A DNA stretch of 42,856 nt, from the IMG/VR virus record IMGVR_UViG_3300027281_000008, positions 1 to 42,856 of that record. One strand, 5' to 3'. Positions 1-42,856 of the stretch are shown here, in pieces. Each line of letters begins with the position of its first letter. The first letter of the stretch is position 1. The position numbers were made by a program, and so were the translations under genes. The notes under the pieces were generated by a model. The model was not told the origin of the DNA and did no database searches. It worked only from the letters and a program-made list of their open reading frames with translations. The stretch comes from a virus.

Positions 1-131
1 ACCGCCAATCAATTCAATTGGTTTTCCAATGCCATATTTAAGAGCACCACCAATTAGTCTGTTTTGGATAGCCCCTGCACGGGCGGCAAGCATAGCGGCT
101 TTCTCTCCCATACCAATAGCACGAAGACCAA
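1..131. repeat. Terminal direct repeat, left copy (assembly overlap)
   Basis: Bases 1-131 match 42726-42856 with one difference (A at 127, C at 42852). The difference is synonymous (Gly GGT versus GGG) in the giant gene. The simplest reading is a circular or circularly permuted genome cut at an arbitrary place, not a packaging repeat, because the overlap lies inside a coding sequence. Confidence 0.9.
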
Positions 132-804
132 GTCCTCCAATCTTAGCAAAAGGAATAAACAACGAGGGGTCAGCAATATAACTCATTGCCTGAGTCATTT
201 CGTGGTCAATGTAATCTTTGTTGACTAACAAGGTTTTCTTTCCTTCTGCTAGGTCAATTGAATCTAAATTAAACTCTCTTGCTTCTTGATATTGCCTGTA
301 TCCCTCGTCTGAATCTTCGCCTGTTATAGCGGCTTTAAATCTAAAAAACTTGCTTGTAGGGTTTGATGATTGAGCAAGCATTCCGTACATATTTCTTGTA
401 CCTTGATAGAACGCTTCAACTCCAGAAGGTCCAAGTTTTGCCAAAGATTGCAACGGATGGTCTGCCACAGAACCAGCGGTTTTAGCAATCTGCTCAAAGA
501 TGTGAGCAACGCCTTCGCTAAGCAATCCAATGTCGTCTAAAATCCCTTTGTCTTCGTTTTTCTTCCACCCAAGATACCTAGAGAATTGACTTCTATCCAT
601 CTTGTAATATGGGTCTTTAGCCTTTTCAGCAAGTTCTTCTCCCGTAAGGGGGGCTGTAAGTCGCTTTAGAGCATCTGCTCTTTTATCCTCTGGCAAAGAG
701 TTCAGGTATTTATCTGTGTCTTCATCACCTGTGTAGCGAGTTACAGAGTTAGCACCTTCGCCCCCAAAGTACTGGGGAGATGTATCAGCGTATATATCAG
801 CCAT
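1..804 (-). CDS. Giant polyvalent-type virion protein, N-terminal part
   Basis: This is the first 268 codons of a gene that runs off the left edge and continues at 42725. The start is the ATG at 804-802, one base after the stop of the preceding gene (stop ends at 806), and it begins MADIYADTSPQYFGGEG. The reading frame stays open to base 1. Across the 131-bp terminal overlap it is in the same frame as the long ORF that ends at 33585, so the complete protein is 3,314 residues. This part is mostly charged helix, followed by a hydrophobic, Gly/Ala-rich stretch near residues 205-230. No catalytic motif is visible here. Position after the internal-virion-type genes suggests a virion protein; that is inference. 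The domain description is given with the 33585-42856 entry. Confidence 0.88.
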   Translation of the reverse strand, partial: MADIYADTSPQYFGGEGANSVTRYTGDEDTDKYLNSLPEDKRADALKRLTAPLTGEELAEKAKDPYYKMDRSQFSRYLGWKKNEDKGILDDIGLLSEGVAHIFEQIAKTAGSVADHPLQSLAKLGPSGVEAFYQGTRNMYGMLAQSSNPTSKFFRFKAAITGEDSDEGYRQYQEAREFNLDSIDLAEGKKTLLVNKDYIDHEMTQAMSYIADPSLFIPFAKIGGLGLRAIGMGEKAAMLAARAGAIQNRLIGGALKYGIGKPIELIGG

Positions 805-805
805 A

Positions 806-3800
806 TTACTTGAGGTTCTTATTACCAGTTCTTAGGGCGGCTTCAACATTTTTCTCAGCCTCTGGCTCTTTAAACATCACGGTGACACCCTTCATAGCAC
901 CTGTATTGATAAGTTGGTTCTTAAGCCGCTTTTCAATTTCATAGACTCTGCCCCAGTCGGCATCATCAAGTCTCCAGAACTCTGAGGGGTCTGGAACTGC
1001 CTTAGCAATCATAGCCTGTTCAAAGTTAGAGACAGTACCAACGCCAACGATGTCGGTTCTCATAGCGGCTTTAAGGGCGGCAATGTACACCTGAACTCTA
1101 CCGTAGGCTTCCTGACGCTTCTTACCAATAGGAATAGTGTGTAAAGGAATCTTCAAGACTTCTTTGATTCCCCTGATAGCCGCAAGACCTGATGCGTTAT
1201 TGATAGCCATTTCGTCAAACTTAGTTAAGTCGGCATCGCTTCGGTTGAACAATCCAGCAAGGAAAACGCCAGTTTCCTGTCCAACTTCTTCTGGAATCCA
1301 TCCCTTTTCTGTTTGTTGACCAAAGATTCCACGCTTAGACTCACGGACATCAGCCGTTGTCATTTGCTTGCCAGATACTTGTGCCTGTTTGAACGAGTTT
1401 CCATCCCAGAACATTGGTCCAATTTCTGTATCAATAACTTTAAAGGCTGATTCAGGATGAAGAGCCGTGTACATAGCATCAAACCCAGAAGGAATATAAC
1501 TGCGTCCTTCAGAGTCTTTGTATCTTTCCATAAGGAATGACTTAAGACGGGTTTTCTTTTCTTCTGTGGTGAGGTCTTTTGTTACCTCTCTAGTTCCAAT
1601 CGTTGTCTGAACTTCAGACATAGAAGGAAGTATATCAGCCATACCAGCACCAGCAGGAACGGTTTCGCCCATTACCTTTGCTTTAACATCTCCGTATGAA
1701 GGAGGAGTTTTCTTTAAAGATGCATAGTTCTTTTCAAGAGTTGGAATTGAAGCGTCTAGTTGTTTTATTCTAGCCTCAAGAGCCTCTTTTGCTTTTATTT
1801 TTTCAGTAACACCCCACGGCTCACCAAATGCTAGTTTGCCTACTCTACCACCAGTCCACATACTGTGTGTGCCTGTATCTTTTTGAATTTGAAGAATTGT
1901 CTTCCAAGAATCTATGTATGCTTCCGTTTCTTTAAGGTTGTTGTCAAAATGCAAACCTCCTTTAAATTGGTCTTTTTCAACAGGTCTTGTTCCACGCTTA
2001 CCTTTTTCAACTCTGTCTGTTGCTGGAGTAAAATCCCAGAAAAACGAGTCAGGAAATTGTTTATCAAACTCAGGAACAAGAAAATCTTCATCATTAGTCC
2101 AGCCGCCTGTCATATTTGTTTCAGCACCATAATAAGGTTTCCCGCCTTTAATTATTGAATCAAGATATCCTTTAAGACCTGACCTTGCTCTCTTTGATGC
2201 TTCAATTTCCTTTTCGTGTTTTCTGAGGTCAGCACCCCACGCTTCTCTTACAAGTGCGGCTTCTTCTGGGCTACTTGCTGAAGAACGCTTTAACTCAAGT
2301 CCAGCGGTAGCACCAGCAGGTCCAGCAGTTCCAGTAGTTCCAGCATCTCCTAAAACACCAGCGGCTTCTTCTTCTGTCATTTCACCTTCAATAGTTGAAC
2401 TTCCAAGAATAATGCTGTCACCAACATTTGATTTATTGCGGTCAATTCCGCTTTCCTTCATTAAATCCTCAACCTTTTTAAGAGACAGACCAAACCGTTT
2501 TGCTACCTTTGCGGCTGTGTCTCCTTTCTCAAGGTCATATCTGAGATTGCCGTCATCGCCAGCATAAGCACCTTGCTCAATTCTTCTTTGAATTCTTGCT
2601 CTTTGACCTTCAGCAGACCTAGGGTCAACATACTTAGGTTCAGGTGCAGGAAGTCCTTCAGGAGCGGCTGGAGCAGAAGCGGAAGACTCAGGAGGAGGAA
2701 GTGCATCAGCAGTTGAAGGCGTGTTTATTGTCTTAAACCATTGCTCAGGAGACATTCCATTTGATTCTGCATCTTTCTGAAGTTGCTTGTAGAACTCAGG
2801 AGCAGACACTCCGTATTCTTTAACAGCCTTTGTGAATTCAGCCTCACTAATCCCAAGAGACCTAGCATAAGCCTGAACGCTGATATCGGTTTTTCCTGCT
2901 GGCTTAGAAGTAGGCTTTGCCTCTGCCGCCTTAGACGGAGGAGGAGGTAGTGCTTCTGGGGTTCTAACAACAGGTGCTGGAGCAGGGGCTGGGGCTGGAG
3001 CGGGAGGGGGCAGGGGAATAACAGGTACAGGTGCAGGAGCAGGTACAGGTGCAGGTACAGGTGCAGTAACTACAGGAGCAGGTGCAGACGGAGGAGGAGG
3101 GAGTGCCGCTGGTACAGGTGCTGGAGCAGGGACTGAGGCTGAAGGAGGTGGAGGTACAACTACAGGTGCTGGAGCAGACGGAGCAACAGCAGTTGGAATT
3201 GAATCAGGAAGCATATCACTAGGATATTCTTGATTAACCTCAACACGGATAAGACCACGCTCTGTATTTACATATCTAGCAACAGAACCTCTGTTAATTC
3301 TTCCAGTAATTTTTCCATCCTCAAACCTAAGTACATCAATGCCTTTACTTGGTGAAGGAAGGTTAATGGAAACAGGCTTACCACTTGCATCTGTAACAAC
3401 TGTCTTTGTACTTAGGAAGTCCTTAGTTGTCATTCCAGAACGCTCTACATCACCAGCGTATGGCGTTGCTCCAGAAAGTTCAGCGGTTAGTTTTTCCTGA
3501 AGAGCGTAAATCTGGTCAAGGACACCACCTCTTATTTGGTAAGATTGCTCAGGACTAAGCCCTTCAAACGCACCGTCAGCGGCATTATTTTTGACATCTT
3601 CAAGCCAGTTGTAAATTGCGTCATTGTCGTCTCCTGTGAACCCAGCCTTTCTTGCATTAGAAAGTTGTTCTCTGAATGCATTATAGTTTTCTATCCCGCT
3701 GATGTTTGGATTCCATTTGGTTTTAGCAATCGCTGGCTTTTGTCCAACCAGTCTATTGTTACCCATTTCCGTTTCGCCTTGACCAATGTCTCGTCTTAAC

Positions 3801-4204
3801 TGGTTTGCTCGCATCGTATCGTACATCTTGATGGAGTTACCGAAGTCATTGAATGCAACTTCAGCACCAGCAAGAAGTCCTAACTTTTTAGGAAGAGCAA
3901 GTTCAGGAATCTTCTTAAGTTTTTCAATCTGAGGAAGAAGAATCTGGTCAGCGTACTTAGCGTACTCAGGGTCTTTACTAAGCATCCCGTAGTAACCTTG
4001 AAGTTGCTGTGCCATCTGTCCAGCCTTGGCGTTAACTAAATCTGCCTTACCTTGGTTTTCATTGTAGGTAGCAATCCCGTTAGCAAGAGCATTGCCAAAG
4101 TTCTGCAATCCAGATTGTGAAAATTGACCTATCTGAGCACCAGCCTGAATAATTCCCTGAACTGGCTGGATTCCATTTTGATATTGAGAAAAAGATGAAG
4201 CCAT
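806..4204 (-). CDS. Large internal virion-like protein with proline-rich linker and LysM-like motif
   Basis: A protein of 1,132 residues. The N-terminus (about 1-150) is Gln/Ala/Gly-rich helix. Residues about 338-425 are a low-complexity Pro/Ala/Val linker with repeated LPPPPS and PAPAPV units. Residues about 555-600 look like a LysM module (GDTAAKVAKRFGLS ... VGDSIIL), which in known families binds peptidoglycan or chitin. The C-terminal half is charged and mostly helical, without a motif I recognise. It lies between a Gln/Ala-rich virion-type protein and the giant protein. That is the place where podoviruses keep internal (ejected) proteins, so a role in crossing the cell wall during DNA entry is a reasonable inference. 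The start is the ATG at 4204, three bases after the previous gene's stop. Confidence 0.75.
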   Translation of the reverse strand: MASSFSQYQNGIQPVQGIIQAGAQIGQFSQSGLQNFGNALANGIATYNENQGKADLVNAKAGQMAQQLQGYYGMLSKDPEYAKYADQILLPQIEKLKKIPELALPKKLGLLAGAEVAFNDFGNSIKMYDTMRANQLRRDIGQGETEMGNNRLVGQKPAIAKTKWNPNISGIENYNAFREQLSNARKAGFTGDDNDAIYNWLEDVKNNAADGAFEGLSPEQSYQIRGGVLDQIYALQEKLTAELSGATPYAGDVERSGMTTKDFLSTKTVVTDASGKPVSINLPSPSKGIDVLRFEDGKITGRINRGSVARYVNTERGLIRVEVNQEYPSDMLPDSIPTAVAPSAPAPVVVPPPPSASVPAPAPVPAALPPPPSAPAPVVTAPVPAPVPAPAPVPVIPLPPPAPAPAPAPAPVVRTPEALPPPPSKAAEAKPTSKPAGKTDISVQAYARSLGISEAEFTKAVKEYGVSAPEFYKQLQKDAESNGMSPEQWFKTINTPSTADALPPPESSASAPAAPEGLPAPEPKYVDPRSAEGQRARIQRRIEQGAYAGDDGNLRYDLEKGDTAAKVAKRFGLSLKKVEDLMKESGIDRNKSNVGDSIILGSSTIEGEMTEEEAAGVLGDAGTTGTAGPAGATAGLELKRSSASSPEEAALVREAWGADLRKHEKEIEASKRARSGLKGYLDSIIKGGKPYYGAETNMTGGWTNDEDFLVPEFDKQFPDSFFWDFTPATDRVEKGKRGTRPVEKDQFKGGLHFDNNLKETEAYIDSWKTILQIQKDTGTHSMWTGGRVGKLAFGEPWGVTEKIKAKEALEARIKQLDASIPTLEKNYASLKKTPPSYGDVKAKVMGETVPAGAGMADILPSMSEVQTTIGTREVTKDLTTEEKKTRLKSFLMERYKDSEGRSYIPSGFDAMYTALHPESAFKVIDTEIGPMFWDGNSFKQAQVSGKQMTTADVRESKRGIFGQQTEKGWIPEEVGQETGVFLAGLFNRSDADLTKFDEMAINNASGLAAIRGIKEVLKIPLHTIPIGKKRQEAYGRVQVYIAALKAAMRTDIVGVGTVSNFEQAMIAKAVPDPSEFWRLDDADWGRVYEIEKRLKNQLINTGAMKGVTVMFKEPEAEKNVEAALRTGNKNLK

Positions 4205-4207
4205 AAA

Positions 4208-5107
4208 TTATGAAGCAAGGTTAGCGTTTTCAAGATATCCTTTACCAAGAGAACCAGCCATACCCATAAGCCCAGCAGACCAACCTGCTTGAGCCTGTTG
4301 ATTAGCGATTGCTGTTTGAGTGTTGTTGGACTGGTTAGCACCATAGATTCCAGCGTTGTACTGAGATTCAGGTGTAAACAATTTAGCACCAAGTCCACCA
4401 TAAAGAGTGCCAGCACCTTGAACTAAAGAAACAGGTGACATCTGGTTAAGTGATGCCATAAGAGGTTGACCGTACATAGCATTAGCCGACTGGGTTTGAG
4501 CCAATCCAGCCGCATACATCCCTCCACCAAACTGTCTAGCCCTATCTTCACGGGCTTGACCAAGTTGATAAGAGTTCATAACTTCTTGAGCAACAGCCTG
4601 ATTGCCAGAAAGACCTCTAGCCGCCATAGCCTGTCTAGCAGATTGCTGGGCGAACTGTTCCATCTGAGGGGTAAGCCCACGACCAGCATTAAGGTCGTTC
4701 ATAGCAGATTGTTGCATAGATGCATAAATGCCCCTTGTACCTGAGTCAAGAGATTGCTGGTAGTTCTGCATAGCCGTTTGACCAACCTGATTATAGATAC
4801 CGCCCTGCATTCCAAGATAATCGCTCTGAAGCCCACCAGACATCCTTCCTGCCTCACCGTACAGGCTTCCAAGACTTCCAAGAGAACCACTAAGTCCTTG
4901 TTGTTGCAAGCGTTGATATTGAGGTGTGTATTGACCTTCTAAACCAATAAGGTCACCTTGAATCTGTCCTTGTGAACGCAAAGCATCTTGCATTTCTCCA
5001 AGGTAAGAGCGTTGTGCTGGTGCTTTTATGTTTTTAGGTTTAGATAATGCTCCAGCCGCAGTTCCAGCAAGCGAAGACCACGCCAATACTTCTAGTCCTG
5101 TTCCCAT
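4208..5107 (-). CDS. Internal virion-type protein, Gln/Ala/Gly-rich
   Basis: 299 residues rich in Gln, Ala, Gly, Tyr and Met. The N-terminus (GLEVLAWSSLAGTAAGALS) is hydrophobic. Residues about 35-200 contain many QQ, MQ and YG pairs and should be helical. No enzyme motif is seen. Size, composition and position just before the LysM-like protein and the giant protein resemble the small internal core/ejection proteins of podoviruses (T7 gp14 position). I infer the role from order and composition, not from a recognised family. The start is the ATG at 5107, one base after the stop of the upstream gene. Confidence 0.6.
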   Translation of the reverse strand: MGTGLEVLAWSSLAGTAAGALSKPKNIKAPAQRSYLGEMQDALRSQGQIQGDLIGLEGQYTPQYQRLQQQGLSGSLGSLGSLYGEAGRMSGGLQSDYLGMQGGIYNQVGQTAMQNYQQSLDSGTRGIYASMQQSAMNDLNAGRGLTPQMEQFAQQSARQAMAARGLSGNQAVAQEVMNSYQLGQAREDRARQFGGGMYAAGLAQTQSANAMYGQPLMASLNQMSPVSLVQGAGTLYGGLGAKLFTPESQYNAGIYGANQSNNTQTAIANQQAQAGWSAGLMGMAGSLGKGYLENANLAS

Positions 5108-5108
5108 A

Positions 5109-5537
5109 TTAGTTAATTCCTTTCAAGAGGTTCATATATTTGTTAGTTAAAAGTTTTGGTTTTCCAAATTGTATTCCATATTTGTCTTGGTTTTCCCAGT
5201 TAGGAAATCTGGTGTTAAATTGAGACATAAGGTCTTTTCTTCCTTGAGCATTTAGTGCTATCCAATCCATAACGCAAAGGTCACTAGAAGCCTCTGGAAG
5301 GTCTAAATCCGCATCGCTGGGAAGAAGGCTAATTATATCTCCTGTGTTCTTGTTTGGCAAAGGATAGGCTACACCTACTCCATTAATCTTACTATCTGTT
5401 AATGATACAAATAAATATTTCTTACTAAATGCCCAGACTATGTAATTTTCTAGGCATTCTGACTCCCAAGCAAAACACTCCCTACGACCCTTTAAACGGT
5501 TCGTGCGGATAAATGCTATGATGAAATCAAAAAACAT
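5109..5537 (-). CDS. Hypothetical protein between fibre-like and internal virion genes
   Basis: 142 residues, not recognised. The first half (YIVWAFSKKYLFVSLTDSK) reads as alternating beta strands and could be a small alpha/beta fold. The second half contains CVMDWIALNAQGRKDLMSQF and a basic tail. The start overlaps the stop of the fibre-like gene as TAATG, which suggests translational coupling. The location makes a tail-assembly or internal-virion role likely, but nothing in the sequence decides this. Confidence 0.55.
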   Translation of the reverse strand: MFFDFIIAFIRTNRLKGRRECFAWESECLENYIVWAFSKKYLFVSLTDSKINGVGVAYPLPNKNTGDIISLLPSDADLDLPEASSDLCVMDWIALNAQGRKDLMSQFNTRFPNWENQDKYGIQFGKPKLLTNKYMNLLKGIN

Positions 5538-6682
5538 TAAGCAGTTTTATATTTATAGATTTTTAAAGTAGAAGAAACAATTGGGGTTGATGGGTATCCA
5601 GCAAAAATACCAACAGTCGAAGAAAACATTTTTTGCCCCACAGAAGCGGTTGTGCAGGTATCAAAAACTACATTATTACTAGTTAAAGCGGTAGAAACTT
5701 GTTCACTCCAAGTCACTACTCTACTTTGTACTCCATTGTAAGAAATGCTTACAGATGTTGAAAAAGCAGAAAAACGCTCTGCTGATTTATATGTTCCTGT
5801 AAAAGCAGTTTCTGAACTATATCTAATGCCATATCCAAATGGAACGCCAACACCAGCCCCAGTAACAGTATCATTGCTATAATTAAATCTTAATTCAAAA
5901 ACCCAAACTTCTCCAACAGGTTTTGTAAATGGCAATGATGACCAAATTGCTGCAAAATTTCCAGTAACAGTAGAAGTATATGGAGGAATTGTTTCTTCTG
6001 TTATTTCAGTAAGAACATAACCTACAGTTCCGTTAACTTGCAATGTGCCTTTAAAGTTTGCTACACCGTTACTTGAAAATGAACCACTAGCCTCAATGTT
6101 ACTGTTTGTAAAAATATTTTCACATACAAGATTTCCATTAACAGAAACAGAAGCCTTTTTTGTATATGAACAAGTACCGCTATTTAATGTTGTAGGAGTA
6201 TTAAGTACATATATAAATTCATCAGCAGTAACAGAAGAAATTCTAAATGTACCAGAATAGGCTGGAACTGTTGCAGAAACTAAAACAATTGCATTAGCAA
6301 GCAAACCGTGTGCAGTAGAAAATACCGTTACATTAATACCGTCAGAGGAAGAAAAAGACTTGCTATTAACAATTGTTTTATCTGTTGATGTTAATTGAAG
6401 GTCATCACCAGTAAGAGTGTTAACTGTATTAGTTATTACAGTACCAAATGTTGCATTAAGTCCACTATTTAAAACATCAGAGACATTAGCCTCACGGAGA
6501 GCCGTTGCCGACAAATCGTACAAAAGCACGGAGTCGTTAGATGCAACTGTATTTGCTGTTATATTTGCTTGGTCGGTAATAGCACCCACAGAAAGTACTG
6601 CGGAATCGACTAGTTGATTGAGACGAGCACCAGTAACCTGTTGTCCGTCTGTAAAGGTATCTCCTTTAGATAATTGAGCCAT
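5537..6682 (-). CDS. Tail fibre-like protein
   Basis: 381 residues. The N-terminus (GDTFTDGQQVTGARLNQLVD) matches the short motif seen at the start of many phage fibre or baseplate-appended proteins. The rest is rich in Thr, Ser, Val, Asn and Gly with repeated short beta strands, as expected for a trimeric fibre or receptor-binding protein. The last 150 residues are Tyr/Phe/Trp-rich and could form a globular tip. It follows the large tail protein with a 2-bp gap and is coupled to the next gene through TAATG. The fibre assignment rests on N-terminal motif, composition and position. Confidence 0.65.
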   Translation of the reverse strand: MAQLSKGDTFTDGQQVTGARLNQLVDSAVLSVGAITDQANITANTVASNDSVLLYDLSATALREANVSDVLNSGLNATFGTVITNTVNTLTGDDLQLTSTDKTIVNSKSFSSSDGINVTVFSTAHGLLANAIVLVSATVPAYSGTFRISSVTADEFIYVLNTPTTLNSGTCSYTKKASVSVNGNLVCENIFTNSNIEASGSFSSNGVANFKGTLQVNGTVGYVLTEITEETIPPYTSTVTGNFAAIWSSLPFTKPVGEVWVFELRFNYSNDTVTGAGVGVPFGYGIRYSSETAFTGTYKSAERFSAFSTSVSISYNGVQSRVVTWSEQVSTALTSNNVVFDTCTTASVGQKMFSSTVGIFAGYPSTPIVSSTLKIYKYKTA

Positions 6683-6684
6683 AG

Positions 6685-8316
6685 TTATTGTTTAGATGTG
6701 TTGTTTTGTTTTTGCATAGTTGCGTACACATAAGCAGACCTTATCGATGGTCTTAAATTTGTAGATGTATATTGAACTTGCAATCCTGTTCCTATTTTTC
6801 TTATAGGAATTCTTCTTGCCGTGTCTTCGGTGAACTCAGAACCAAATGTATCAATGTTTGTTACGGTGTCTGGGTTAAATGTTTCTGCTGTTGTTAGCAC
6901 TTGAGAACCAGCATCGCATACAATTTCTGTTTCTATTGTGCTATACCTTTTGTCTCCAATGCTGTTAAACGAATAACGCCTTGTTTTCAAAATTGAGTTA
7001 ACAGCATTTTGCGGAAAAGATGATGTAGTTAGCGTTGAAGGAAGATAAAAAGGAAGAATTGGAGTACCAGCATTAGGGTCTCCAACTGCCCAGTCTTGAT
7101 ACTCATCCCAATTAAGTTGTTCCATTAAGAAAACACCTTGGTCTGTATCAATACCAAATAAACGCCTTTTATTGTCTTTTTTAGCAATTACAAACGCAAA
7201 GATATCAAATCCAGCAGGGTATGTGTCAACTGACTCCCATTGTTTTAATATAAAATTATATACCAAAACAGCGTTATTATCGACAGAGGAATCAAGCGGA
7301 ACGGCAAGATAGTACCTATTGTTCCAGTAGGTTGCAACAGCACGGTGAGCGTAAGTACGGTTAATTCGTTGGATAACATCATCAATAGGGGATGAAATAG
7401 GGTCAGCCATTGTGAGCAACTTCATAGACTCCGCAGAGGCTGGTTGAGGTTGCAGGAAGTAAACTCCGTTATCTGAAAGGAAGAAAACGCCACCACCAGC
7501 CTGTACAACAGACTTTCTGGCAGAACAACCGATATCCGTTGCAAGCGTTTTTATGTAAGATGTAGCCGAAAGACCATTTCCTGTAGCATATCTGTCATCT
7601 CCTACATTGATGTAAAATATACTGTTACGCATAAACACCAAGAACTCATTAAGCGTCCACGGAGCAACTCCAACAACTTGGTCATTGCTACCGCTGTTTA
7701 TAGTAAAAGCATCAACAGCATCCCAATTGTAAAAATCTAAAAAGTTACTAACAGAAACAGTATCGTAGTCTCTTTCAGTAGTTGTTACTGTGTGGTGCGA
7801 ACCAAGTGCAATCATACGATTTGCATAATAAAGCAAACCTGTTGAACTTGGGAATTCGTGTCCAGTACCTGCCGATGAAGGAAGTGCTGTTATTGTTACA
7901 GTTGTAACATCCCACTCCAATGGACGCTTGGCTCTTCCACGGCTTATGTAAACCTTATCCATAGCCGCTACGACATCGCATCCATCTTGAGTGGTAATCG
8001 TTTCTCCTGCTGGGAAACTAATCTTAGCAGACAGCGTTTCGGTTTGTGGATGGTATTTATACAAGCCGTCAGTAACAACGCAGATTATAATTTCCTGACC
8101 TGTATTGTCAATGTATGTACCTACGCCATAAATAACTTGACCGACAATAGCACCAATAGTTTTGCGTTGCATACCTTTTCTAACAGTAGCAACACCACGG
8201 TCTAATCTGAAATTCTGAGACTTACTAACAATACCTTGAGGCAGAGCACTAGGGTTATCACGGCTGTTAAGCCCGATAAACGCTATATCTCCATCCTTTT
8301 GGTATTCATTAGGCAT
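6685..8316 (-). CDS. Large tail/stabilisation protein, beta-propeller-like (T7 gp12 or P22 gp10 position)
   Basis: 543 residues with a regular pattern of beta strands and repeated motifs such as VYISRGRAKRPLEWD and GVYFLQPQP, followed by YNFILKQWES. These resemble the tubular/nozzle or packaged-DNA-stabilisation proteins of short-tailed phages, which form the tail tube below the adaptor ring. An early segment, PQGIVSKSQNFRLDRGVATV, is typical of that group. The start ATG at 8316 overlaps the stop of the 45-aa membrane-protein gene as TAATG. I am confident of a structural tail role and less sure which tail component it is. Confidence 0.7.
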   Translation of the reverse strand: MPNEYQKDGDIAFIGLNSRDNPSALPQGIVSKSQNFRLDRGVATVRKGMQRKTIGAIVGQVIYGVGTYIDNTGQEIIICVVTDGLYKYHPQTETLSAKISFPAGETITTQDGCDVVAAMDKVYISRGRAKRPLEWDVTTVTITALPSSAGTGHEFPSSTGLLYYANRMIALGSHHTVTTTERDYDTVSVSNFLDFYNWDAVDAFTINSGSNDQVVGVAPWTLNEFLVFMRNSIFYINVGDDRYATGNGLSATSYIKTLATDIGCSARKSVVQAGGGVFFLSDNGVYFLQPQPASAESMKLLTMADPISSPIDDVIQRINRTYAHRAVATYWNNRYYLAVPLDSSVDNNAVLVYNFILKQWESVDTYPAGFDIFAFVIAKKDNKRRLFGIDTDQGVFLMEQLNWDEYQDWAVGDPNAGTPILPFYLPSTLTTSSFPQNAVNSILKTRRYSFNSIGDKRYSTIETEIVCDAGSQVLTTAETFNPDTVTNIDTFGSEFTEDTARRIPIRKIGTGLQVQYTSTNLRPSIRSAYVYATMQKQNNTSKQ

Positions 8317-8453
8317 TAGTCTTTAGACTTGAGTTTGTTGAGCATTTCCTTGCCCCAAGAAACCTTCTCCGACTTAGCATTCTTAATGCCAGCGTAGAAG
8401 CCTCCTAGGAAGGCTAGGGCAATGACTGTAAGGGATAAAAGTACGGTAAACAT
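8316..8453 (-). CDS. Small single-pass membrane protein (45 aa)
   Basis: An ORF of 45 residues in the gap between two tail genes. Residues about 2-22 form one strongly hydrophobic helix (FTVLLSLTVIALAFLGGFYA), followed by a short basic tail ending KLKSKD. The stop overlaps the ATG of the next gene as TAATG, the same junction seen at many places in this operon, which argues that it is a real gene. It starts three bases after the previous stop. It could be a holin-like or membrane-anchoring protein; the function is unknown. Confidence 0.6.
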   Translation of the reverse strand: MFTVLLSLTVIALAFLGGFYAGIKNAKSEKVSWGKEMLNKLKSKD

Positions 8454-8456
8454 AGG

Positions 8457-8885
8457 TTAAACAATTTGATTCATAATTCTAAAATCAGAAAGCGTTCCAT
8501 TAACACTTACGAACCAATCAGCATTAGATACAAGAGAAGTTGTAAGAATTAAAGGCGGGAAGCCTGTTACAAAAGAAGTGCCATCTGAAATGCCAGAACT
8601 ACTTACATCACCAGAAAGAACTCTTGCGTTTACGATACCTGTATTTGTTGCCCTAATCCAATCATAGCCATCAAAAGTATACCACATTGAAGCCGCAATT
8701 GCATTGGCTAGTGCTTTGTTATTTGTAACTCCTGCGGCTGGAAGGGCAGATGTTGTTATAAAAGGATTAGCAGATGTAGGTGCAGATGCACTTGTGATAG
8801 CCGCTAACTGGTCAGCCGTAATTTCGTTACCGACTTCTACGACATTCGTAGGAATCATAACACCGACTGACAGGTTAATACTCAT
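8457..8885 (-). CDS. Small virion-type beta protein, hypothetical
   Basis: 142 residues, rich in Ser, Thr, Ala, Val and Asn. The segment ALANAIAASMWYTFDGYDWIRA sits in the centre and the C-terminus is strand-rich (NADWFVSVNGTLSDF). It has no recognised domain. It is one of four small, similarly composed proteins coded between 8457 and 9677, which suggests decoration, head-fibre or tail-accessory proteins. The ATG overlaps the upstream stop as TAATG. Confidence 0.55.
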   Translation of the reverse strand: MSINLSVGVMIPTNVVEVGNEITADQLAAITSASAPTSANPFITTSALPAAGVTNNKALANAIAASMWYTFDGYDWIRATNTGIVNARVLSGDVSSSGISDGTSFVTGFPPLILTTSLVSNADWFVSVNGTLSDFRIMNQIV

Positions 8886-9061
8886 TAGGCGATAGAATCC
8901 TCAATTGCCGTGTTTAGTTCTGCTAGGGTTTTACCAAAGAACATCTGAACGCCATCAATGCAATCAAACTGTTGATTCGCTTCAACTGCACCAATGACAG
9001 TTGTTTTTCCGTCAAGGGTGAACCCAGCAAAGCCTTTATATGGAGTGTTTATTGTATACAT
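8885..9061 (-). CDS. Hypothetical small protein (58 aa) in tail/head accessory cluster
   Basis: 58 residues, starting MYTINTPYKGFAGFTLDGK and ending IEDSIA. The start overlaps the upstream stop as TAATG and the stop overlaps the downstream ATG in the same way. It is therefore locked between two other genes by the junction typical of this operon. The N-terminal half looks like beta strands and the C-terminal half like a helix. The function is unknown; the context suggests a virion or assembly protein. Confidence 0.6.
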   Translation of the reverse strand: MYTINTPYKGFAGFTLDGKTTVIGAVEANQQFDCIDGVQMFFGKTLAELNTAIEDSIA

Positions 9062-9375
9062 TATCCAATGTTAAAGTCTGAAAGACTGCTCCCAGTAAGT
9101 TTAACTTTGTATTTATCAGTTCCAGAACTAGCCATACCAGAGAAATACGAAACATTAGTGCCTTGCACCACACAAACTGCGTATGCACTTGTTGTTTGAT
9201 TAACAAGACCCCAGTTGCCAACGCCAATGTTCTTGAGAAAGAACGGCTGTGTGGATGCTCTCCAGCCCCAATCAATAGCACCATTGGCTCTGTCAATTGA
9301 TACAGCAGAATAAGCAAGAAAGTTTGCTTGCTGTTTACCTACGGAGTCAGCGTATTGTGTGAACTCAATAGCCAT
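9061..9375 (-). CDS. Small virion-type protein, hypothetical
   Basis: 104 residues. Aromatic-rich in the middle (WGWRASTQPFFLKNIGVGNW), with a Ser/Thr/Gly-rich C-terminus (TGSSLSDFNIG). The ending SLSDFNIG resembles TLSDFRIMNQIV at the end of the 8457-8885 protein, so the two may be distant relatives. It is joined to both neighbours by TAATG overlaps. No enzymatic motif is seen; a capsid decoration or tail accessory role is inferred from position. Confidence 0.55.
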   Translation of the reverse strand: MAIEFTQYADSVGKQQANFLAYSAVSIDRANGAIDWGWRASTQPFFLKNIGVGNWGLVNQTTSAYAVCVVQGTNVSYFSGMASSGTDKYKVKLTGSSLSDFNIG

Positions 9376-9677
9376 TAGACAGTACTGATAGTGATGTTGA
9401 TAGCAGGTGTACCAGCGTTAGCCACAGCGTAAAGAACGCCTTGATAGTTATCAATTGAGAACTGAGACTGCGGAGGAAGAACAACACCAACTGTATCAGT
9501 AGCGTTGCCCATAACCTGTACGGTTTCAGTAGCAGATGTGTTCTGCACAAGAACAATAATACGCTTGGTAGTAATGTCAGGTGGAAGGGTAAGCACTTGA
9601 ATCTTAGTAGTGCTTAAAGCCGTCTGAGTAGTCGTATAACTACGCAGGAACGGAGATGATGTTGAGATGATTGCCAT
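9375..9677 (-). CDS. Putative capsid decoration / head-fibre type beta protein
   Basis: 100 residues with a clear beta-sandwich pattern: RIIVLVQNTSATETVQVMG, then VVLPPQSQFSIDN, then GVLYAVANAGTPAINITIS. Short proteins of this pattern are common as head-decoration or adaptor-associated proteins in phages. It lies two genes downstream of the adaptor-like gene. The ATG at 9677 lies three bases after the upstream stop, and its own stop overlaps the next ATG as TAATG. The decoration role is inferred. Confidence 0.55.
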   Translation of the reverse strand: MAIISTSSPFLRSYTTTQTALSTTKIQVLTLPPDITTKRIIVLVQNTSATETVQVMGNATDTVGVVLPPQSQFSIDNYQGVLYAVANAGTPAINITISTV

Positions 9678-9680
9678 AAA

Positions 9681-10448
9681 TTAGTAAGTTCTGGTTATAT
9701 TTAGTTTGCCGTATTGTCCTTGTTGATTGAGGAATTTATCGTATTCCTGCTCAATTACTTCCTTAGCCTTGGCTTCAATTACTGGTGCTTCTTGAATCTG
9801 ACCTTCAGAAACAAGCCAGTTAGCCGCCGCTCCCCAAGCCATAAACGCAGAGAAGATATACGGAATCTCTATCTTTGTCCAAGATGCAGGATGCGTGTTA
9901 GGGTTTTGCCCCACAGTTGTAGATACAACCGTGCAAGTGTAGAAATTGCCAGCGTGAGGCTTACCAAGAACTGGAGTATATGTTCCAGTACCTGAGCCAG
10001 AGTCAAAGTAGACCTGAACTCCTTGATAATAAACTACGGTAGGGCTGTACAACTCTCCCTCAAGAGCAATGCAGTCTTTTCTGTACAAGTACCAACCTGA
10101 CACAATGCCATTTCCAATGATAATTTTACGAACAGAACCGCTGTCGTATATCTGGTATGGGACTTGAACCGCTTGTGTGGTCTCTTGAGGGTTCTTTGTG
10201 TAGACAGCAAGAATCTCATCTGCTTCTGTCGCTGGAGAGAAAGAAACAACCCCGTTAGCGTCAGTTGTTGTCGTGAACTCTACAAGTCTGCAAACATCTG
10301 CCCATTGAATGGTTTCCCAAGCCTCACGAATCCTTGCGGATGCAAAATCACGGAACTGAGCGAATGTCTCAGCGGTGATGTTGTGACGGTCATTTCCAGA
10401 ATACTGGAGAGCGTCAAAGAGGATTTGTGAAAAGTTTGCAGTTCTCAT
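9681..10448 (-). CDS. Tail tubular protein A-like adaptor
   Basis: 255 residues. The N-terminal 50 residues are helical (FAQFRDFASARIREAWETIQW) and are followed by strand-rich segments with YQIYDSG and WYLYRKDC. The C-terminus is helical again (EAKAKEVIEQEYDKFLNQQGQ). Alternating helical ends around a beta core, and the position shortly after capsid and completion genes, match the gatekeeper/adaptor (T7 gp11-type) that connects portal to tail in podoviruses. The start ATG overlaps the upstream stop as TAATG. Confidence 0.55.
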   Translation of the reverse strand: MRTANFSQILFDALQYSGNDRHNITAETFAQFRDFASARIREAWETIQWADVCRLVEFTTTTDANGVVSFSPATEADEILAVYTKNPQETTQAVQVPYQIYDSGSVRKIIIGNGIVSGWYLYRKDCIALEGELYSPTVVYYQGVQVYFDSGSGTGTYTPVLGKPHAGNFYTCTVVSTTVGQNPNTHPASWTKIEIPYIFSAFMAWGAAANWLVSEGQIQEAPVIEAKAKEVIEQEYDKFLNQQGQYGKLNITRTY

Positions 10449-10810
10449 TATGTGAGATAACCGTCAGCCGTGAAAATTGTGCCGTTAACGCAAGTACGCT
10501 TGGCGTAATTGGAAACGGCAGTTTCTGGATTGTCCCGAAGAAATTCTCTGAGAAATGAATCATCATCCCAGCACTCGTACCCCAGCCGATGTCCCCAGTA
10601 ATGGAAAGCGGCTTGGGGTATCCGAGCCTTTAGTTGACCAACACCATCGATGCTTCGGGCTTCGTTGGCGTGGTTAAAAATGGCTGACTGTTTCGCTTCG
10701 GCATATGCCTTAGTTTCTTCCATTCTCCACCCACGCAGAAGTTCATCCCTAACCCTGTTTCTTAATTCAGGGGGGATAACCTCCGCTAGGTCTTGAATGA
10801 TGTCAGCCAT
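10448..10810 (-). CDS. Putative head completion protein
   Basis: 120 residues from the ATG at 10810. The frame is open further upstream, but only over the end of the capsid gene, so I chose the ATG seven bases after the capsid stop. The protein is helical and charged (AEVIPPELRNRVRDELLRGW) with a central HYWGHRLGYECWDDDSFLREF. I do not recognise the family. The slot between capsid and adaptor usually holds a head-tail joining protein. Confidence 0.55.
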   Translation of the reverse strand: MADIIQDLAEVIPPELRNRVRDELLRGWRMEETKAYAEAKQSAIFNHANEARSIDGVGQLKARIPQAAFHYWGHRLGYECWDDDSFLREFLRDNPETAVSNYAKRTCVNGTIFTADGYLT

Positions 10811-10817
10811 TGTCTGA

Positions 10818-11849
10818 TTAGGCGGTGAAGTCGAACACGCCAAATGCCAGCGGGTTGTAGACGCAAAGTCCAGCAACTGCTTCAATCATTCGGGCTTCGC
10901 CACCACCGTTGTTGGTGAGAGCAGTAACTCCAGCGACATTGCCGCCATAACGAATCTCAACTTGGTCAAACGGGATGACATAACCAGCAAAGGTCGAGCC
11001 AACGCCAGAAGTAGCATTGAGATAGTGTGACGGGTGCAGACGGAGTTTACCGAAATCGCCTTCAAACACATCAACCGAAGAGATGTAGGACGAAGCGTCC
11101 GACTCACGGTTAAGGGTTCTGATAGCGGTCATCGGGGCTGTGCCTGAGCCTTGGGTAGATGTAAACGCAAGGTTAGTAAAGGCTCTCTTAAGAGCAGTAC
11201 CAACGAGAGCGTCATAGTCTCTGTATTGACCAGTTTGGCTGTAGATACCCGTGAGGATATTCTGGACAACCGTTTCAGTCAGAGCCGCAGTTCCAACCGT
11301 AGAACGGTTAGCCGTAGGCGTACAGAAGGTGTCAGGAACAGCAAGCGTTGTGTCCTTCGTAGCAATTGGCTGAAGCCACTTGTTAAGACCACGGGTGAGG
11401 TAGGGGGTTGAACCACCAGCGTCAGCCTGAGCACCGTTGTTGGAGCACATTGTGGCTTCCATATCACGCTTGATAGCCTGAATGCCCTTAGCGACATTGT
11501 TAGCGAGTTCATCACGAACCCCAGCAATCGTAGCGATGTCCTGCGTAAGCGGGGACACACGGACGGCTCTGCGGAAGATTTGGATGTAGTTGCTGAGTTC
11601 AGCACGATAGGTTACGCCGCCATCCTTGACATAGTTGTCATAGGAGGTCACATCCGTACCATCGACTGTACCAGTCGTCTTAGGTGTAGGAAGTGAATCG
11701 GCTTGCCATCTGAAAAGTGTATTTCCAGGTTTTGAACCCTTCTTTGCCATCGATGTGAAAGGAGTATCCTTTGCATCAACGAGTGCGATGAGGTCAGCGA
11801 GGTCTTCTCTTTTTCCAGAGGAGATGTCTTTTTCTAGGAGATTTGCCAT
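10818..11849 (-). CDS. Major capsid protein (SU10-like / DUF5309 type)
   Basis: 343 residues. The opening (SSGKREDLADLIALVDAKDTP) and the segment FRWQADSLPTPKTTG match the pattern of the SU10-like/DUF5309 capsid family: a plea for T/P and a W-x-x-D-x-L-x-x-P block near residue 50. A long central helix region (RDELANNVAKGIQAIKRDMEA) fits the spine helix of an HK97 fold. It follows the scaffold gene by 22 bases, as expected in a head-gene cluster. The upstream leader contains no Shine-Dalgarno sequence. I am confident in the major capsid call and moderately confident in the subfamily. Confidence 0.82.
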   Translation of the reverse strand: MANLLEKDISSGKREDLADLIALVDAKDTPFTSMAKKGSKPGNTLFRWQADSLPTPKTTGTVDGTDVTSYDNYVKDGGVTYRAELSNYIQIFRRAVRVSPLTQDIATIAGVRDELANNVAKGIQAIKRDMEATMCSNNGAQADAGGSTPYLTRGLNKWLQPIATKDTTLAVPDTFCTPTANRSTVGTAALTETVVQNILTGIYSQTGQYRDYDALVGTALKRAFTNLAFTSTQGSGTAPMTAIRTLNRESDASSYISSVDVFEGDFGKLRLHPSHYLNATSGVGSTFAGYVIPFDQVEIRYGGNVAGVTALTNNGGGEARMIEAVAGLCVYNPLAFGVFDFTA

Positions 11850-11871
11850 AGTAGTTATATAGGTTTGGGGA

Positions 11872-12891
11872 TTACAAGAATTTGTTAGCGATGATTATGC
11901 TCAAATCGTCACGGGAGTTAGAAGACGCATATCGTTGCTTTGCGACCTGTTCAGCAACCTGATTTTTCTTCAGGGGAACTGGGCTTGCAGACGACCTAGG
12001 TTGTGCGAGTACTTTTTGAGGAGTAGTTACTCTCTTCTGGTTCTCATAGACTTTTATGCCTGTAATGAGGTGACCTAGTACTAACTTATGGTCAGGTGCA
12101 CGAAGTATTTCTGGAAATGCCTTGATGAAAGATTCTGCCATCTGTCGTTCCTTACTGGAACGGTCTTTCCACCACACATAATCCTTTTGAGCCACCGCTT
12201 CAAACTGATTGTACGCTTGAAGGAACTGTGCTCTTTTTGGGAGATGTTCTTCAAGTGCATCCATAGATTTAACTTTAATCTTTCGGATGTCCTCAGCCGT
12301 GTACTCTACTTCTTCGCCATCTGACTTTGTCACAACAGCACCATCAGGGTTCATTTCGCACCAACGCCTAATTTGTTTGGCTTGGTCAGCCTCTCGGCTG
12401 ATTTCTTCCATACTACGGATGTGGCTGAACGGGTTGCTTGAATCTGGGACTTGGGCTGGCTTGGTAGCCTCTTGCTCCAATCGTTCCACTTCTTGCTTTA
12501 GTCGTTCAACTTCCGCTTCGGCTTCTCTACGCTTGGCAGAGAGTTTATCGATGCGTTTCTTAACGCCCTTTGGTAGACCTCTTTCAATTTCTTCATCGTC
12601 AGACTTGGTTTCTTCGGTTTCCTCGGAGTCTTCTGATTCTGAATTGTCAGCGGTTGTTTCATTTTCCTGTGAAAGAACAGCACTATCTTGTTCATAAGCG
12701 GTGCTTTCACCTTCCGCTTGTTCCTGACCTTCTTGGACTTCAGGAGACCCGTTCTGTTCCTCACCGCCTAGGAACTTATTGCTGATAATATCAGCGATTT
12801 CATTTAAACCAAAAACTGCGGAATTGTTTTCGGTGTTTGTCGTGGGGTTGTTTTCAGCCGTCCCAAGGTCGGCATCATTCTTTGTATTCAT
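11872..12891 (-). CDS. Scaffolding protein
   Basis: 339 residues, very acidic from about 40 to 110 (runs of E, D and S), then a coiled-coil segment at about 115-160 (EAEVERLKQEVERLEQE) and a charged, helical C-terminal half with a basic tail. This acidic, coiled-coil layout directly upstream of the capsid gene is the usual signature of a phage scaffold. A short motif near the N-terminus (EIADIISNKFL, about residues 31-41) recurs as the last eleven residues (DLSIIIANKFL), which is unusual. The start is the ATG at 12891; a TATATA box lies 20 bases upstream. Confidence 0.78.
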   Translation of the reverse strand: MNTKNDADLGTAENNPTTNTENNSAVFGLNEIADIISNKFLGGEEQNGSPEVQEGQEQAEGESTAYEQDSAVLSQENETTADNSESEDSEETEETKSDDEEIERGLPKGVKKRIDKLSAKRREAEAEVERLKQEVERLEQEATKPAQVPDSSNPFSHIRSMEEISREADQAKQIRRWCEMNPDGAVVTKSDGEEVEYTAEDIRKIKVKSMDALEEHLPKRAQFLQAYNQFEAVAQKDYVWWKDRSSKERQMAESFIKAFPEILRAPDHKLVLGHLITGIKVYENQKRVTTPQKVLAQPRSSASPVPLKKNQVAEQVAKQRYASSNSRDDLSIIIANKFL

Positions 12892-12910
12892 TAGATAAGG
12901 TCTAAAGTCC

Positions 12911-12940
12911 TATATACAGAGTTTTAGAATGGACTCAGAA
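12911..12940 (-). promoter_or_regulatory. Possible promoter upstream of scaffold-capsid genes
   Basis: On the minus strand TTCTGA (12940-12935) and TATATA (12916-12911) are 18 bases apart, in a 94-bp gap before the scaffold start. It could add transcription of the head genes. The -35 match is weak. Confidence 0.35.
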
Positions 12941-12985
12941 CCATTAGAAGCCTTTAAGAGGCAAAAAGTTATTGTTGCAAGAGGA

Positions 12986-13264
12986 TTACTTATCCAAGCC
13001 AATTTCGCCTGAATCATACTGTTCAGGTGCTTTTCCTTGGTCGGCAAGTACTTCGTCCCGTGTAAGTATAAGAAGGTCTCTAAAACTTGTTAAAGAAGAG
13101 GCTCTTCCTGAATGCCAAGCCCTGTCTTCCCCCTTAGAATCCTTTGAAAGTGCATCAGAAACCTCTGATTCAATGCTGGCATTGATAAGAAGCATAACAG
13201 CACCCCAAGTTGGATTCCCCTTTTCAAAGGAAAGACCGTTGATAATTTCGATAGGGAGGCTCAC
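12986..13264 (-). CDS. Hypothetical protein between portal and scaffold
   Basis: 92 residues from a GTG start that overlaps the portal stop as GTGA. It has one of the few clear Shine-Dalgarno sequences in the window (AAGGAGG, six bases upstream). The protein starts MSLPIEIINGLSFEKGN, has a hydrophobic helix (WGAVMLLINAS) and then a charged helical part ending GEIGLDK. I do not recognise it. The slot between portal and scaffold sometimes holds a head-maturation or portal-associated protein. Confidence 0.6.
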   Translation of the reverse strand: MSLPIEIINGLSFEKGNPTWGAVMLLINASIESEVSDALSKDSKGEDRAWHSGRASSLTSFRDLLILTRDEVLADQGKAPEQYDSGEIGLDK

Positions 13265-15468
13265 ATCATACCTCCTTGCTGTTCAGGGGCTTCCTGCTGG
13301 GCTTGCATTTGCTCTGCTTGCTGAATCTGTTGTTGCATCTGATTCCCAGCCTGTTCAGCGATAGGAGTAACTCCCGTGCGACCAATCTGCTTGTTCTGTT
13401 GCTGGCTTACGGACATTTGCAGGTTCTTGATGAAGTTATCCATAAGGGCACGGAAATGCTGGTCGGATTGCATTTGTTGCTGTGCCTTGGGGTTCTTAGA
13501 GATAATGTCTTGCAGGTACTGGAGTTTAGACGGGGCTGAAGGGTCGTTTTCGACATAGTTAGCCTCGTTTCCAAGCATCATAAGACCGATGTCAGATTGA
13601 ATTTCCTTATACAGCATCTGAGAAGCCGTTGCCGTGTTGATGATGAGTTCTTTTGCCTTATCAGGGTCGATAGCCTCAATAGCCGCTTTAACAAGTTTGT
13701 TCTTGTCAATAACTCCTGCACTATCAAGAGGGAGAACAAATTGCGTAATTGCTTTGAGTTTCTCGATGACAAACTGAGTATCAAGTTCTCTAACATCGTA
13801 TTTAACTTGGAAGTCATAATTATTGCTAATGGAACTCAAGTTCTGAGGAAGCGAGCGTCCAGTAATTTGTTCAATCTCGGCTGAGTCCATATACTGGAGC
13901 ATCATTGAGAATGTCATAGAAAAAGCCTCACTCCAGACATCCAGCCAGTTATTCACAAGGAATTGCTGGGTTGTTTGAGTTTTTTGAGGCATTATGTTTG
14001 GATGATAAAGTCCAAAGTACGCACAATGCTCCATATCAACCTTGTCCATTAAGGCGAAGGCTGTGTTAGGCTCTCCAGTTGGAGTAGGCATAAATCTGTA
14101 GTCATCAACTGATGTAACAGGCAAATGAACCCCCGGAGAAATCTTATTGATACCACTTAGTCTCTTCTTTACTAGGACTGGTGGTAGCGTTGTGAAGGCT
14201 GTTCTATCCCGCACGGAGTCACGCTGGGCTTTGACTTCCTCTTGGTCTGTCTGGGCGATTTCAGGGATTCCACGGGTTTCGTAGATAGGTCTTCTAATTT
14301 TTTCTCTGCGGTAGATAACAAACGGATACTTATTTTGAGCACTTCCAAGTAGTTCGTGCGAAGCGTATTCTTCGTTGCCAGACTGTGGGCAGAAGATTGT
14401 TTGATAGATTCCAGCAATGCCATCGCTGTCAATCAATCTGCTATATGCGTAAACCAGTTCAATCAAGTGGTCATTTCTGCTTACTTGATAATTCAACAAG
14501 GCGGCGGCAGGGAGAAGGTTAGGGTCGTTGAAGTTAGATTGTTTACCAGCGGTATTAACAGATTGTTCAACAAATGAGTTATCCCATTCGTACTGTTTTG
14601 CCATTGTACGAAGTTCTACTTCAGTAACATAAGTTCTTCTGAAGATAACTCTGGCTCTTTGAATATCAATCGTTTCTGGCGGGAATGAAATCTCGTCATA
14701 TGGCTTTAAGGAAACCAAACTTGGTTGGTTCTTAGAAATAAACGGTTCTGGGATATGAGCAGTTCCAGTTTCTCTTAGTTCCTTAATTGCCTTCTTAACT
14801 GTTGCAGGAGAAACAGTCGGAAGGTACATCTGGATTAAAGACATAGCAAACTCTTCCTTGGAAGGGTCTACAATGGCATCTGGGAGGTCTTTGAGGGGCG
14901 TATTGGGGTCTTTCTGCATTCCCATCTGAACAGCCTGAACAAGTTCGTCCATAGATAGTTTCTGGAAGCGTGTAGACATCTCTCGTTCCCACAGGATGTG
15001 TAATCCAGCCCATCCGTATTGAAGTCCGTTCTGGGCAAGCAATTCAGCCTCTTTTCGCAGTTCTGTACGCAGTCTTGACTCAACAAGCCAAGACATAAGC
15101 ACATTAGCGGTAGCGGCTGTTTCGGAATCGTTGAATTCCGTACCTTTTACCTTAATCTGACACCTATCAAAGGTTGTCATAAGGATAGCAACTATTTCAT
15201 TAATCGTTCTATCAACAAGTCTGCAACGAACATCTGAAGCACCTTCAAAGGGGAATGCACCATCACCGTTCATACGGTTTTCGCTGTGCTTCTTGCCGTC
15301 ATCCGTCTGACCTTCCCATCTAGCAAGTCTTATGTCGTCATTTTCCGCTATGTTAGCGGTGTTTCCTCCGTTCTGCGTAGAACGCTGGTATTCCGAATAG
15401 AAGTAGGGAATATCAGGCTTATCCGTTGCAAATACAAATTTATCTGCGTTGTTGTTGTATTTTTTCAT
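13261..15468 (-). CDS. Portal protein
   Basis: 735 residues. An early block (NRMNGDGAFPFEGASDVRC) followed by VDRTINEIVAILMTTF and a long helical region with WAGLHILWERE are typical of the large portal proteins of podovirus-like phages. In the middle, RIPIYETRG-like text (RPIYETRGIPEIAQ) fits the portal core. The last 60 residues are Gln/Met-rich and probably a flexible C-terminal barrel or tail. It lies after the terminase and before the scaffold. The ATG at 15468 lies inside the end of the small HTH gene (29-base overlap). No Shine-Dalgarno sequence is visible. Confidence 0.8.
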   Translation of the reverse strand: MKKYNNNADKFVFATDKPDIPYFYSEYQRSTQNGGNTANIAENDDIRLARWEGQTDDGKKHSENRMNGDGAFPFEGASDVRCRLVDRTINEIVAILMTTFDRCQIKVKGTEFNDSETAATANVLMSWLVESRLRTELRKEAELLAQNGLQYGWAGLHILWEREMSTRFQKLSMDELVQAVQMGMQKDPNTPLKDLPDAIVDPSKEEFAMSLIQMYLPTVSPATVKKAIKELRETGTAHIPEPFISKNQPSLVSLKPYDEISFPPETIDIQRARVIFRRTYVTEVELRTMAKQYEWDNSFVEQSVNTAGKQSNFNDPNLLPAAALLNYQVSRNDHLIELVYAYSRLIDSDGIAGIYQTIFCPQSGNEEYASHELLGSAQNKYPFVIYRREKIRRPIYETRGIPEIAQTDQEEVKAQRDSVRDRTAFTTLPPVLVKKRLSGINKISPGVHLPVTSVDDYRFMPTPTGEPNTAFALMDKVDMEHCAYFGLYHPNIMPQKTQTTQQFLVNNWLDVWSEAFSMTFSMMLQYMDSAEIEQITGRSLPQNLSSISNNYDFQVKYDVRELDTQFVIEKLKAITQFVLPLDSAGVIDKNKLVKAAIEAIDPDKAKELIINTATASQMLYKEIQSDIGLMMLGNEANYVENDPSAPSKLQYLQDIISKNPKAQQQMQSDQHFRALMDNFIKNLQMSVSQQQNKQIGRTGVTPIAEQAGNQMQQQIQQAEQMQAQQEAPEQQGGMM

Positions 15469-15634
15469 TAATAAAATTAATTAAGTCGTCTCGAAAGTAT
15501 CGTTTATGGTTGCCTTTTGTGGTATATGTTCTTATAACACCCGTTTTAGCAAGTTGTTCAAGAAGGGTTCTTGAAAGTCCAGAACAAAGCATTGCTTTTT
15601 TTCTTGGAAGTAAGCAAGGAAAATAAAGTTCCAT
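15440..15634 (-). CDS. Small excisionase/MerR-like helix-turn-helix protein
   Basis: 64 residues from the ATG at 15634, which overlaps the terminase stop as TAATG. The centre, LCSGLSRTLLEQLAKTGVIR, followed by a wing-like strand (TYTTKGNHKRYF) and RDDLINFI, matches the excisionase-family winged HTH layout. The protein ends in a basic QQQRR tail that overlaps the portal start by 29 bases. A DNA-binding protein between large terminase and portal could regulate late genes or act in DNA recognition for packaging. The second possibility is attractive because no small terminase lies next to the large one here, but it is only inference. Confidence 0.6.
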   Translation of the reverse strand: MELYFPCLLPRKKAMLCSGLSRTLLEQLAKTGVIRTYTTKGNHKRYFRDDLINFINEKIQQQRR

Positions 15635-17235
15635 TAGTAACTTCCTCCACCCGTTCCACGCATTGTGCTGTCCGAAATGTAAACAGGATTCATAGTCATT
15701 AGGTATCGAAGGCAGTCTATTGGGTCTTTCGTTGCTCCCTTGTCGCCATCTTGACCAGTCCACTCCTTGATGCAGTATATTAGATTTTGACATTTGTCTG
15801 AGATGTATAGTTTAGGTTTATTCAACGGGCTGATGTCTTGGGACATATCATAGGCAAAGCCGTCATTAATTAAAGTAACGCCTTGTTCAATCCTAATTCC
15901 TGCGGCTGGGATAAAATGCATAGGCACTTCCCCGTCATCAAGCATATCAATTAAAGTAACTCCTCCATCTTCTGTTACAGCCTTAGTTCCACCTGCACGG
16001 GGGTCGATATATCTCTCAGATATCTCTTCTCCGCTCTCAAGGTCTAGAATAAGTTGCTTGTAGTCGGCTAGTGAGCGTCCTGCTCCGTTTCTTTGGGCTG
16101 TTCCAGCCTTCCCGTCTGGCTCTCCAGCAGGTAACGCCCACTCGCCCTCTGATTCGTCTGGGAACTCTCTGTAGACAATGACATCCCCGTCTTGTGTTAC
16201 CTTTGCCCAGATGATAAACCAGTTTCTAGCACCAGCAGGGTCTACAACCATATAGTTAGTACCCTCGACTGGAATGTTTTCTGACTTAATAATATTGACC
16301 TCTGGGGTAAATCTTGGAAATTGACTACCGCTGATGTTGTCAGCCCAACCATACGCACGAATCTTAACTTCGTAAGGTTTCTTGCCCATCAGAGTCTTCT
16401 TTAACTGTTCAAATGGGTTGTACGGGTTAAGTTCGCTGTGAAACCACATAACGCCAGCAGGACGAACATAAGATTGTGCCTTATAAGGCATATGACCCCT
16501 TGGGCATCCGTTCACATTGATGTTATCTGGCAAGAGCGGGCTTTTACGGTGCTCAAGTATCTTAGCACCGCTTACATACTCTTTTACAACGCTACTGTAC
16601 CCCGTGATTGGTGTGAATGTTGTGATTAACTTACCAAAACGAGTAACAATACGATACCTCAGGGTTTCAATCCAATCTAAAGGCACTAATTCATCGCACC
16701 AAATCAAATCTACCTCGCCACCCTCAATAACATCACGCTTTTGAGCGTAATTCATAAAGAAGCATTGGCTTTTGTTAGGTAGAATAAAAGTGTTGTCAGA
16801 AAAACCGTTTTTTTGCGTGTACGATACATTCTGAACCTTGTTTTTACGCAAATCCTTGAACTCAGATGGCAAGTACTTATGGATAACATTCTGTTGCATC
16901 TGAATTGACGACTGATTGGTCGTGTGCAGACACCACACTCTAGCATCCTTTGTGTTAATCAAGGTTTGGACTACACGCTTTGCCGCCCACTCTGTTTTAG
17001 AGGCACGGTTTCCACCAAGAATAAGAACTTCGTTGTTTTTCTTAAGCATCTCATCTGCTTCAAGCCAATGAGGAAGGTCAAACCCGTGCCTGTAAGGGTC
17101 TAGTTTCTCCGCAAGGATTTTATCCTCTCGGATGGAAAGAATTTCAGCCGTTTTTTCCTCACCAACCTTATCAACCAACCTACGGACATCTTCCGTGGTA
17201 GGCATCAATAGAACTGGGTGAGGCGTTAGGTTCAT
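15634..17235 (-). CDS. terL: Terminase large subunit
   Basis: 533 residues. The ATPase half shows Walker A GGNRASKT (74-81), Walker B VDLIWCDE (175-182) and a coupling TTFTP motif (206-210). The nuclease half has the expected acidic residues: D332 in MVVDPAGARNW, D411 in YIDPRAGG and an Asp near 512 in KDPIDCLRYL. Together they indicate the motor that cuts and packages phage DNA into the prohead through the portal. The start ATG overlaps the endolysin stop as ATGA. Length is in the normal range. A canonical small subunit is not adjacent. Confidence 0.9.
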   Translation of the reverse strand: MNLTPHPVLLMPTTEDVRRLVDKVGEEKTAEILSIREDKILAEKLDPYRHGFDLPHWLEADEMLKKNNEVLILGGNRASKTEWAAKRVVQTLINTKDARVWCLHTTNQSSIQMQQNVIHKYLPSEFKDLRKNKVQNVSYTQKNGFSDNTFILPNKSQCFFMNYAQKRDVIEGGEVDLIWCDELVPLDWIETLRYRIVTRFGKLITTFTPITGYSSVVKEYVSGAKILEHRKSPLLPDNINVNGCPRGHMPYKAQSYVRPAGVMWFHSELNPYNPFEQLKKTLMGKKPYEVKIRAYGWADNISGSQFPRFTPEVNIIKSENIPVEGTNYMVVDPAGARNWFIIWAKVTQDGDVIVYREFPDESEGEWALPAGEPDGKAGTAQRNGAGRSLADYKQLILDLESGEEISERYIDPRAGGTKAVTEDGGVTLIDMLDDGEVPMHFIPAAGIRIEQGVTLINDGFAYDMSQDISPLNKPKLYISDKCQNLIYCIKEWTGQDGDKGATKDPIDCLRYLMTMNPVYISDSTMRGTGGGSY

Positions 17236-17927
17236 CTAGCGGGTGGAGTTGTGTCTGGCGTTATGCCACCGCCTTGCTCTTTTAGGAATTGAGCATATGT
17301 CATTCTTTGACCTAGAGGGGTTTTTCCTGTGCGGTCTGCTGGAGGTTGTGGATTTGGATTTGGAGGGACTGGTACATTAACAGAATAATCCATATCTGAA
17401 ATAGGAAGAACACGGGCTTGTCGTTGTTGCCAATTCTCTTTTGGTGCAATTGCTTTGTGCAAATGCTCAGGATTGTTGAGGTCTAGTTTATGTGTCTTTG
17501 CTCTATCCTTAAGATAAGCGTACATTATCTTACGAGCGTTCGCTGGTTCTGCCGCAAGGTCTGGGTTATTGACGATGTCAATTCCAGTTAGTTTAGCAAG
17601 ACGCTCGTAGTTGTATCTTCCAGTAAGATGAATGAACCCTCTTCCATAATACTTAACAGCATCTGCATCTGTCTTGTTTCCTAGGTTTTTGCCAGCAGTA
17701 GTTTTTGCACCATACATCTTTGTGAAGTATTCTTCTGGAGTCCCGTTGTATGTTTCTTTCATCCGCATTTTCGGACCACCCTCAGCAAGCATATGTCTTA
17801 ACAGATTTTTTTGAGTGTTTGCATCCGTGAACCCTTCTTGGTTCATTTCAATAATCTCATTATCAATCCAACCGTAATTATATATAGGGTCTGTTGCTAC
17901 AGGTTTTTTTGCCGCTTTCTTTGCCAT
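17232..17927 (-). CDS. Endolysin, glycoside hydrolase family 19-like
   Basis: 231 residues from the ATG at 17927 (AAGGAGAG lies ten bases upstream). The frame continues upstream to a TTG, but only over another gene. The block YYGRGFIHLTGRYNY (93-107) is the hallmark of GH19 chitinase-like lysozymes, and E49 (LAEGG) and E58 (KETYNG) are candidate catalytic acids. The enzyme should cleave peptidoglycan glycan strands. The last 50 residues are a Pro-rich, probably flexible tail. No signal peptide is present from this start, so release would depend on the holin coded at 33280-33582. It sits just before the terminase rather than beside the holin. Confidence 0.82.
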   Translation of the reverse strand: MAKKAAKKPVATDPIYNYGWIDNEIIEMNQEGFTDANTQKNLLRHMLAEGGPKMRMKETYNGTPEEYFTKMYGAKTTAGKNLGNKTDADAVKYYGRGFIHLTGRYNYERLAKLTGIDIVNNPDLAAEPANARKIMYAYLKDRAKTHKLDLNNPEHLHKAIAPKENWQQRQARVLPISDMDYSVNVPVPPNPNPQPPADRTGKTPLGQRMTYAQFLKEQGGGITPDTTPPAR

Positions 17928-17928
17928 A

Positions 17929-18522
17929 TTACTGAATCTCTCCTTGTGGTTTATATTTAAAGATGTCAAAATCAACGCTACCATCATCAGAACGCTTAGG
18001 GATATAATAGTCTGTGTCTGGAAGAATTTTCTTTTCTGCAATATTTTTATGATATGCCTCTAGCGACATAATGTTTTTCTTTTGCTCTTCAGTCATATAG
18101 GAACTCTTTTTTGAGTTCTCAATAATCTTGTCTACCTCTTCTGGCTTAAACTTATAATGTTGCGAGTTAACAAATTCTTGTTCCCAGTTGCTTGTAGCCC
18201 CAGCCCCAACCACAGCATCCTTAGCAATAGGTCTTTCAAGAGGAATCATTTCGGTGGGGTCTACTGTGTAAGGACGCTCAATAGTAGCCGAAGGAGGTTT
18301 GTACTCCGTGATGATGCTACCCCCCATAGGGATGGTGTAGTGTCTTCCGCTTTGAGTGATTTGCAGGTTCTGCGTCTTGGTGTCGTACCCGCTGATGAGG
18401 TAACCGCCAACAGACTGACCAACCTTAGCCCACTTAGAGCCTTGCGGGGTGTGGATTGAGAAAGTATCGTTACCAGTCATCCCCCTGAACTCAACAGGTG
18501 GTTGTTTGTTAGGTTGTGCCAT
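17929..18522 (-). CDS. Hypothetical late protein with SH3-like strand block
   Basis: 197 residues, not recognised. Residues about 28-70 (WAKVGQSVGGYLISGYDTK and ITQSGRHYTIPMGG) look like a small beta-barrel. Later segments are charged and helical (HYKFKPEEVDKIIENSKK). It lies between the DNA-binding gene and the endolysin. The endolysin start follows its stop by one base. The function is unknown. Confidence 0.55.
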   Translation of the reverse strand: MAQPNKQPPVEFRGMTGNDTFSIHTPQGSKWAKVGQSVGGYLISGYDTKTQNLQITQSGRHYTIPMGGSIITEYKPPSATIERPYTVDPTEMIPLERPIAKDAVVGAGATSNWEQEFVNSQHYKFKPEEVDKIIENSKKSSYMTEEQKKNIMSLEAYHKNIAEKKILPDTDYYIPKRSDDGSVDFDIFKYKPQGEIQ

Positions 18523-18530
18523 AATAAAAA

Positions 18531-18929
18531 TTAATATTTACCGATAAAGCGAGGGTGGCGGGTAACAACCCAGCGAGCACCGTCCCAGCGTACCTTGACT
18601 GCCATACCAATGCCAAATTTGGTCGATTCACGGCAAATTACATTTTCCTGCTTGCCATCAATCACCACTCCGATTACACGGGGATTCTTGTATTTGCAGT
18701 AAACTGTTCCCTGTTTCTCCGCAGGGGAAACAGTCAAATCGACCTCCTTGAAGCCGATATTTTCCTTGAGAGCACGAACACCTTCCTCTGTCCAAGAAAT
18801 CTCCCAGAGATGTTTAGGACGCTTAGATTCAATGCGTGTCCAATGAACAACTTCCTCATAAGATGAGCGAAATTGGCGTAAGATGTCTTTTGAAAGACCT
18901 AAGGCTATAGAGAGTTCTTTCTCGTTCAT
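18531..18929 (-). CDS. DNA-binding-like protein at the head of the late operon
   Basis: 132 residues from the ATG at 18929. Residues about 3-20 (EKELSIALGLSKDILRQFRS) look like a helix-turn-helix, followed by a WEISWTEEGVRAL helix and a strand-rich C-terminal part that ends VRWDGARWVVTRHPRFIGKY. It is the first gene of the long minus-strand operon and starts inside a cluster of TGTCGA boxes. It may therefore regulate its own operon. A packaging role (small-terminase-like recognition) is another option, because the large terminase is three genes downstream. Confidence 0.6.
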   Translation of the reverse strand: MNEKELSIALGLSKDILRQFRSSYEEVVHWTRIESKRPKHLWEISWTEEGVRALKENIGFKEVDLTVSPAEKQGTVYCKYKNPRVIGVVIDGKQENVICRESTKFGIGMAVKVRWDGARWVVTRHPRFIGKY

Positions 18930-18977
18930 ATGTCGATATCTGGTCGATGAATCGACAAGAGTCAAGCAATATGTCGA
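18928..18977 (-). promoter_or_regulatory. Late-operon promoter with TGTCGA operator boxes
   Basis: On the minus strand TTGACT (18965-18960) and AGATAT (18941-18936) are 18 bases apart, so transcription should start at or next to the ATG at 18929. The same stretch holds the sequence ATATGTCGA twice (18928-18936 and 18969-18977) and a GTCGAttcaTCGAC palindrome between them. Repeats overlapping a promoter suggest repressor or activator control, perhaps by the gene's own product. Confidence 0.55.
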
Positions 18978-18981
18978 AAGG

Positions 18982-19066
18982 CAGAGGGGGTGGGATTTGA
19001 ACCCACGGTGGGTTTCCCCACGCCAGTTTTCAAGACTGGAGCAATAAACCTCTCTGCCACCCCTCT
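18982..19066 (-). tRNA. tRNA-Ser (TGA)
   Basis: Full cloverleaf with acceptor AGAGGGG/CCCCTCT, a long variable arm as in serine tRNAs, T-arm GTGGG/CCCAC and anticodon TGA (reads UCA). CCA is not encoded. Confidence 0.93.
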
Positions 19067-19071
19067 AAAGG

Positions 19072-19144
19072 TGGGCGTGAAGGGAATCGAACCCTCGACT
19101 TAAGCCTTATAAAGACTCCACTCTAACCGCTGAGTTACACGCCC
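19072..19144 (-). tRNA. tRNA-Ile (TAT)
   Basis: Acceptor GGGCGTG/CACGCCC, anticodon loop TTTATAA with anticodon TAT, reading the AUA codon. Bacteria usually read AUA with a modified CAU tRNA, so a direct TAT tRNA is noteworthy. CCA is not encoded. Confidence 0.9.
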
Positions 19145-19149
19145 GAAAG

Positions 19150-19222
19150 TACGGCAAGCGGGGGTCGAACCCGCAACATCCTGCTTGGAAAGCAGACACT
19201 CTGCCAATTGAGTTACTGCCGT
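19150..19222 (-). tRNA. tRNA-Gly (TCC)
   Basis: Acceptor ACGGCAG/TTGCCGT, anticodon stem TCTGC/GCAGG, loop TTTCCAA with anticodon TCC (reads GGA), T-arm GCGGG/CCCGC. Confidence 0.93.
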
Positions 19223-19227
19223 GAAGG

Positions 19228-19300
19228 TGGGACTGACTGGACTTGAACCAGCAACAAATCGCTTAAAAGGCGACTACTCTAACCATTGAGTTACAATCCC
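19228..19300 (-). tRNA. tRNA-Lys (TTT)
   Basis: Acceptor GGGATTG/CAGTCCC, anticodon loop CTTTTAA with anticodon TTT (reads AAA). Normal D-arm and T-arm. Confidence 0.93.
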
Positions 19301-19305
19301 TAAAG

Positions 19306-19376
19306 AACCCTGACAGGGATTTGAACCCCGACAAGGAGTACCAAAAACTCCTGTGCTACCGTTACACCATCAGGGT
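19306..19376 (-). tRNA. tRNA-Gln (TTG)
   Basis: Acceptor ACCCTGA/TCAGGGT, anticodon stem GGAGT/ACTCC, loop TTTTGGT with anticodon TTG (reads CAA). Confidence 0.92.
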
Positions 19377-19380
19377 AGAA

Positions 19381-19446
19381 GGACGCATAAGAGGAACTTT
19401 AACCTCTTTCCTCCGATAAACGGAATTCAACTTAAACTAATGCGTC
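19381..19446 (-). tRNA. Aberrant tRNA-like element (66 nt)
   Basis: It has a perfect 7-bp acceptor (GACGCAT/ATGCGTC), a central hairpin TTCCG-TTTAT-CGGAG and a T-arm-like hairpin AAGAGG/CCTCTT with an 8-nt loop TTAAAGTT. The D-arm is reduced and lacks the GG pair, and the T-loop has A where C56 is expected. With a 7-nt loop, the anticodon would be TTA, but the geometry is poor, so I assign no amino acid. It lies in the array in the same orientation as its neighbours. Confidence 0.55.
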
Positions 19447-19450
19447 AAAA

Positions 19451-19522
19451 TCGACCCACTAGGAATCGAACCTAGATGACCCGCTTAGAAGGCGGGTGTT
19501 CTATCCGTTGAACTATAGGTCG
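19451..19522 (-). tRNA. tRNA-Arg (TCT)
   Basis: Acceptor CGACCTA/TGGGTCG, anticodon stem CCCGC/GCGGG, loop CTTCTAA with anticodon TCT (reads AGA), T-arm CTAGG/CCTAG. Confidence 0.93.
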
Positions 19523-19529
19523 TAAAAGG

Positions 19530-19644
19530 GCGGGGGAGGGGAGTCTAACCCCTCGTACTATATTCAGAACTTCCTATGACCGTGTTTTAAACCATTGAAC
19601 CATTGGTTCTGCTAATAATGTACTCGTAACAAAAACGACCCCGC
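19530..19644 (-). ncRNA. Extended tRNA-like element (about 115 nt)
   Basis: The ends pair as an acceptor (GCGGGG/CCCCGC). A D-arm-like hairpin TCGT/ACGA and a strong T-arm-like hairpin GAGGGG-TTAGACT-CCCCTC follow. In place of an anticodon arm there is a long interrupted helix (GTAC/GTAC, TATT/AATA, CAGAAC/GTTCTG) around a 35-nt internal region. The T-loop has A instead of C56 and the D-loop has no GG. It could be a tRNA with an insertion, a tmRNA-like tRNA mimic, or a decayed gene. Confidence 0.5.
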
Positions 19645-19650
19645 AAAGTA

Positions 19651-19722
19651 AGCCTTGTGTAGGATTTGAACCTACGACCTTCTGTTTACAAAACAGACGC
19701 ACTACCGCTGTGCTAACAAGGC
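19651..19722 (-). tRNA. tRNA-Thr (TGT)
   Basis: Acceptor GCCTTGT/ACAAGGC, anticodon stem TCTGT/ACAGA, loop TTTGTAA with anticodon TGT (reads ACA). It is the first tRNA of the array in transcription order. Confidence 0.93.
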
Positions 19723-20234
19723 AAAGTCAAAGAACTCCTGCTGTATGTTCAAGTACTTTCTTATAGTCAAACCAATTCTTTCTAATTCATCGAAATCCCT
19801 TCCCCCAGAATTGGGGGACTGAGGGGGTAAATAACAGGGGGTACTAGGGGGGTGAAAAAAAATTGAGTCAAGCCTAAAATGCTCTAAGGGTTAAAAAAGT
19901 TTTCCTGTTCGCTATTTGCGAATAAAAAATGTCTGAGTGAACCTGATAAAAAAACGAACCAATAGTAAAAGAGCCACCCCCCCCGCCCCCTTAAGGTGAC
20001 ATCTTTGGTCAGGTTATCAGGGTTCAGTCGGAAATGAACCGTTCCTTATGGGGTAAAGCCTCCGAATCCATCAACAGGTTCAAAACCCATACTGAACATC
20101 AGTTCACATATGGATTTAAAGGGTCTGGCTGGTCTCTGGAGCGGCTAGGACGGTCTGGTTGGTATGTAGACACGGCTAGACCTCAGGAGTGGCTACCTGA
20201 GGCTAACTGGGGTGGACTATTGAGGGGGTCAGGC
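19723..20234. other. Non-coding region with G-tracts, C-tract and palindromes
   Basis: About 510 bases without a convincing gene. It holds a hairpin TCCCCCA-GAAT-TGGGGGA (19801-19818), four G-tracts (19813-19852), the palindrome TTCGC-TATTT-GCGAA (19908-19922), a C-rich tract (C8-G-C5, 19977-19990), the repeat ATCTTTGGTCAGG (20001-20013) that recurs at 22118, and the inverted repeat CCTCAGG/CCTGAGG (20181-20202). A weak TTGACT box on the minus strand (19871-19866) could belong to a promoter for the tRNA array. Confidence 0.6.
19813..19852 (+). other. Potential G-quadruplex
   Basis: Four G-tracts of 5, 5, 5 and 6 bases are separated by 5, 9 and 5 bases (19813-17, 19823-27, 19837-41, 19847-52). 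This satisfies the usual intramolecular quadruplex pattern on the plus strand. The first tract can instead pair in the TCCCCCA/TGGGGGA hairpin, so two structures compete. Confidence 0.55.
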
Positions 20235-20786
20235 TTACTGGTAAATCGGGGTGCGGAGGGTCTGGAATTCGGCTGGGAAGGTCTCCAGTCGGATGGCATC
20301 GTAGTTGAGTTCCATCCGAGCGGCTTCACCAGCGGCTACGGCTAGGAGCACATCGTAGTCCCGCTCACCGTAGTTCAGGAAGTGGCTCACGGGGAAGGTG
20401 GCGACTAGGGTGTGGCGGTCGTACCAGCAACCGCCTTCGGCTGGGCTGTAGCACTCACGGCTGACCTCGTAGAACGAGAGGTAGCGGATGCCAGCGAGTC
20501 GGTCTGAGCCATAGGAGTACAGACCAGCGAAGCGACCTGCGTAGACTGAGAGGTGGAGGTCGTACGAGTCACGCTTGAGCGTCTGGTTTTGGTTGTAGTC
20601 GCTGACCTTCTTCAAGCAATCTTTTAGGATGACTTCAAGAGCCTGATGACGCTGGTGGTCGTCTTCGGCTTTGGTCGCTTCACCGACCTGCTTCCAGATG
20701 TCATCGTGGTTGATGATGCTGGTATTCTTGCGTGTCAGTTCGTTGATGGCGAGCATCGTGCCCACCCAGTCGGAATGAATGTTCAT
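20235..20786 (-). CDS. Hypothetical protein next to antirestriction gene
   Basis: 183 residues, not recognised. The N-terminal part is helical (MLAINELTRKNTSIIN, then DDHQRHQALEVILKDCLKK) and the second half is rich in Tyr and aromatic residues (YAGRFAGLYSYGSDRLAGI). The ATG at 20786 is preceded by the A/C-rich leader ACGAACCAAA instead of a Shine-Dalgarno sequence, as at several early genes. It follows the ArdC-type gene by 39 bases, so both are probably one early, divergently transcribed unit. A role in countering host defence is possible from context only. Confidence 0.65.
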   Translation of the reverse strand: MNIHSDWVGTMLAINELTRKNTSIINHDDIWKQVGEATKAEDDHQRHQALEVILKDCLKKVSDYNQNQTLKRDSYDLHLSVYAGRFAGLYSYGSDRLAGIRYLSFYEVSRECYSPAEGGCWYDRHTLVATFPVSHFLNYGERDYDVLLAVAAGEAARMELNYDAIRLETFPAEFQTLRTPIYQ

Positions 20787-20825
20787 TTTGGTTCGTGTGT
20801 AGGAGATTTATAGTAGAGGCACGGC

Positions 20826-21680
20826 TTATGCCGTGACCTCCGTTTCTGGTTCGGTGACTGCTACGCCCTTGAACTTCGTCCAGCGTTTGAACGCTTCGCT
20901 GGCGGCTTTCTGGATTAGCGTCTTGTCGTTGGAGAGCACCTTGAGCCAGTTGCCAAGGTAGGCACTAGAGTTATCGAACACGGTGGTAGCGAGCAGACCA
21001 GTATCGTTCAGGCAGATGCTGGAGAACAGTTCTGCGACCAGTTCTTCCTTAGCGTATTCCTTTGAGCCGAAGCCGTCAGTCGAGTGTGTGCCACGCTCCT
21101 TGAGCGAGTGACCGATTTCGTGGAACAGCGTTGCGTAGTATTGCTCAACGCTCTTGAACGATTCCTTCCGTGGCATTTCAATCGTGTGGAAGATTGGAGA
21201 GTAGGAAGCGGATGTGCCACCGTGCGTCACGCCTACCGTGTTCAGAGCCGCCAGTTTTTCAGCCGCTTCGATTGGGGTGAACACGATTTGCTTGTTCGCT
21301 CGCTTGAAGTCAGGGAGGTTGCACTTGTTCACGGGGAAGACCGTGTAGTAGCGAGCGAGCAGGAAGGTGTCAGCAGAGCCGTTGACCTTCGTCTTTTTCT
21401 TGTCTTCGACCTTAGCGAAGTAGGTGATGGGCAGACCTTTCGTTCCCGCTTCCAGTTGACCTCCGAGAGCCTTGATTTGGTTGAAGGTCAGGTAGTAGTC
21501 GTCAGAACCCCAGAAGGCGAGGGTGAAGGCGTTCACCCCAGAGTAGGGCTTGCGGCTCACGCCATTCTGAGGCGAGACGGATGCCCAAGGCTTCTGCCAA
21601 GGTGCGACTCCGTTCTGGAGGCTGATGATGAAACGGTCAGCGATTACATCGGCTACCGTGATTTTGGTGGGCTGGTTCAT
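20826..21680 (-). CDS. ArdC-like antirestriction protein / zinc peptidase
   Basis: 284 residues from the ATG at 21680; the frame is open 14 codons further, but ATG with the leader CCAAAAACCAA is preferred. The N-terminus (DRFIISLQNGVAPWQKPW, 15-32) is the ssDNA-binding region of the ArdC family. The C-terminal half has the zincin motif HEIGH (187-191) with E217 in EELVAE as the likely third zinc ligand. ArdC-type proteins protect incoming DNA against restriction early after entry. It is transcribed away from the main early genes, from the 940-bp control region. Confidence 0.85.
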   Translation of the reverse strand: MNQPTKITVADVIADRFIISLQNGVAPWQKPWASVSPQNGVSRKPYSGVNAFTLAFWGSDDYYLTFNQIKALGGQLEAGTKGLPITYFAKVEDKKKTKVNGSADTFLLARYYTVFPVNKCNLPDFKRANKQIVFTPIEAAEKLAALNTVGVTHGGTSASYSPIFHTIEMPRKESFKSVEQYYATLFHEIGHSLKERGTHSTDGFGSKEYAKEELVAELFSSICLNDTGLLATTVFDNSSAYLGNWLKVLSNDKTLIQKAASEAFKRWTKFKGVAVTEPETEVTA

Positions 21681-21726
21681 TTGGTTTTTGGTTTTGTAGG
21701 TGTCGTCAGGCGACTCACACACCCTA

Positions 21727-21748
21727 GTAGTCCTATTGATAGGAGTAC
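21727..21748. promoter_or_regulatory. Imperfect palindrome, operator candidate
   Basis: GTAg-TCCTAT-TG-ATAGGA-gTAC: a 22-bp dyad with one mismatch pair, 47 bases upstream of the ArdC-type start. Suitable as a dimeric repressor site. Confidence 0.45.
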
Positions 21749-21979
21749 AGGAGATTCTTCGTGTCGATTGTTACAATTGTGTGACGGGAATCTGGAGGCT
21801 CAACCTTTGTGTAGGACGGGTGCGTGTGCGTAGCAGAGACCGTGCCAAGTCTCCTTTACAGGTGCAGATTTATATGACCGATAGCAGACGATTATTTGAA
21901 CTTTATAATACGCTGAAACACGCATTCCGACCAATGATACCAGCGGTTTTCTCATTTTTACCAATTTTTACACTTCTTT

Positions 21980-22004
21980 GGGGTGTCAGAGGCGTTTACA
22001 GGGG
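21980..22004. repeat. 25-bp direct repeat, copy 1
   Basis: Begins GGGGTGTCAGAGG and is identical over 25 bases to 22301-22325; copies are 321 bases apart. Confidence 0.85.
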
Positions 22005-22109
22005 GTAGTCAATAGCCTTGCTCGCACAGGGGGGTCAGGGCTTCTGAGGGCATCCTAGACCCCTTAGCGTTGATTTGCTTGTTTTTGCGCAACCTGATTG
22101 ACAGGTCTT

Positions 22110-22132
22110 ATCCTGATATCTTTAGTCAGGAT
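22110..22132. promoter_or_regulatory. Inverted repeat ATCCTGA/TCAGGAT
   Basis: Seven-base arms (22110-16 and 22126-32) with a 9-base centre. It overlaps a TTGACA box (22098-22103) and its right half matches the sequence at 20001-20013 in 12 of 13 bases. Operator candidate. Confidence 0.4.
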
Positions 22133-22264
22133 TCAATCATTAGTGCCGCACCTATGATTCAGCCCGAATACCCCTTGACAGACCTATGATTAGAGTTCCT
22201 GCTGGGGGTCATTAGATTTGCTTATAGCATCATCTGGCGGCTTGACACGGGTGTGTGTGTAAGT

Positions 22265-22279
22265 CGTTGATATTCAACG
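22265..22279. promoter_or_regulatory. Palindrome CGTTGA-TAT-TCAACG
   Basis: A perfect 6-bp dyad with a 3-base centre, 21 bases before the second 25-bp repeat. Operator candidate. Confidence 0.4.
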
Positions 22280-22300
22280 CTTTAGAACTTCACTCAGAAT

Positions 22301-22325
22301 GGGGTGTCAGAGGCGTTTACAGGGG
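22301..22325. repeat. 25-bp direct repeat, copy 2
   Basis: Identical to 21980-22004. Flanking bases differ on both sides, so the identity is limited to 25 bases. Confidence 0.85.
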
Positions 22326-22483
22326 TGGGTCTAGGGGGTAGCATCGGCTGGAGAAGCCACCCTCCTAGGGCAATCTTGCCATTGTCAACGCACTTGGCAC
22401 GGTTCGTGCTATGGGGGTGCATTAGTCTGTCCTTATAGGGGTCATTAGTTCTGCTACTGCGTATCAAATACCCTGATATGACC

Positions 22484-22511
22484 TTGCACTCAGCCGCTAG
22501 GGGCATATCTT
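22484..22511 (+). promoter_or_regulatory. Candidate early promoter for plus-strand genes
   Basis: TTGCAC (22484-89) and TATCTT (22506-11) are 16 bases apart, about 110 bases before the first early gene. Start would be near 22518, giving a leader with the stem-loop at 22554-22593. Confidence 0.45.
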
Positions 22512-22553
22512 AGTAGGAGTAGGGACAACACCTACCCGCTCTTTGAAACCCTT

Positions 22554-22593
22554 CCCGAAACCGAATGTTCTATGTGGAACAATCGGGGACGGG
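22554..22593 (+). promoter_or_regulatory. Leader stem-loop before first early gene
   Basis: CCCG (22554-57) pairs with CGGG (22590-93); inside, CCGAaTGTTC (22561-70) pairs with GAACAaTCGG (22577-86) around the loop TATGTG. It ends 27 bases before the ATG at 22621 and lacks a U-tract, so it is more likely a regulatory or stability element than a terminator. Confidence 0.5.
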
Positions 22594-22620
22594 TAACCCA
22601 AACCACAACCACACAAAGAT

Positions 22621-23028
22621 ATGAGCCTCGACTGGCTTGCTGAGAAACTGCCCAAGAGCGTCAGGAACTACACATTCCTGAGCGACAAGGGCGAACCGAC
22701 AACCGTGATGCACCCCAAGATGGAAGCACTCATCTGGCTAACGCTGACCCTGCGTATGAACTACACAGGCGGCTTGGCTAAGAAGAGCGAAGTCTTGAAG
22801 CGAGTCCAATACCTGCGAGCGAAGGGTAAACTGCCAGCCCTATGGGTAGGCGAGAACACCCTGAAGCAAGACCCTGCCAGTTGGCAGGGAGCAGACAAGG
22901 ACGGCAAGTATATCCTAACCGACCAAGATGTCCTAGTTTACTGGGGTCTCTGGACGAATAGCGTGTACTCGACTGGGAACACTTTCAAGCAATGGAAGAC
23001 CCTAATCGATAAGCGGGACGCAGAATAA
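22621..23028 (+). CDS. Hypothetical early protein
   Basis: 135 residues, not recognised. It has a hydrophobic helix (MEALIWLTLTLRMNYTGGL), a basic middle (KKSEVLKRVQYLRAKGK) and a Trp-rich C-terminal part (YWGLWTNSVYSTGNTFKQW). It is the first gene after the control region and is followed by a terminator-like hairpin, so it should be strongly expressed and early, as host-takeover proteins often are. The A/C-rich leader (AACCACACAAAGAT) replaces a Shine-Dalgarno sequence. Confidence 0.65.
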   Translation: MSLDWLAEKLPKSVRNYTFLSDKGEPTTVMHPKMEALIWLTLTLRMNYTGGLAKKSEVLKRVQYLRAKGKLPALWVGENTLKQDPASWQGADKDGKYILTDQDVLVYWGLWTNSVYSTGNTFKQWKTLIDKRDAE

Positions 23029-23035
23029 AGCAGAG

Positions 23036-23056
23036 GGGGAAGTCACTAACCCTTCT
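23036..23056 (+). terminator. Terminator-like hairpin, cassette 1
   Basis: A G-run and CCC flank the loop GAAGTCACTAA, followed by TTCTTTTC. It belongs to the family of similar hairpins at 23632, 24136, 24400 and 24542. Confidence 0.45.
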
Positions 23057-23074
23057 TTTCTTGGCTCAATCTGG

Positions 23075-23103
23075 TTGACAACTGGGGGAAAGGTGTTTCT
23101 ACT
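23075..23103 (+). promoter_or_regulatory. Promoter, cassette 1
   Basis: TTGACA (23075-80), 17 bases, TCTACT (23098-103), then the conserved word ACTTTCAGTTCTTTCAC that also follows the -10 box in cassettes 2 and 3. Confidence 0.5.
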
Positions 23104-23181
23104 ACTTTCAGTTCTTTCACAGTCCAATTTCCGTGAACCCTCAAACCTGAGGGAGCGGGATACCCAAAAACCAAAAACAAA

Positions 23182-23628
23182 ATGCTCAAGAAGTGGCTAG
23201 CCAACTGGTTAGGTCTTAACGACCTGACCCTCACCCTCAACAGCGTCCAGAAGGATGTCAACACGCTCGACCAAAAGGTCGGTGCTCTCTCTATCGAGAG
23301 CGAGCCTGACCTCAGCGGTGTCGAAGACCGTCTGGACGAACTCGAAAGCACCGTTAATGACCTCGACCTTGACGATTATGTCAAGAATGACGACATTGAC
23401 GACCAAATCGAACAATGGATGGGGAATAGCGACTACTGTGATTCCGACCGTGTGAACGACCTTATCGAGGAGAATACTGAAGACCTCAGCGATTCCCTTG
23501 AGGAAAAGGTCGCCGAAGCGGTAGAAGAGCAGATTGGTGAGGCTCAGAAGCCCTCTAAGGAGGAACTTCGTGAACTCATCAAGGTCGTCCTAGAGGAGAT
23601 GCTCAAGCGTCTCAGCGAACAGAAGTAA
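23182..23628 (+). CDS. Very acidic coiled-coil early protein
   Basis: 148 residues. Residues 1-12 are basic/aromatic (LKKWLANWLG); the rest is strongly acidic with heptad-like coiled coil (VEDRLDELESTVNDLDLDD, then EEKVAEAVEEQIGEA). Acidic proteins of this type in phage early regions sometimes mimic DNA or bind basic host proteins; this is inference. The leader ends CCAAAAACAAA before the ATG, the same as at the next gene. Codons end mainly in C or G, unlike the late genes. Confidence 0.7.
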   Translation: MLKKWLANWLGLNDLTLTLNSVQKDVNTLDQKVGALSIESEPDLSGVEDRLDELESTVNDLDLDDYVKNDDIDDQIEQWMGNSDYCDSDRVNDLIEENTEDLSDSLEEKVAEAVEEQIGEAQKPSKEELRELIKVVLEEMLKRLSEQK

Positions 23629-23631
23629 GTC

Positions 23632-23661
23632 AGGGGGGGAAGTTACTAACCCCTCTTTTTT
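23632..23661 (+). terminator. Terminator, cassette 2
   Basis: AGGGG (23632-36) pairs with CCCCT (23650-54), with a loop containing GAAGTTACTAA, followed by six T. Directly after the acidic protein gene. Confidence 0.6.
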
Positions 23662-23663
23662 GG

Positions 23664-23692
23664 TTGCATAAAGGTATTACATTGGATTCACT
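23664..23692 (+). promoter_or_regulatory. Promoter, cassette 2
   Basis: TTGCAT (23664-69), 17 bases, TTCACT (23687-92), then ACTTTCAGTTC as in cassette 1. Confidence 0.5.
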
Positions 23693-23767
23693 ACTTTCAG
23701 TTCCTTCTCATTCTACTTTCCCTAAACCAGCAATTTCGCTGGAGGGGAACACCAAACCAAAAACAAA

Positions 23768-24130
23768 ATGACAAAGCCAGACCTGCGAGAGTTCTCCTCT
23801 TGCTCTTATAACCGTATTAAGCAGTCAATTGACTCCCTTGAAACTGCTCTTTACTTCGCCTTTGCAGGTGAAGAAGAGATGTTTCGTGAGGCTGAACGGC
23901 TTCATCTAAAAGGTGAGCCTACTATCAAGCAGACAGAAGAGTATTTGACCCTTTGCGAATACTGGCGAAACCAGCAAGACACTTGCGTTTCCATTGCTAA
24001 AGCGATTCAGTTACTGAACCCTGAGTTCAGGGACGAGCGTTTCAGGATGGCTTATGGAAGGAATCAAGTCATCTGCGTTAAGCCATATAAAGAGCGTCAG
24101 GAAGAGAAATTGCTCATCGGGCAAAAGTAA
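23768..24130 (+). CDS. Hypothetical early protein, helical
   Basis: 120 residues, mostly helical (SIDSLETALYFAFAGEEEMFREAERLHL, written here in two recognisable parts: SIDSLETALYFAFAG and EEEMFREAERLHL). A YWRNQQDTCVSIAKAIQLL helix and a basic tail follow. Not recognised. The leader ends CCAAAAACAAA before the ATG, and the gene sits between terminators of the cassette family. Confidence 0.62.
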   Translation: MTKPDLREFSSCSYNRIKQSIDSLETALYFAFAGEEEMFREAERLHLKGEPTIKQTEEYLTLCEYWRNQQDTCVSIAKAIQLLNPEFRDERFRMAYGRNQVICVKPYKERQEEKLLIGQK

Positions 24131-24135
24131 AAGTC

Positions 24136-24160
24136 AGGGGGAAGTCACTAACCCCTTTTT
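24136..24160 (+). terminator. Terminator, cassette 3
   Basis: AGGGG (24136-40), loop GAAGTCACTAA, CCCCT (24152-56) and a T-run. The next gene's leader follows at once with TAGAAT (24167-72) and ACTTTCAGTTCTTTCACA (24174-91). Confidence 0.6.
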
Positions 24161-24198
24161 GGTAAGTAGAATAACTTTCAGTTCTTTCACATCCGCAT

Positions 24199-24396
24199 AT
24201 GAGCCAAAAATACATCAATGTATCAGCCGTTAAAAAGTTTGTTAAAATGCAATCTGGAAAAAGGGTAAGCAAGGACTTCCTTGACGCTCTTGACAGATTC
24301 ATTGAACATAAACTTACTGACGCAAGCCGTGAGCATAACGGGGGTAAAAAGACCCTTTGCTCTGGTGTCGCTGGATACCACCTTGGTCGTAAGTAA
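24199..24396 (+). CDS. Small basic early protein
   Basis: 65 residues, basic, starting MSQKYINVSAVKKFVKMQSG and containing KRVSKDFLDALDRFIEHKL. The layout (two helices with Lys/Arg) resembles small histone-fold or DNA-binding proteins, since VKKFV and VSKDFLDALDRFIE are reminiscent of histone-fold helices. I consider this only a possibility. It is followed by another hairpin of the cassette family. Confidence 0.6.
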   Translation: MSQKYINVSAVKKFVKMQSGKRVSKDFLDALDRFIEHKLTDASREHNGGKKTLCSGVAGYHLGRK

Positions 24397-24399
24397 GGC

Positions 24400-24417
24400 A
24401 GGGGGTAACTCCCCTTT
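24400..24417 (+). terminator. Terminator, cassette 4
   Basis: AGGGG (24400-04), loop GTAACT, CCCCT (24411-15), then TTA. Fourteen bases later the structured RNA candidate begins. Confidence 0.5.
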
Positions 24418-24430
24418 ATGCGGAAAACTT

Positions 24431-24516
24431 AACCAGAGAGGCGAGAGGGTAGCGTAATCTACCACGGGCATCGGTTGGCGTTGGCGTGTTCAGCCCTGTT
24501 GAGCCGACCTCTGGTT
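24431..24516 (+). ncRNA. Candidate structured small RNA (86 nt)
   Basis: No ORF here. The ends pair (AACCAGAG 24431-38 with CTCTGGTT 24509-16). Inside, GGTAG (24448-52) pairs with CTACC (24459-63), and TCGGTT (24471-76) pairs with AGCCGA (24502-07) around a further GGC/GCC hairpin. One U-G pair is possible only on the plus strand. A terminator-like hairpin lies just before it and another just after it (24542-59), as for an independent transcript. Confidence 0.5.
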
Positions 24517-24541
24517 ATTCACTTTATGCCCATAATAAGTC

Positions 24542-24566
24542 GGGGAGGTAAAACTCCCCTTAACTT
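24542..24566 (+). terminator. Terminator after structured RNA
   Basis: GGGGAG (24542-47) and CTCCCC (24554-59) form a perfect 6-bp stem with loop GTAAAA, followed by TTAACTT. Confidence 0.55.
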
Positions 24567-24582
24567 TAAAACTAAAAAGACC

Positions 24583-24609
24583 TTGCTAAACCTAAAAGAG
24601 TAATACACT
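24583..24609 (+). promoter_or_regulatory. Promoter giving a nearly leaderless transcript
   Basis: TTGCTA (24583-88) and TACACT (24604-09) are 15 bases apart; the predicted start is about 2-5 bases before the ATG at 24618. Confidence 0.5.
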
Positions 24610-24617
24610 CTAATCCT

Positions 24618-24947
24618 ATGGATACTTACCAATTCAAAAACCTAAAAGTCCAATACGGAAACATCACCGTCCTAGCCACAGGCTACGCTCACTTTGAACT
24701 CTGCGACATCGGAGAGGGTCATTATGAGTTCTGGGGCGAAAAAGGAAAAGAAGAATACCTAGTCGCTTACTTCGACAAATGCGTCCTTCAGGACTATAAC
24801 CTAAAAGCGAAAAAAAGCACCGCAGAGATGGGCTTGACCCATATTGACCGAAAAAACATTGAGAACCTAATTATCGAAATGCTCAATGAAGACACGGGAC
24901 TCTGCATCGACCTCGCCATTCAGGACGACCCTGAAGAAAAAAACTAA
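24618..24947 (+). CDS. Hypothetical early protein, paralogue of 25358-25624
   Basis: 109 residues. It starts MDTYQFKNLKVQYGNITVL and has a GYAHFELCD strand block and a C-terminal helix (RKNIENLIIEMLNEDTGLC). The same plan (YxxxNLxxxxxG, GxAHY/F, then a final helix with LNxDxxLC) is seen in the minus-strand protein at 25358-25624. Function unknown. The ATG has the context TCCTATG with no Shine-Dalgarno sequence. Confidence 0.65.
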   Translation: MDTYQFKNLKVQYGNITVLATGYAHFELCDIGEGHYEFWGEKGKEEYLVAYFDKCVLQDYNLKAKKSTAEMGLTHIDRKNIENLIIEMLNEDTGLCIDLAIQDDPEEKN

Positions 24948-24963
24948 AAAGACAAAAAAACCC

Positions 24964-24990
24964 TTGCTAAAAAGCAAAAGACTGTAATAC
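24964..24990 (+). promoter_or_regulatory. Promoter before 25034 gene
   Basis: TTGCTA (24964-69) and TAATAC (24985-90) are 15 bases apart, 44 bases before the ATG at 25034. Confidence 0.45.
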
Positions 24991-25033
24991 TTTCATTCTC
25001 ACCCACCTAGCATCCATCCAGTAAATAAATCCT

Positions 25034-25300
25034 ATGAACCCAATCGTTTATCTCATCATCCGCTCTATTGTCGAAGAAGACAATAACAAGGCACAGACCT
25101 TTGTGTACAGCAAAGACTCCGCTTTGGAGGCTCTTGCCACCTACAAGAACTGGCAGTCCATCTGGAAGGGTTGCACCATCACCGTTGAGCGTGTGGTGTA
25201 CCTCCAATCCATCAAGTCCTTCTCCACCGCAACCATCGAGTACTCGGAACTGGTTAAGGCGGCAAAGGAAGAAATCGACAAGGAAGTCGAGCCTTCCTAA
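25034..25300 (+). CDS. Hypothetical early protein
   Basis: 88 residues. A hydrophobic start (MNPIVYLIIRSIVEED) is followed by an AQTFVYSKDSALEALATYK block and a charged helix at the end (ELVKAAKEEIDKEVEPS). Not recognised. The gene has its own promoter-like boxes and ends at a strong terminator. The start context is AATCCTATG. Confidence 0.62.
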   Translation: MNPIVYLIIRSIVEEDNNKAQTFVYSKDSALEALATYKNWQSIWKGCTITVERVVYLQSIKSFSTATIEYSELVKAAKEEIDKEVEPS

Positions 25301-25322
25301 AGGCTACTCCTAAAGGAACAAG

Positions 25323-25359
25323 GGTCACCAACCGTAACGGGTTAGGTGACCTTTTTTTT
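25323..25359 (+). terminator. Strong rho-independent terminator
   Basis: GGTCACC (25323-29) and GGTGACC (25345-51) pair perfectly, followed by eight T (25352-59). It lies between converging genes; only the plus direction has the U-tract. Confidence 0.85.
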
Positions 25360-25624
25360 AGGTATAAATCTTAGAGCCTAAGGTGCGGCAGAGATGCGAG
25401 TCGTTATTTAAAACGGCTACGGCAGACTCCGCAATCTGTGCTAAGACCTCTTTGTCGGTAACATAGCCAGACTTTCCAAGGGCATCGTAAAGTTCCGCAG
25501 TCTCAAAAGCGGCTTGCTTTCCATCTTCCTCGTAGTCTTCAACTACATAATGAGCCTGTCCACCAACGAGGTATTCGCTACCTTCGTGTTTAATATTTAA
25601 GTTTCTAATACGGTATGCATACAT
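25358..25624 (-). CDS. Hypothetical protein, paralogue of 24618-24947
   Basis: 88 residues (MYAYRIRNLNIKHEGSEYLV, then GGQAHYVVEDYEEDG). It is similar in layout to the 109-aa protein at 24618 on the other strand. It converges on the terminator at 25323-25359 and has its own promoter. It is one of only two genes on the minus strand inside the early region. Function unknown. Confidence 0.6.
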   Translation of the reverse strand: MYAYRIRNLNIKHEGSEYLVGGQAHYVVEDYEEDGKQAAFETAELYDALGKSGYVTDKEVLAQIAESAVAVLNNDSHLCRTLGSKIYT

Positions 25625-25634
25625 ATCGTGCGTA

Positions 25635-25663
25635 TATGTAGGACACTAGTATTACCCTGTCAA
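25635..25663 (-). promoter_or_regulatory. Promoter for 25358-25624 gene
   Basis: TTGACA (25663-25658), 17 bases, TACATA (25640-25635). The predicted start is about four bases before the ATG at 25624, so the mRNA would be almost leaderless. Confidence 0.55.
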
Positions 25664-25666
25664 GCC

Positions 25667-26128
25667 CTATTCTTTGATTGGCACAATGTCGATTATGTCA
25701 CCCTTGAGCATCTTATTGATGTCTTGGTGGGTAACCTTAAGGCGGTGCTCTACGACCACCGTAGGAGCGTCTTGAAGAGCCATAACCTTGTCGGTCATAA
25801 TGGCGATGGCTAGGGGTAACTGACCTGCTGGGATATTCTCAATCTCCTCCAGAAGCCTGTGCGAGCCTTTGCTGACAATCTGGGATAAAAGGGCTGAGGT
25901 GTTTTTCTTCCAAGTGCCTAGGTCGAACCCCTTGTGGTCTTCGATGTCCTTCCTTATGGCGAGCACCGCTGGCTTGCTAACGCCCGTCTGGGCTGACACG
26001 GCACTAGCACCTAGACCGTCCTTAAGCAGTTCGATGGTCTTGTCACGCTTTTCTTTGGGGACTTTCTTGCCAGTAACCCTTAAAGAAGGGTTCGTGCTTA
26101 AGCGTTCTGGGCTTGATTCGTATTCCAT
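25667..26128 (-). CDS. HTH protein, small terminase-like or regulator
   Basis: 153 residues from the ATG at 26128; a TTG upstream is less likely because TATAAT ends three bases before this ATG. Residues about 30-60 (KTIELLKDGLGASAVSAQTG, then VSKPAVLAIRKDI) form a resolvase-type helix-turn-helix. The second half contains IPAGQLPLAIAIMTDKVMAL, a pattern I associate with HTH proteins annotated as small terminase subunits. It lies far from the large terminase, alone on the minus strand in the early region. A transcription regulator is the alternative. Confidence 0.55.
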   Translation of the reverse strand: MEYESSPERLSTNPSLRVTGKKVPKEKRDKTIELLKDGLGASAVSAQTGVSKPAVLAIRKDIEDHKGFDLGTWKKNTSALLSQIVSKGSHRLLEEIENIPAGQLPLAIAIMTDKVMALQDAPTVVVEHRLKVTHQDINKMLKGDIIDIVPIKE

Positions 26129-26131
26129 AAT

Positions 26132-26137
26132 ATTATA
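26132..26137 (-). promoter_or_regulatory. -10 box directly before HTH gene
   Basis: A perfect TATAAT (26137-26132) ends three bases before the ATG at 26128, predicting a leaderless mRNA. No good -35 is seen at 17 bases. Confidence 0.45.
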
Positions 26138-26146
26138 GGCTTCTAG

Positions 26147-26287
26147 ATGGATGCATTCCTGCAAGTTGGATTTCTAGTTGTAATCTTATTTCTATGCGTA
26201 ACTTATGTCTTGTCAATTCTAATCGCCTGTATTAGTAGACCTAAAAATGAGATTAAAGCCAAAAGACATCTCTGGATTCAGAGATAA
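26147..26287 (+). CDS. Possible small membrane protein (46 aa)
   Basis: An ORF starting ATGGATGCA with one long hydrophobic segment (VGFLVVILFLCVTYVLSILI) and a basic tail (RPKNEIKAKRHLWIQR). It overlaps the endonuclease VII gene by 41 bases in another frame and starts 18 bases from the divergent HTH gene. The membrane-helix-plus-basic-tail design is plausible for a small phage protein, but coding is not proven. Confidence 0.35.
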   Translation: MDAFLQVGFLVVILFLCVTYVLSILIACISRPKNEIKAKRHLWIQR

Positions 26288-26621
26288 GGTCATTCTTGAA
26301 CAGGGTGGCGTATGCTGGCTATGTGAAATTGACTTAAAAACTGTTACCCCGTGCCTTGACCACAACCACGAAACGGGTAAGATTAGGGGTGTACTGTGTC
26401 AGAACTGCAATGGCATTGAGGGTAAGATTAAGAACCTAGCAAGACGAGCCAAACGGGAAAAAACCAGTTACGAGTTTGTTGTAAAAATTCTAGCGTACTG
26501 GAATTACTTCTCTGCCCATCAGCGTCCTGAATTCCACCCAACACATAAGACAGAAGATGAGAAGCGATTGAGACGAAATAAAAAGGCGAGAGATAAGAGA
26601 AAAAAGAAGATTGGGGGTTGA
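26247..26621 (+). CDS. Endonuclease VII-like HNH resolvase
   Basis: 124 residues. Zinc and catalytic pattern of the recombination endonuclease VII family: C23-x-x-C26, D38-H-N-H41, RGVLC51-x-x-C54-N55. The enzyme cuts branched DNA such as Holliday junctions and replication forks, clearing DNA for packaging. The C-terminal 45 residues are very basic. TTGTCA (26210-15) lies 37 bases upstream of the ATG, matching the short-leader promoter pattern of nearby genes. Confidence 0.85.
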   Translation: MRLKPKDISGFRDKVILEQGGVCWLCEIDLKTVTPCLDHNHETGKIRGVLCQNCNGIEGKIKNLARRAKREKTSYEFVVKILAYWNYFSAHQRPEFHPTHKTEDEKRLRRNKKARDKRKKKIGG

Positions 26622-26645
26622 CTTGTTGTAATACCGATGGATACT
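26618..26645 (+). promoter_or_regulatory. Promoter for exonuclease gene
   Basis: TTGACT (26618-23), 16 bases, GATACT (26640-45). Start near 26652 would exclude the upstream ATG (26637) and give a six-base leader to the ATG at 26658. Confidence 0.5.
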
Positions 26646-26657
26646 AGTGTTGTTCCT

Positions 26658-27485
26658 ATGAGCAACACCATCCAAATCCGAAAGGGCATTGACCCGTCCT
26701 TTGTCCCTAACATCGTTGATTCCGATTATCGGAAAGCAACTGGCTTGAGCAAGTCTATGCTCAGTCACTTCCTCAAGTCTCCCGCTCACTACCTCGCACA
26801 TTGCGACCAGATGAGCGAGCCTACTGCCGCTATGCAGTTCGGCACGGCTTATGATGCTGAGATTCTTCAGCAGAAGCCCAGCGACTTCTATGCCGTGATG
26901 CCAGATGTGGACGGCAGGACTAAGGAGGGTAAGGCGGTCAAGGAGCAGTTCAAGATTGATGCGGCTGGTAAGGCTGTTATCTCGCCCAAGGAAGCAGAGA
27001 TGATTCCGCTGATGAAGAAAGCCCTGTACGAGCACCCTGTTGCTAACCGTCTTCTCCGTACATTGACGCACAAGCAGGTCGCTTGCTTTGGCACATATCA
27101 GGACTCAAAAGACAAGCAAGTTCGCTTGAAGGGCTTGCTAGACGGCTACAACGAAGCCGAGGGTATTATCGTAGACCTCAAGACGGCAGAGGATGCTTCT
27201 CCTGAAGGCTTCCGTAAGGCAATCTGGAAGTATAAGTACGCCTATCAGGATATCCAATATCGCTGGCTCTTAACCAATGCTGGTAAGCCTGTCAATGACT
27301 TCATCTTCATCGTTCAGGAAAAAGAGCCTCCCTTTGCGGTTGGTTGCTACTCCATCAGCGTTGATGACCTAGCCTTGACCTACCAGTCTTGGGAGATGGC
27401 TATGATTCGATTCGGTCATTGCCAGAAGAGCGGACAGTACCCCGCTTACGCTGACGAGGTCGTGAACCTGAAACTAACCAAGTGA
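26658..27485 (+). CDS. RecE-like exonuclease (PD-(D/E)XK)
   Basis: 275 residues from the ATG at 26658; an in-frame ATG at 26637 would add seven residues but lies in the promoter spacer. The segment GLSKSMLSHFLKSPAHYL (29-46), FGTAYDAEIL (61-70) and the catalytic series D162 ... D173-L-K175 match the exonuclease VIII-like PD-(D/E)XK family used by phages for single-strand annealing recombination. The ERF annealing protein is 2 kb downstream, which is a natural partner. The stop overlaps the next start as GTGA. Confidence 0.82.
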   Translation: MSNTIQIRKGIDPSFVPNIVDSDYRKATGLSKSMLSHFLKSPAHYLAHCDQMSEPTAAMQFGTAYDAEILQQKPSDFYAVMPDVDGRTKEGKAVKEQFKIDAAGKAVISPKEAEMIPLMKKALYEHPVANRLLRTLTHKQVACFGTYQDSKDKQVRLKGLLDGYNEAEGIIVDLKTAEDASPEGFRKAIWKYKYAYQDIQYRWLLTNAGKPVNDFIFIVQEKEPPFAVGCYSISVDDLALTYQSWEMAMIRFGHCQKSGQYPAYADEVVNLKLTK

Positions 27486-28177
27486 GCGAGCCTAAGTTCA
27501 CGGGGATTTGGATTCCCGCCATCGTCCTGACCTATCCCATCAGCATCACCGCTAAGGTGTGCTTTGGGGTGGTCGATGGGCTGGACAACGAGGACGGATG
27601 CTTCGCATCCAATGCGTACCTCCAGAATCACCTTCAACTGGAAAAGCGTCAACTTCAGAACATCCTAAAGGAACTGGATGACGCTAAACTCATTGTCCGT
27701 CAAGAGGTTGCAGGACGCAGAATTATCAGGACTGTTAGTAAGGTTGCTTTAGTAAAAGCCCGAACTGACGCACAGGTCACCCGCTCAGAGGGGTGCAATC
27801 CATTGCACGGGGGGGTGCAAAATAATGCACGGGGGGGATGCAATAAATTGCACCCATATAGTAAAGATGATAATAAAGAGGATAAAGATACAAAGGATTC
27901 TGCTCCTTGGTCATCTCCTTTACCCTTTGAATCAGAAGAGTTCTCCAATGCTTGGATGTCTTGGATTGCTTACCGAAAGGAAATCAAGAAGCCCATCAAG
28001 GAGAGCACGATGAAGGCTCAATGGAAGGAGTTCGCACTATGGGGTGAGCAGAAGTCCATTATCTCAATTGAGATGTCTATTAAGAACGGCTGGCAGGGTC
28101 TCTTTGAACCTGCTAGGTCTCAAAGTGGAAAAGGTAACACAAAACCATTGACAGCAAGCGACCACGAAGCATTCTGA
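27482..28177 (+). CDS. Replication initiator / helix-turn-helix protein (lambda O-like)
   Basis: 231 residues from a GTG start. The N-terminal ~90 residues (GIWIPAIVLTYPISITAKVC, then HLQLEKRQLQNILKELDDAKL) form a winged-HTH like those of phage replication proteins. A low-complexity linker at 98-145 is coded by the iteron-containing DNA. The C-terminus has FSNAWMSWIAYRKEIKKPIK and SIKNGWQGLF, the motif shared by phage O/DnaT-like proteins. With a helicase loader downstream, this looks like a lambda O/P-type pair that recruits host helicase to the origin inside the gene. Confidence 0.78.
   Translation: MSEPKFTGIWIPAIVLTYPISITAKVCFGVVDGLDNEDGCFASNAYLQNHLQLEKRQLQNILKELDDAKLIVRQEVAGRRIIRTVSKVALVKARTDAQVTRSEGCNPLHGGVQNNARGGCNKLHPYSKDDNKEDKDTKDSAPWSSPLPFESEEFSNAWMSWIAYRKEIKKPIKESTMKAQWKEFALWGEQKSIISIEMSIKNGWQGLFEPARSQSGKGNTKPLTASDHEAF
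27793..27853 (+). other. Candidate replication origin: three palindromic iterons within the initiator gene
   Basis: Three 16-bp palindromic units (27793-27808 GTGCAATCCATTGCAC, 27815-27830 GTGCAAAATAATGCAC, 27838-27853 ATGCAATAAATTGCAC) spaced by G-tracts at 22 and 23 bases, about two helical turns. An A/T-rich stretch (27857-27895) follows. This is the layout of the lambda origin in the O gene: initiator iterons next to an easily melted region. Confidence 0.72.
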
Positions 28178-28182
28178 TTCTA

Positions 28183-28518
28183 ATGAGAAACCTAAATAAG
28201 CCACCTCGCTACAATGTAGCCAGCATCCAAGCCCAGCAGACGCTAGGCGGTGATGTGATGCAGTCGGACGGGGAAGGACAGTATGTCGAGTTCCGTGATT
28301 ACGCTTGGTTGCTCACGGAGAAGCAACGCCTTGATAATAATTGTGATTACCTTGACCAGAAACTAGACGAGGAAATTGAAAAGTCTGCTATGCTCTGCGG
28401 ACAGGTCGAGCGGCTGACCAAGGCGGGGGATGAGATGGCGTTAAACCTTACTCACATTGGATGGAACATCTGCGTTGAAGCGTGGAACGCCGCCAAGGAG
28501 GGCAAGCAGTCCAAATGA
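28183..28518 (+). CDS. Hypothetical protein between initiator and helicase loader
   Basis: 111 residues. Basic start (MRNLNKPPRYNVASIQ), then EFRDYAWLLTEKQRLDNN and a coiled-coil-like part (LDQKLDEEIEKSAMLCGQVERL is coil; it is split here as LDQKLDEEIEK and SAMLCGQVERL). Not recognised. It is coupled to the helicase loader through ATGA, so it may be part of the replication unit. Confidence 0.6.
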   Translation: MRNLNKPPRYNVASIQAQQTLGGDVMQSDGEGQYVEFRDYAWLLTEKQRLDNNCDYLDQKLDEEIEKSAMLCGQVERLTKAGDEMALNLTHIGWNICVEAWNAAKEGKQSK

Positions 28519-29192
28519 GCGACATCGCCTGTCATTGTGGTCGTAGGGGTGCGTTGTTTGCTAAGAACGACAGCACTCATAAACTGGTTCGCTGGCATCA
28601 TTGCCGTGAGCACCTAGATGCCGTCCGTGTAGCCGATGCTGGATTGGTTGATTCTATTATCCCTCCATCTATGCCAGAAATCTTTAGGGATACTGACATC
28701 GCTCGCCTTCACCCCAACATCCAGAAGGCTCTGGATTGGAAGCCCAGCGGTGATGTCTCTGGTCTCCTTCTGCACGGCACTACGGGCATTGGGAAGACCC
28801 GTGGTATCTGGGCTATCATCTGCCGTATGTGGGCTGAGGAAGCCCTAAAGGACAAGCAATTGAACTTCCAGTTCTTGACTATGCGTAAACTGGAGACCAC
28901 CATTGAAATGGGTTTTAAAGACCAGAAGCACGGCACGGCTCTAGACCAGTTAATCACGATGCCGTTCTTAATCTTAGATGACTTTGGTAAGGAGCGGCTT
29001 ACCCAGCGTATGGCTTCTGACCTGTTCGCTATCATTGACGAGCGTAGCACGGCTCGTAGGGCTACCATTGTTAGCACGAACTTCAACGGTTCTACTCTAT
29101 TAGAGCGTTTTGACGCTAGGGACAAGGAGACTGGCGTTGCCCTTATCCGAAGACTAAAGGACTACTACCAGATGGTAGGGGCAGGGTCATAA
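28515..29192 (+). CDS. DnaC-like helicase loader (AAA+ ATPase)
   Basis: 225 residues from the ATG at 28515 (overlapping the previous stop as ATGA; an upstream start would overlap 34 bases more). The N-terminus has Cys/His residues (C6, C8, C30, H33) that could bind zinc. Walker A GTTGIGKT (88-95), Walker B FLILDDFGKE (151-160) and a sensor STN (187-189) identify the DnaC/IstB-type ATPase. It should load the host replicative helicase on the origin opened by the initiator. Confidence 0.85.
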   Translation: MSDIACHCGRRGALFAKNDSTHKLVRWHHCREHLDAVRVADAGLVDSIIPPSMPEIFRDTDIARLHPNIQKALDWKPSGDVSGLLLHGTTGIGKTRGIWAIICRMWAEEALKDKQLNFQFLTMRKLETTIEMGFKDQKHGTALDQLITMPFLILDDFGKERLTQRMASDLFAIIDERSTARRATIVSTNFNGSTLLERFDARDKETGVALIRRLKDYYQMVGAGS

Positions 29193-29251
29193 TAGTATAA
29201 CTTTAGCCTTGCATTAGTAATACCCTTCTGTTCTTCTCCGCTCCTTCCACT

Positions 29252-29428
29252 ATGAAAAAAACTTCTTTAAAAATTCGTCAGCGTAACAAAGAAATGATGT
29301 TGACTCTTCGCATCGAAAGTAAGACACTCGCCCGTCTGAACACTCTTTCAAAGAAAAACGCAATGACCCGTTCTGATTTTGTCAGAAATATTTTAGAAAA
29401 AACGGTTGACGAAACCAAGAATGTATAA
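29252..29428 (+). CDS. Ribbon-helix-helix (Arc/CopG-like) regulator
   Basis: 58 residues. LTLRIESKTLARLNTLSKKN, followed by TRSDFVRNILEK, is the ribbon-helix-helix pattern: a strand with alternating residues, helix A and helix B with the RSDFVR signature. The N-terminus is very basic. It has its own promoter-like TTGC box 43 bases upstream and precedes the annealing-protein gene. It probably binds operators of early genes. Confidence 0.7.
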   Translation: MKKTSLKIRQRNKEMMLTLRIESKTLARLNTLSKKNAMTRSDFVRNILEKTVDETKNV

Positions 29429-29476
29429 CACATTGCTTCTATGAATCCTTTCAGCACTTTCTTCGATAATAATCCT

Positions 29477-30202
29477 ATGAGCCAAAACACTCCAGAAACC
29501 CAAGCCATCCTGTTCAAATCCCTAGTGGACTTCATTGAAGCCAGTAAGGATATCCACGCAGACTCCACCAATCCATTTCATCGCAATCGTTATGCCAGCC
29601 TATCCGCTCACCTGCTTGCACTTAAACCCCTTGCCGCAAAGCACGGACTTGCCATCATCCAAATGCCTATCGGTGATTCCGAAAGCGTTGGTGTGCGAAC
29701 CCTCGTCATCCACGCTTGTGGTGCGTACCTATCGGCTGACGCTCTTATCCCAGCAGAGAAGGGACTCAAGGGACAAGACGCAGGAGCACTCATTTCTTAT
29801 CTTCGCCGCTACGCTTTGGCTTCGGTGTCTGGCGTGGCTACTGAGGATGACGATGCAGAGACTGACCGAGTCTCAAAGGCTGGAAGTACTGTCTCGCTTG
29901 AGAACCCTCCAAAGGGAATGAAGTACATCCCTAACCCTAACGCTGGTAAGTCCGTTAAGGCTTCTGGTGCTATGGTTGCACCCTTCGGTGACCGCAAGGG
30001 TATTCCTCTTGCTGAACTCCCGAAGAAGGAAGATGACCGTAGCGTTAAGTGCGGTGACCTCTACTACTTCGCTAAGGTCTGGACTCCCAAGCCCTTTGGT
30101 GAATCAACCACCGTTTCCCCTAAAGACCTCGCTATTAAGGCTGAAGCAATCCGTCTCTTTGAAGGCGAAGCACCGCAAACCGCTGACGAAGTCCCTTTCT
30201 AA
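29477..30202 (+). CDS. ERF-family single-strand annealing protein
   Basis: 241 residues from the ATG at 29477, which has the CCTATG context and a GATAAT box (29465-70) seven bases upstream. An in-frame ATG at 29441 would add 12 residues. ADSTNPFHRNRYASLSAHLL, then GAYLSADALIP and GQDAGALISYLRRYALASV (with the conserved SYLRRYAL), are the ERF-superfamily signatures. It anneals complementary DNA strands and pairs with the RecE-like exonuclease. The C-terminal third is a flexible region ending in a DEVPF tail like that of SSB-binding proteins. Confidence 0.85.
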   Translation: MSQNTPETQAILFKSLVDFIEASKDIHADSTNPFHRNRYASLSAHLLALKPLAAKHGLAIIQMPIGDSESVGVRTLVIHACGAYLSADALIPAEKGLKGQDAGALISYLRRYALASVSGVATEDDDAETDRVSKAGSTVSLENPPKGMKYIPNPNAGKSVKASGAMVAPFGDRKGIPLAELPKKEDDRSVKCGDLYYFAKVWTPKPFGESTTVSPKDLAIKAEAIRLFEGEAPQTADEVPF

Positions 30203-30220
30203 TTCTAACCCATAATTCAT

Positions 30221-30415
30221 ATGTCCAATACCTATAAGTACTACGGCAAAGGCACGAACTACATCATCCTTTCGGATGGTAACATCGCTCGCCTCCTGAA
30301 GCCCACCAAGATTCACCGCCAGACCTACTACAACTTCACCGTTGAAGGTAAGTACAAGCGGTACAACCAGCAGGACTTGGTTAAGTTGCTGGAAGCAGAT
30401 AAGAAGGATGCCTGA
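30221..30415 (+). CDS. Small NUMOD/HTH-like protein
   Basis: 64 residues (KYYGKGTNYIILSDGNIARL, then HRQTYYNFTVEGKYKRYNQQ). The pattern, with a short beta hairpin and a Lys/Arg/Tyr-rich end, resembles small phage proteins with NUMOD-type DNA-binding modules. It ends with the stop overlapping the next gene by eight bases. No other clue to function. Confidence 0.55.
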   Translation: MSNTYKYYGKGTNYIILSDGNIARLLKPTKIHRQTYYNFTVEGKYKRYNQQDLVKLLEADKKDA

Positions 30416-30803
30416 GTACCAGCCAAAGACAGAAGGAATCACCTACCTCCGTCACGCCATCATTCAGCAACGCAAACGCAAAGTAGCAAAATTCATCTCT
30501 CTACCTATGGAACAAGCCGAGAAAATCGTTAGCCAAGCCGAGGGGTTCGTCCCTCGTAAGGCTGGCTATGACCCACGCAGGAACTCAGAAAAAGCAGCGG
30601 CACTAATCCTTGGCTTAGAAGTCAAGGAACTGGTGGCTAAACTTGACGCACCAGATACGGCTAGTCTTTTAAACAAACTAGCGGAAGCAAAGAACTACAT
30701 CAAGATGCTTGAAGAGGGTGGAGACATCCTGTACTCTCATTCTACTTCTGGTGGTGGGCGACAAGGTTGGTTGAACACACGGAAGTTCCGCACGAACAAA
30801 TGA
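30408..30803 (+). CDS. Hypothetical early protein, helical
   Basis: 131 residues from the ATG at 30408; the open frame upstream overlaps the previous gene and is not used. Basic N-terminus (RHAIIQQRKRKVAKFISL) and alpha-helical middle (DTASLLNKLAEAKNYIKML). Gly-rich C-terminus. Not recognised. Joined to the next gene through ATGA. Confidence 0.6.
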   Translation: MPEYQPKTEGITYLRHAIIQQRKRKVAKFISLPMEQAEKIVSQAEGFVPRKAGYDPRRNSEKAAALILGLEVKELVAKLDAPDTASLLNKLAEAKNYIKMLEEGGDILYSHSTSGGGRQGWLNTRKFRTNK

Positions 30804-31120
30804 ATAAAGGCACAAGCACATATGGTTACGGCAAAACCCTGTTGCTTGTGGTTAAGGCTTACTGTGATGGTTTAACTATGCCAGAGACAGCCAAGGCTTG
30901 TGGGCTGTCTTATGGTGCAGTCTATGGTGTTAAGAGGCGTATGAATCTAGATTTTAAACTAGATAAAGGCAGACGCAAGCACGGCTCAGTAAAGGAAATT
31001 GTTATTCTTGAACACCAAAACGGATTAACTCCAAGAGAAATTATTAATAAACATAACTTGGTTAGGTGTTCAGTTTACTCCGTTTTAAAGGACTGTTCTA
31101 TTAAGCCTAATAAAAAATGA
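30800..31120 (+). CDS. Double HTH DNA-binding protein
   Basis: 106 residues from the ATG at 30800 (overlapping the previous stop as ATGA). Two helix-turn-helix-like blocks can be seen: GLTMPETAKACGLSYGAVYG (about 25-45) and GLTPREIINKHNLVRCSVYS (about 75-95). The repetition suggests a regulator, or a recombination or packaging helper that contacts DNA at two sites. The family is not identified. Confidence 0.6.
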   Translation: MNKGTSTYGYGKTLLLVVKAYCDGLTMPETAKACGLSYGAVYGVKRRMNLDFKLDKGRRKHGSVKEIVILEHQNGLTPREIINKHNLVRCSVYSVLKDCSIKPNKK

Positions 31121-31323
31121 TTCACGAATTCCGCAATCCAATCCCAGTCCAAACCGATATCGGCTATGGATGGATGATGTATGTGCGGGATGGTGGAACT
31201 TGGAGTAACGACATCTTTGCTATTGTGCTAGAGAAAGACGGTGTTATCCGTCATATGCGTACCGACCAGTTCAAGGTTTTACAAAACCCCACTTTCGATA
31301 TCTCTAATGAGCAAACTAATTAA
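31117..31323 (+). CDS. Hypothetical small early protein
   Basis: 68 residues, beta-rich (IPVQTDIGYGWMMYVRDGG, then DIFAIVLEKDGVIRHMRTDQ). Starts by ATGA overlap and overlaps the metallophosphoesterase start by 17 bases. Such small strand-rich proteins before phosphoesterases are common in phages, but I cannot name it. Confidence 0.6.
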   Translation: MIHEFRNPIPVQTDIGYGWMMYVRDGGTWSNDIFAIVLEKDGVIRHMRTDQFKVLQNPTFDISNEQTN

Positions 31324-32044
31324 GTTCGTAGCCGTAGGTGACAACCACGGTGATATGGTGGATAAAGATGTTGCGGCTGAGTTCTTCAAATTTCTTAAGT
31401 GGTTTTCTCCTGACCAAGTAATCCACCTAGGTGATAACTGGGATTTTAGAAGCATCAGGCGTGGTGCTGGTCGCAAGGAAGAAGACGAGTCGCTGATTGC
31501 TGATGTCAAGGCTGGCAAAGATTTCATTACCCGTGTCCAACCTTCTGTATTCCTAAACGGAAATCACGATGACCGCCTTGACCAGATTATCAACGGCTCG
31601 ACTAGCGGGATGATGGTAGACTATTGCCACGACCTAAAGGAGAGCATTAAGAGCCATCTTAAGAAGAACGGTTGCAAGAAAATTTACGACTATCACGCAG
31701 AACAAGGCGTACATAGATTAGGCAAAATTGCTTTTGTACACGGATACACCTGTGGTGTAAGAGCCGTAGAGGAACACGCTATCCATTACGCAGAGCCTCA
31801 GGGTGCTGTCATTATGGGTCACCTCCATAGCATCCAGCAAATCAACGCTAGGAAGCATCAAGGTGCTGTCGGATTCTCTGGAGGTTGCCTATGCGGTAAA
31901 TCCCCTGAGTACGCCAAAAACCGTCTAGCCACCAGCAAATGGGGGTCAGGCTGGACTTACGGGTTCACCCAAGGCAACGAATGGAAGGTCTGGCAAGCCC
32001 ACCGAGTGGGCAAGAAATTTATCTATTCTATCAAAGGACTATGA
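31307..32044 (+). CDS. Metallophosphoesterase
   Basis: 245 residues from the ATG at 31307 (an upstream start would need 66 more bases of overlap). The calcineurin-like motifs are in order: GDNHGD (11-16; the family's GDxHG), GDNWD (42-46), GNHDD (85-89), then VHGYTCG and GHLHS further on. The enzyme binds two metals and hydrolyses phosphodiesters or phosphomonoesters. The substrate is unknown. It could process nucleotides, second messengers or nucleic-acid ends. Confidence 0.82.
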   Translation: MSKLIKFVAVGDNHGDMVDKDVAAEFFKFLKWFSPDQVIHLGDNWDFRSIRRGAGRKEEDESLIADVKAGKDFITRVQPSVFLNGNHDDRLDQIINGSTSGMMVDYCHDLKESIKSHLKKNGCKKIYDYHAEQGVHRLGKIAFVHGYTCGVRAVEEHAIHYAEPQGAVIMGHLHSIQQINARKHQGAVGFSGGCLCGKSPEYAKNRLATSKWGSGWTYGFTQGNEWKVWQAHRVGKKFIYSIKGL

Positions 32045-32280
32045 CCAATAAAGACCTCAAAGAACTAGAACGAATGTTTGGCACTAAGTGCGAAGAGAAC
32101 CCTGCCAAAGGCTTCTTCACACGCAGACAACTGCAAAAAATGTGGAACTGCGGAGAGAGTGCTATCTCCAAAAGAATTAATTTGTCCGTTAGAAACAATC
32201 TTCTTGAAATGAAGATGTATCGTGTGAAATCTGGTATGGTCACACGCCCAATTCCTCACTACCGTATCATCAAAAAATAA
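32041..32280 (+). CDS. Small HTH-like protein
   Basis: 79 residues from the ATG at 32041, overlapping the previous stop as ATGA. FFTRRQLQKMWNCGESAISK, followed by RINLSVRNNLLEMKMYR, looks like a winged helix-turn-helix with recognition helix ESAISKRIN. Probably a DNA-binding regulator. It is the second-last early gene. Confidence 0.58.
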   Translation: MTNKDLKELERMFGTKCEENPAKGFFTRRQLQKMWNCGESAISKRINLSVRNNLLEMKMYRVKSGMVTRPIPHYRIIKK

Positions 32281-32282
32281 TT

Positions 32283-32561
32283 ATGTCATCCGATAATAAA
32301 CTCAAAAACTTCCTCAAGGACTTCGATGAATCCATCGTTCCCGCTGATGGTCTAGACTACGCTTTCTATGGCGTAGCAAAGACTGAGACTGGCTATCAAG
32401 CCATCTACTCAACGGAGCGAATTATCGCCCATTTGATGGAGGAAGATATGATGGACTTCGATGCCGCTGAAGAGTTTATGCACAAGAACATCTTTGATGC
32501 ATACCAAGGCGAGAACCCGCCTATCTTTATGGACATCATCCCTGAGGAGTTCTGGAAATGA
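32283..32561 (+). CDS. Hypothetical acidic early protein
   Basis: 92 residues, acidic, helical, with FLKDFDESIVPADGLDYAFY and EDMMDFDAAEEFMHKNIFDA. Not recognised. It is the last clear gene of the plus-strand early block. Its stop overlaps a weak downstream ORF as ATGA, and the end lies only three bases from the end of the converging late operon. Confidence 0.6.
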   Translation: MSSDNKLKNFLKDFDESIVPADGLDYAFYGVAKTETGYQAIYSTERIIAHLMEEDMMDFDAAEEFMHKNIFDAYQGENPPIFMDIIPEEFWK

Positions 32562-32761
32562 GATTACTCTTCATTCTCTTTTGCGTCTGCTTCGTCTTTG
32601 AGGCTGTCCTTTTTGTAGCGATTCTTAATACTTTTAATAAAGACGAAAAGAAGTCCTGTTGCTACAACTGCAAGACTTGTGCCGACAATCCAAGCAAACC
32701 ATTGGCTGTCAAAAATCCAGAGGCTACCCATAGCCAAAGCACCGCCACCCATCAGAATTAA
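32558..32761 (+). CDS. Doubtful membrane-protein ORF antisense to spanin candidate
   Basis: 67 residues: hydrophobic N-terminus (LLFILFCVCFVFEAVLFVAI), Cys-rich middle (CCYNCKTC) and a polar tail. ATGA overlap with the preceding gene is in its favour. However, it lies almost wholly antisense to the C-terminal part of the 32564-33283 gene, whose charged tail would by itself create a hydrophobic reverse frame. Most likely a shadow. Confidence 0.25.
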   Translation: MRLLFILFCVCFVFEAVLFVAILNTFNKDEKKSCCYNCKTCADNPSKPLAVKNPEATHSQSTATHQN

Positions 32762-33283
32762 CCCCTTGGTCTTCCAAGGCGTAAAGGCAATTACTGTTAG
32801 TCCTGCAACAAACAACCCCAGCCCTGTGGTACTAAACTGCCATAGGGCTTTCTCTTTTAAAGCAACTTGACGCTCTTTCTCCGCATTGTCGGCTATGGCT
32901 TGGGCGATAGCAATGGCGTTCTCCTTCTCTTCTACCAAAGCCCACAGGTCGCTAGTCTCAGAATCAATCTTCAACGCTTCTTCTTTGTCCTTCTTGACCG
33001 CCTTGTGGTCTTTTGATTCGACCATCCGTCTAAAAGATTCAACTCGTTCTTGCTTTGGCTTGCTGACCCCGCTGAGTCTTGCGACTTGCCCTTCAACGAG
33101 TTCTCTAGCAATCCCATCAGGAATGGCAGGAGCGACAGCAGTAAGGGCAGAAGCCGCTTCAGAAACGATTCCTTCGATTTTGTCAATGTATAGGTCTTTC
33201 TCCTTGTTGTTGATTATTACTGGAGCAATTGGCTCTTGGGTTGCACATCCGCATAAAAATATTGATGCTATTATATATCTCAT
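32564..33283 (-). CDS. Candidate unimolecular spanin-like lipoprotein
   Basis: 239 residues. The N-terminus (IIASIFLCGCATQ) has a lipobox-like LCGC, so the protein may be anchored in the outer membrane. Residues about 40-140 are charged coiled coil. Three hydrophobic segments follow near 146-166, 173-190 and 194-215, then a charged tail. Outer-membrane lipoprotein at one end and membrane helices at the other is the plan of u-spanins, which disrupt the outer membrane at lysis. It directly follows the holin (ATGA overlap). The three membrane segments instead of one are unusual. Confidence 0.6.
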   Translation of the reverse strand: MRYIIASIFLCGCATQEPIAPVIINNKEKDLYIDKIEGIVSEAASALTAVAPAIPDGIARELVEGQVARLSGVSKPKQERVESFRRMVESKDHKAVKKDKEEALKIDSETSDLWALVEEKENAIAIAQAIADNAEKERQVALKEKALWQFSTTGLGLFVAGLTVIAFTPWKTKGLILMGGGALAMGSLWIFDSQWFAWIVGTSLAVVATGLLFVFIKSIKNRYKKDSLKDEADAKENEE

Positions 33284-33582
33284 TTGAGTTTTTCTAAAGC
33301 CTTGGTTCTGACCCAGTCAAACAACTCAGGGGCAATAGAACCAGCGATAGAACATAGAACGCTTTTATAAATAGGCTCTATGTCCACAGAGTACAAGGAT
33401 AGGCTTGTAATTACGCCTACCACAGCACCTGCCGCTATCTTTCTGAACCATATAAAGAAAGTGTATTTTTCATTTCTGAGGACAAGGCTAGTGAAAGCAC
33501 CAAGAGCACCGAAGATAGCCATAATCCATCCCCCTCGTTTGAGTTCTTGAATAAGGACTTCATAGTCGTGGTTGTCGTTCAT
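33280..33582 (-). CDS. Holin (three-TM type)
   Basis: 100 residues. Three hydrophobic segments: GWIMAIFGALGAFTSLVL (about 18-35), FRKIAAGAVVGVITSLSLYS (about 47-66) and SVLCSIAGSIAPELFDWVRT (about 73-92). A short charged N-terminus and a basic tail fit class I/LydA-like phage holins. It should form pores in the inner membrane that release the endolysin. It lies immediately after the giant gene and before the spanin candidate. Confidence 0.75.
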   Translation of the reverse strand: MNDNHDYEVLIQELKRGGWIMAIFGALGAFTSLVLRNEKYTFFIWFRKIAAGAVVGVITSLSLYSVDIEPIYKSVLCSIAGSIAPELFDWVRTKALEKLK

Positions 33583-33584
33583 CG

Positions 33585-36500
33585 TCAGTTCCTCAATGCT
33601 CGTTTTTTGGCTTCTTGTTCAGAAGCGTAGATGCCGACTTGAACTTTCTGGGAGTTATAGACCTTGAACTTGTCTCCTTGAATCATAATGATGTATCCGT
33701 TGATAGCCTGTAATACCTTTCCATTAGGTGCGACTTTCTCCGCAAAATTTTCTTTTACGCTGTAATTAGCGTTCATATCCCTATAATCTACCTGACCAAC
33801 ATCCTTGGTTCTGGTTGCACCGTAAGGGTTGCTGTTCATACCAAGCAGGTTTGTCTGCACATTACTTGGAAGGTCTGAAAGTTTACGCTCACCAGAGTTA
33901 GCAGAGATAGATGTTTCGTGCAGGTCTAGGACATTGATAGGTCTCTTGAGCAACAGAATCTCAGGCTTCTGCCCGTTCTTTTGAACAATACCTGTGTTAT
34001 AAGACCTGTGACCAGAGTCCATAGATTCTACAAAGTCATTGAATTTTATAATGCCGTAGACATCTCCAGACTTAAGTCCTTTTGTAAGGCTATCTGTAAG
34101 CGTGTTGCCCATTGTGCTCTTGAGGTTAGCAAGCGTGAACGCTCCTGCCGTTTTAGAGCCATCCCATTCAGGGAAGAACCGCATAACTTCCTGCTTCTTC
34201 TTATCGCTAAGACCTTTCATAACTCTGTCCCACACAGCACCCATAAAGTCGTCTATCATAGGTGCTCTTGTGCCAAAGTTCTGAATGCTACTGTCTTCAA
34301 GGGTAAGCATCACGCTGGCAATCAACTCATCATAATTCATCTTGTTGTCCTTAACAATCTTCCTGAGTGCATCAGTCTGCTTGTTCTCAATTACAACTTC
34401 CCCAGTTTTTTTGTCCTTATGCGTGGTAACTTTTTCAACGGCTTCAGCCATCGCAATGCGAAGGTCTTTTTCGGAGACAATCTTACCACGCTTAAAGATG
34501 TCAAAAACATTGTAGTAGAACTCAGAGCCTTGAACTGACGCTCTAGCCTTCTCGTAAGATGTGAAGGTCAGAGGCATAATTGCTGTAACACCTTTGCCCG
34601 CATCTTTGTTTGCCTGTACAGCGTTGTTAGTTAGGTTGACAAACCCTTCACCTTGCGATGCCCAAGCCGCATTGCTTCCTCTTTCAGCCTGAAGCATAGG
34701 GTAAGGAAGACCTCCAGCACCCTCAGCAACCACCCTGCCTTCGGCTGTGGTGATGTCTGTACCCGTAAGGGTATCAGGAGCGTGGCTGATTGCCCTAAGC
34801 CCTCTGAGGTCATTTAAATCCTCAGCGGTGGCGTACCTGACAAAGCCTCCAGCCGATGCCATAGCCTTCTTGAACCAAGGCATATCCTCAGACTTACGGA
34901 GGACAAGCATATCCCTTTCGTTCAGGGAGTACCATTTGTCAGATTGAATCTTGCTCCAAGCGTACACCCAGAGTTCGTGACCCTTATGCTTCTCGATATT
35001 GACCGTGCCGTCAGCCTCAGTATTATGAATCTCCATCTCAGGATACTTCAGTTTATTGAAGTTATCCATAGTGGCTGGCATATACTGCCCCGTGTATTGG
35101 TCTAGGAGTTTAGAGTAGTTCTCTCCGAATGTCCTGACCTGTGACTTCAGCGGAAGACCTAGGTCGTTTTCAATACGCTGGAAGAAGTCCGTAGCACCCA
35201 TTGCTCTGGCTCGTTCAGCGGCTTCAGAGTACAGCAGGTGCTGGTAATTCTTACCTCGGTATGCAGGTTCAACGCTGACGCTAGGGTCTGAGAAAATCTT
35301 TCTGCCATCCTTTGCTCCAATCTGAGTCTTCCAAGTGATGTGACCAACCTCTTTACCAGCCTCAGTAATCTGAAGGTAGTGGTTGTGTGTGCTCTTACCC
35401 GCAACCCTTCCAGCCATCACAGCCATACCTCTGCTTGCACTAGCCTTTTCGGTTTCAAATGTAAGTTTAAGTTCTTTTGACATCTCAGGGTTCTCAGCCG
35501 CATAGCGTCCAATGAATCCCTTCTTCCATTTCAGGCTTTTTTGGTTATAGGTTTGACCGCCCTTGTCGTTTTCGTTGACAGAAAAATGAATAGGAAGTTG
35601 GTCTTTTATACCATAGCCTCTTTGAGCCTTAACTTTTTGACTAGCACCAAACAGATAAGCGTCTATGTGGTCAGCGGGAACGCCAAGTGAACTAGCAACA
35701 GTATCTTTATAGAAATTAGCATCAGACATATCAGAGATAGGCTGTTTATAATCACTAGAAATAGACAGTTTACCTTTCTCAAGTAAATTTCCTTTCTCAT
35801 CGTACTTTGGCTTTTCATATCTGCCGTAGATATTAGGTCTATCGTCATCATATTTAAATTTATCAAACCATTCGCTATGCGTAAAATCTGGTCTGTCCAA
35901 TTCCCACATTGGGTTTTTCATTCTAACACCTTCGTTGTCTTTCCAATACCAAAGACCGCTGTTCTTTGCTTCCCAAATATTATCTGCTTTTGTTTTTCCT
36001 GTTTGCGGGTAGTGACCAATGTCTTCCCATCCAACATTGTCTGGATTTGTTTTGCTACCCCTAGCGTCTGGATTTCCAGTAATTTCATCATTTCCAACGC
36101 TAACTCTGCGAACTAATAATCCTTGTTCATCTTTTGATTCAAAGATGTTTTTCTTTGGTTTGTAGTAATCATCTCCTCCTTGGTAGTCGCTAGGGCTGTA
36201 GTATTTTGTGTCCCTGCTTTCTCTTTCAGCCCCAGTATTGGAGCGTCTAGCGTCCGTGTCCGATACCTTACGCTTATTGCCCATTACTTCTTGAACACGC
36301 TTGGCAAGTTGTTTTCTTGTATTCCTGATATTGTTCAATTCGTAATTATAAGTGTAGTAGTCTCCTTGCTTCTGAAGTTTTTTTGTAGCCTCTGTCAGAC
36401 TTGTTCTTCCTTCTACGACATCGCTATAGATTTGCTTTGAAACGCTGTCGCTTCTAGAAGCCTTTTCTAAGGCAATCATCATATCGTCTTTGCTGGCTGA

Positions 36501-39500
36501 TGTAAATACATCGAGGTTGTCAGCAATGTCTTTTACGCTTTGAGGCATCTCAACCTCGTGCCAAGATTTGACTGAACCTCTTAGTTCACTAAGCCAAGAA
36601 TTAAGTTCAGTTAAAGAAGAACTGCTTTGAATTCTGCCTTTAAGTTCTTTCTCCTCTGGGCTGTAGTAAGCGTTCCTATCAAGAGTACTTCTGGTTACAT
36701 CGTAGTAACCGCCATTACCAAGGCTCTCTGCGTTCCCAATGGTACGCATACGGGCGTGGTAAGGTCTGTTCTCTGGGTCAATGATAACTCCATCAAGATA
36801 CTTAACGCCCTGAGAGCGTAGTCTTTCTGCGGCTTCAGACAGCAAAACATTATTAAGTTTCTTGCCACGCATTGACTCAGCAACGCCTGTGCTTTCTACG
36901 GATGCCTTGTTTCCGTCTACATTAATGTGTATGTTAGCAATGAAGTTAGGCTTTCCGCTTTTGTGAAACCCTTGTTTAACCTCAAGAGTAAATCCGTATT
37001 GAGGGTCACCAACAGAACGATGTGTGTTTTTGAATTCAACTGTCATTCCCTTTGGAAGCGTATCCTTGTTGTCGTTAAAATACTTCCCGATAAATGTTCT
37101 TTGAAATGCGTGACCAAAAGGGTCGTAGCGTCTTCCACCACGGCTATCCGTTTCAGCAACGCTATAGGATGTCATAGCCTTTCCGCTCATAAAGTCGGCT
37201 TTTATTTTGTCGTTAAGTACGATGTGGTTTCCTCTGGCAAGACCCATAGCGGTGATGATTTCATCACGGGACATTATTTGTTTTCCGTTTGCTTGAGCCT
37301 GAGCATCCATAATGCTATTTTGCAGTTCCTCAAAGGCTTTGCTTTCAGCCATTTTAACATTCACAGCCTCAACATAAGCGTCATAGAACTCCTTAGGAAT
37401 TTCTCCATTTTTTACTCTTTTATCTAGTGCTTTAGTTGTCGTATTGACCAGTTGCTTAAAATCTTCTTGTCCTTGTCTTGGAGTGGTGACTTCGTGAATG
37501 GCTCTGGAAAGACTCCCTGAGATGTACTCGACATTTCTAGCGTCAAGTTTTCCAGCCTTGCCTTGTTCATACATATCAAGAACAAGTTTATTGGCATCAA
37601 ACGAACCGTCAGATGCATTAGACAAAGTCTCAAACAGTTTTTTAATTTCAGGGTTTCCAGCGACATCAAGACCCTTAAGGAATCTTTCTGTAGAGCCGTA
37701 CTTCTGAATCTTGATTCCGTATTTGGCAAGGAAACCGCCCCAGATTTCAGGAAGTGCTTTTCCATACAATCCTGTACGAGAAATATATTTCATCTGAGAC
37801 ACAGTAGGAGCATCGTCAGGATGAGTAAGGACAAGGGTGTTTATTCCCTTTCTGATAGATTCTACAATCAGGGATTTTAAAGCAACCAAGGTTCTTTCGT
37901 TGATGACTTCAAGAGGGTAGGCTTTTTTGTTCTTCATAGCCTCTTCGTGCTTAATGAACTCTCTGTCAATTGCTTCTATATTGCGACTTAGTGTGTGAGG
38001 AGATGCGGCTTCAAGTTCAACTAAATCAACGGTTTTATTGGTGTTTCCTTCATTCTTTCTTTTCTCAAGAATTCGTTTCTTGATTTCACCGTACACTTCC
38101 GCTTGCTGTTTTGCTGTTCTGTAAATCAAAGAATCTTTTTCTACAAACTCTTTGTTAACGGCATCTAGAACATTCCATAAAGCACGGCTATGACCTCCGT
38201 AAAGTGTATTATTGGGGTCTATCAAAGAACCGTGATAAGCCCTGTAAGCATCATAGGTGTCAAAAATATGAAGTCTTCCTTGGCTTGCATAATTAGGAAC
38301 AGGATTTGGGTTAGACCTTTTGACATCGGCGGTTTCCCACGCAGTTTCCGCAATAGCAGAAGATGTGTCAGTATAAATTCTGCTTATGAATTCAGCAATT
38401 GTTCTAGGACCACCAATTGAAGCAGGATTAAATCTCTGATTAGCATAGAACACCTTACCATCGCTCATCTGAAGTCTTAATCCAGCATCTTGGGCGTTAT
38501 TGAAATCGCTGTATCCGTCTTGATAATATTTAATGTTGTGGTCTACAAATTGGTCCGCTATGTTTTTTAGAATGTCAGGTTGTTTTAGAATCTCAAGCAG
38601 GTGGGTACGAGTTACATTTTCGTGAGATGCGTCTTTAGGTGTATGCGGACGAAGTCCAGTTGGGTCTCTTCTAAGACCAATGTCTGCATTACTTATGGCA
38701 AACATTTGCATATATTGGTTTACAATAAGGTCTGGATTCCTTTCAATAAATTTAGCAACTTCAAGTGCAATTTTTCTTGCTTCTTTTTCTTTTGCTGTAA
38801 CCTTTTTAGATGTAGTGTTTCTTCCTTGTCCAGTTCTTTGGTTGTCAGAAAGATAACTAATCAGCGGAATTGAAGTGCCAAAGCCCTCGTCATAAAATGC
38901 ACCATTTTTAAGGGCTTCAAGAACTCGTTCTCTTTCCTTAAGGTCTGGGTATTTGTTTACAAGTTCTTGAAGCCCTTGAAGTTTTTTAACTAAATCTGTT
39001 CTTTGTTCTGTCAGAATTTTTTGAGATTCTTTATTCAAAGCACCTTGAGGAAGAATGCTTTCACTATTGTTAGATTGAATTTCCTCTATGTATAGGTATT
39101 TGTTTCCTTCGGAATCGAATCTTACTGTTGTTCTTGTGTGAACAACTACATCAGGTCCGTAGTGACCTCTTACTCCGTGATGATATTGAGACTGTTCAAT
39201 TCTAATAGGCGTTTCAGTATACTCGCCTTTAGTTCCACCAAATACATAATTCTCAGTCTGCAATCCTCCAAGTTCTTTAGCACCAGTATCAATCCTAAGC
39301 GACAAGCCATTGTTCTTAAGAAAATCTGTGATTTCCTTTGGGTCTAATACGGACATATTTTCTCCCTTAGGTGTAGCAATTGGAGAATGTTCCTGTCCTC
39401 TCGGAAGAATGCCACCAGTAGCCGCATCGTACCTGCGTGTTAATCTGTATGTAGGTTGAATCTTAGACTCAAGCCAATCAACAAATCCAACAGCCTCAGC

Positions 39501-42500
39501 CTCAGCCCATAGACGCTCTCCAGTTCTAGAGCCGTACTGAAGCAATCGCTTACGCAGTTGCTGAGGAGTCATATTAGGTGTATCTCTAAGCATCACCTGA
39601 ATTCTGTCATTAAGAGCAGAACGGAAGGTCATAGGATAAATCTTATCCCATCCCTTCATATGAGCATCTATGCCACCAATACGCATACTCATCCAAGCCT
39701 GACCGCCAGAATTAGAGCCAAAAGAACCGTCAAGTCTTGCAGGGATTCCAGCGTGTTGAATTAGGGTTACCGAATCTTCTGAAAACAAATCTGCCTTAGA
39801 ATCAATCTTTTCCAAAATCTTTGGAATCAATTCCATTTTATTTCTGATTCCGTTGAGAAATCTAGGGTCTACTTGAGGATTATTAATCTTTGCGTTGTAT
39901 TCTTCAGTAAGACTTCTTAGCATCTCAACATATTCAGCACGAAACTTTCCTGCAAATCCTCTTGCGTGAAGTTCTTCTGTTGCTTTTTGTCTTCCGTACT
40001 CTTCTCTAGGGCTGAAGTGAACACCACGGTCATAAGCCGCCTTAACATCCTGAGCAACTTCGTGCATAGCCTGTTGTTGCTTCTGGAGTTTCTGCTTACC
40101 AGCAAGCATAGCCTGTTCTGGCGTTGCGTATGAACCAATACGCTCACCTCGTCTGTCGTAGGCAACGACCTCGCCATCAAGAATCTGATGGAATCTGTAG
40201 CCAGTTTTGTGCTCCCAATGCTTACCATTAGGGGCTTCCCTGTAGGTCATCTCAGCAGGTGAGAAGTTTCTGCCGATGTCTGGGATTGCATTCTTGGGGT
40301 CAAAGCCAAGAACCTTTTCTCCAGTTAGTCGGATGTCCTGCATTCTTCCAATTGAAAGCATCGTGTAGGCGTTCAAAGCATCGTAGTAGATTTCGCCAAT
40401 AGGATGATTAACATAGACATCGCCAGCACCAAGGGGAACGCCAGCAACTTGATGCATAACATCTCTTCTCTTTCCTCCATTGCCGTCTCCGTTGTCCAAC
40501 AGGATAGATGACTCAACCTTTCCACCAGCAACATCTTTACCCATATTGGTTATATACTTGATGTAGTCGGCTTCAAACAGCATAACATCTCCGTTCCATA
40601 GGTCTCTTACCGAAGGATTAGACCACATATTTTTCGCCCTCTCGCTATTAACCCTGAGGTCAAGGGTGTGTGCAACCATTGAGACCTTACCATTCTTGCC
40701 AACCTTTATGTCAACGCTAAGAAGAACACCAAGTCTGTTTGTGAAAGGAACTTCGTCTCCAGTAATTCTTGGTACATTTGGTCCAGTTTCTACCGTGTGC
40801 GTAGCACCCCAGTATCCAGACTCAAAAACTGATTTGTCTGGATTCATAGCAAGAGCCTGAAGAGTTTTAATCTTCTGACCCATAGCAGGTGAGATATGCC
40901 CAGCACGAATAAGTCCAGCAACATCCTTGTCAGACAAGTGACCAACTAGATTGCCAGCACCGTCTGTTTGTCTTGCTGGGTCAATGGCTAGAAGTTCAGC
41001 GTGAACAGCCTTGCCTAGTTGCAAGTCGTTAGAGAGACTTGTTTTCTTTCTAGGGTCTCTAGCCCCTCTTGCTCTACCAAGGTCGTCAAGACCTTTTCTG
41101 AGGATAAGTTCTCCTCTGGCTTTATCAGACATCAAGGTCAGGTCAATTCGTCCAGTTCTGTTTTGATTCTGAGTCATCTTCAAGAAGTCAGAAATCATAT
41201 AGTCAATAGAGCCTACCCTGATTCGCTTCCCGCTACTGTCTCTGAAGGATTCAGACAATGACCTGCCTTGTTTAAACGAAAACCGTGGGTCAAGGGCAGA
41301 GCGTTTGTTTTCAAAGTGGTCAATAAATCTATTAACCGTTCTGTCCATTACTCCACGAAGACCTTCGTACTTACCAGCAAAGAATAAGAAGTCGGGTGGT
41401 TTAGCACCAACGAGTTCTTGGAAATAATACGCACCGAACTCTTCAGTAAGGTGTTCAAGTAAAGGCTTTTTGCTATTTACCGTAGCCTCAGTCAATGTGG
41501 CTTGACCTGTCTTTTCGTACTCATCAACAGCCCTATCAGCAAGGTCTGACAAACGCTTTGCTTCGGCGGCGTGTCCAGTAGGGTCAATGCTTTTATCAAC
41601 CTTGTTGTATGTACGCTTCATATACTCCCTAAAGAAAGCCTTACTTTCATCTGGGTTGATAGAACCGCCTTCAAGGAGTTTACCTGTTGCGTCTCTTACG
41701 CCAAGAAGGTCGTGCTTGAGGTTCTCAATAAAGTGCGGAGTCATAACCGCCTTACGAAGAATTAAGTGAAGCATTTCGTGTGGAACTGTTCCAGCACGGA
41801 ATCCAGATTTAGCACCCTTTGAAAGTTTAGTGGTGTTGATGTGCATTGTTACCTGACCATCAGCGGCTGTTTCCATCACAACGCCTTCCATATTGATGTG
41901 CTCAAACTGAGAAAGTTGTTTTGGTTTTGTAGGGTCTGTTTTATGTATACCAGTTTTCCTATCAAATCCGTTATCATCTAAGAACTTAGTGTGGTTAGCG
42001 TCATTTCTGAATTGAAATCTAGAGTCAGGAGCAAGACCGTCAAAGGCGACAACAATGCCATCCATCATCGGCTTAGTTCCTGTCATCTCTCCAATCTTTC
42101 TGAATAATTCATAGGCTTGAGCAGTATGATGTTTCCCTGTTTCCTTAGCACCCTCAATGGCGTACTTAGCCATTATGTCTGCTCGTTCAATGGTCTTAGC
42201 ACCTGTGGCTCTAGAGAGAAGCCCACCAGCAAGTCCACCAACGCCACCAAGAGCAATGCCAGCCCCAGCACCCTGCCACATACCTTCAAGACCGTTATTG
42301 CCGTAGCCAAGCCCGCCACCAATGACAGCACCGTAAGCCGCACCTTTTGTTATGTCAGCAGACAATGAGAGAAGCGGGTCAGCGGCATTAATTACCTTAA
42401 GCAAGTTCTGTGCAGAAGGGGAAAGAATAGCCTTGTCAGCCTCAAGAGCCGCCTTAGCATAAGAAAGGAATCCTCTTGGACCTCTTTGTATTTGACCACC

Positions 42501-42856
42501 AATAGCACTAAGTGCTTGACCAACACCGTGTGCAACACCTCCAGCAACATAAGCATTGGAGATGTCAGAAACAATAGGAACAGAGTGTCCAGCAAGAGAT
42601 GCCGCACTAGTTCCTAACGAACCCATACGGACGGTCTGACCAATTTCTCTAGCAGACATACCAGTTACAGTTTCTGCCGCCAATGAACCTGCGTTGATTC
42701 CGTAATCAATAACTCCTCTTGTTGCACCGCCAATCAATTCAATTGGTTTTCCAATGCCATATTTAAGAGCACCACCAATTAGTCTGTTTTGGATAGCCCC
42801 TGCACGGGCGGCAAGCATAGCGGCTTTCTCTCCCATACCAATAGCACGAAGCCCAA
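33585..42856 (-). CDS. Giant polyvalent-type virion protein, main part (C-terminal 3,090 residues)
   Basis: This continues the gene from 804-1; the full protein has 3,314 residues (numbering below is for the full protein). Near 220-420 it is Gly/Ala-rich and hydrophobic. A zincin motif HEMLH lies at 584-588. At about 1438-1488 the pattern HGVRGHYGP ... YIEEIQSN, with a later YISRTGLYGKALPE near 1910, matches a domain repeatedly found in phage 'polyvalent' proteins. Two related ~160-residue units (about 2123-2275 and 2646-2810) each contain a GNAT-like acetyltransferase core (RGKKLNN and RGKNYQH, then SEAAERLR/SEAAERAR). A short GY...VGxYAxxEQA module occurs near 1108-1147 and again at the C-terminus. 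A GGLPYP ... AWAS block near 2930-2975 is also typical of polyvalent proteins. Such proteins are thought to enter the host with the DNA and act on host defences; that role is inferred here. Confidence 0.85.
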   Translation of the reverse strand, partial: GLRAIGMGEKAAMLAARAGAIQNRLIGGALKYGIGKPIELIGGATRGVIDYGINAGSLAAETVTGMSAREIGQTVRMGSLGTSAASLAGHSVPIVSDISNAYVAGGVAHGVGQALSAIGGQIQRGPRGFLSYAKAALEADKAILSPSAQNLLKVINAADPLLSLSADITKGAAYGAVIGGGLGYGNNGLEGMWQGAGAGIALGGVGGLAGGLLSRATGAKTIERADIMAKYAIEGAKETGKHHTAQAYELFRKIGEMTGTKPMMDGIVVAFDGLAPDSRFQFRNDANHTKFLDDNGFDRKTGIHKTDPTKPKQLSQFEHINMEGVVMETAADGQVTMHINTTKLSKGAKSGFRAGTVPHEMLHLILRKAVMTPHFIENLKHDLLGVRDATGKLLEGGSINPDESKAFFREYMKRTYNKVDKSIDPTGHAAEAKRLSDLADRAVDEYEKTGQATLTEATVNSKKPLLEHLTEEFGAYYFQELVGAKPPDFLFFAGKYEGLRGVMDRTVNRFIDHFENKRSALDPRFSFKQGRSLSESFRDSSGKRIRVGSIDYMISDFLKMTQNQNRTGRIDLTLMSDKARGELILRKGLDDLGRARGARDPRKKTSLSNDLQLGKAVHAELLAIDPARQTDGAGNLVGHLSDKDVAGLIRAGHISPAMGQKIKTLQALAMNPDKSVFESGYWGATHTVETGPNVPRITGDEVPFTNRLGVLLSVDIKVGKNGKVSMVAHTLDLRVNSERAKNMWSNPSVRDLWNGDVMLFEADYIKYITNMGKDVAGGKVESSILLDNGDGNGGKRRDVMHQVAGVPLGAGDVYVNHPIGEIYYDALNAYTMLSIGRMQDIRLTGEKVLGFDPKNAIPDIGRNFSPAEMTYREAPNGKHWEHKTGYRFHQILDGEVVAYDRRGERIGSYATPEQAMLAGKQKLQKQQQAMHEVAQDVKAAYDRGVHFSPREEYGRQKATEELHARGFAGKFRAEYVEMLRSLTEEYNAKINNPQVDPRFLNGIRNKMELIPKILEKIDSKADLFSEDSVTLIQHAGIPARLDGSFGSNSGGQAWMSMRIGGIDAHMKGWDKIYPMTFRSALNDRIQVMLRDTPNMTPQQLRKRLLQYGSRTGERLWAEAEAVGFVDWLESKIQPTYRLTRRYDAATGGILPRGQEHSPIATPKGENMSVLDPKEITDFLKNNGLSLRIDTGAKELGGLQTENYVFGGTKGEYTETPIRIEQSQYHHGVRGHYGPDVVVHTRTTVRFDSEGNKYLYIEEIQSNNSESILPQGALNKESQKILTEQRTDLVKKLQGLQELVNKYPDLKERERVLEALKNGAFYDEGFGTSIPLISYLSDNQRTGQGRNTTSKKVTAKEKEARKIALEVAKFIERNPDLIVNQYMQMFAISNADIGLRRDPTGLRPHTPKDASHENVTRTHLLEILKQPDILKNIADQFVDHNIKYYQDGYSDFNNAQDAGLRLQMSDGKVFYANQRFNPASIGGPRTIAEFISRIYTDTSSAIAETAWETADVKRSNPNPVPNYASQGRLHIFDTYDAYRAYHGSLIDPNNTLYGGHSRALWNVLDAVNKEFVEKDSLIYRTAKQQAEVYGEIKKRILEKRKNEGNTNKTVDLVELEAASPHTLSRNIEAIDREFIKHEEAMKNKKAYPLEVINERTLVALKSLIVESIRKGINTLVLTHPDDAPTVSQMKYISRTGLYGKALPEIWGGFLAKYGIKIQKYGSTERFLKGLDVAGNPEIKKLFETLSNASDGSFDANKLVLDMYEQGKAGKLDARNVEYISGSLSRAIHEVTTPRQGQEDFKQLVNTTTKALDKRVKNGEIPKEFYDAYVEAVNVKMAESKAFEELQNSIMDAQAQANGKQIMSRDEIITAMGLARGNHIVLNDKIKADFMSGKAMTSYSVAETDSRGGRRYDPFGHAFQRTFIGKYFNDNKDTLPKGMTVEFKNTHRSVGDPQYGFTLEVKQGFHKSGKPNFIANIHINVDGNKASVESTGVAESMRGKKLNNVLLSEAAERLRSQGVKYLDGVIIDPENRPYHARMRTIGNAESLGNGGYYDVTRSTLDRNAYYSPEEKELKGRIQSSSSLTELNSWLSELRGSVKSWHEVEMPQSVKDIADNLDVFTSASKDDMMIALEKASRSDSVSKQIYSDVVEGRTSLTEATKKLQKQGDYYTYNYELNNIRNTRKQLAKRVQEVMGNKRKVSDTDARRSNTGAERESRDTKYYSPSDYQGGDDYYKPKKNIFESKDEQGLLVRRVSVGNDEITGNPDARGSKTNPDNVGWEDIGHYPQTGKTKADNIWEAKNSGLWYWKDNEGVRMKNPMWELDRPDFTHSEWFDKFKYDDDRPNIYGRYEKPKYDEKGNLLEKGKLSISSDYKQPISDMSDANFYKDTVASSLGVPADHIDAYLFGASQKVKAQRGYGIKDQLPIHFSVNENDKGGQTYNQKSLKWKKGFIGRYAAENPEMSKELKLTFETEKASASRGMAVMAGRVAGKSTHNHYLQITEAGKEVGHITWKTQIGAKDGRKIFSDPSVSVEPAYRGKNYQHLLYSEAAERARAMGATDFFQRIENDLGLPLKSQVRTFGENYSKLLDQYTGQYMPATMDNFNKLKYPEMEIHNTEADGTVNIEKHKGHELWVYAWSKIQSDKWYSLNERDMLVLRKSEDMPWFKKAMASAGGFVRYATAEDLNDLRGLRAISHAPDTLTGTDITTAEGRVVAEGAGGLPYPMLQAERGSNAAWASQGEGFVNLTNNAVQANKDAGKGVTAIMPLTFTSYEKARASVQGSEFYYNVFDIFKRGKIVSEKDLRIAMAEAVEKVTTHKDKKTGEVVIENKQTDALRKIVKDNKMNYDELIASVMLTLEDSSIQNFGTRAPMIDDFMGAVWDRVMKGLSDKKKQEVMRFFPEWDGSKTAGAFTLANLKSTMGNTLTDSLTKGLKSGDVYGIIKFNDFVESMDSGHRSYNTGIVQKNGQKPEILLLKRPINVLDLHETSISANSGERKLSDLPSNVQTNLLGMNSNPYGATRTKDVGQVDYRDMNANYSVKENFAEKVAPNGKVLQAINGYIIMIQGDKFKVYNSQKVQVGIYASEQEAKKRALRN
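42726..42856. repeat. Terminal direct repeat, right copy (assembly overlap)
   Basis: Second copy of bases 1-131, with C at 42852 instead of A at 127. Removing one copy joins the two halves of the giant gene in frame. Confidence 0.9.

Follow-up and report, generated by a model that had tools for sequence, protein, structure and literature searches.

Does the 42,856-nucleotide stretch of DNA from an uncultured phage analysed here (the window) carry a replication origin inside the gene for its own replication initiator? Within that gene lie three short palindromes at regular spacing, separated by runs of guanines and followed by an A/T-rich stretch. Comparison with related phage sequences makes an in-gene iteron origin very likely, and we put at about 85% the probability of the fuller reading, in which the array and the A/T-rich block form a predicted replication origin built into the initiator gene and operating by the mechanism proposed below.

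An array of palindromes in linker-coding DNA

A profile search matched the initiator to PHROG 678 (replication initiation, O-like; E = 1.4 × 10−21, residues 29–219), placing it in that family, and a PDB sequence search with the same protein matched nothing relevant. Its AlphaFold model shows a winged helix at residues 13–97, a disordered segment at residues 99–142 and a helical domain at residues 152–202. The GTG start codon overlaps the stop codon of the upstream gene, and the start codon at 28515 likewise overlaps the stop of the gene preceding it; these overlaps at 27482 and 28515 suggest translational coupling of the exonuclease–initiator and ORF111–loader pairs. An ORF with a Walker-A motif follows the initiator in 26 of 27 relatives. 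A recombination module (an endonuclease VII-like ORF, an exonuclease and an annealing protein) surrounds the initiator, and the sole match of the window in a nucleotide search of cultured phages, at 2%, falls in an endonuclease gene. The features are as follows.

26247–26621: endonuclease VII-like ORF, with DNA similarity to Rhizobium phage RHph_X3_9
26637–27485: PD-(D/E)XK exonuclease
27482–28177, plus strand: O-like replication initiator, 231 amino acids, GTG start, PHROG 678 match
27644–27682, plus strand: recognition helix, residues 55–67, with putative specificity residues Q59 and N60 (DSSP of the model; base prediction)
27794–27807, unstranded: iteron 1, TGCAATCCATTGCA, a 14-bp palindrome
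27809–27815, plus strand: G7 spacer run 1
27816–27829, unstranded: iteron 2, TGCAAAATAATGCA, a 14-bp palindrome
27831–27837, plus strand: G7 spacer run 2
27839–27852, unstranded: iteron 3, TGCAATAAATTGCA, a 14-bp palindrome
27855–27897, plus strand: A/T-rich stretch, purine-rich on the coding strand, presumed DNA unwinding element (duplex stability; codon entropy)
27935–28090, plus strand: C-terminal helical domain, residues 152–203, presumed loader or helicase contact (hhalign to mEpX1 O)
28515–29192, plus strand: DnaC-like helicase loader (PHROG 50, E = 6 × 10−16; PHROG 3277, E = 1 × 10−14)
29441–30202: ERF annealing protein

The array lies about 310 bp into the gene, in DNA encoding the disordered linker. 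A sequence-only reading had described it as three 16-bp palindromic repeats at helical spacing, separated by G-tracts and followed by an A/T-rich stretch. The three palindromes recur at 22 and 23 bp, or about 2.1–2.2 helical turns, as claimed, but their size needs revision: when the repeats are drawn at 16 bp, units 1 and 2 have 7 of their 8 positions paired and unit 3 ends A…C, so that the unit is better taken as 14 bp. Both G-tracts are there as runs of seven; the whole window has only four G/C runs of at least 7 nt, these two included. The A/T-rich stretch is there too, starting at 27855: no other 40 bp within 27001–29200 has so low a duplex stability, and it ranks in the top 0.13% of the window. 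No iteron copies beyond chance were found elsewhere in the window.

When the same protein was synonymously recoded 20,000 times, a chain equalling the array (14 of 15 arm matches, 22/23-bp spacing) arose in 26 recodings (0.13%), and a looser palindrome chain with two G/C runs of at least 6 nt occurred 11 times. Judged as DNA only, weak three-palindrome chains so spaced occur often, with 7 in the window versus 2.5 per mononucleotide shuffle. Of the 7, only the chain in the initiator gene has three copies of one half-site. What we consider decisive for the reality of the array is its conservation in 35 relatives.

Selection on the DNA and covariation with the recognition helix

Scans of IMG/VR yielded about 45 relatives, 35 of which were aligned for comparison of the array. 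In all 35 the iteron spacing is 22/23 or 23/23, the second interval always being 23, and the A/T-rich block begins 2 nt past unit 3. Half-sites vary between phages (TGCAA, GGCAA, TGCGG, TGCAG, GGAAG and GGAAA) and are largely uniform inside one phage. Runs of G or C reach 4 nt or more in 69 of the 70 spacers and 5 nt or more in 64, the run base being G in 60 spacers and C in 10. The three units occupy different reading frames, and repetition in the protein therefore does not explain the repeats. Codon choice is most constrained at the array and the A/T-rich block (codon-entropy ratios of 0.36 and 0.31, respectively, compared with 0.69–0.78 elsewhere), which, together with the different frames, indicates that selection acts on the DNA.

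Some arrays depart from this pattern. Two contigs, L051 and L061 (4001–4647 in each), retain one iteron unit and have lost the reading frame; units 1 and 3 of L051 would have shared a long identical stretch, and the single-unit arrays are likely to be assembly collapses, although they may be real deletions. In L056 and L059 the second spacer, GGGGGGCCCCC, is a G-run passing into a C-run.

The half-sites covary with two residues of the initiator. Across 23 representatives, half-site base 1 follows residue 59 in full (100%; T where the residue is Q, G where it is R or K), and bases 4–5 follow residue 60 to the same degree (100%; AA for N, GG for T or A, AG for V or G, and AA for one L). The runner-up N-domain column accounts for 0.49 of the label entropy at base 1 and for 0.74 at bases 4–5. 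Both residues map to the recognition helix of the AlphaFold model. In protein–DNA complexes A:T is commonly contacted by Gln, G:C by Arg and A by Asn. When the tree was built from the C-domain, all independent pairs were concordant (7 of 7 for base 1, p = 0.016; 6 of 6 for bases 4–5, p = 0.03), whereas a tree of the N-domain supported only 1 and 2 independent pairs, in practice all concordant. Since domain and array are linked, part of the covariation is likely to reflect their co-inheritance, but co-inheritance does not explain full prediction by only one column per base group. We consider the covariation strong indirect evidence that the initiator binds the repeats. In the L013–L059 family, a larger number of independent half-site switches is supported by the C-domain tree than by the N-domain tree, which suggests that initiator halves have been swapped between these phages.

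Relation to lambda O and to known in-gene origins

The initiator had also been called lambda O-like, a description that holds for one of its halves. Its C-domain aligns with that of mEpX1 O (hhalign probability 97.5%, E = 8 × 10−12), and this homology, with the DnaC-like gene nearby, groups it with the O proteins of DnaC-using lambdoids. The N-domain is of another kind. Phage_rep_O (PF04492), which scores 123 bits in lambda O and mEpX1 O, gave no match in the window protein at E up to 1, and hhalign produced no alignment with lambda O, so membership of Phage_rep_O was rejected. With Pfam HTH_36 (PF13730) the window protein itself scores 21.6 bits against a cut-off of 25, and most relatives tested pass (30.7–38.3 bits); it is through these relatives that sequence comparison places the N-domain with HTH_36. 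Its best fold matches include the Rep or initiator N-domains 4pql, 4pt7 and 5kbj (Z = 8.8, 8.2 and 8.1), values near the generic winged-helix level, and a RepA_N Pfam search with the initiator found no match.

In lambda, palindromic iterons 20–24 bp apart lie in the middle of gene O and are followed by an A-rich unwinding block (PMC7466680), and the proposed parallel of architecture is borne out by iterons within the initiator gene adjoining an A/T-rich block in the window. The two differ in detail: lambda has four 18-bp iterons with short spacers lacking G-runs, a Phage_rep_O N-domain and lambda P as partner, whereas the window phage has three 14-bp iterons with G7 spacers, an HTH_36-like N-domain and a DnaC-like loader. 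A functional origin in the same location is described both for lambda O (PMC7466680) and, in the sections of the plasmid paper drawn on here, for pSK41 Rep (PMC5703833). Those sections have the winged-helix N-domain of pSK41 Rep binding boxes centrally in the rep gene, the origin encoding a dispensable linker with a separate C-domain, and the pPR9 Rep sharing the same Pfam HTH (PF13730), with a working mini-replicon. On that account pSK41 and pPR9 resemble the window initiator in winged-helix N-domain, central origin, linker and separate C-domain, and differ in being plasmids, in their box sequences and in the contact of the pSK41 C-domain with primase; G-run spacers are not reported there for the pSK41 and pPR9 boxes, unlike the window array.

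Other phages have in-gene iterons with HTH_36/O-like and DnaD-type initiators, examples being Lysinibacillus phage vB_LspM-01, Pseudomonas phage Skulduggery and Bordetella phage PHB09, in which iterons of about 21–23 bp lie in the linker-coding part, as in the window. G5 or C4–6 runs between the iterons of vB_LspM-01 and Skulduggery resemble the window spacers. Unlike in the window, the iterons with such initiators are mostly direct rather than palindromic, and several isolates lack long runs. The layout of an array within the gene is thus already known; the G-run spacers and the readable protein–DNA matching code are new, and full-text literature, among open-licence papers, yielded no description of G-tract or G-quadruplex spacers in phage iterons.

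A predicted origin and the role of its spacers

In the mechanism we propose, dimers of the N-terminal winged helix would bind the three palindromic iterons, with Q59 and N60 reading the half-site TGCAA, and the bound array would strain the adjoining A/T-rich block until it opens. Through its C-terminal domain the initiator would recruit the DnaC-like loader, which in turn would bring in the replicative helicase. We infer opening and loader recruitment by analogy with lambda (PMC7466680) and with what the cited sections say of pSK41 Rep (PMC5703833). The array sits in DNA for the disordered linker, where protein sequence is of little importance. Its G:C homopolymer spacers would hold the phasing at 22/23 bp and make the array a stiff duplex that is hard to melt, confining opening to the A/T-rich block. 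The original proposal of an iteron origin in the initiator gene is strengthened by the PHROG 678 match, the conserved geometry, the covariation, the stability minimum and the DnaC-like loader downstream; the GC-skew check suggested for it gave no origin signal, the cumulative curve showing a peak and not a dip near 28–30 kb. The origins of most phages are unknown, and this family offers 35 natural variants of one predicted origin from which candidate protein contacts can be read (residue 59 as Q, R or K with base 1 as T, G or G; residue 60 as N with A at bases 4–5), making iteron specificity directly testable.

The array could be an origin in which the G-runs merely reflect the codons used for a flexible Gly-Gly linker, without any role as DNA. 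The spacers do encode Gly-Gly in the disordered linker, but GGG makes up 60% of Gly codons inside the array versus 25% outside, relatives with C-run spacers have Pro there, units and spacers fall in different frames, and unrelated initiators also show phased arrays of G6 runs, on one strand or the other, all of which makes this explanation unlikely. Base-specific reading of the runs by both protomers is also unlikely because the sites are dyad-symmetric and the runs are not, and because the run strand flips between relatives.

Phased runs outside the family were sought blind, as sets of three G6 runs 12–22 nt apart, and at least 80 loci came up; removal of poly-G and G-rich arrays left 55 among the matches listed. 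At 18 of these 55 listed loci an ORF overlapping the array has a match among PHROGs for replication initiation, the primosome or replication, and a further locus, L084, has a match by phmmer. Among the matches listed, a replication ORF accompanies 14 of 28 arrays phased at 19–25 bp versus 4 of 27 with other spacings (one-sided Fisher p = 0.006; L084 would raise the 14 to 15), a comparison in which some bias remains, the ORFs having been picked by eye before all were screened by phmmer, with 14 of 15 known positives recovered. Of the first 15 replication-ORF loci among the matches listed, 9 have the G6 run on the coding strand and 6 have it on the template strand, which argues for a property of the duplex and against strand structure or a codon effect. 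Cultured isolates generally have iterons within the gene and in some cases long G/C runs, which are thus not universal, and a G-run array looked for at Orf5 of the Leptospira phage LE1 was not seen. A tentative proposal, about which we remain rather doubtful, is that G:C homopolymer spacers phased at about 22 bp recur across many unrelated initiator families as a duplex element that in-gene phage origins need in order to function, each spacer insulating one initiator dimer from the next by its stiffness and resistance to melting. The phased G:C-run signature did find initiator genes from DNA alone and so offers a simple origin locator for uncultured phages; if the proposal is true, spacers and the two-residue recognition code would allow origins to be matched to initiators directly from metagenomic sequence.

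Palindromic sites under a winged-helix protein are typical operators, and the protein might use them only to regulate the gene or operon that encodes it, while replication starts elsewhere. We judge this decidedly improbable, as the sites are 310 bp into the gene, immediately next to an A/T block that is conserved and of unusually low stability, a DnaC-like loader gene follows, and no second iteron site was found upstream of the initiator gene. Action of the array as a folded structure, be it hairpins or a G-quadruplex, in its RNA or in one strand of its DNA has very little probability: the predicted fold of the coding strand is much more stable than those of shuffled sequences (−29.5 kcal/mol, z = −5.45) and the window's G7 runs could supply G3 tracts, but the palindromes alone account for the fold score, a G-quadruplex motif with loops up to 7 nt occurs in none of the 35 family members and a three-tetrad motif is absent from 21 of them even with loops up to 20 nt, L048, L049 and L054 have C-runs on the coding strand and L039, L043 and L044 mixed ones, and the half-sites covary with recognition-helix residues. 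Given those 21 members, a G-quadruplex was rejected as a conserved family feature, and the suggestion that the G-tracts form secondary structure falls in that respect.

The A/T-rich block reaches beyond the family. Its motif, ATATAAYAAAGRWGATAAYAAAG, matches 29 contigs, and by this match the presumed unwinding block is more widely spread than the initiator protein. Among these contigs, L222, L229, L238 and L228 encode distantly related initiators with different iterons and have nearly the same A/T-rich block as the window at 27855–27897; in L229 a C6 spacer and ACCAAC/GTTGGT palindromes lie ahead of it.

What the first reader, a model, noticed from the sequence alone, without database searches (positions are those of the whole stretch)
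33585..42856. Giant injected-type protein with zincin, two GNAT-like units and polyvalent-protein modules
At 23% of the genome this single protein carries several probable enzymatic modules. Polyvalent proteins (a class described for phages and conjugative elements) combine peptidases, acetyltransferases and unknown domains and are thought to be delivered with DNA. The order HEMLH, EIQS domain, GNAT, GNAT, C-terminal repeat may be a multi-purpose anti-defence effector. The acetyltransferases could modify host proteins, or toxins such as those that act on tRNAs.
Basis: partly seen in the sequence, partly recalled or inferred. Interest (0 to 1): 0.85.

Follow-up and report, generated by a model that had tools for sequence, protein, structure and literature searches.

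The report
Giant phage protein with swappable cargo
A freshwater bacterial virus carries one 3,314-residue protein, probably injected into the host with its DNA, in which a fixed front half with a likely metal-dependent protease is followed by interchangeable enzyme-like modules (here two acetyltransferase-like ones), always enclosed between two copies of a small tag.

Summary
The gene is on the minus strand and runs across the record's ends, which repeat (131 bp): it starts at 804, not 42836, and encodes 3,314 aa (23.3% of a 42,725-bp circle). Contigs L002 and L007 carry it uninterrupted. The GNAT units are confirmed (related to each other; Pfam; AlphaFold/Foldseek hits GNAT-fold). HExxH plus a distal EEFGxYY is near-invariant across very diverged relatives and sits in a zincin-like helix order, but PDB fold search did not confirm a zincin. 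The EIQS unit is real, of unknown fold, and always paired with a second module. The 'C-terminal repeat' is a ~50-aa tag: all 46 complete relatives have exactly two copies, one straight after the protease core and one at the C-terminus, enclosing a cassette with 25 module orders. The protein is the third, largest gene of a conserved trio in the T7 gp14-gp15-gp16 position, with an invariant glycine-rich hairpin. Best reading: an ejected polyvalent protein, a new variant of a known class. Anti-defence and tRNA-toxin roles have no evidence. Both GNAT copies here have atypical acetyl-CoA loops but are under purifying selection.

The parts
1..804 (-).
   Evidence: 131-bp terminal repeat; uninterrupted 3,314-aa ORF in L002 and L007
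33585..42725 (-). Rest of the giant gene, residues 269-3314 plus stop; bases 42726-42856 repeat window 1-131
42225..42344 (-). Glycine-zipper hairpin, residues 396-435; G400, G408, G416, G420, G422, G424, G428, G431 identical in all 24 aligned relatives; likely membrane-inserting
41310..42065 (-). Zincin-like metallopeptidase core, residues 489-740
41766..41780 (-). HEMLH (HExxH), residues 584-588
41424..41444 (-). EEFGAYY, residues 696-702; candidate third zinc ligand (Glu)
40095..40241 (-). Tag copy 1, residues 1097-1145, directly after the core
38934..39665 (-). EIQS module, residues 1289-1532 (H/R/E-rich conserved motif; fold unknown)
37341..38126 (-). M4 module, residues 1802-2063; always the next recognised module after EIQS (18 of 18)
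36657..37127 (-). GNAT unit 1, residues 2135-2291; loop RGKKLN
   Evidence: Pfam PF00583 3.5e-5
35580..36293 (-). M5 module, residues 2413-2650, unknown
35043..35549 (-). GNAT unit 2, residues 2661-2829; loop RGKNYQ; GNAT fold in the model
33777..34934 (-). M6 module, residues 2866-3251, unknown, present in 21 of 46 relatives
33588..33731 (-). Tag copy 2 at the extreme C-terminus, residues 3267-3314
806..4204 (-). Upstream partner, 1,132 aa (gp15-like position; 729-1,397 aa in relatives)
4208..5107 (-). Upstream partner, 299 aa (gp14-like position; well conserved, 274-376 aa in relatives)

Best explanation
It is the largest of three ejection (internal virion) proteins of a podovirus-like phage, and also a polyvalent effector. 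Proposed mechanism: the 299-aa and 1,132-aa partners build a channel; the giant protein leaves the head with the DNA; its glycine-rich N-terminal hairpin inserts into the inner membrane; the zincin then works inside the cell, most likely cutting the chain near the two tags so that the enclosed modules (EIQS+M4, GNAT, M5, GNAT, M6) are freed in the cytoplasm, where the GNAT units bind or acetylate host proteins. Shown here: the full gene, the gene order, the module architecture, the tag bracketing, the GNAT fold, the invariance of HExxH/EEFGxYY, purifying selection. Inferred: packaging, injection, membrane insertion, zinc binding, self-cleavage and all substrates. My probabilities: ejected polyvalent protein about 0.75; zincin an active peptidase about 0.65; self-cleavage that frees the cassette about 0.35; GNAT units acting on host proteins about 0.35; anti-defence purpose about 0.25.
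For: Full gene. Gene order head closure - g381 - g299 - g1132 - giant - g100 - 239-aa gene on one strand in nearly all relatives long enough to tell; ejection genes are described as a small operon gp14-gp15-larger gp16 with gp14 constant and gp15/gp16 variable in size (PMC8954989). N4's giant vRNAP is a comparable ejected ~3,500-aa protein with an HExxH domain (PMC12633501). Glycine hairpin. HExxH and EEFGxYY; an independent tag-seeded search found 10 further complete members, all with HExxH. Model: strands, HExxH helix 93-105, Glu-bearing helix 202-221. GNAT. 46 of 46 complete members have exactly two tags and 25 module orders. ART-PolyVal in relatives. Polyvalent-named structural neighbours. 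dN/dS.
Against: No virion proteomics. Foldseek of the 1,200-residue model (mean pLDDT 65) found no PDB zincin, and profile comparison with the ArdC MPTase-PolyVal matched only 18 columns round HExxH at 13.5% probability. g299 and g1132 have no detectable similarity to solved ejection proteins. Both GNAT copies lack the usual loop glycines. No cleavage site is known; the tags could instead be docking or packaging signals. In this particular protein tag 1 is diverged: a terminal-tag-only profile did not report it.
Confidence: 0.6

Rival explanations
1. It is mainly a structural ejection protein. The modules are non-catalytic binding domains that line or brace the conduit, and the tags dock it to the portal, the core stack or its partners.
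For: Ejection-operon position; atypical loops in both GNAT copies here and in about half of the 40 GNAT units in the family (19 of 40 keep both small residues); tags at fixed places in 46 of 46.
Against: Module content and order vary far more than a structural part would need (25 orders; GNAT 0-3 copies), and some relatives carry bona fide enzyme families (ART-PolyVal, Methyltransf_23).
Confidence: 0.22
2. The zincin is an effector that cuts host proteins; there is no self-processing and the giant chain stays whole, as reported for N4 vRNAP packaging.
For: N4 vRNAP is packaged unprocessed although it has an HExxH domain (PMC5512222).
Against: The tag bracket directly after the protease core would then need another reason.
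Confidence: 0.25
3. It is not packaged: a late-made intracellular host-takeover or superinfection protein.
For: No direct packaging data exist; nothing found here excludes it.
Against: Constant place inside the structural and lysis region, next to two smaller partners; glycine-zipper N-terminus.
Confidence: 0.1

Closest known systems
Phage polyvalent proteins (Iyer et al. 2017, PMC5512222)
   Same: Large multidomain protein near virion genes; zincin-like MPTase hub; RimI-type GNAT, ART in relatives; shuffled, duplicated modules.
   Different: Core, EIQS, M4, M5 and M6 are not matched by Pfam or PHROGs where tested; constant N-terminal chassis plus a cassette bracketed by two homologous tags. 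Searching that paper's text for repeats, duplications, flanking and packaging signals showed no such bracket.
N4 virion RNA polymerase gp50 and schitovirus ejection operon (PMC12633501)
   Same: ~3,500-aa protein in a three-gene ejection operon, likely membrane-spanning N-terminus, HExxH domain.
   Different: No RNA polymerase found here; HExxH comes before the cargo instead of after it; no sequence similarity detected.
T7 gp14-gp15-gp16 ejection proteins (PMC8954989)
   Same: Gene order and size pattern.
   Different: No detectable sequence similarity; giant is 2-3 times larger than gp16; no lysozyme/transglycosylase found in it.
uncultured Caudovirales phage proteins A0A6J5MBV1, A0A6J5R0Z9, A0A6J7W8Y5 (BFVD)
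   Same: Predicted folds match the core region at E 1e-38 to 1e-21; the last is named large polyvalent protein, A0A6J5R0Z9 NAT_SF.
   Different: Not characterised; no function assigned beyond names.

Membership tests
Phage polyvalent protein | Several domains of unrelated activity in one polypeptide | tested here: met
   Two GNAT units plus HExxH core plus EIQS/M4/M5/M6; ART in relatives
Phage polyvalent protein | Encoded beside virion genes of a portal-terminase phage | tested here: met
   Same strand and order as portal (13261-15468), SU10_MCP-type capsid (PF17236 4.9e-49), head closure
Phage polyvalent protein | Delivered into the host with DNA | not testable with these tools
   Only gene order and the glycine hairpin point to it
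Zincin metallopeptidase | HExxH in a helix, third Glu ligand in a later helix, preceding strands | tested here: met
   Invariant in the aligned relatives; predicted helices 93-105 and 202-221, strands 16-20, 61-65, 72-77. The family search was partly seeded on these motifs; 10 members found by tag alone also have HExxH
Zincin metallopeptidase | Zincin fold match to solved structures | tested here: inconclusive
   No PDB hit below E 0.28 with the long model; hhalign to MPTase-PolyVal 13.5%, 18 columns
GNAT superfamily | GNAT fold | tested here: met
   Foldseek: the listed PDB hits are overwhelmingly GNAT enzymes, probability 0.93-1.00; Pfam PF00583 in 24 of 40 units
GNAT superfamily | Acetyl-CoA loop R/Q-x-x-G-x-G/A | tested here: not met
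   RGKKLN and RGKNYQ in this protein; met in 19 of 40 family units. Some active GNATs depart from it (own knowledge), so this does not exclude the fold or activity
T7-type ejection operon | Small, middle, large gene in a row after head-tail genes | tested here: met
   299, 1132, 3314 aa; conserved
T7-type ejection operon | Sequence similarity to known ejection proteins | tested here: not met
   Profiles of g299, g1132 and the giant's N-terminus found no ejection protein in the PDB
N4-type vRNAP | Single-subunit RNA polymerase domain | tested here: not met
   No such family in Pfam, NCBIfam or PHROGs for residues 232-3314

The most novel reading that the evidence does not exclude
A phage 'cargo rack': a fixed ejection-plus-protease chassis with a two-tag docking site between which effector modules are exchanged, the resident zincin recognising the tags and releasing each phage's own effector set into the host, comparable in logic to polymorphic toxins.
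Probability: 0.3. Interest if true: 0.8.

Novelty: new variant of a known kind. Interest (0 to 1): 0.55.

Why it matters
Polyvalent proteins were predicted to be processed by their own metallopeptidases so that unlike activities act at once, but where the cuts lie is unknown. A family with a constant chassis, one protease and two fixed tags round a variable cassette gives concrete cut sites or docking sites to test, and a natural catalogue of what freshwater phages choose to inject. No relative was found among 50,697 deposited phage records or, by one pattern search, in 84,980 bacterial and archaeal species genomes.

Tried and rejected
Named relatives: tblastn of the giant protein, of three of its slices and of two diverged relatives' N-terminal 1,200-1,300 aa against 50,697 phage records gave nothing. 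Phage C75C1, the best portal relative (28.6%), has an unrelated giant protein in the same place. Genome-contig search with the zincin profile: 12 pattern matches, none confirmed, so no host. EIQS and M6 profiles: no credible Pfam or PDB match; the pentatricopeptide hits for M6 cover 32 columns of repeat proteins and were discounted. Gasdermin-B hits to the N-terminus (E 0.008-0.06) judged chance. A faint SPOR-domain (DamX) hit for the tag at E 0.15 was not pursued. Weak NCBIfam hits (DnaX, 2-isopropylmalate synthase; E 0.015-0.06) rejected. Alignment A4 placed GNAT-2 fragments on GNAT-1 and was replaced by A7 for folding.

Full report
What is there. The window is a 42,856-base virus record. 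Its first and last 131 bases are the same apart from one base, so the molecule was assembled as a circle of about 42,725 bp. The joined gene is 9,945 bp, 3,314 aa, 23.3% of the circle. Two independent metagenome contigs, L002 and L007, carry the whole gene without a break (1 and 5 residue differences), so this is not an artefact of joining. All residue numbers below refer to the 3,314-aa protein.

A large family. A search seeded on the HExxH region returned 55 loci. A second search, seeded only on the C-terminal tag, returned 73. None of the giant-protein queries tried finds a relative among deposited phage genomes, but uncultured-phage proteins in BFVD are clear structural neighbours of the core region, and several bear the names 'large polyvalent protein associated domain', 'ART-PolyVal-like' or 'NAT_SF'.

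Architecture. Module profiles built from the family show one plan: N-terminal domain (1-520), zincin-like core (525-1095), tag 1 (1097-1145), a variable cassette, and tag 2 at the very C-terminus (3267-3314). Of 50 sequences with both N-terminal domain and core, 46 have the terminal tag and the other four are cut off by contig ends. All 46 have exactly two tags, the first directly after the core. The cassette shows 25 different module orders, from none of the recognised modules to six; proteins range from 2,259 to 3,591 aa. GNAT units occur 0-3 times (29 of 46 members have at least one), ART in 9, M6 in 21, and EIQS is followed by M4 as next recognised module in 18 of 18, so these two are probably one split unit. 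A profile of terminal tags alone (without this protein) finds 51 non-terminal matches, 44 of them at the inner position, though only 20 at E 0.001 or better and not the inner tag of this protein itself; a core profile that spans the inner tag matches this protein's C-terminus at 2.3e-5. More distant relatives (L087-L089) keep the HExxH region but not the full plan.

The zincin. HExxH and EEFGxYY are invariant in the alignment of 38 members, most of them about 28-36% identical to this protein. Because the first search used these motifs as seeds, the fair test is the tag-seeded search: 10 further distinct complete members all have HExxH at the expected place, several with a changed EEFG motif. 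The AlphaFold model puts HEMLH in helix 93-105 of the slice and the EE pair in helix 202-221, after three strands, the order described for polyvalent MPTases (PMC5512222). But the long model had moderate confidence (mean pLDDT 65), Foldseek found no PDB zincin, and profile comparison with the MPTase-PolyVal of this phage's own ArdC-like gene matched only 18 columns round HExxH (13.5% probability; control comparisons 0.2% and 0.1%). I call it a likely, not a proven, zincin.

The GNAT units. GNAT 1 passes the Pfam threshold (PF00583, 24.5 bits against 20.7); GNAT 1 and 2 are related to each other (7e-8 pairwise) and match a family profile built without them at about 1e-39. The model of residues 2640-3314 (mean pLDDT 75) has GNAT-fold enzymes as its best PDB matches. 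In both copies the acetyl-CoA loop lacks the usual glycines (RGKKLN, RGKNYQ). RGxKL is a recurring subtype in diverged phages, 19 of 40 family units keep both small residues, and dN/dS of this protein's copies is 0.14-0.29 (GNAT 1) and 0.04-0.05 (GNAT 2). They are maintained; whether they acetylate anything is open.

Delivery. The gene order head closure, 381-aa, 299-aa, 1,132-aa, giant, 100-aa, 239-aa, all on one strand, is conserved in nearly all relatives with enough flanking DNA. The middle gene varies from 729 to 1,397 aa while the small one stays at 274-376 aa. That is the pattern described for podovirus ejection operons (PMC8954989); N4's ejected vRNAP shows that a ~3,500-aa protein with an HExxH domain can be delivered (PMC12633501). 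Residues 396-435 hold a glycine-zipper hairpin, eight of whose glycines are identical in all 24 aligned members. Profiles of the two partners and of the giant's N-terminus found no known ejection protein. Packaging is thus inferred.

Verdict. The kind is known (polyvalent proteins); the fixed chassis with a two-tag bracket round an exchangeable cassette is, as far as I could find, not described.

Noticed in passing
window 20826-21722 (-): ArdC-like anti-restriction gene: ArdcN (3.9e-21) plus MPTase-PolyVal (4.5e-29), 298 aa. A second, separate polyvalent-type zincin in the same phage.
   Followed up: partly
window 18980-19722 (-): Array of seven tRNA genes (Ser, Ile, Gly, Lys, Gln, Arg, Thr) in a 43-kb phage.
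   Followed up: no
window 1-131 and 42726-42856: Terminal direct repeat with one synonymous mismatch; close contigs L002, L003, L004 and L007 carry the C variant, so the two ends of the record differ by a strain variant or an assembly error.
   Followed up: partly
window 32564-33283 (-): 239-aa protein with lipobox-like start (LCGC) and hydrophobic stretches, downstream of the giant gene in most relatives; holin/spanin candidate, not tested.
   Followed up: no
L042 residues about 2408-2582; also L043, L054, L060, L066, L068, L075, L076, L151: Relatives carry an ADP-ribosyltransferase of the ART-PolyVal family in the same cassette.
   Followed up: partly
L087 7079-20540: A diverged relative with an open frame of at least 4,487 aa, cut by the contig end.
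   Followed up: no
L096 (OQ984151.1) 38751-7576: Phage C75C1 has a 2,769-aa protein in the corresponding place with no detectable similarity.
   Followed up: yes
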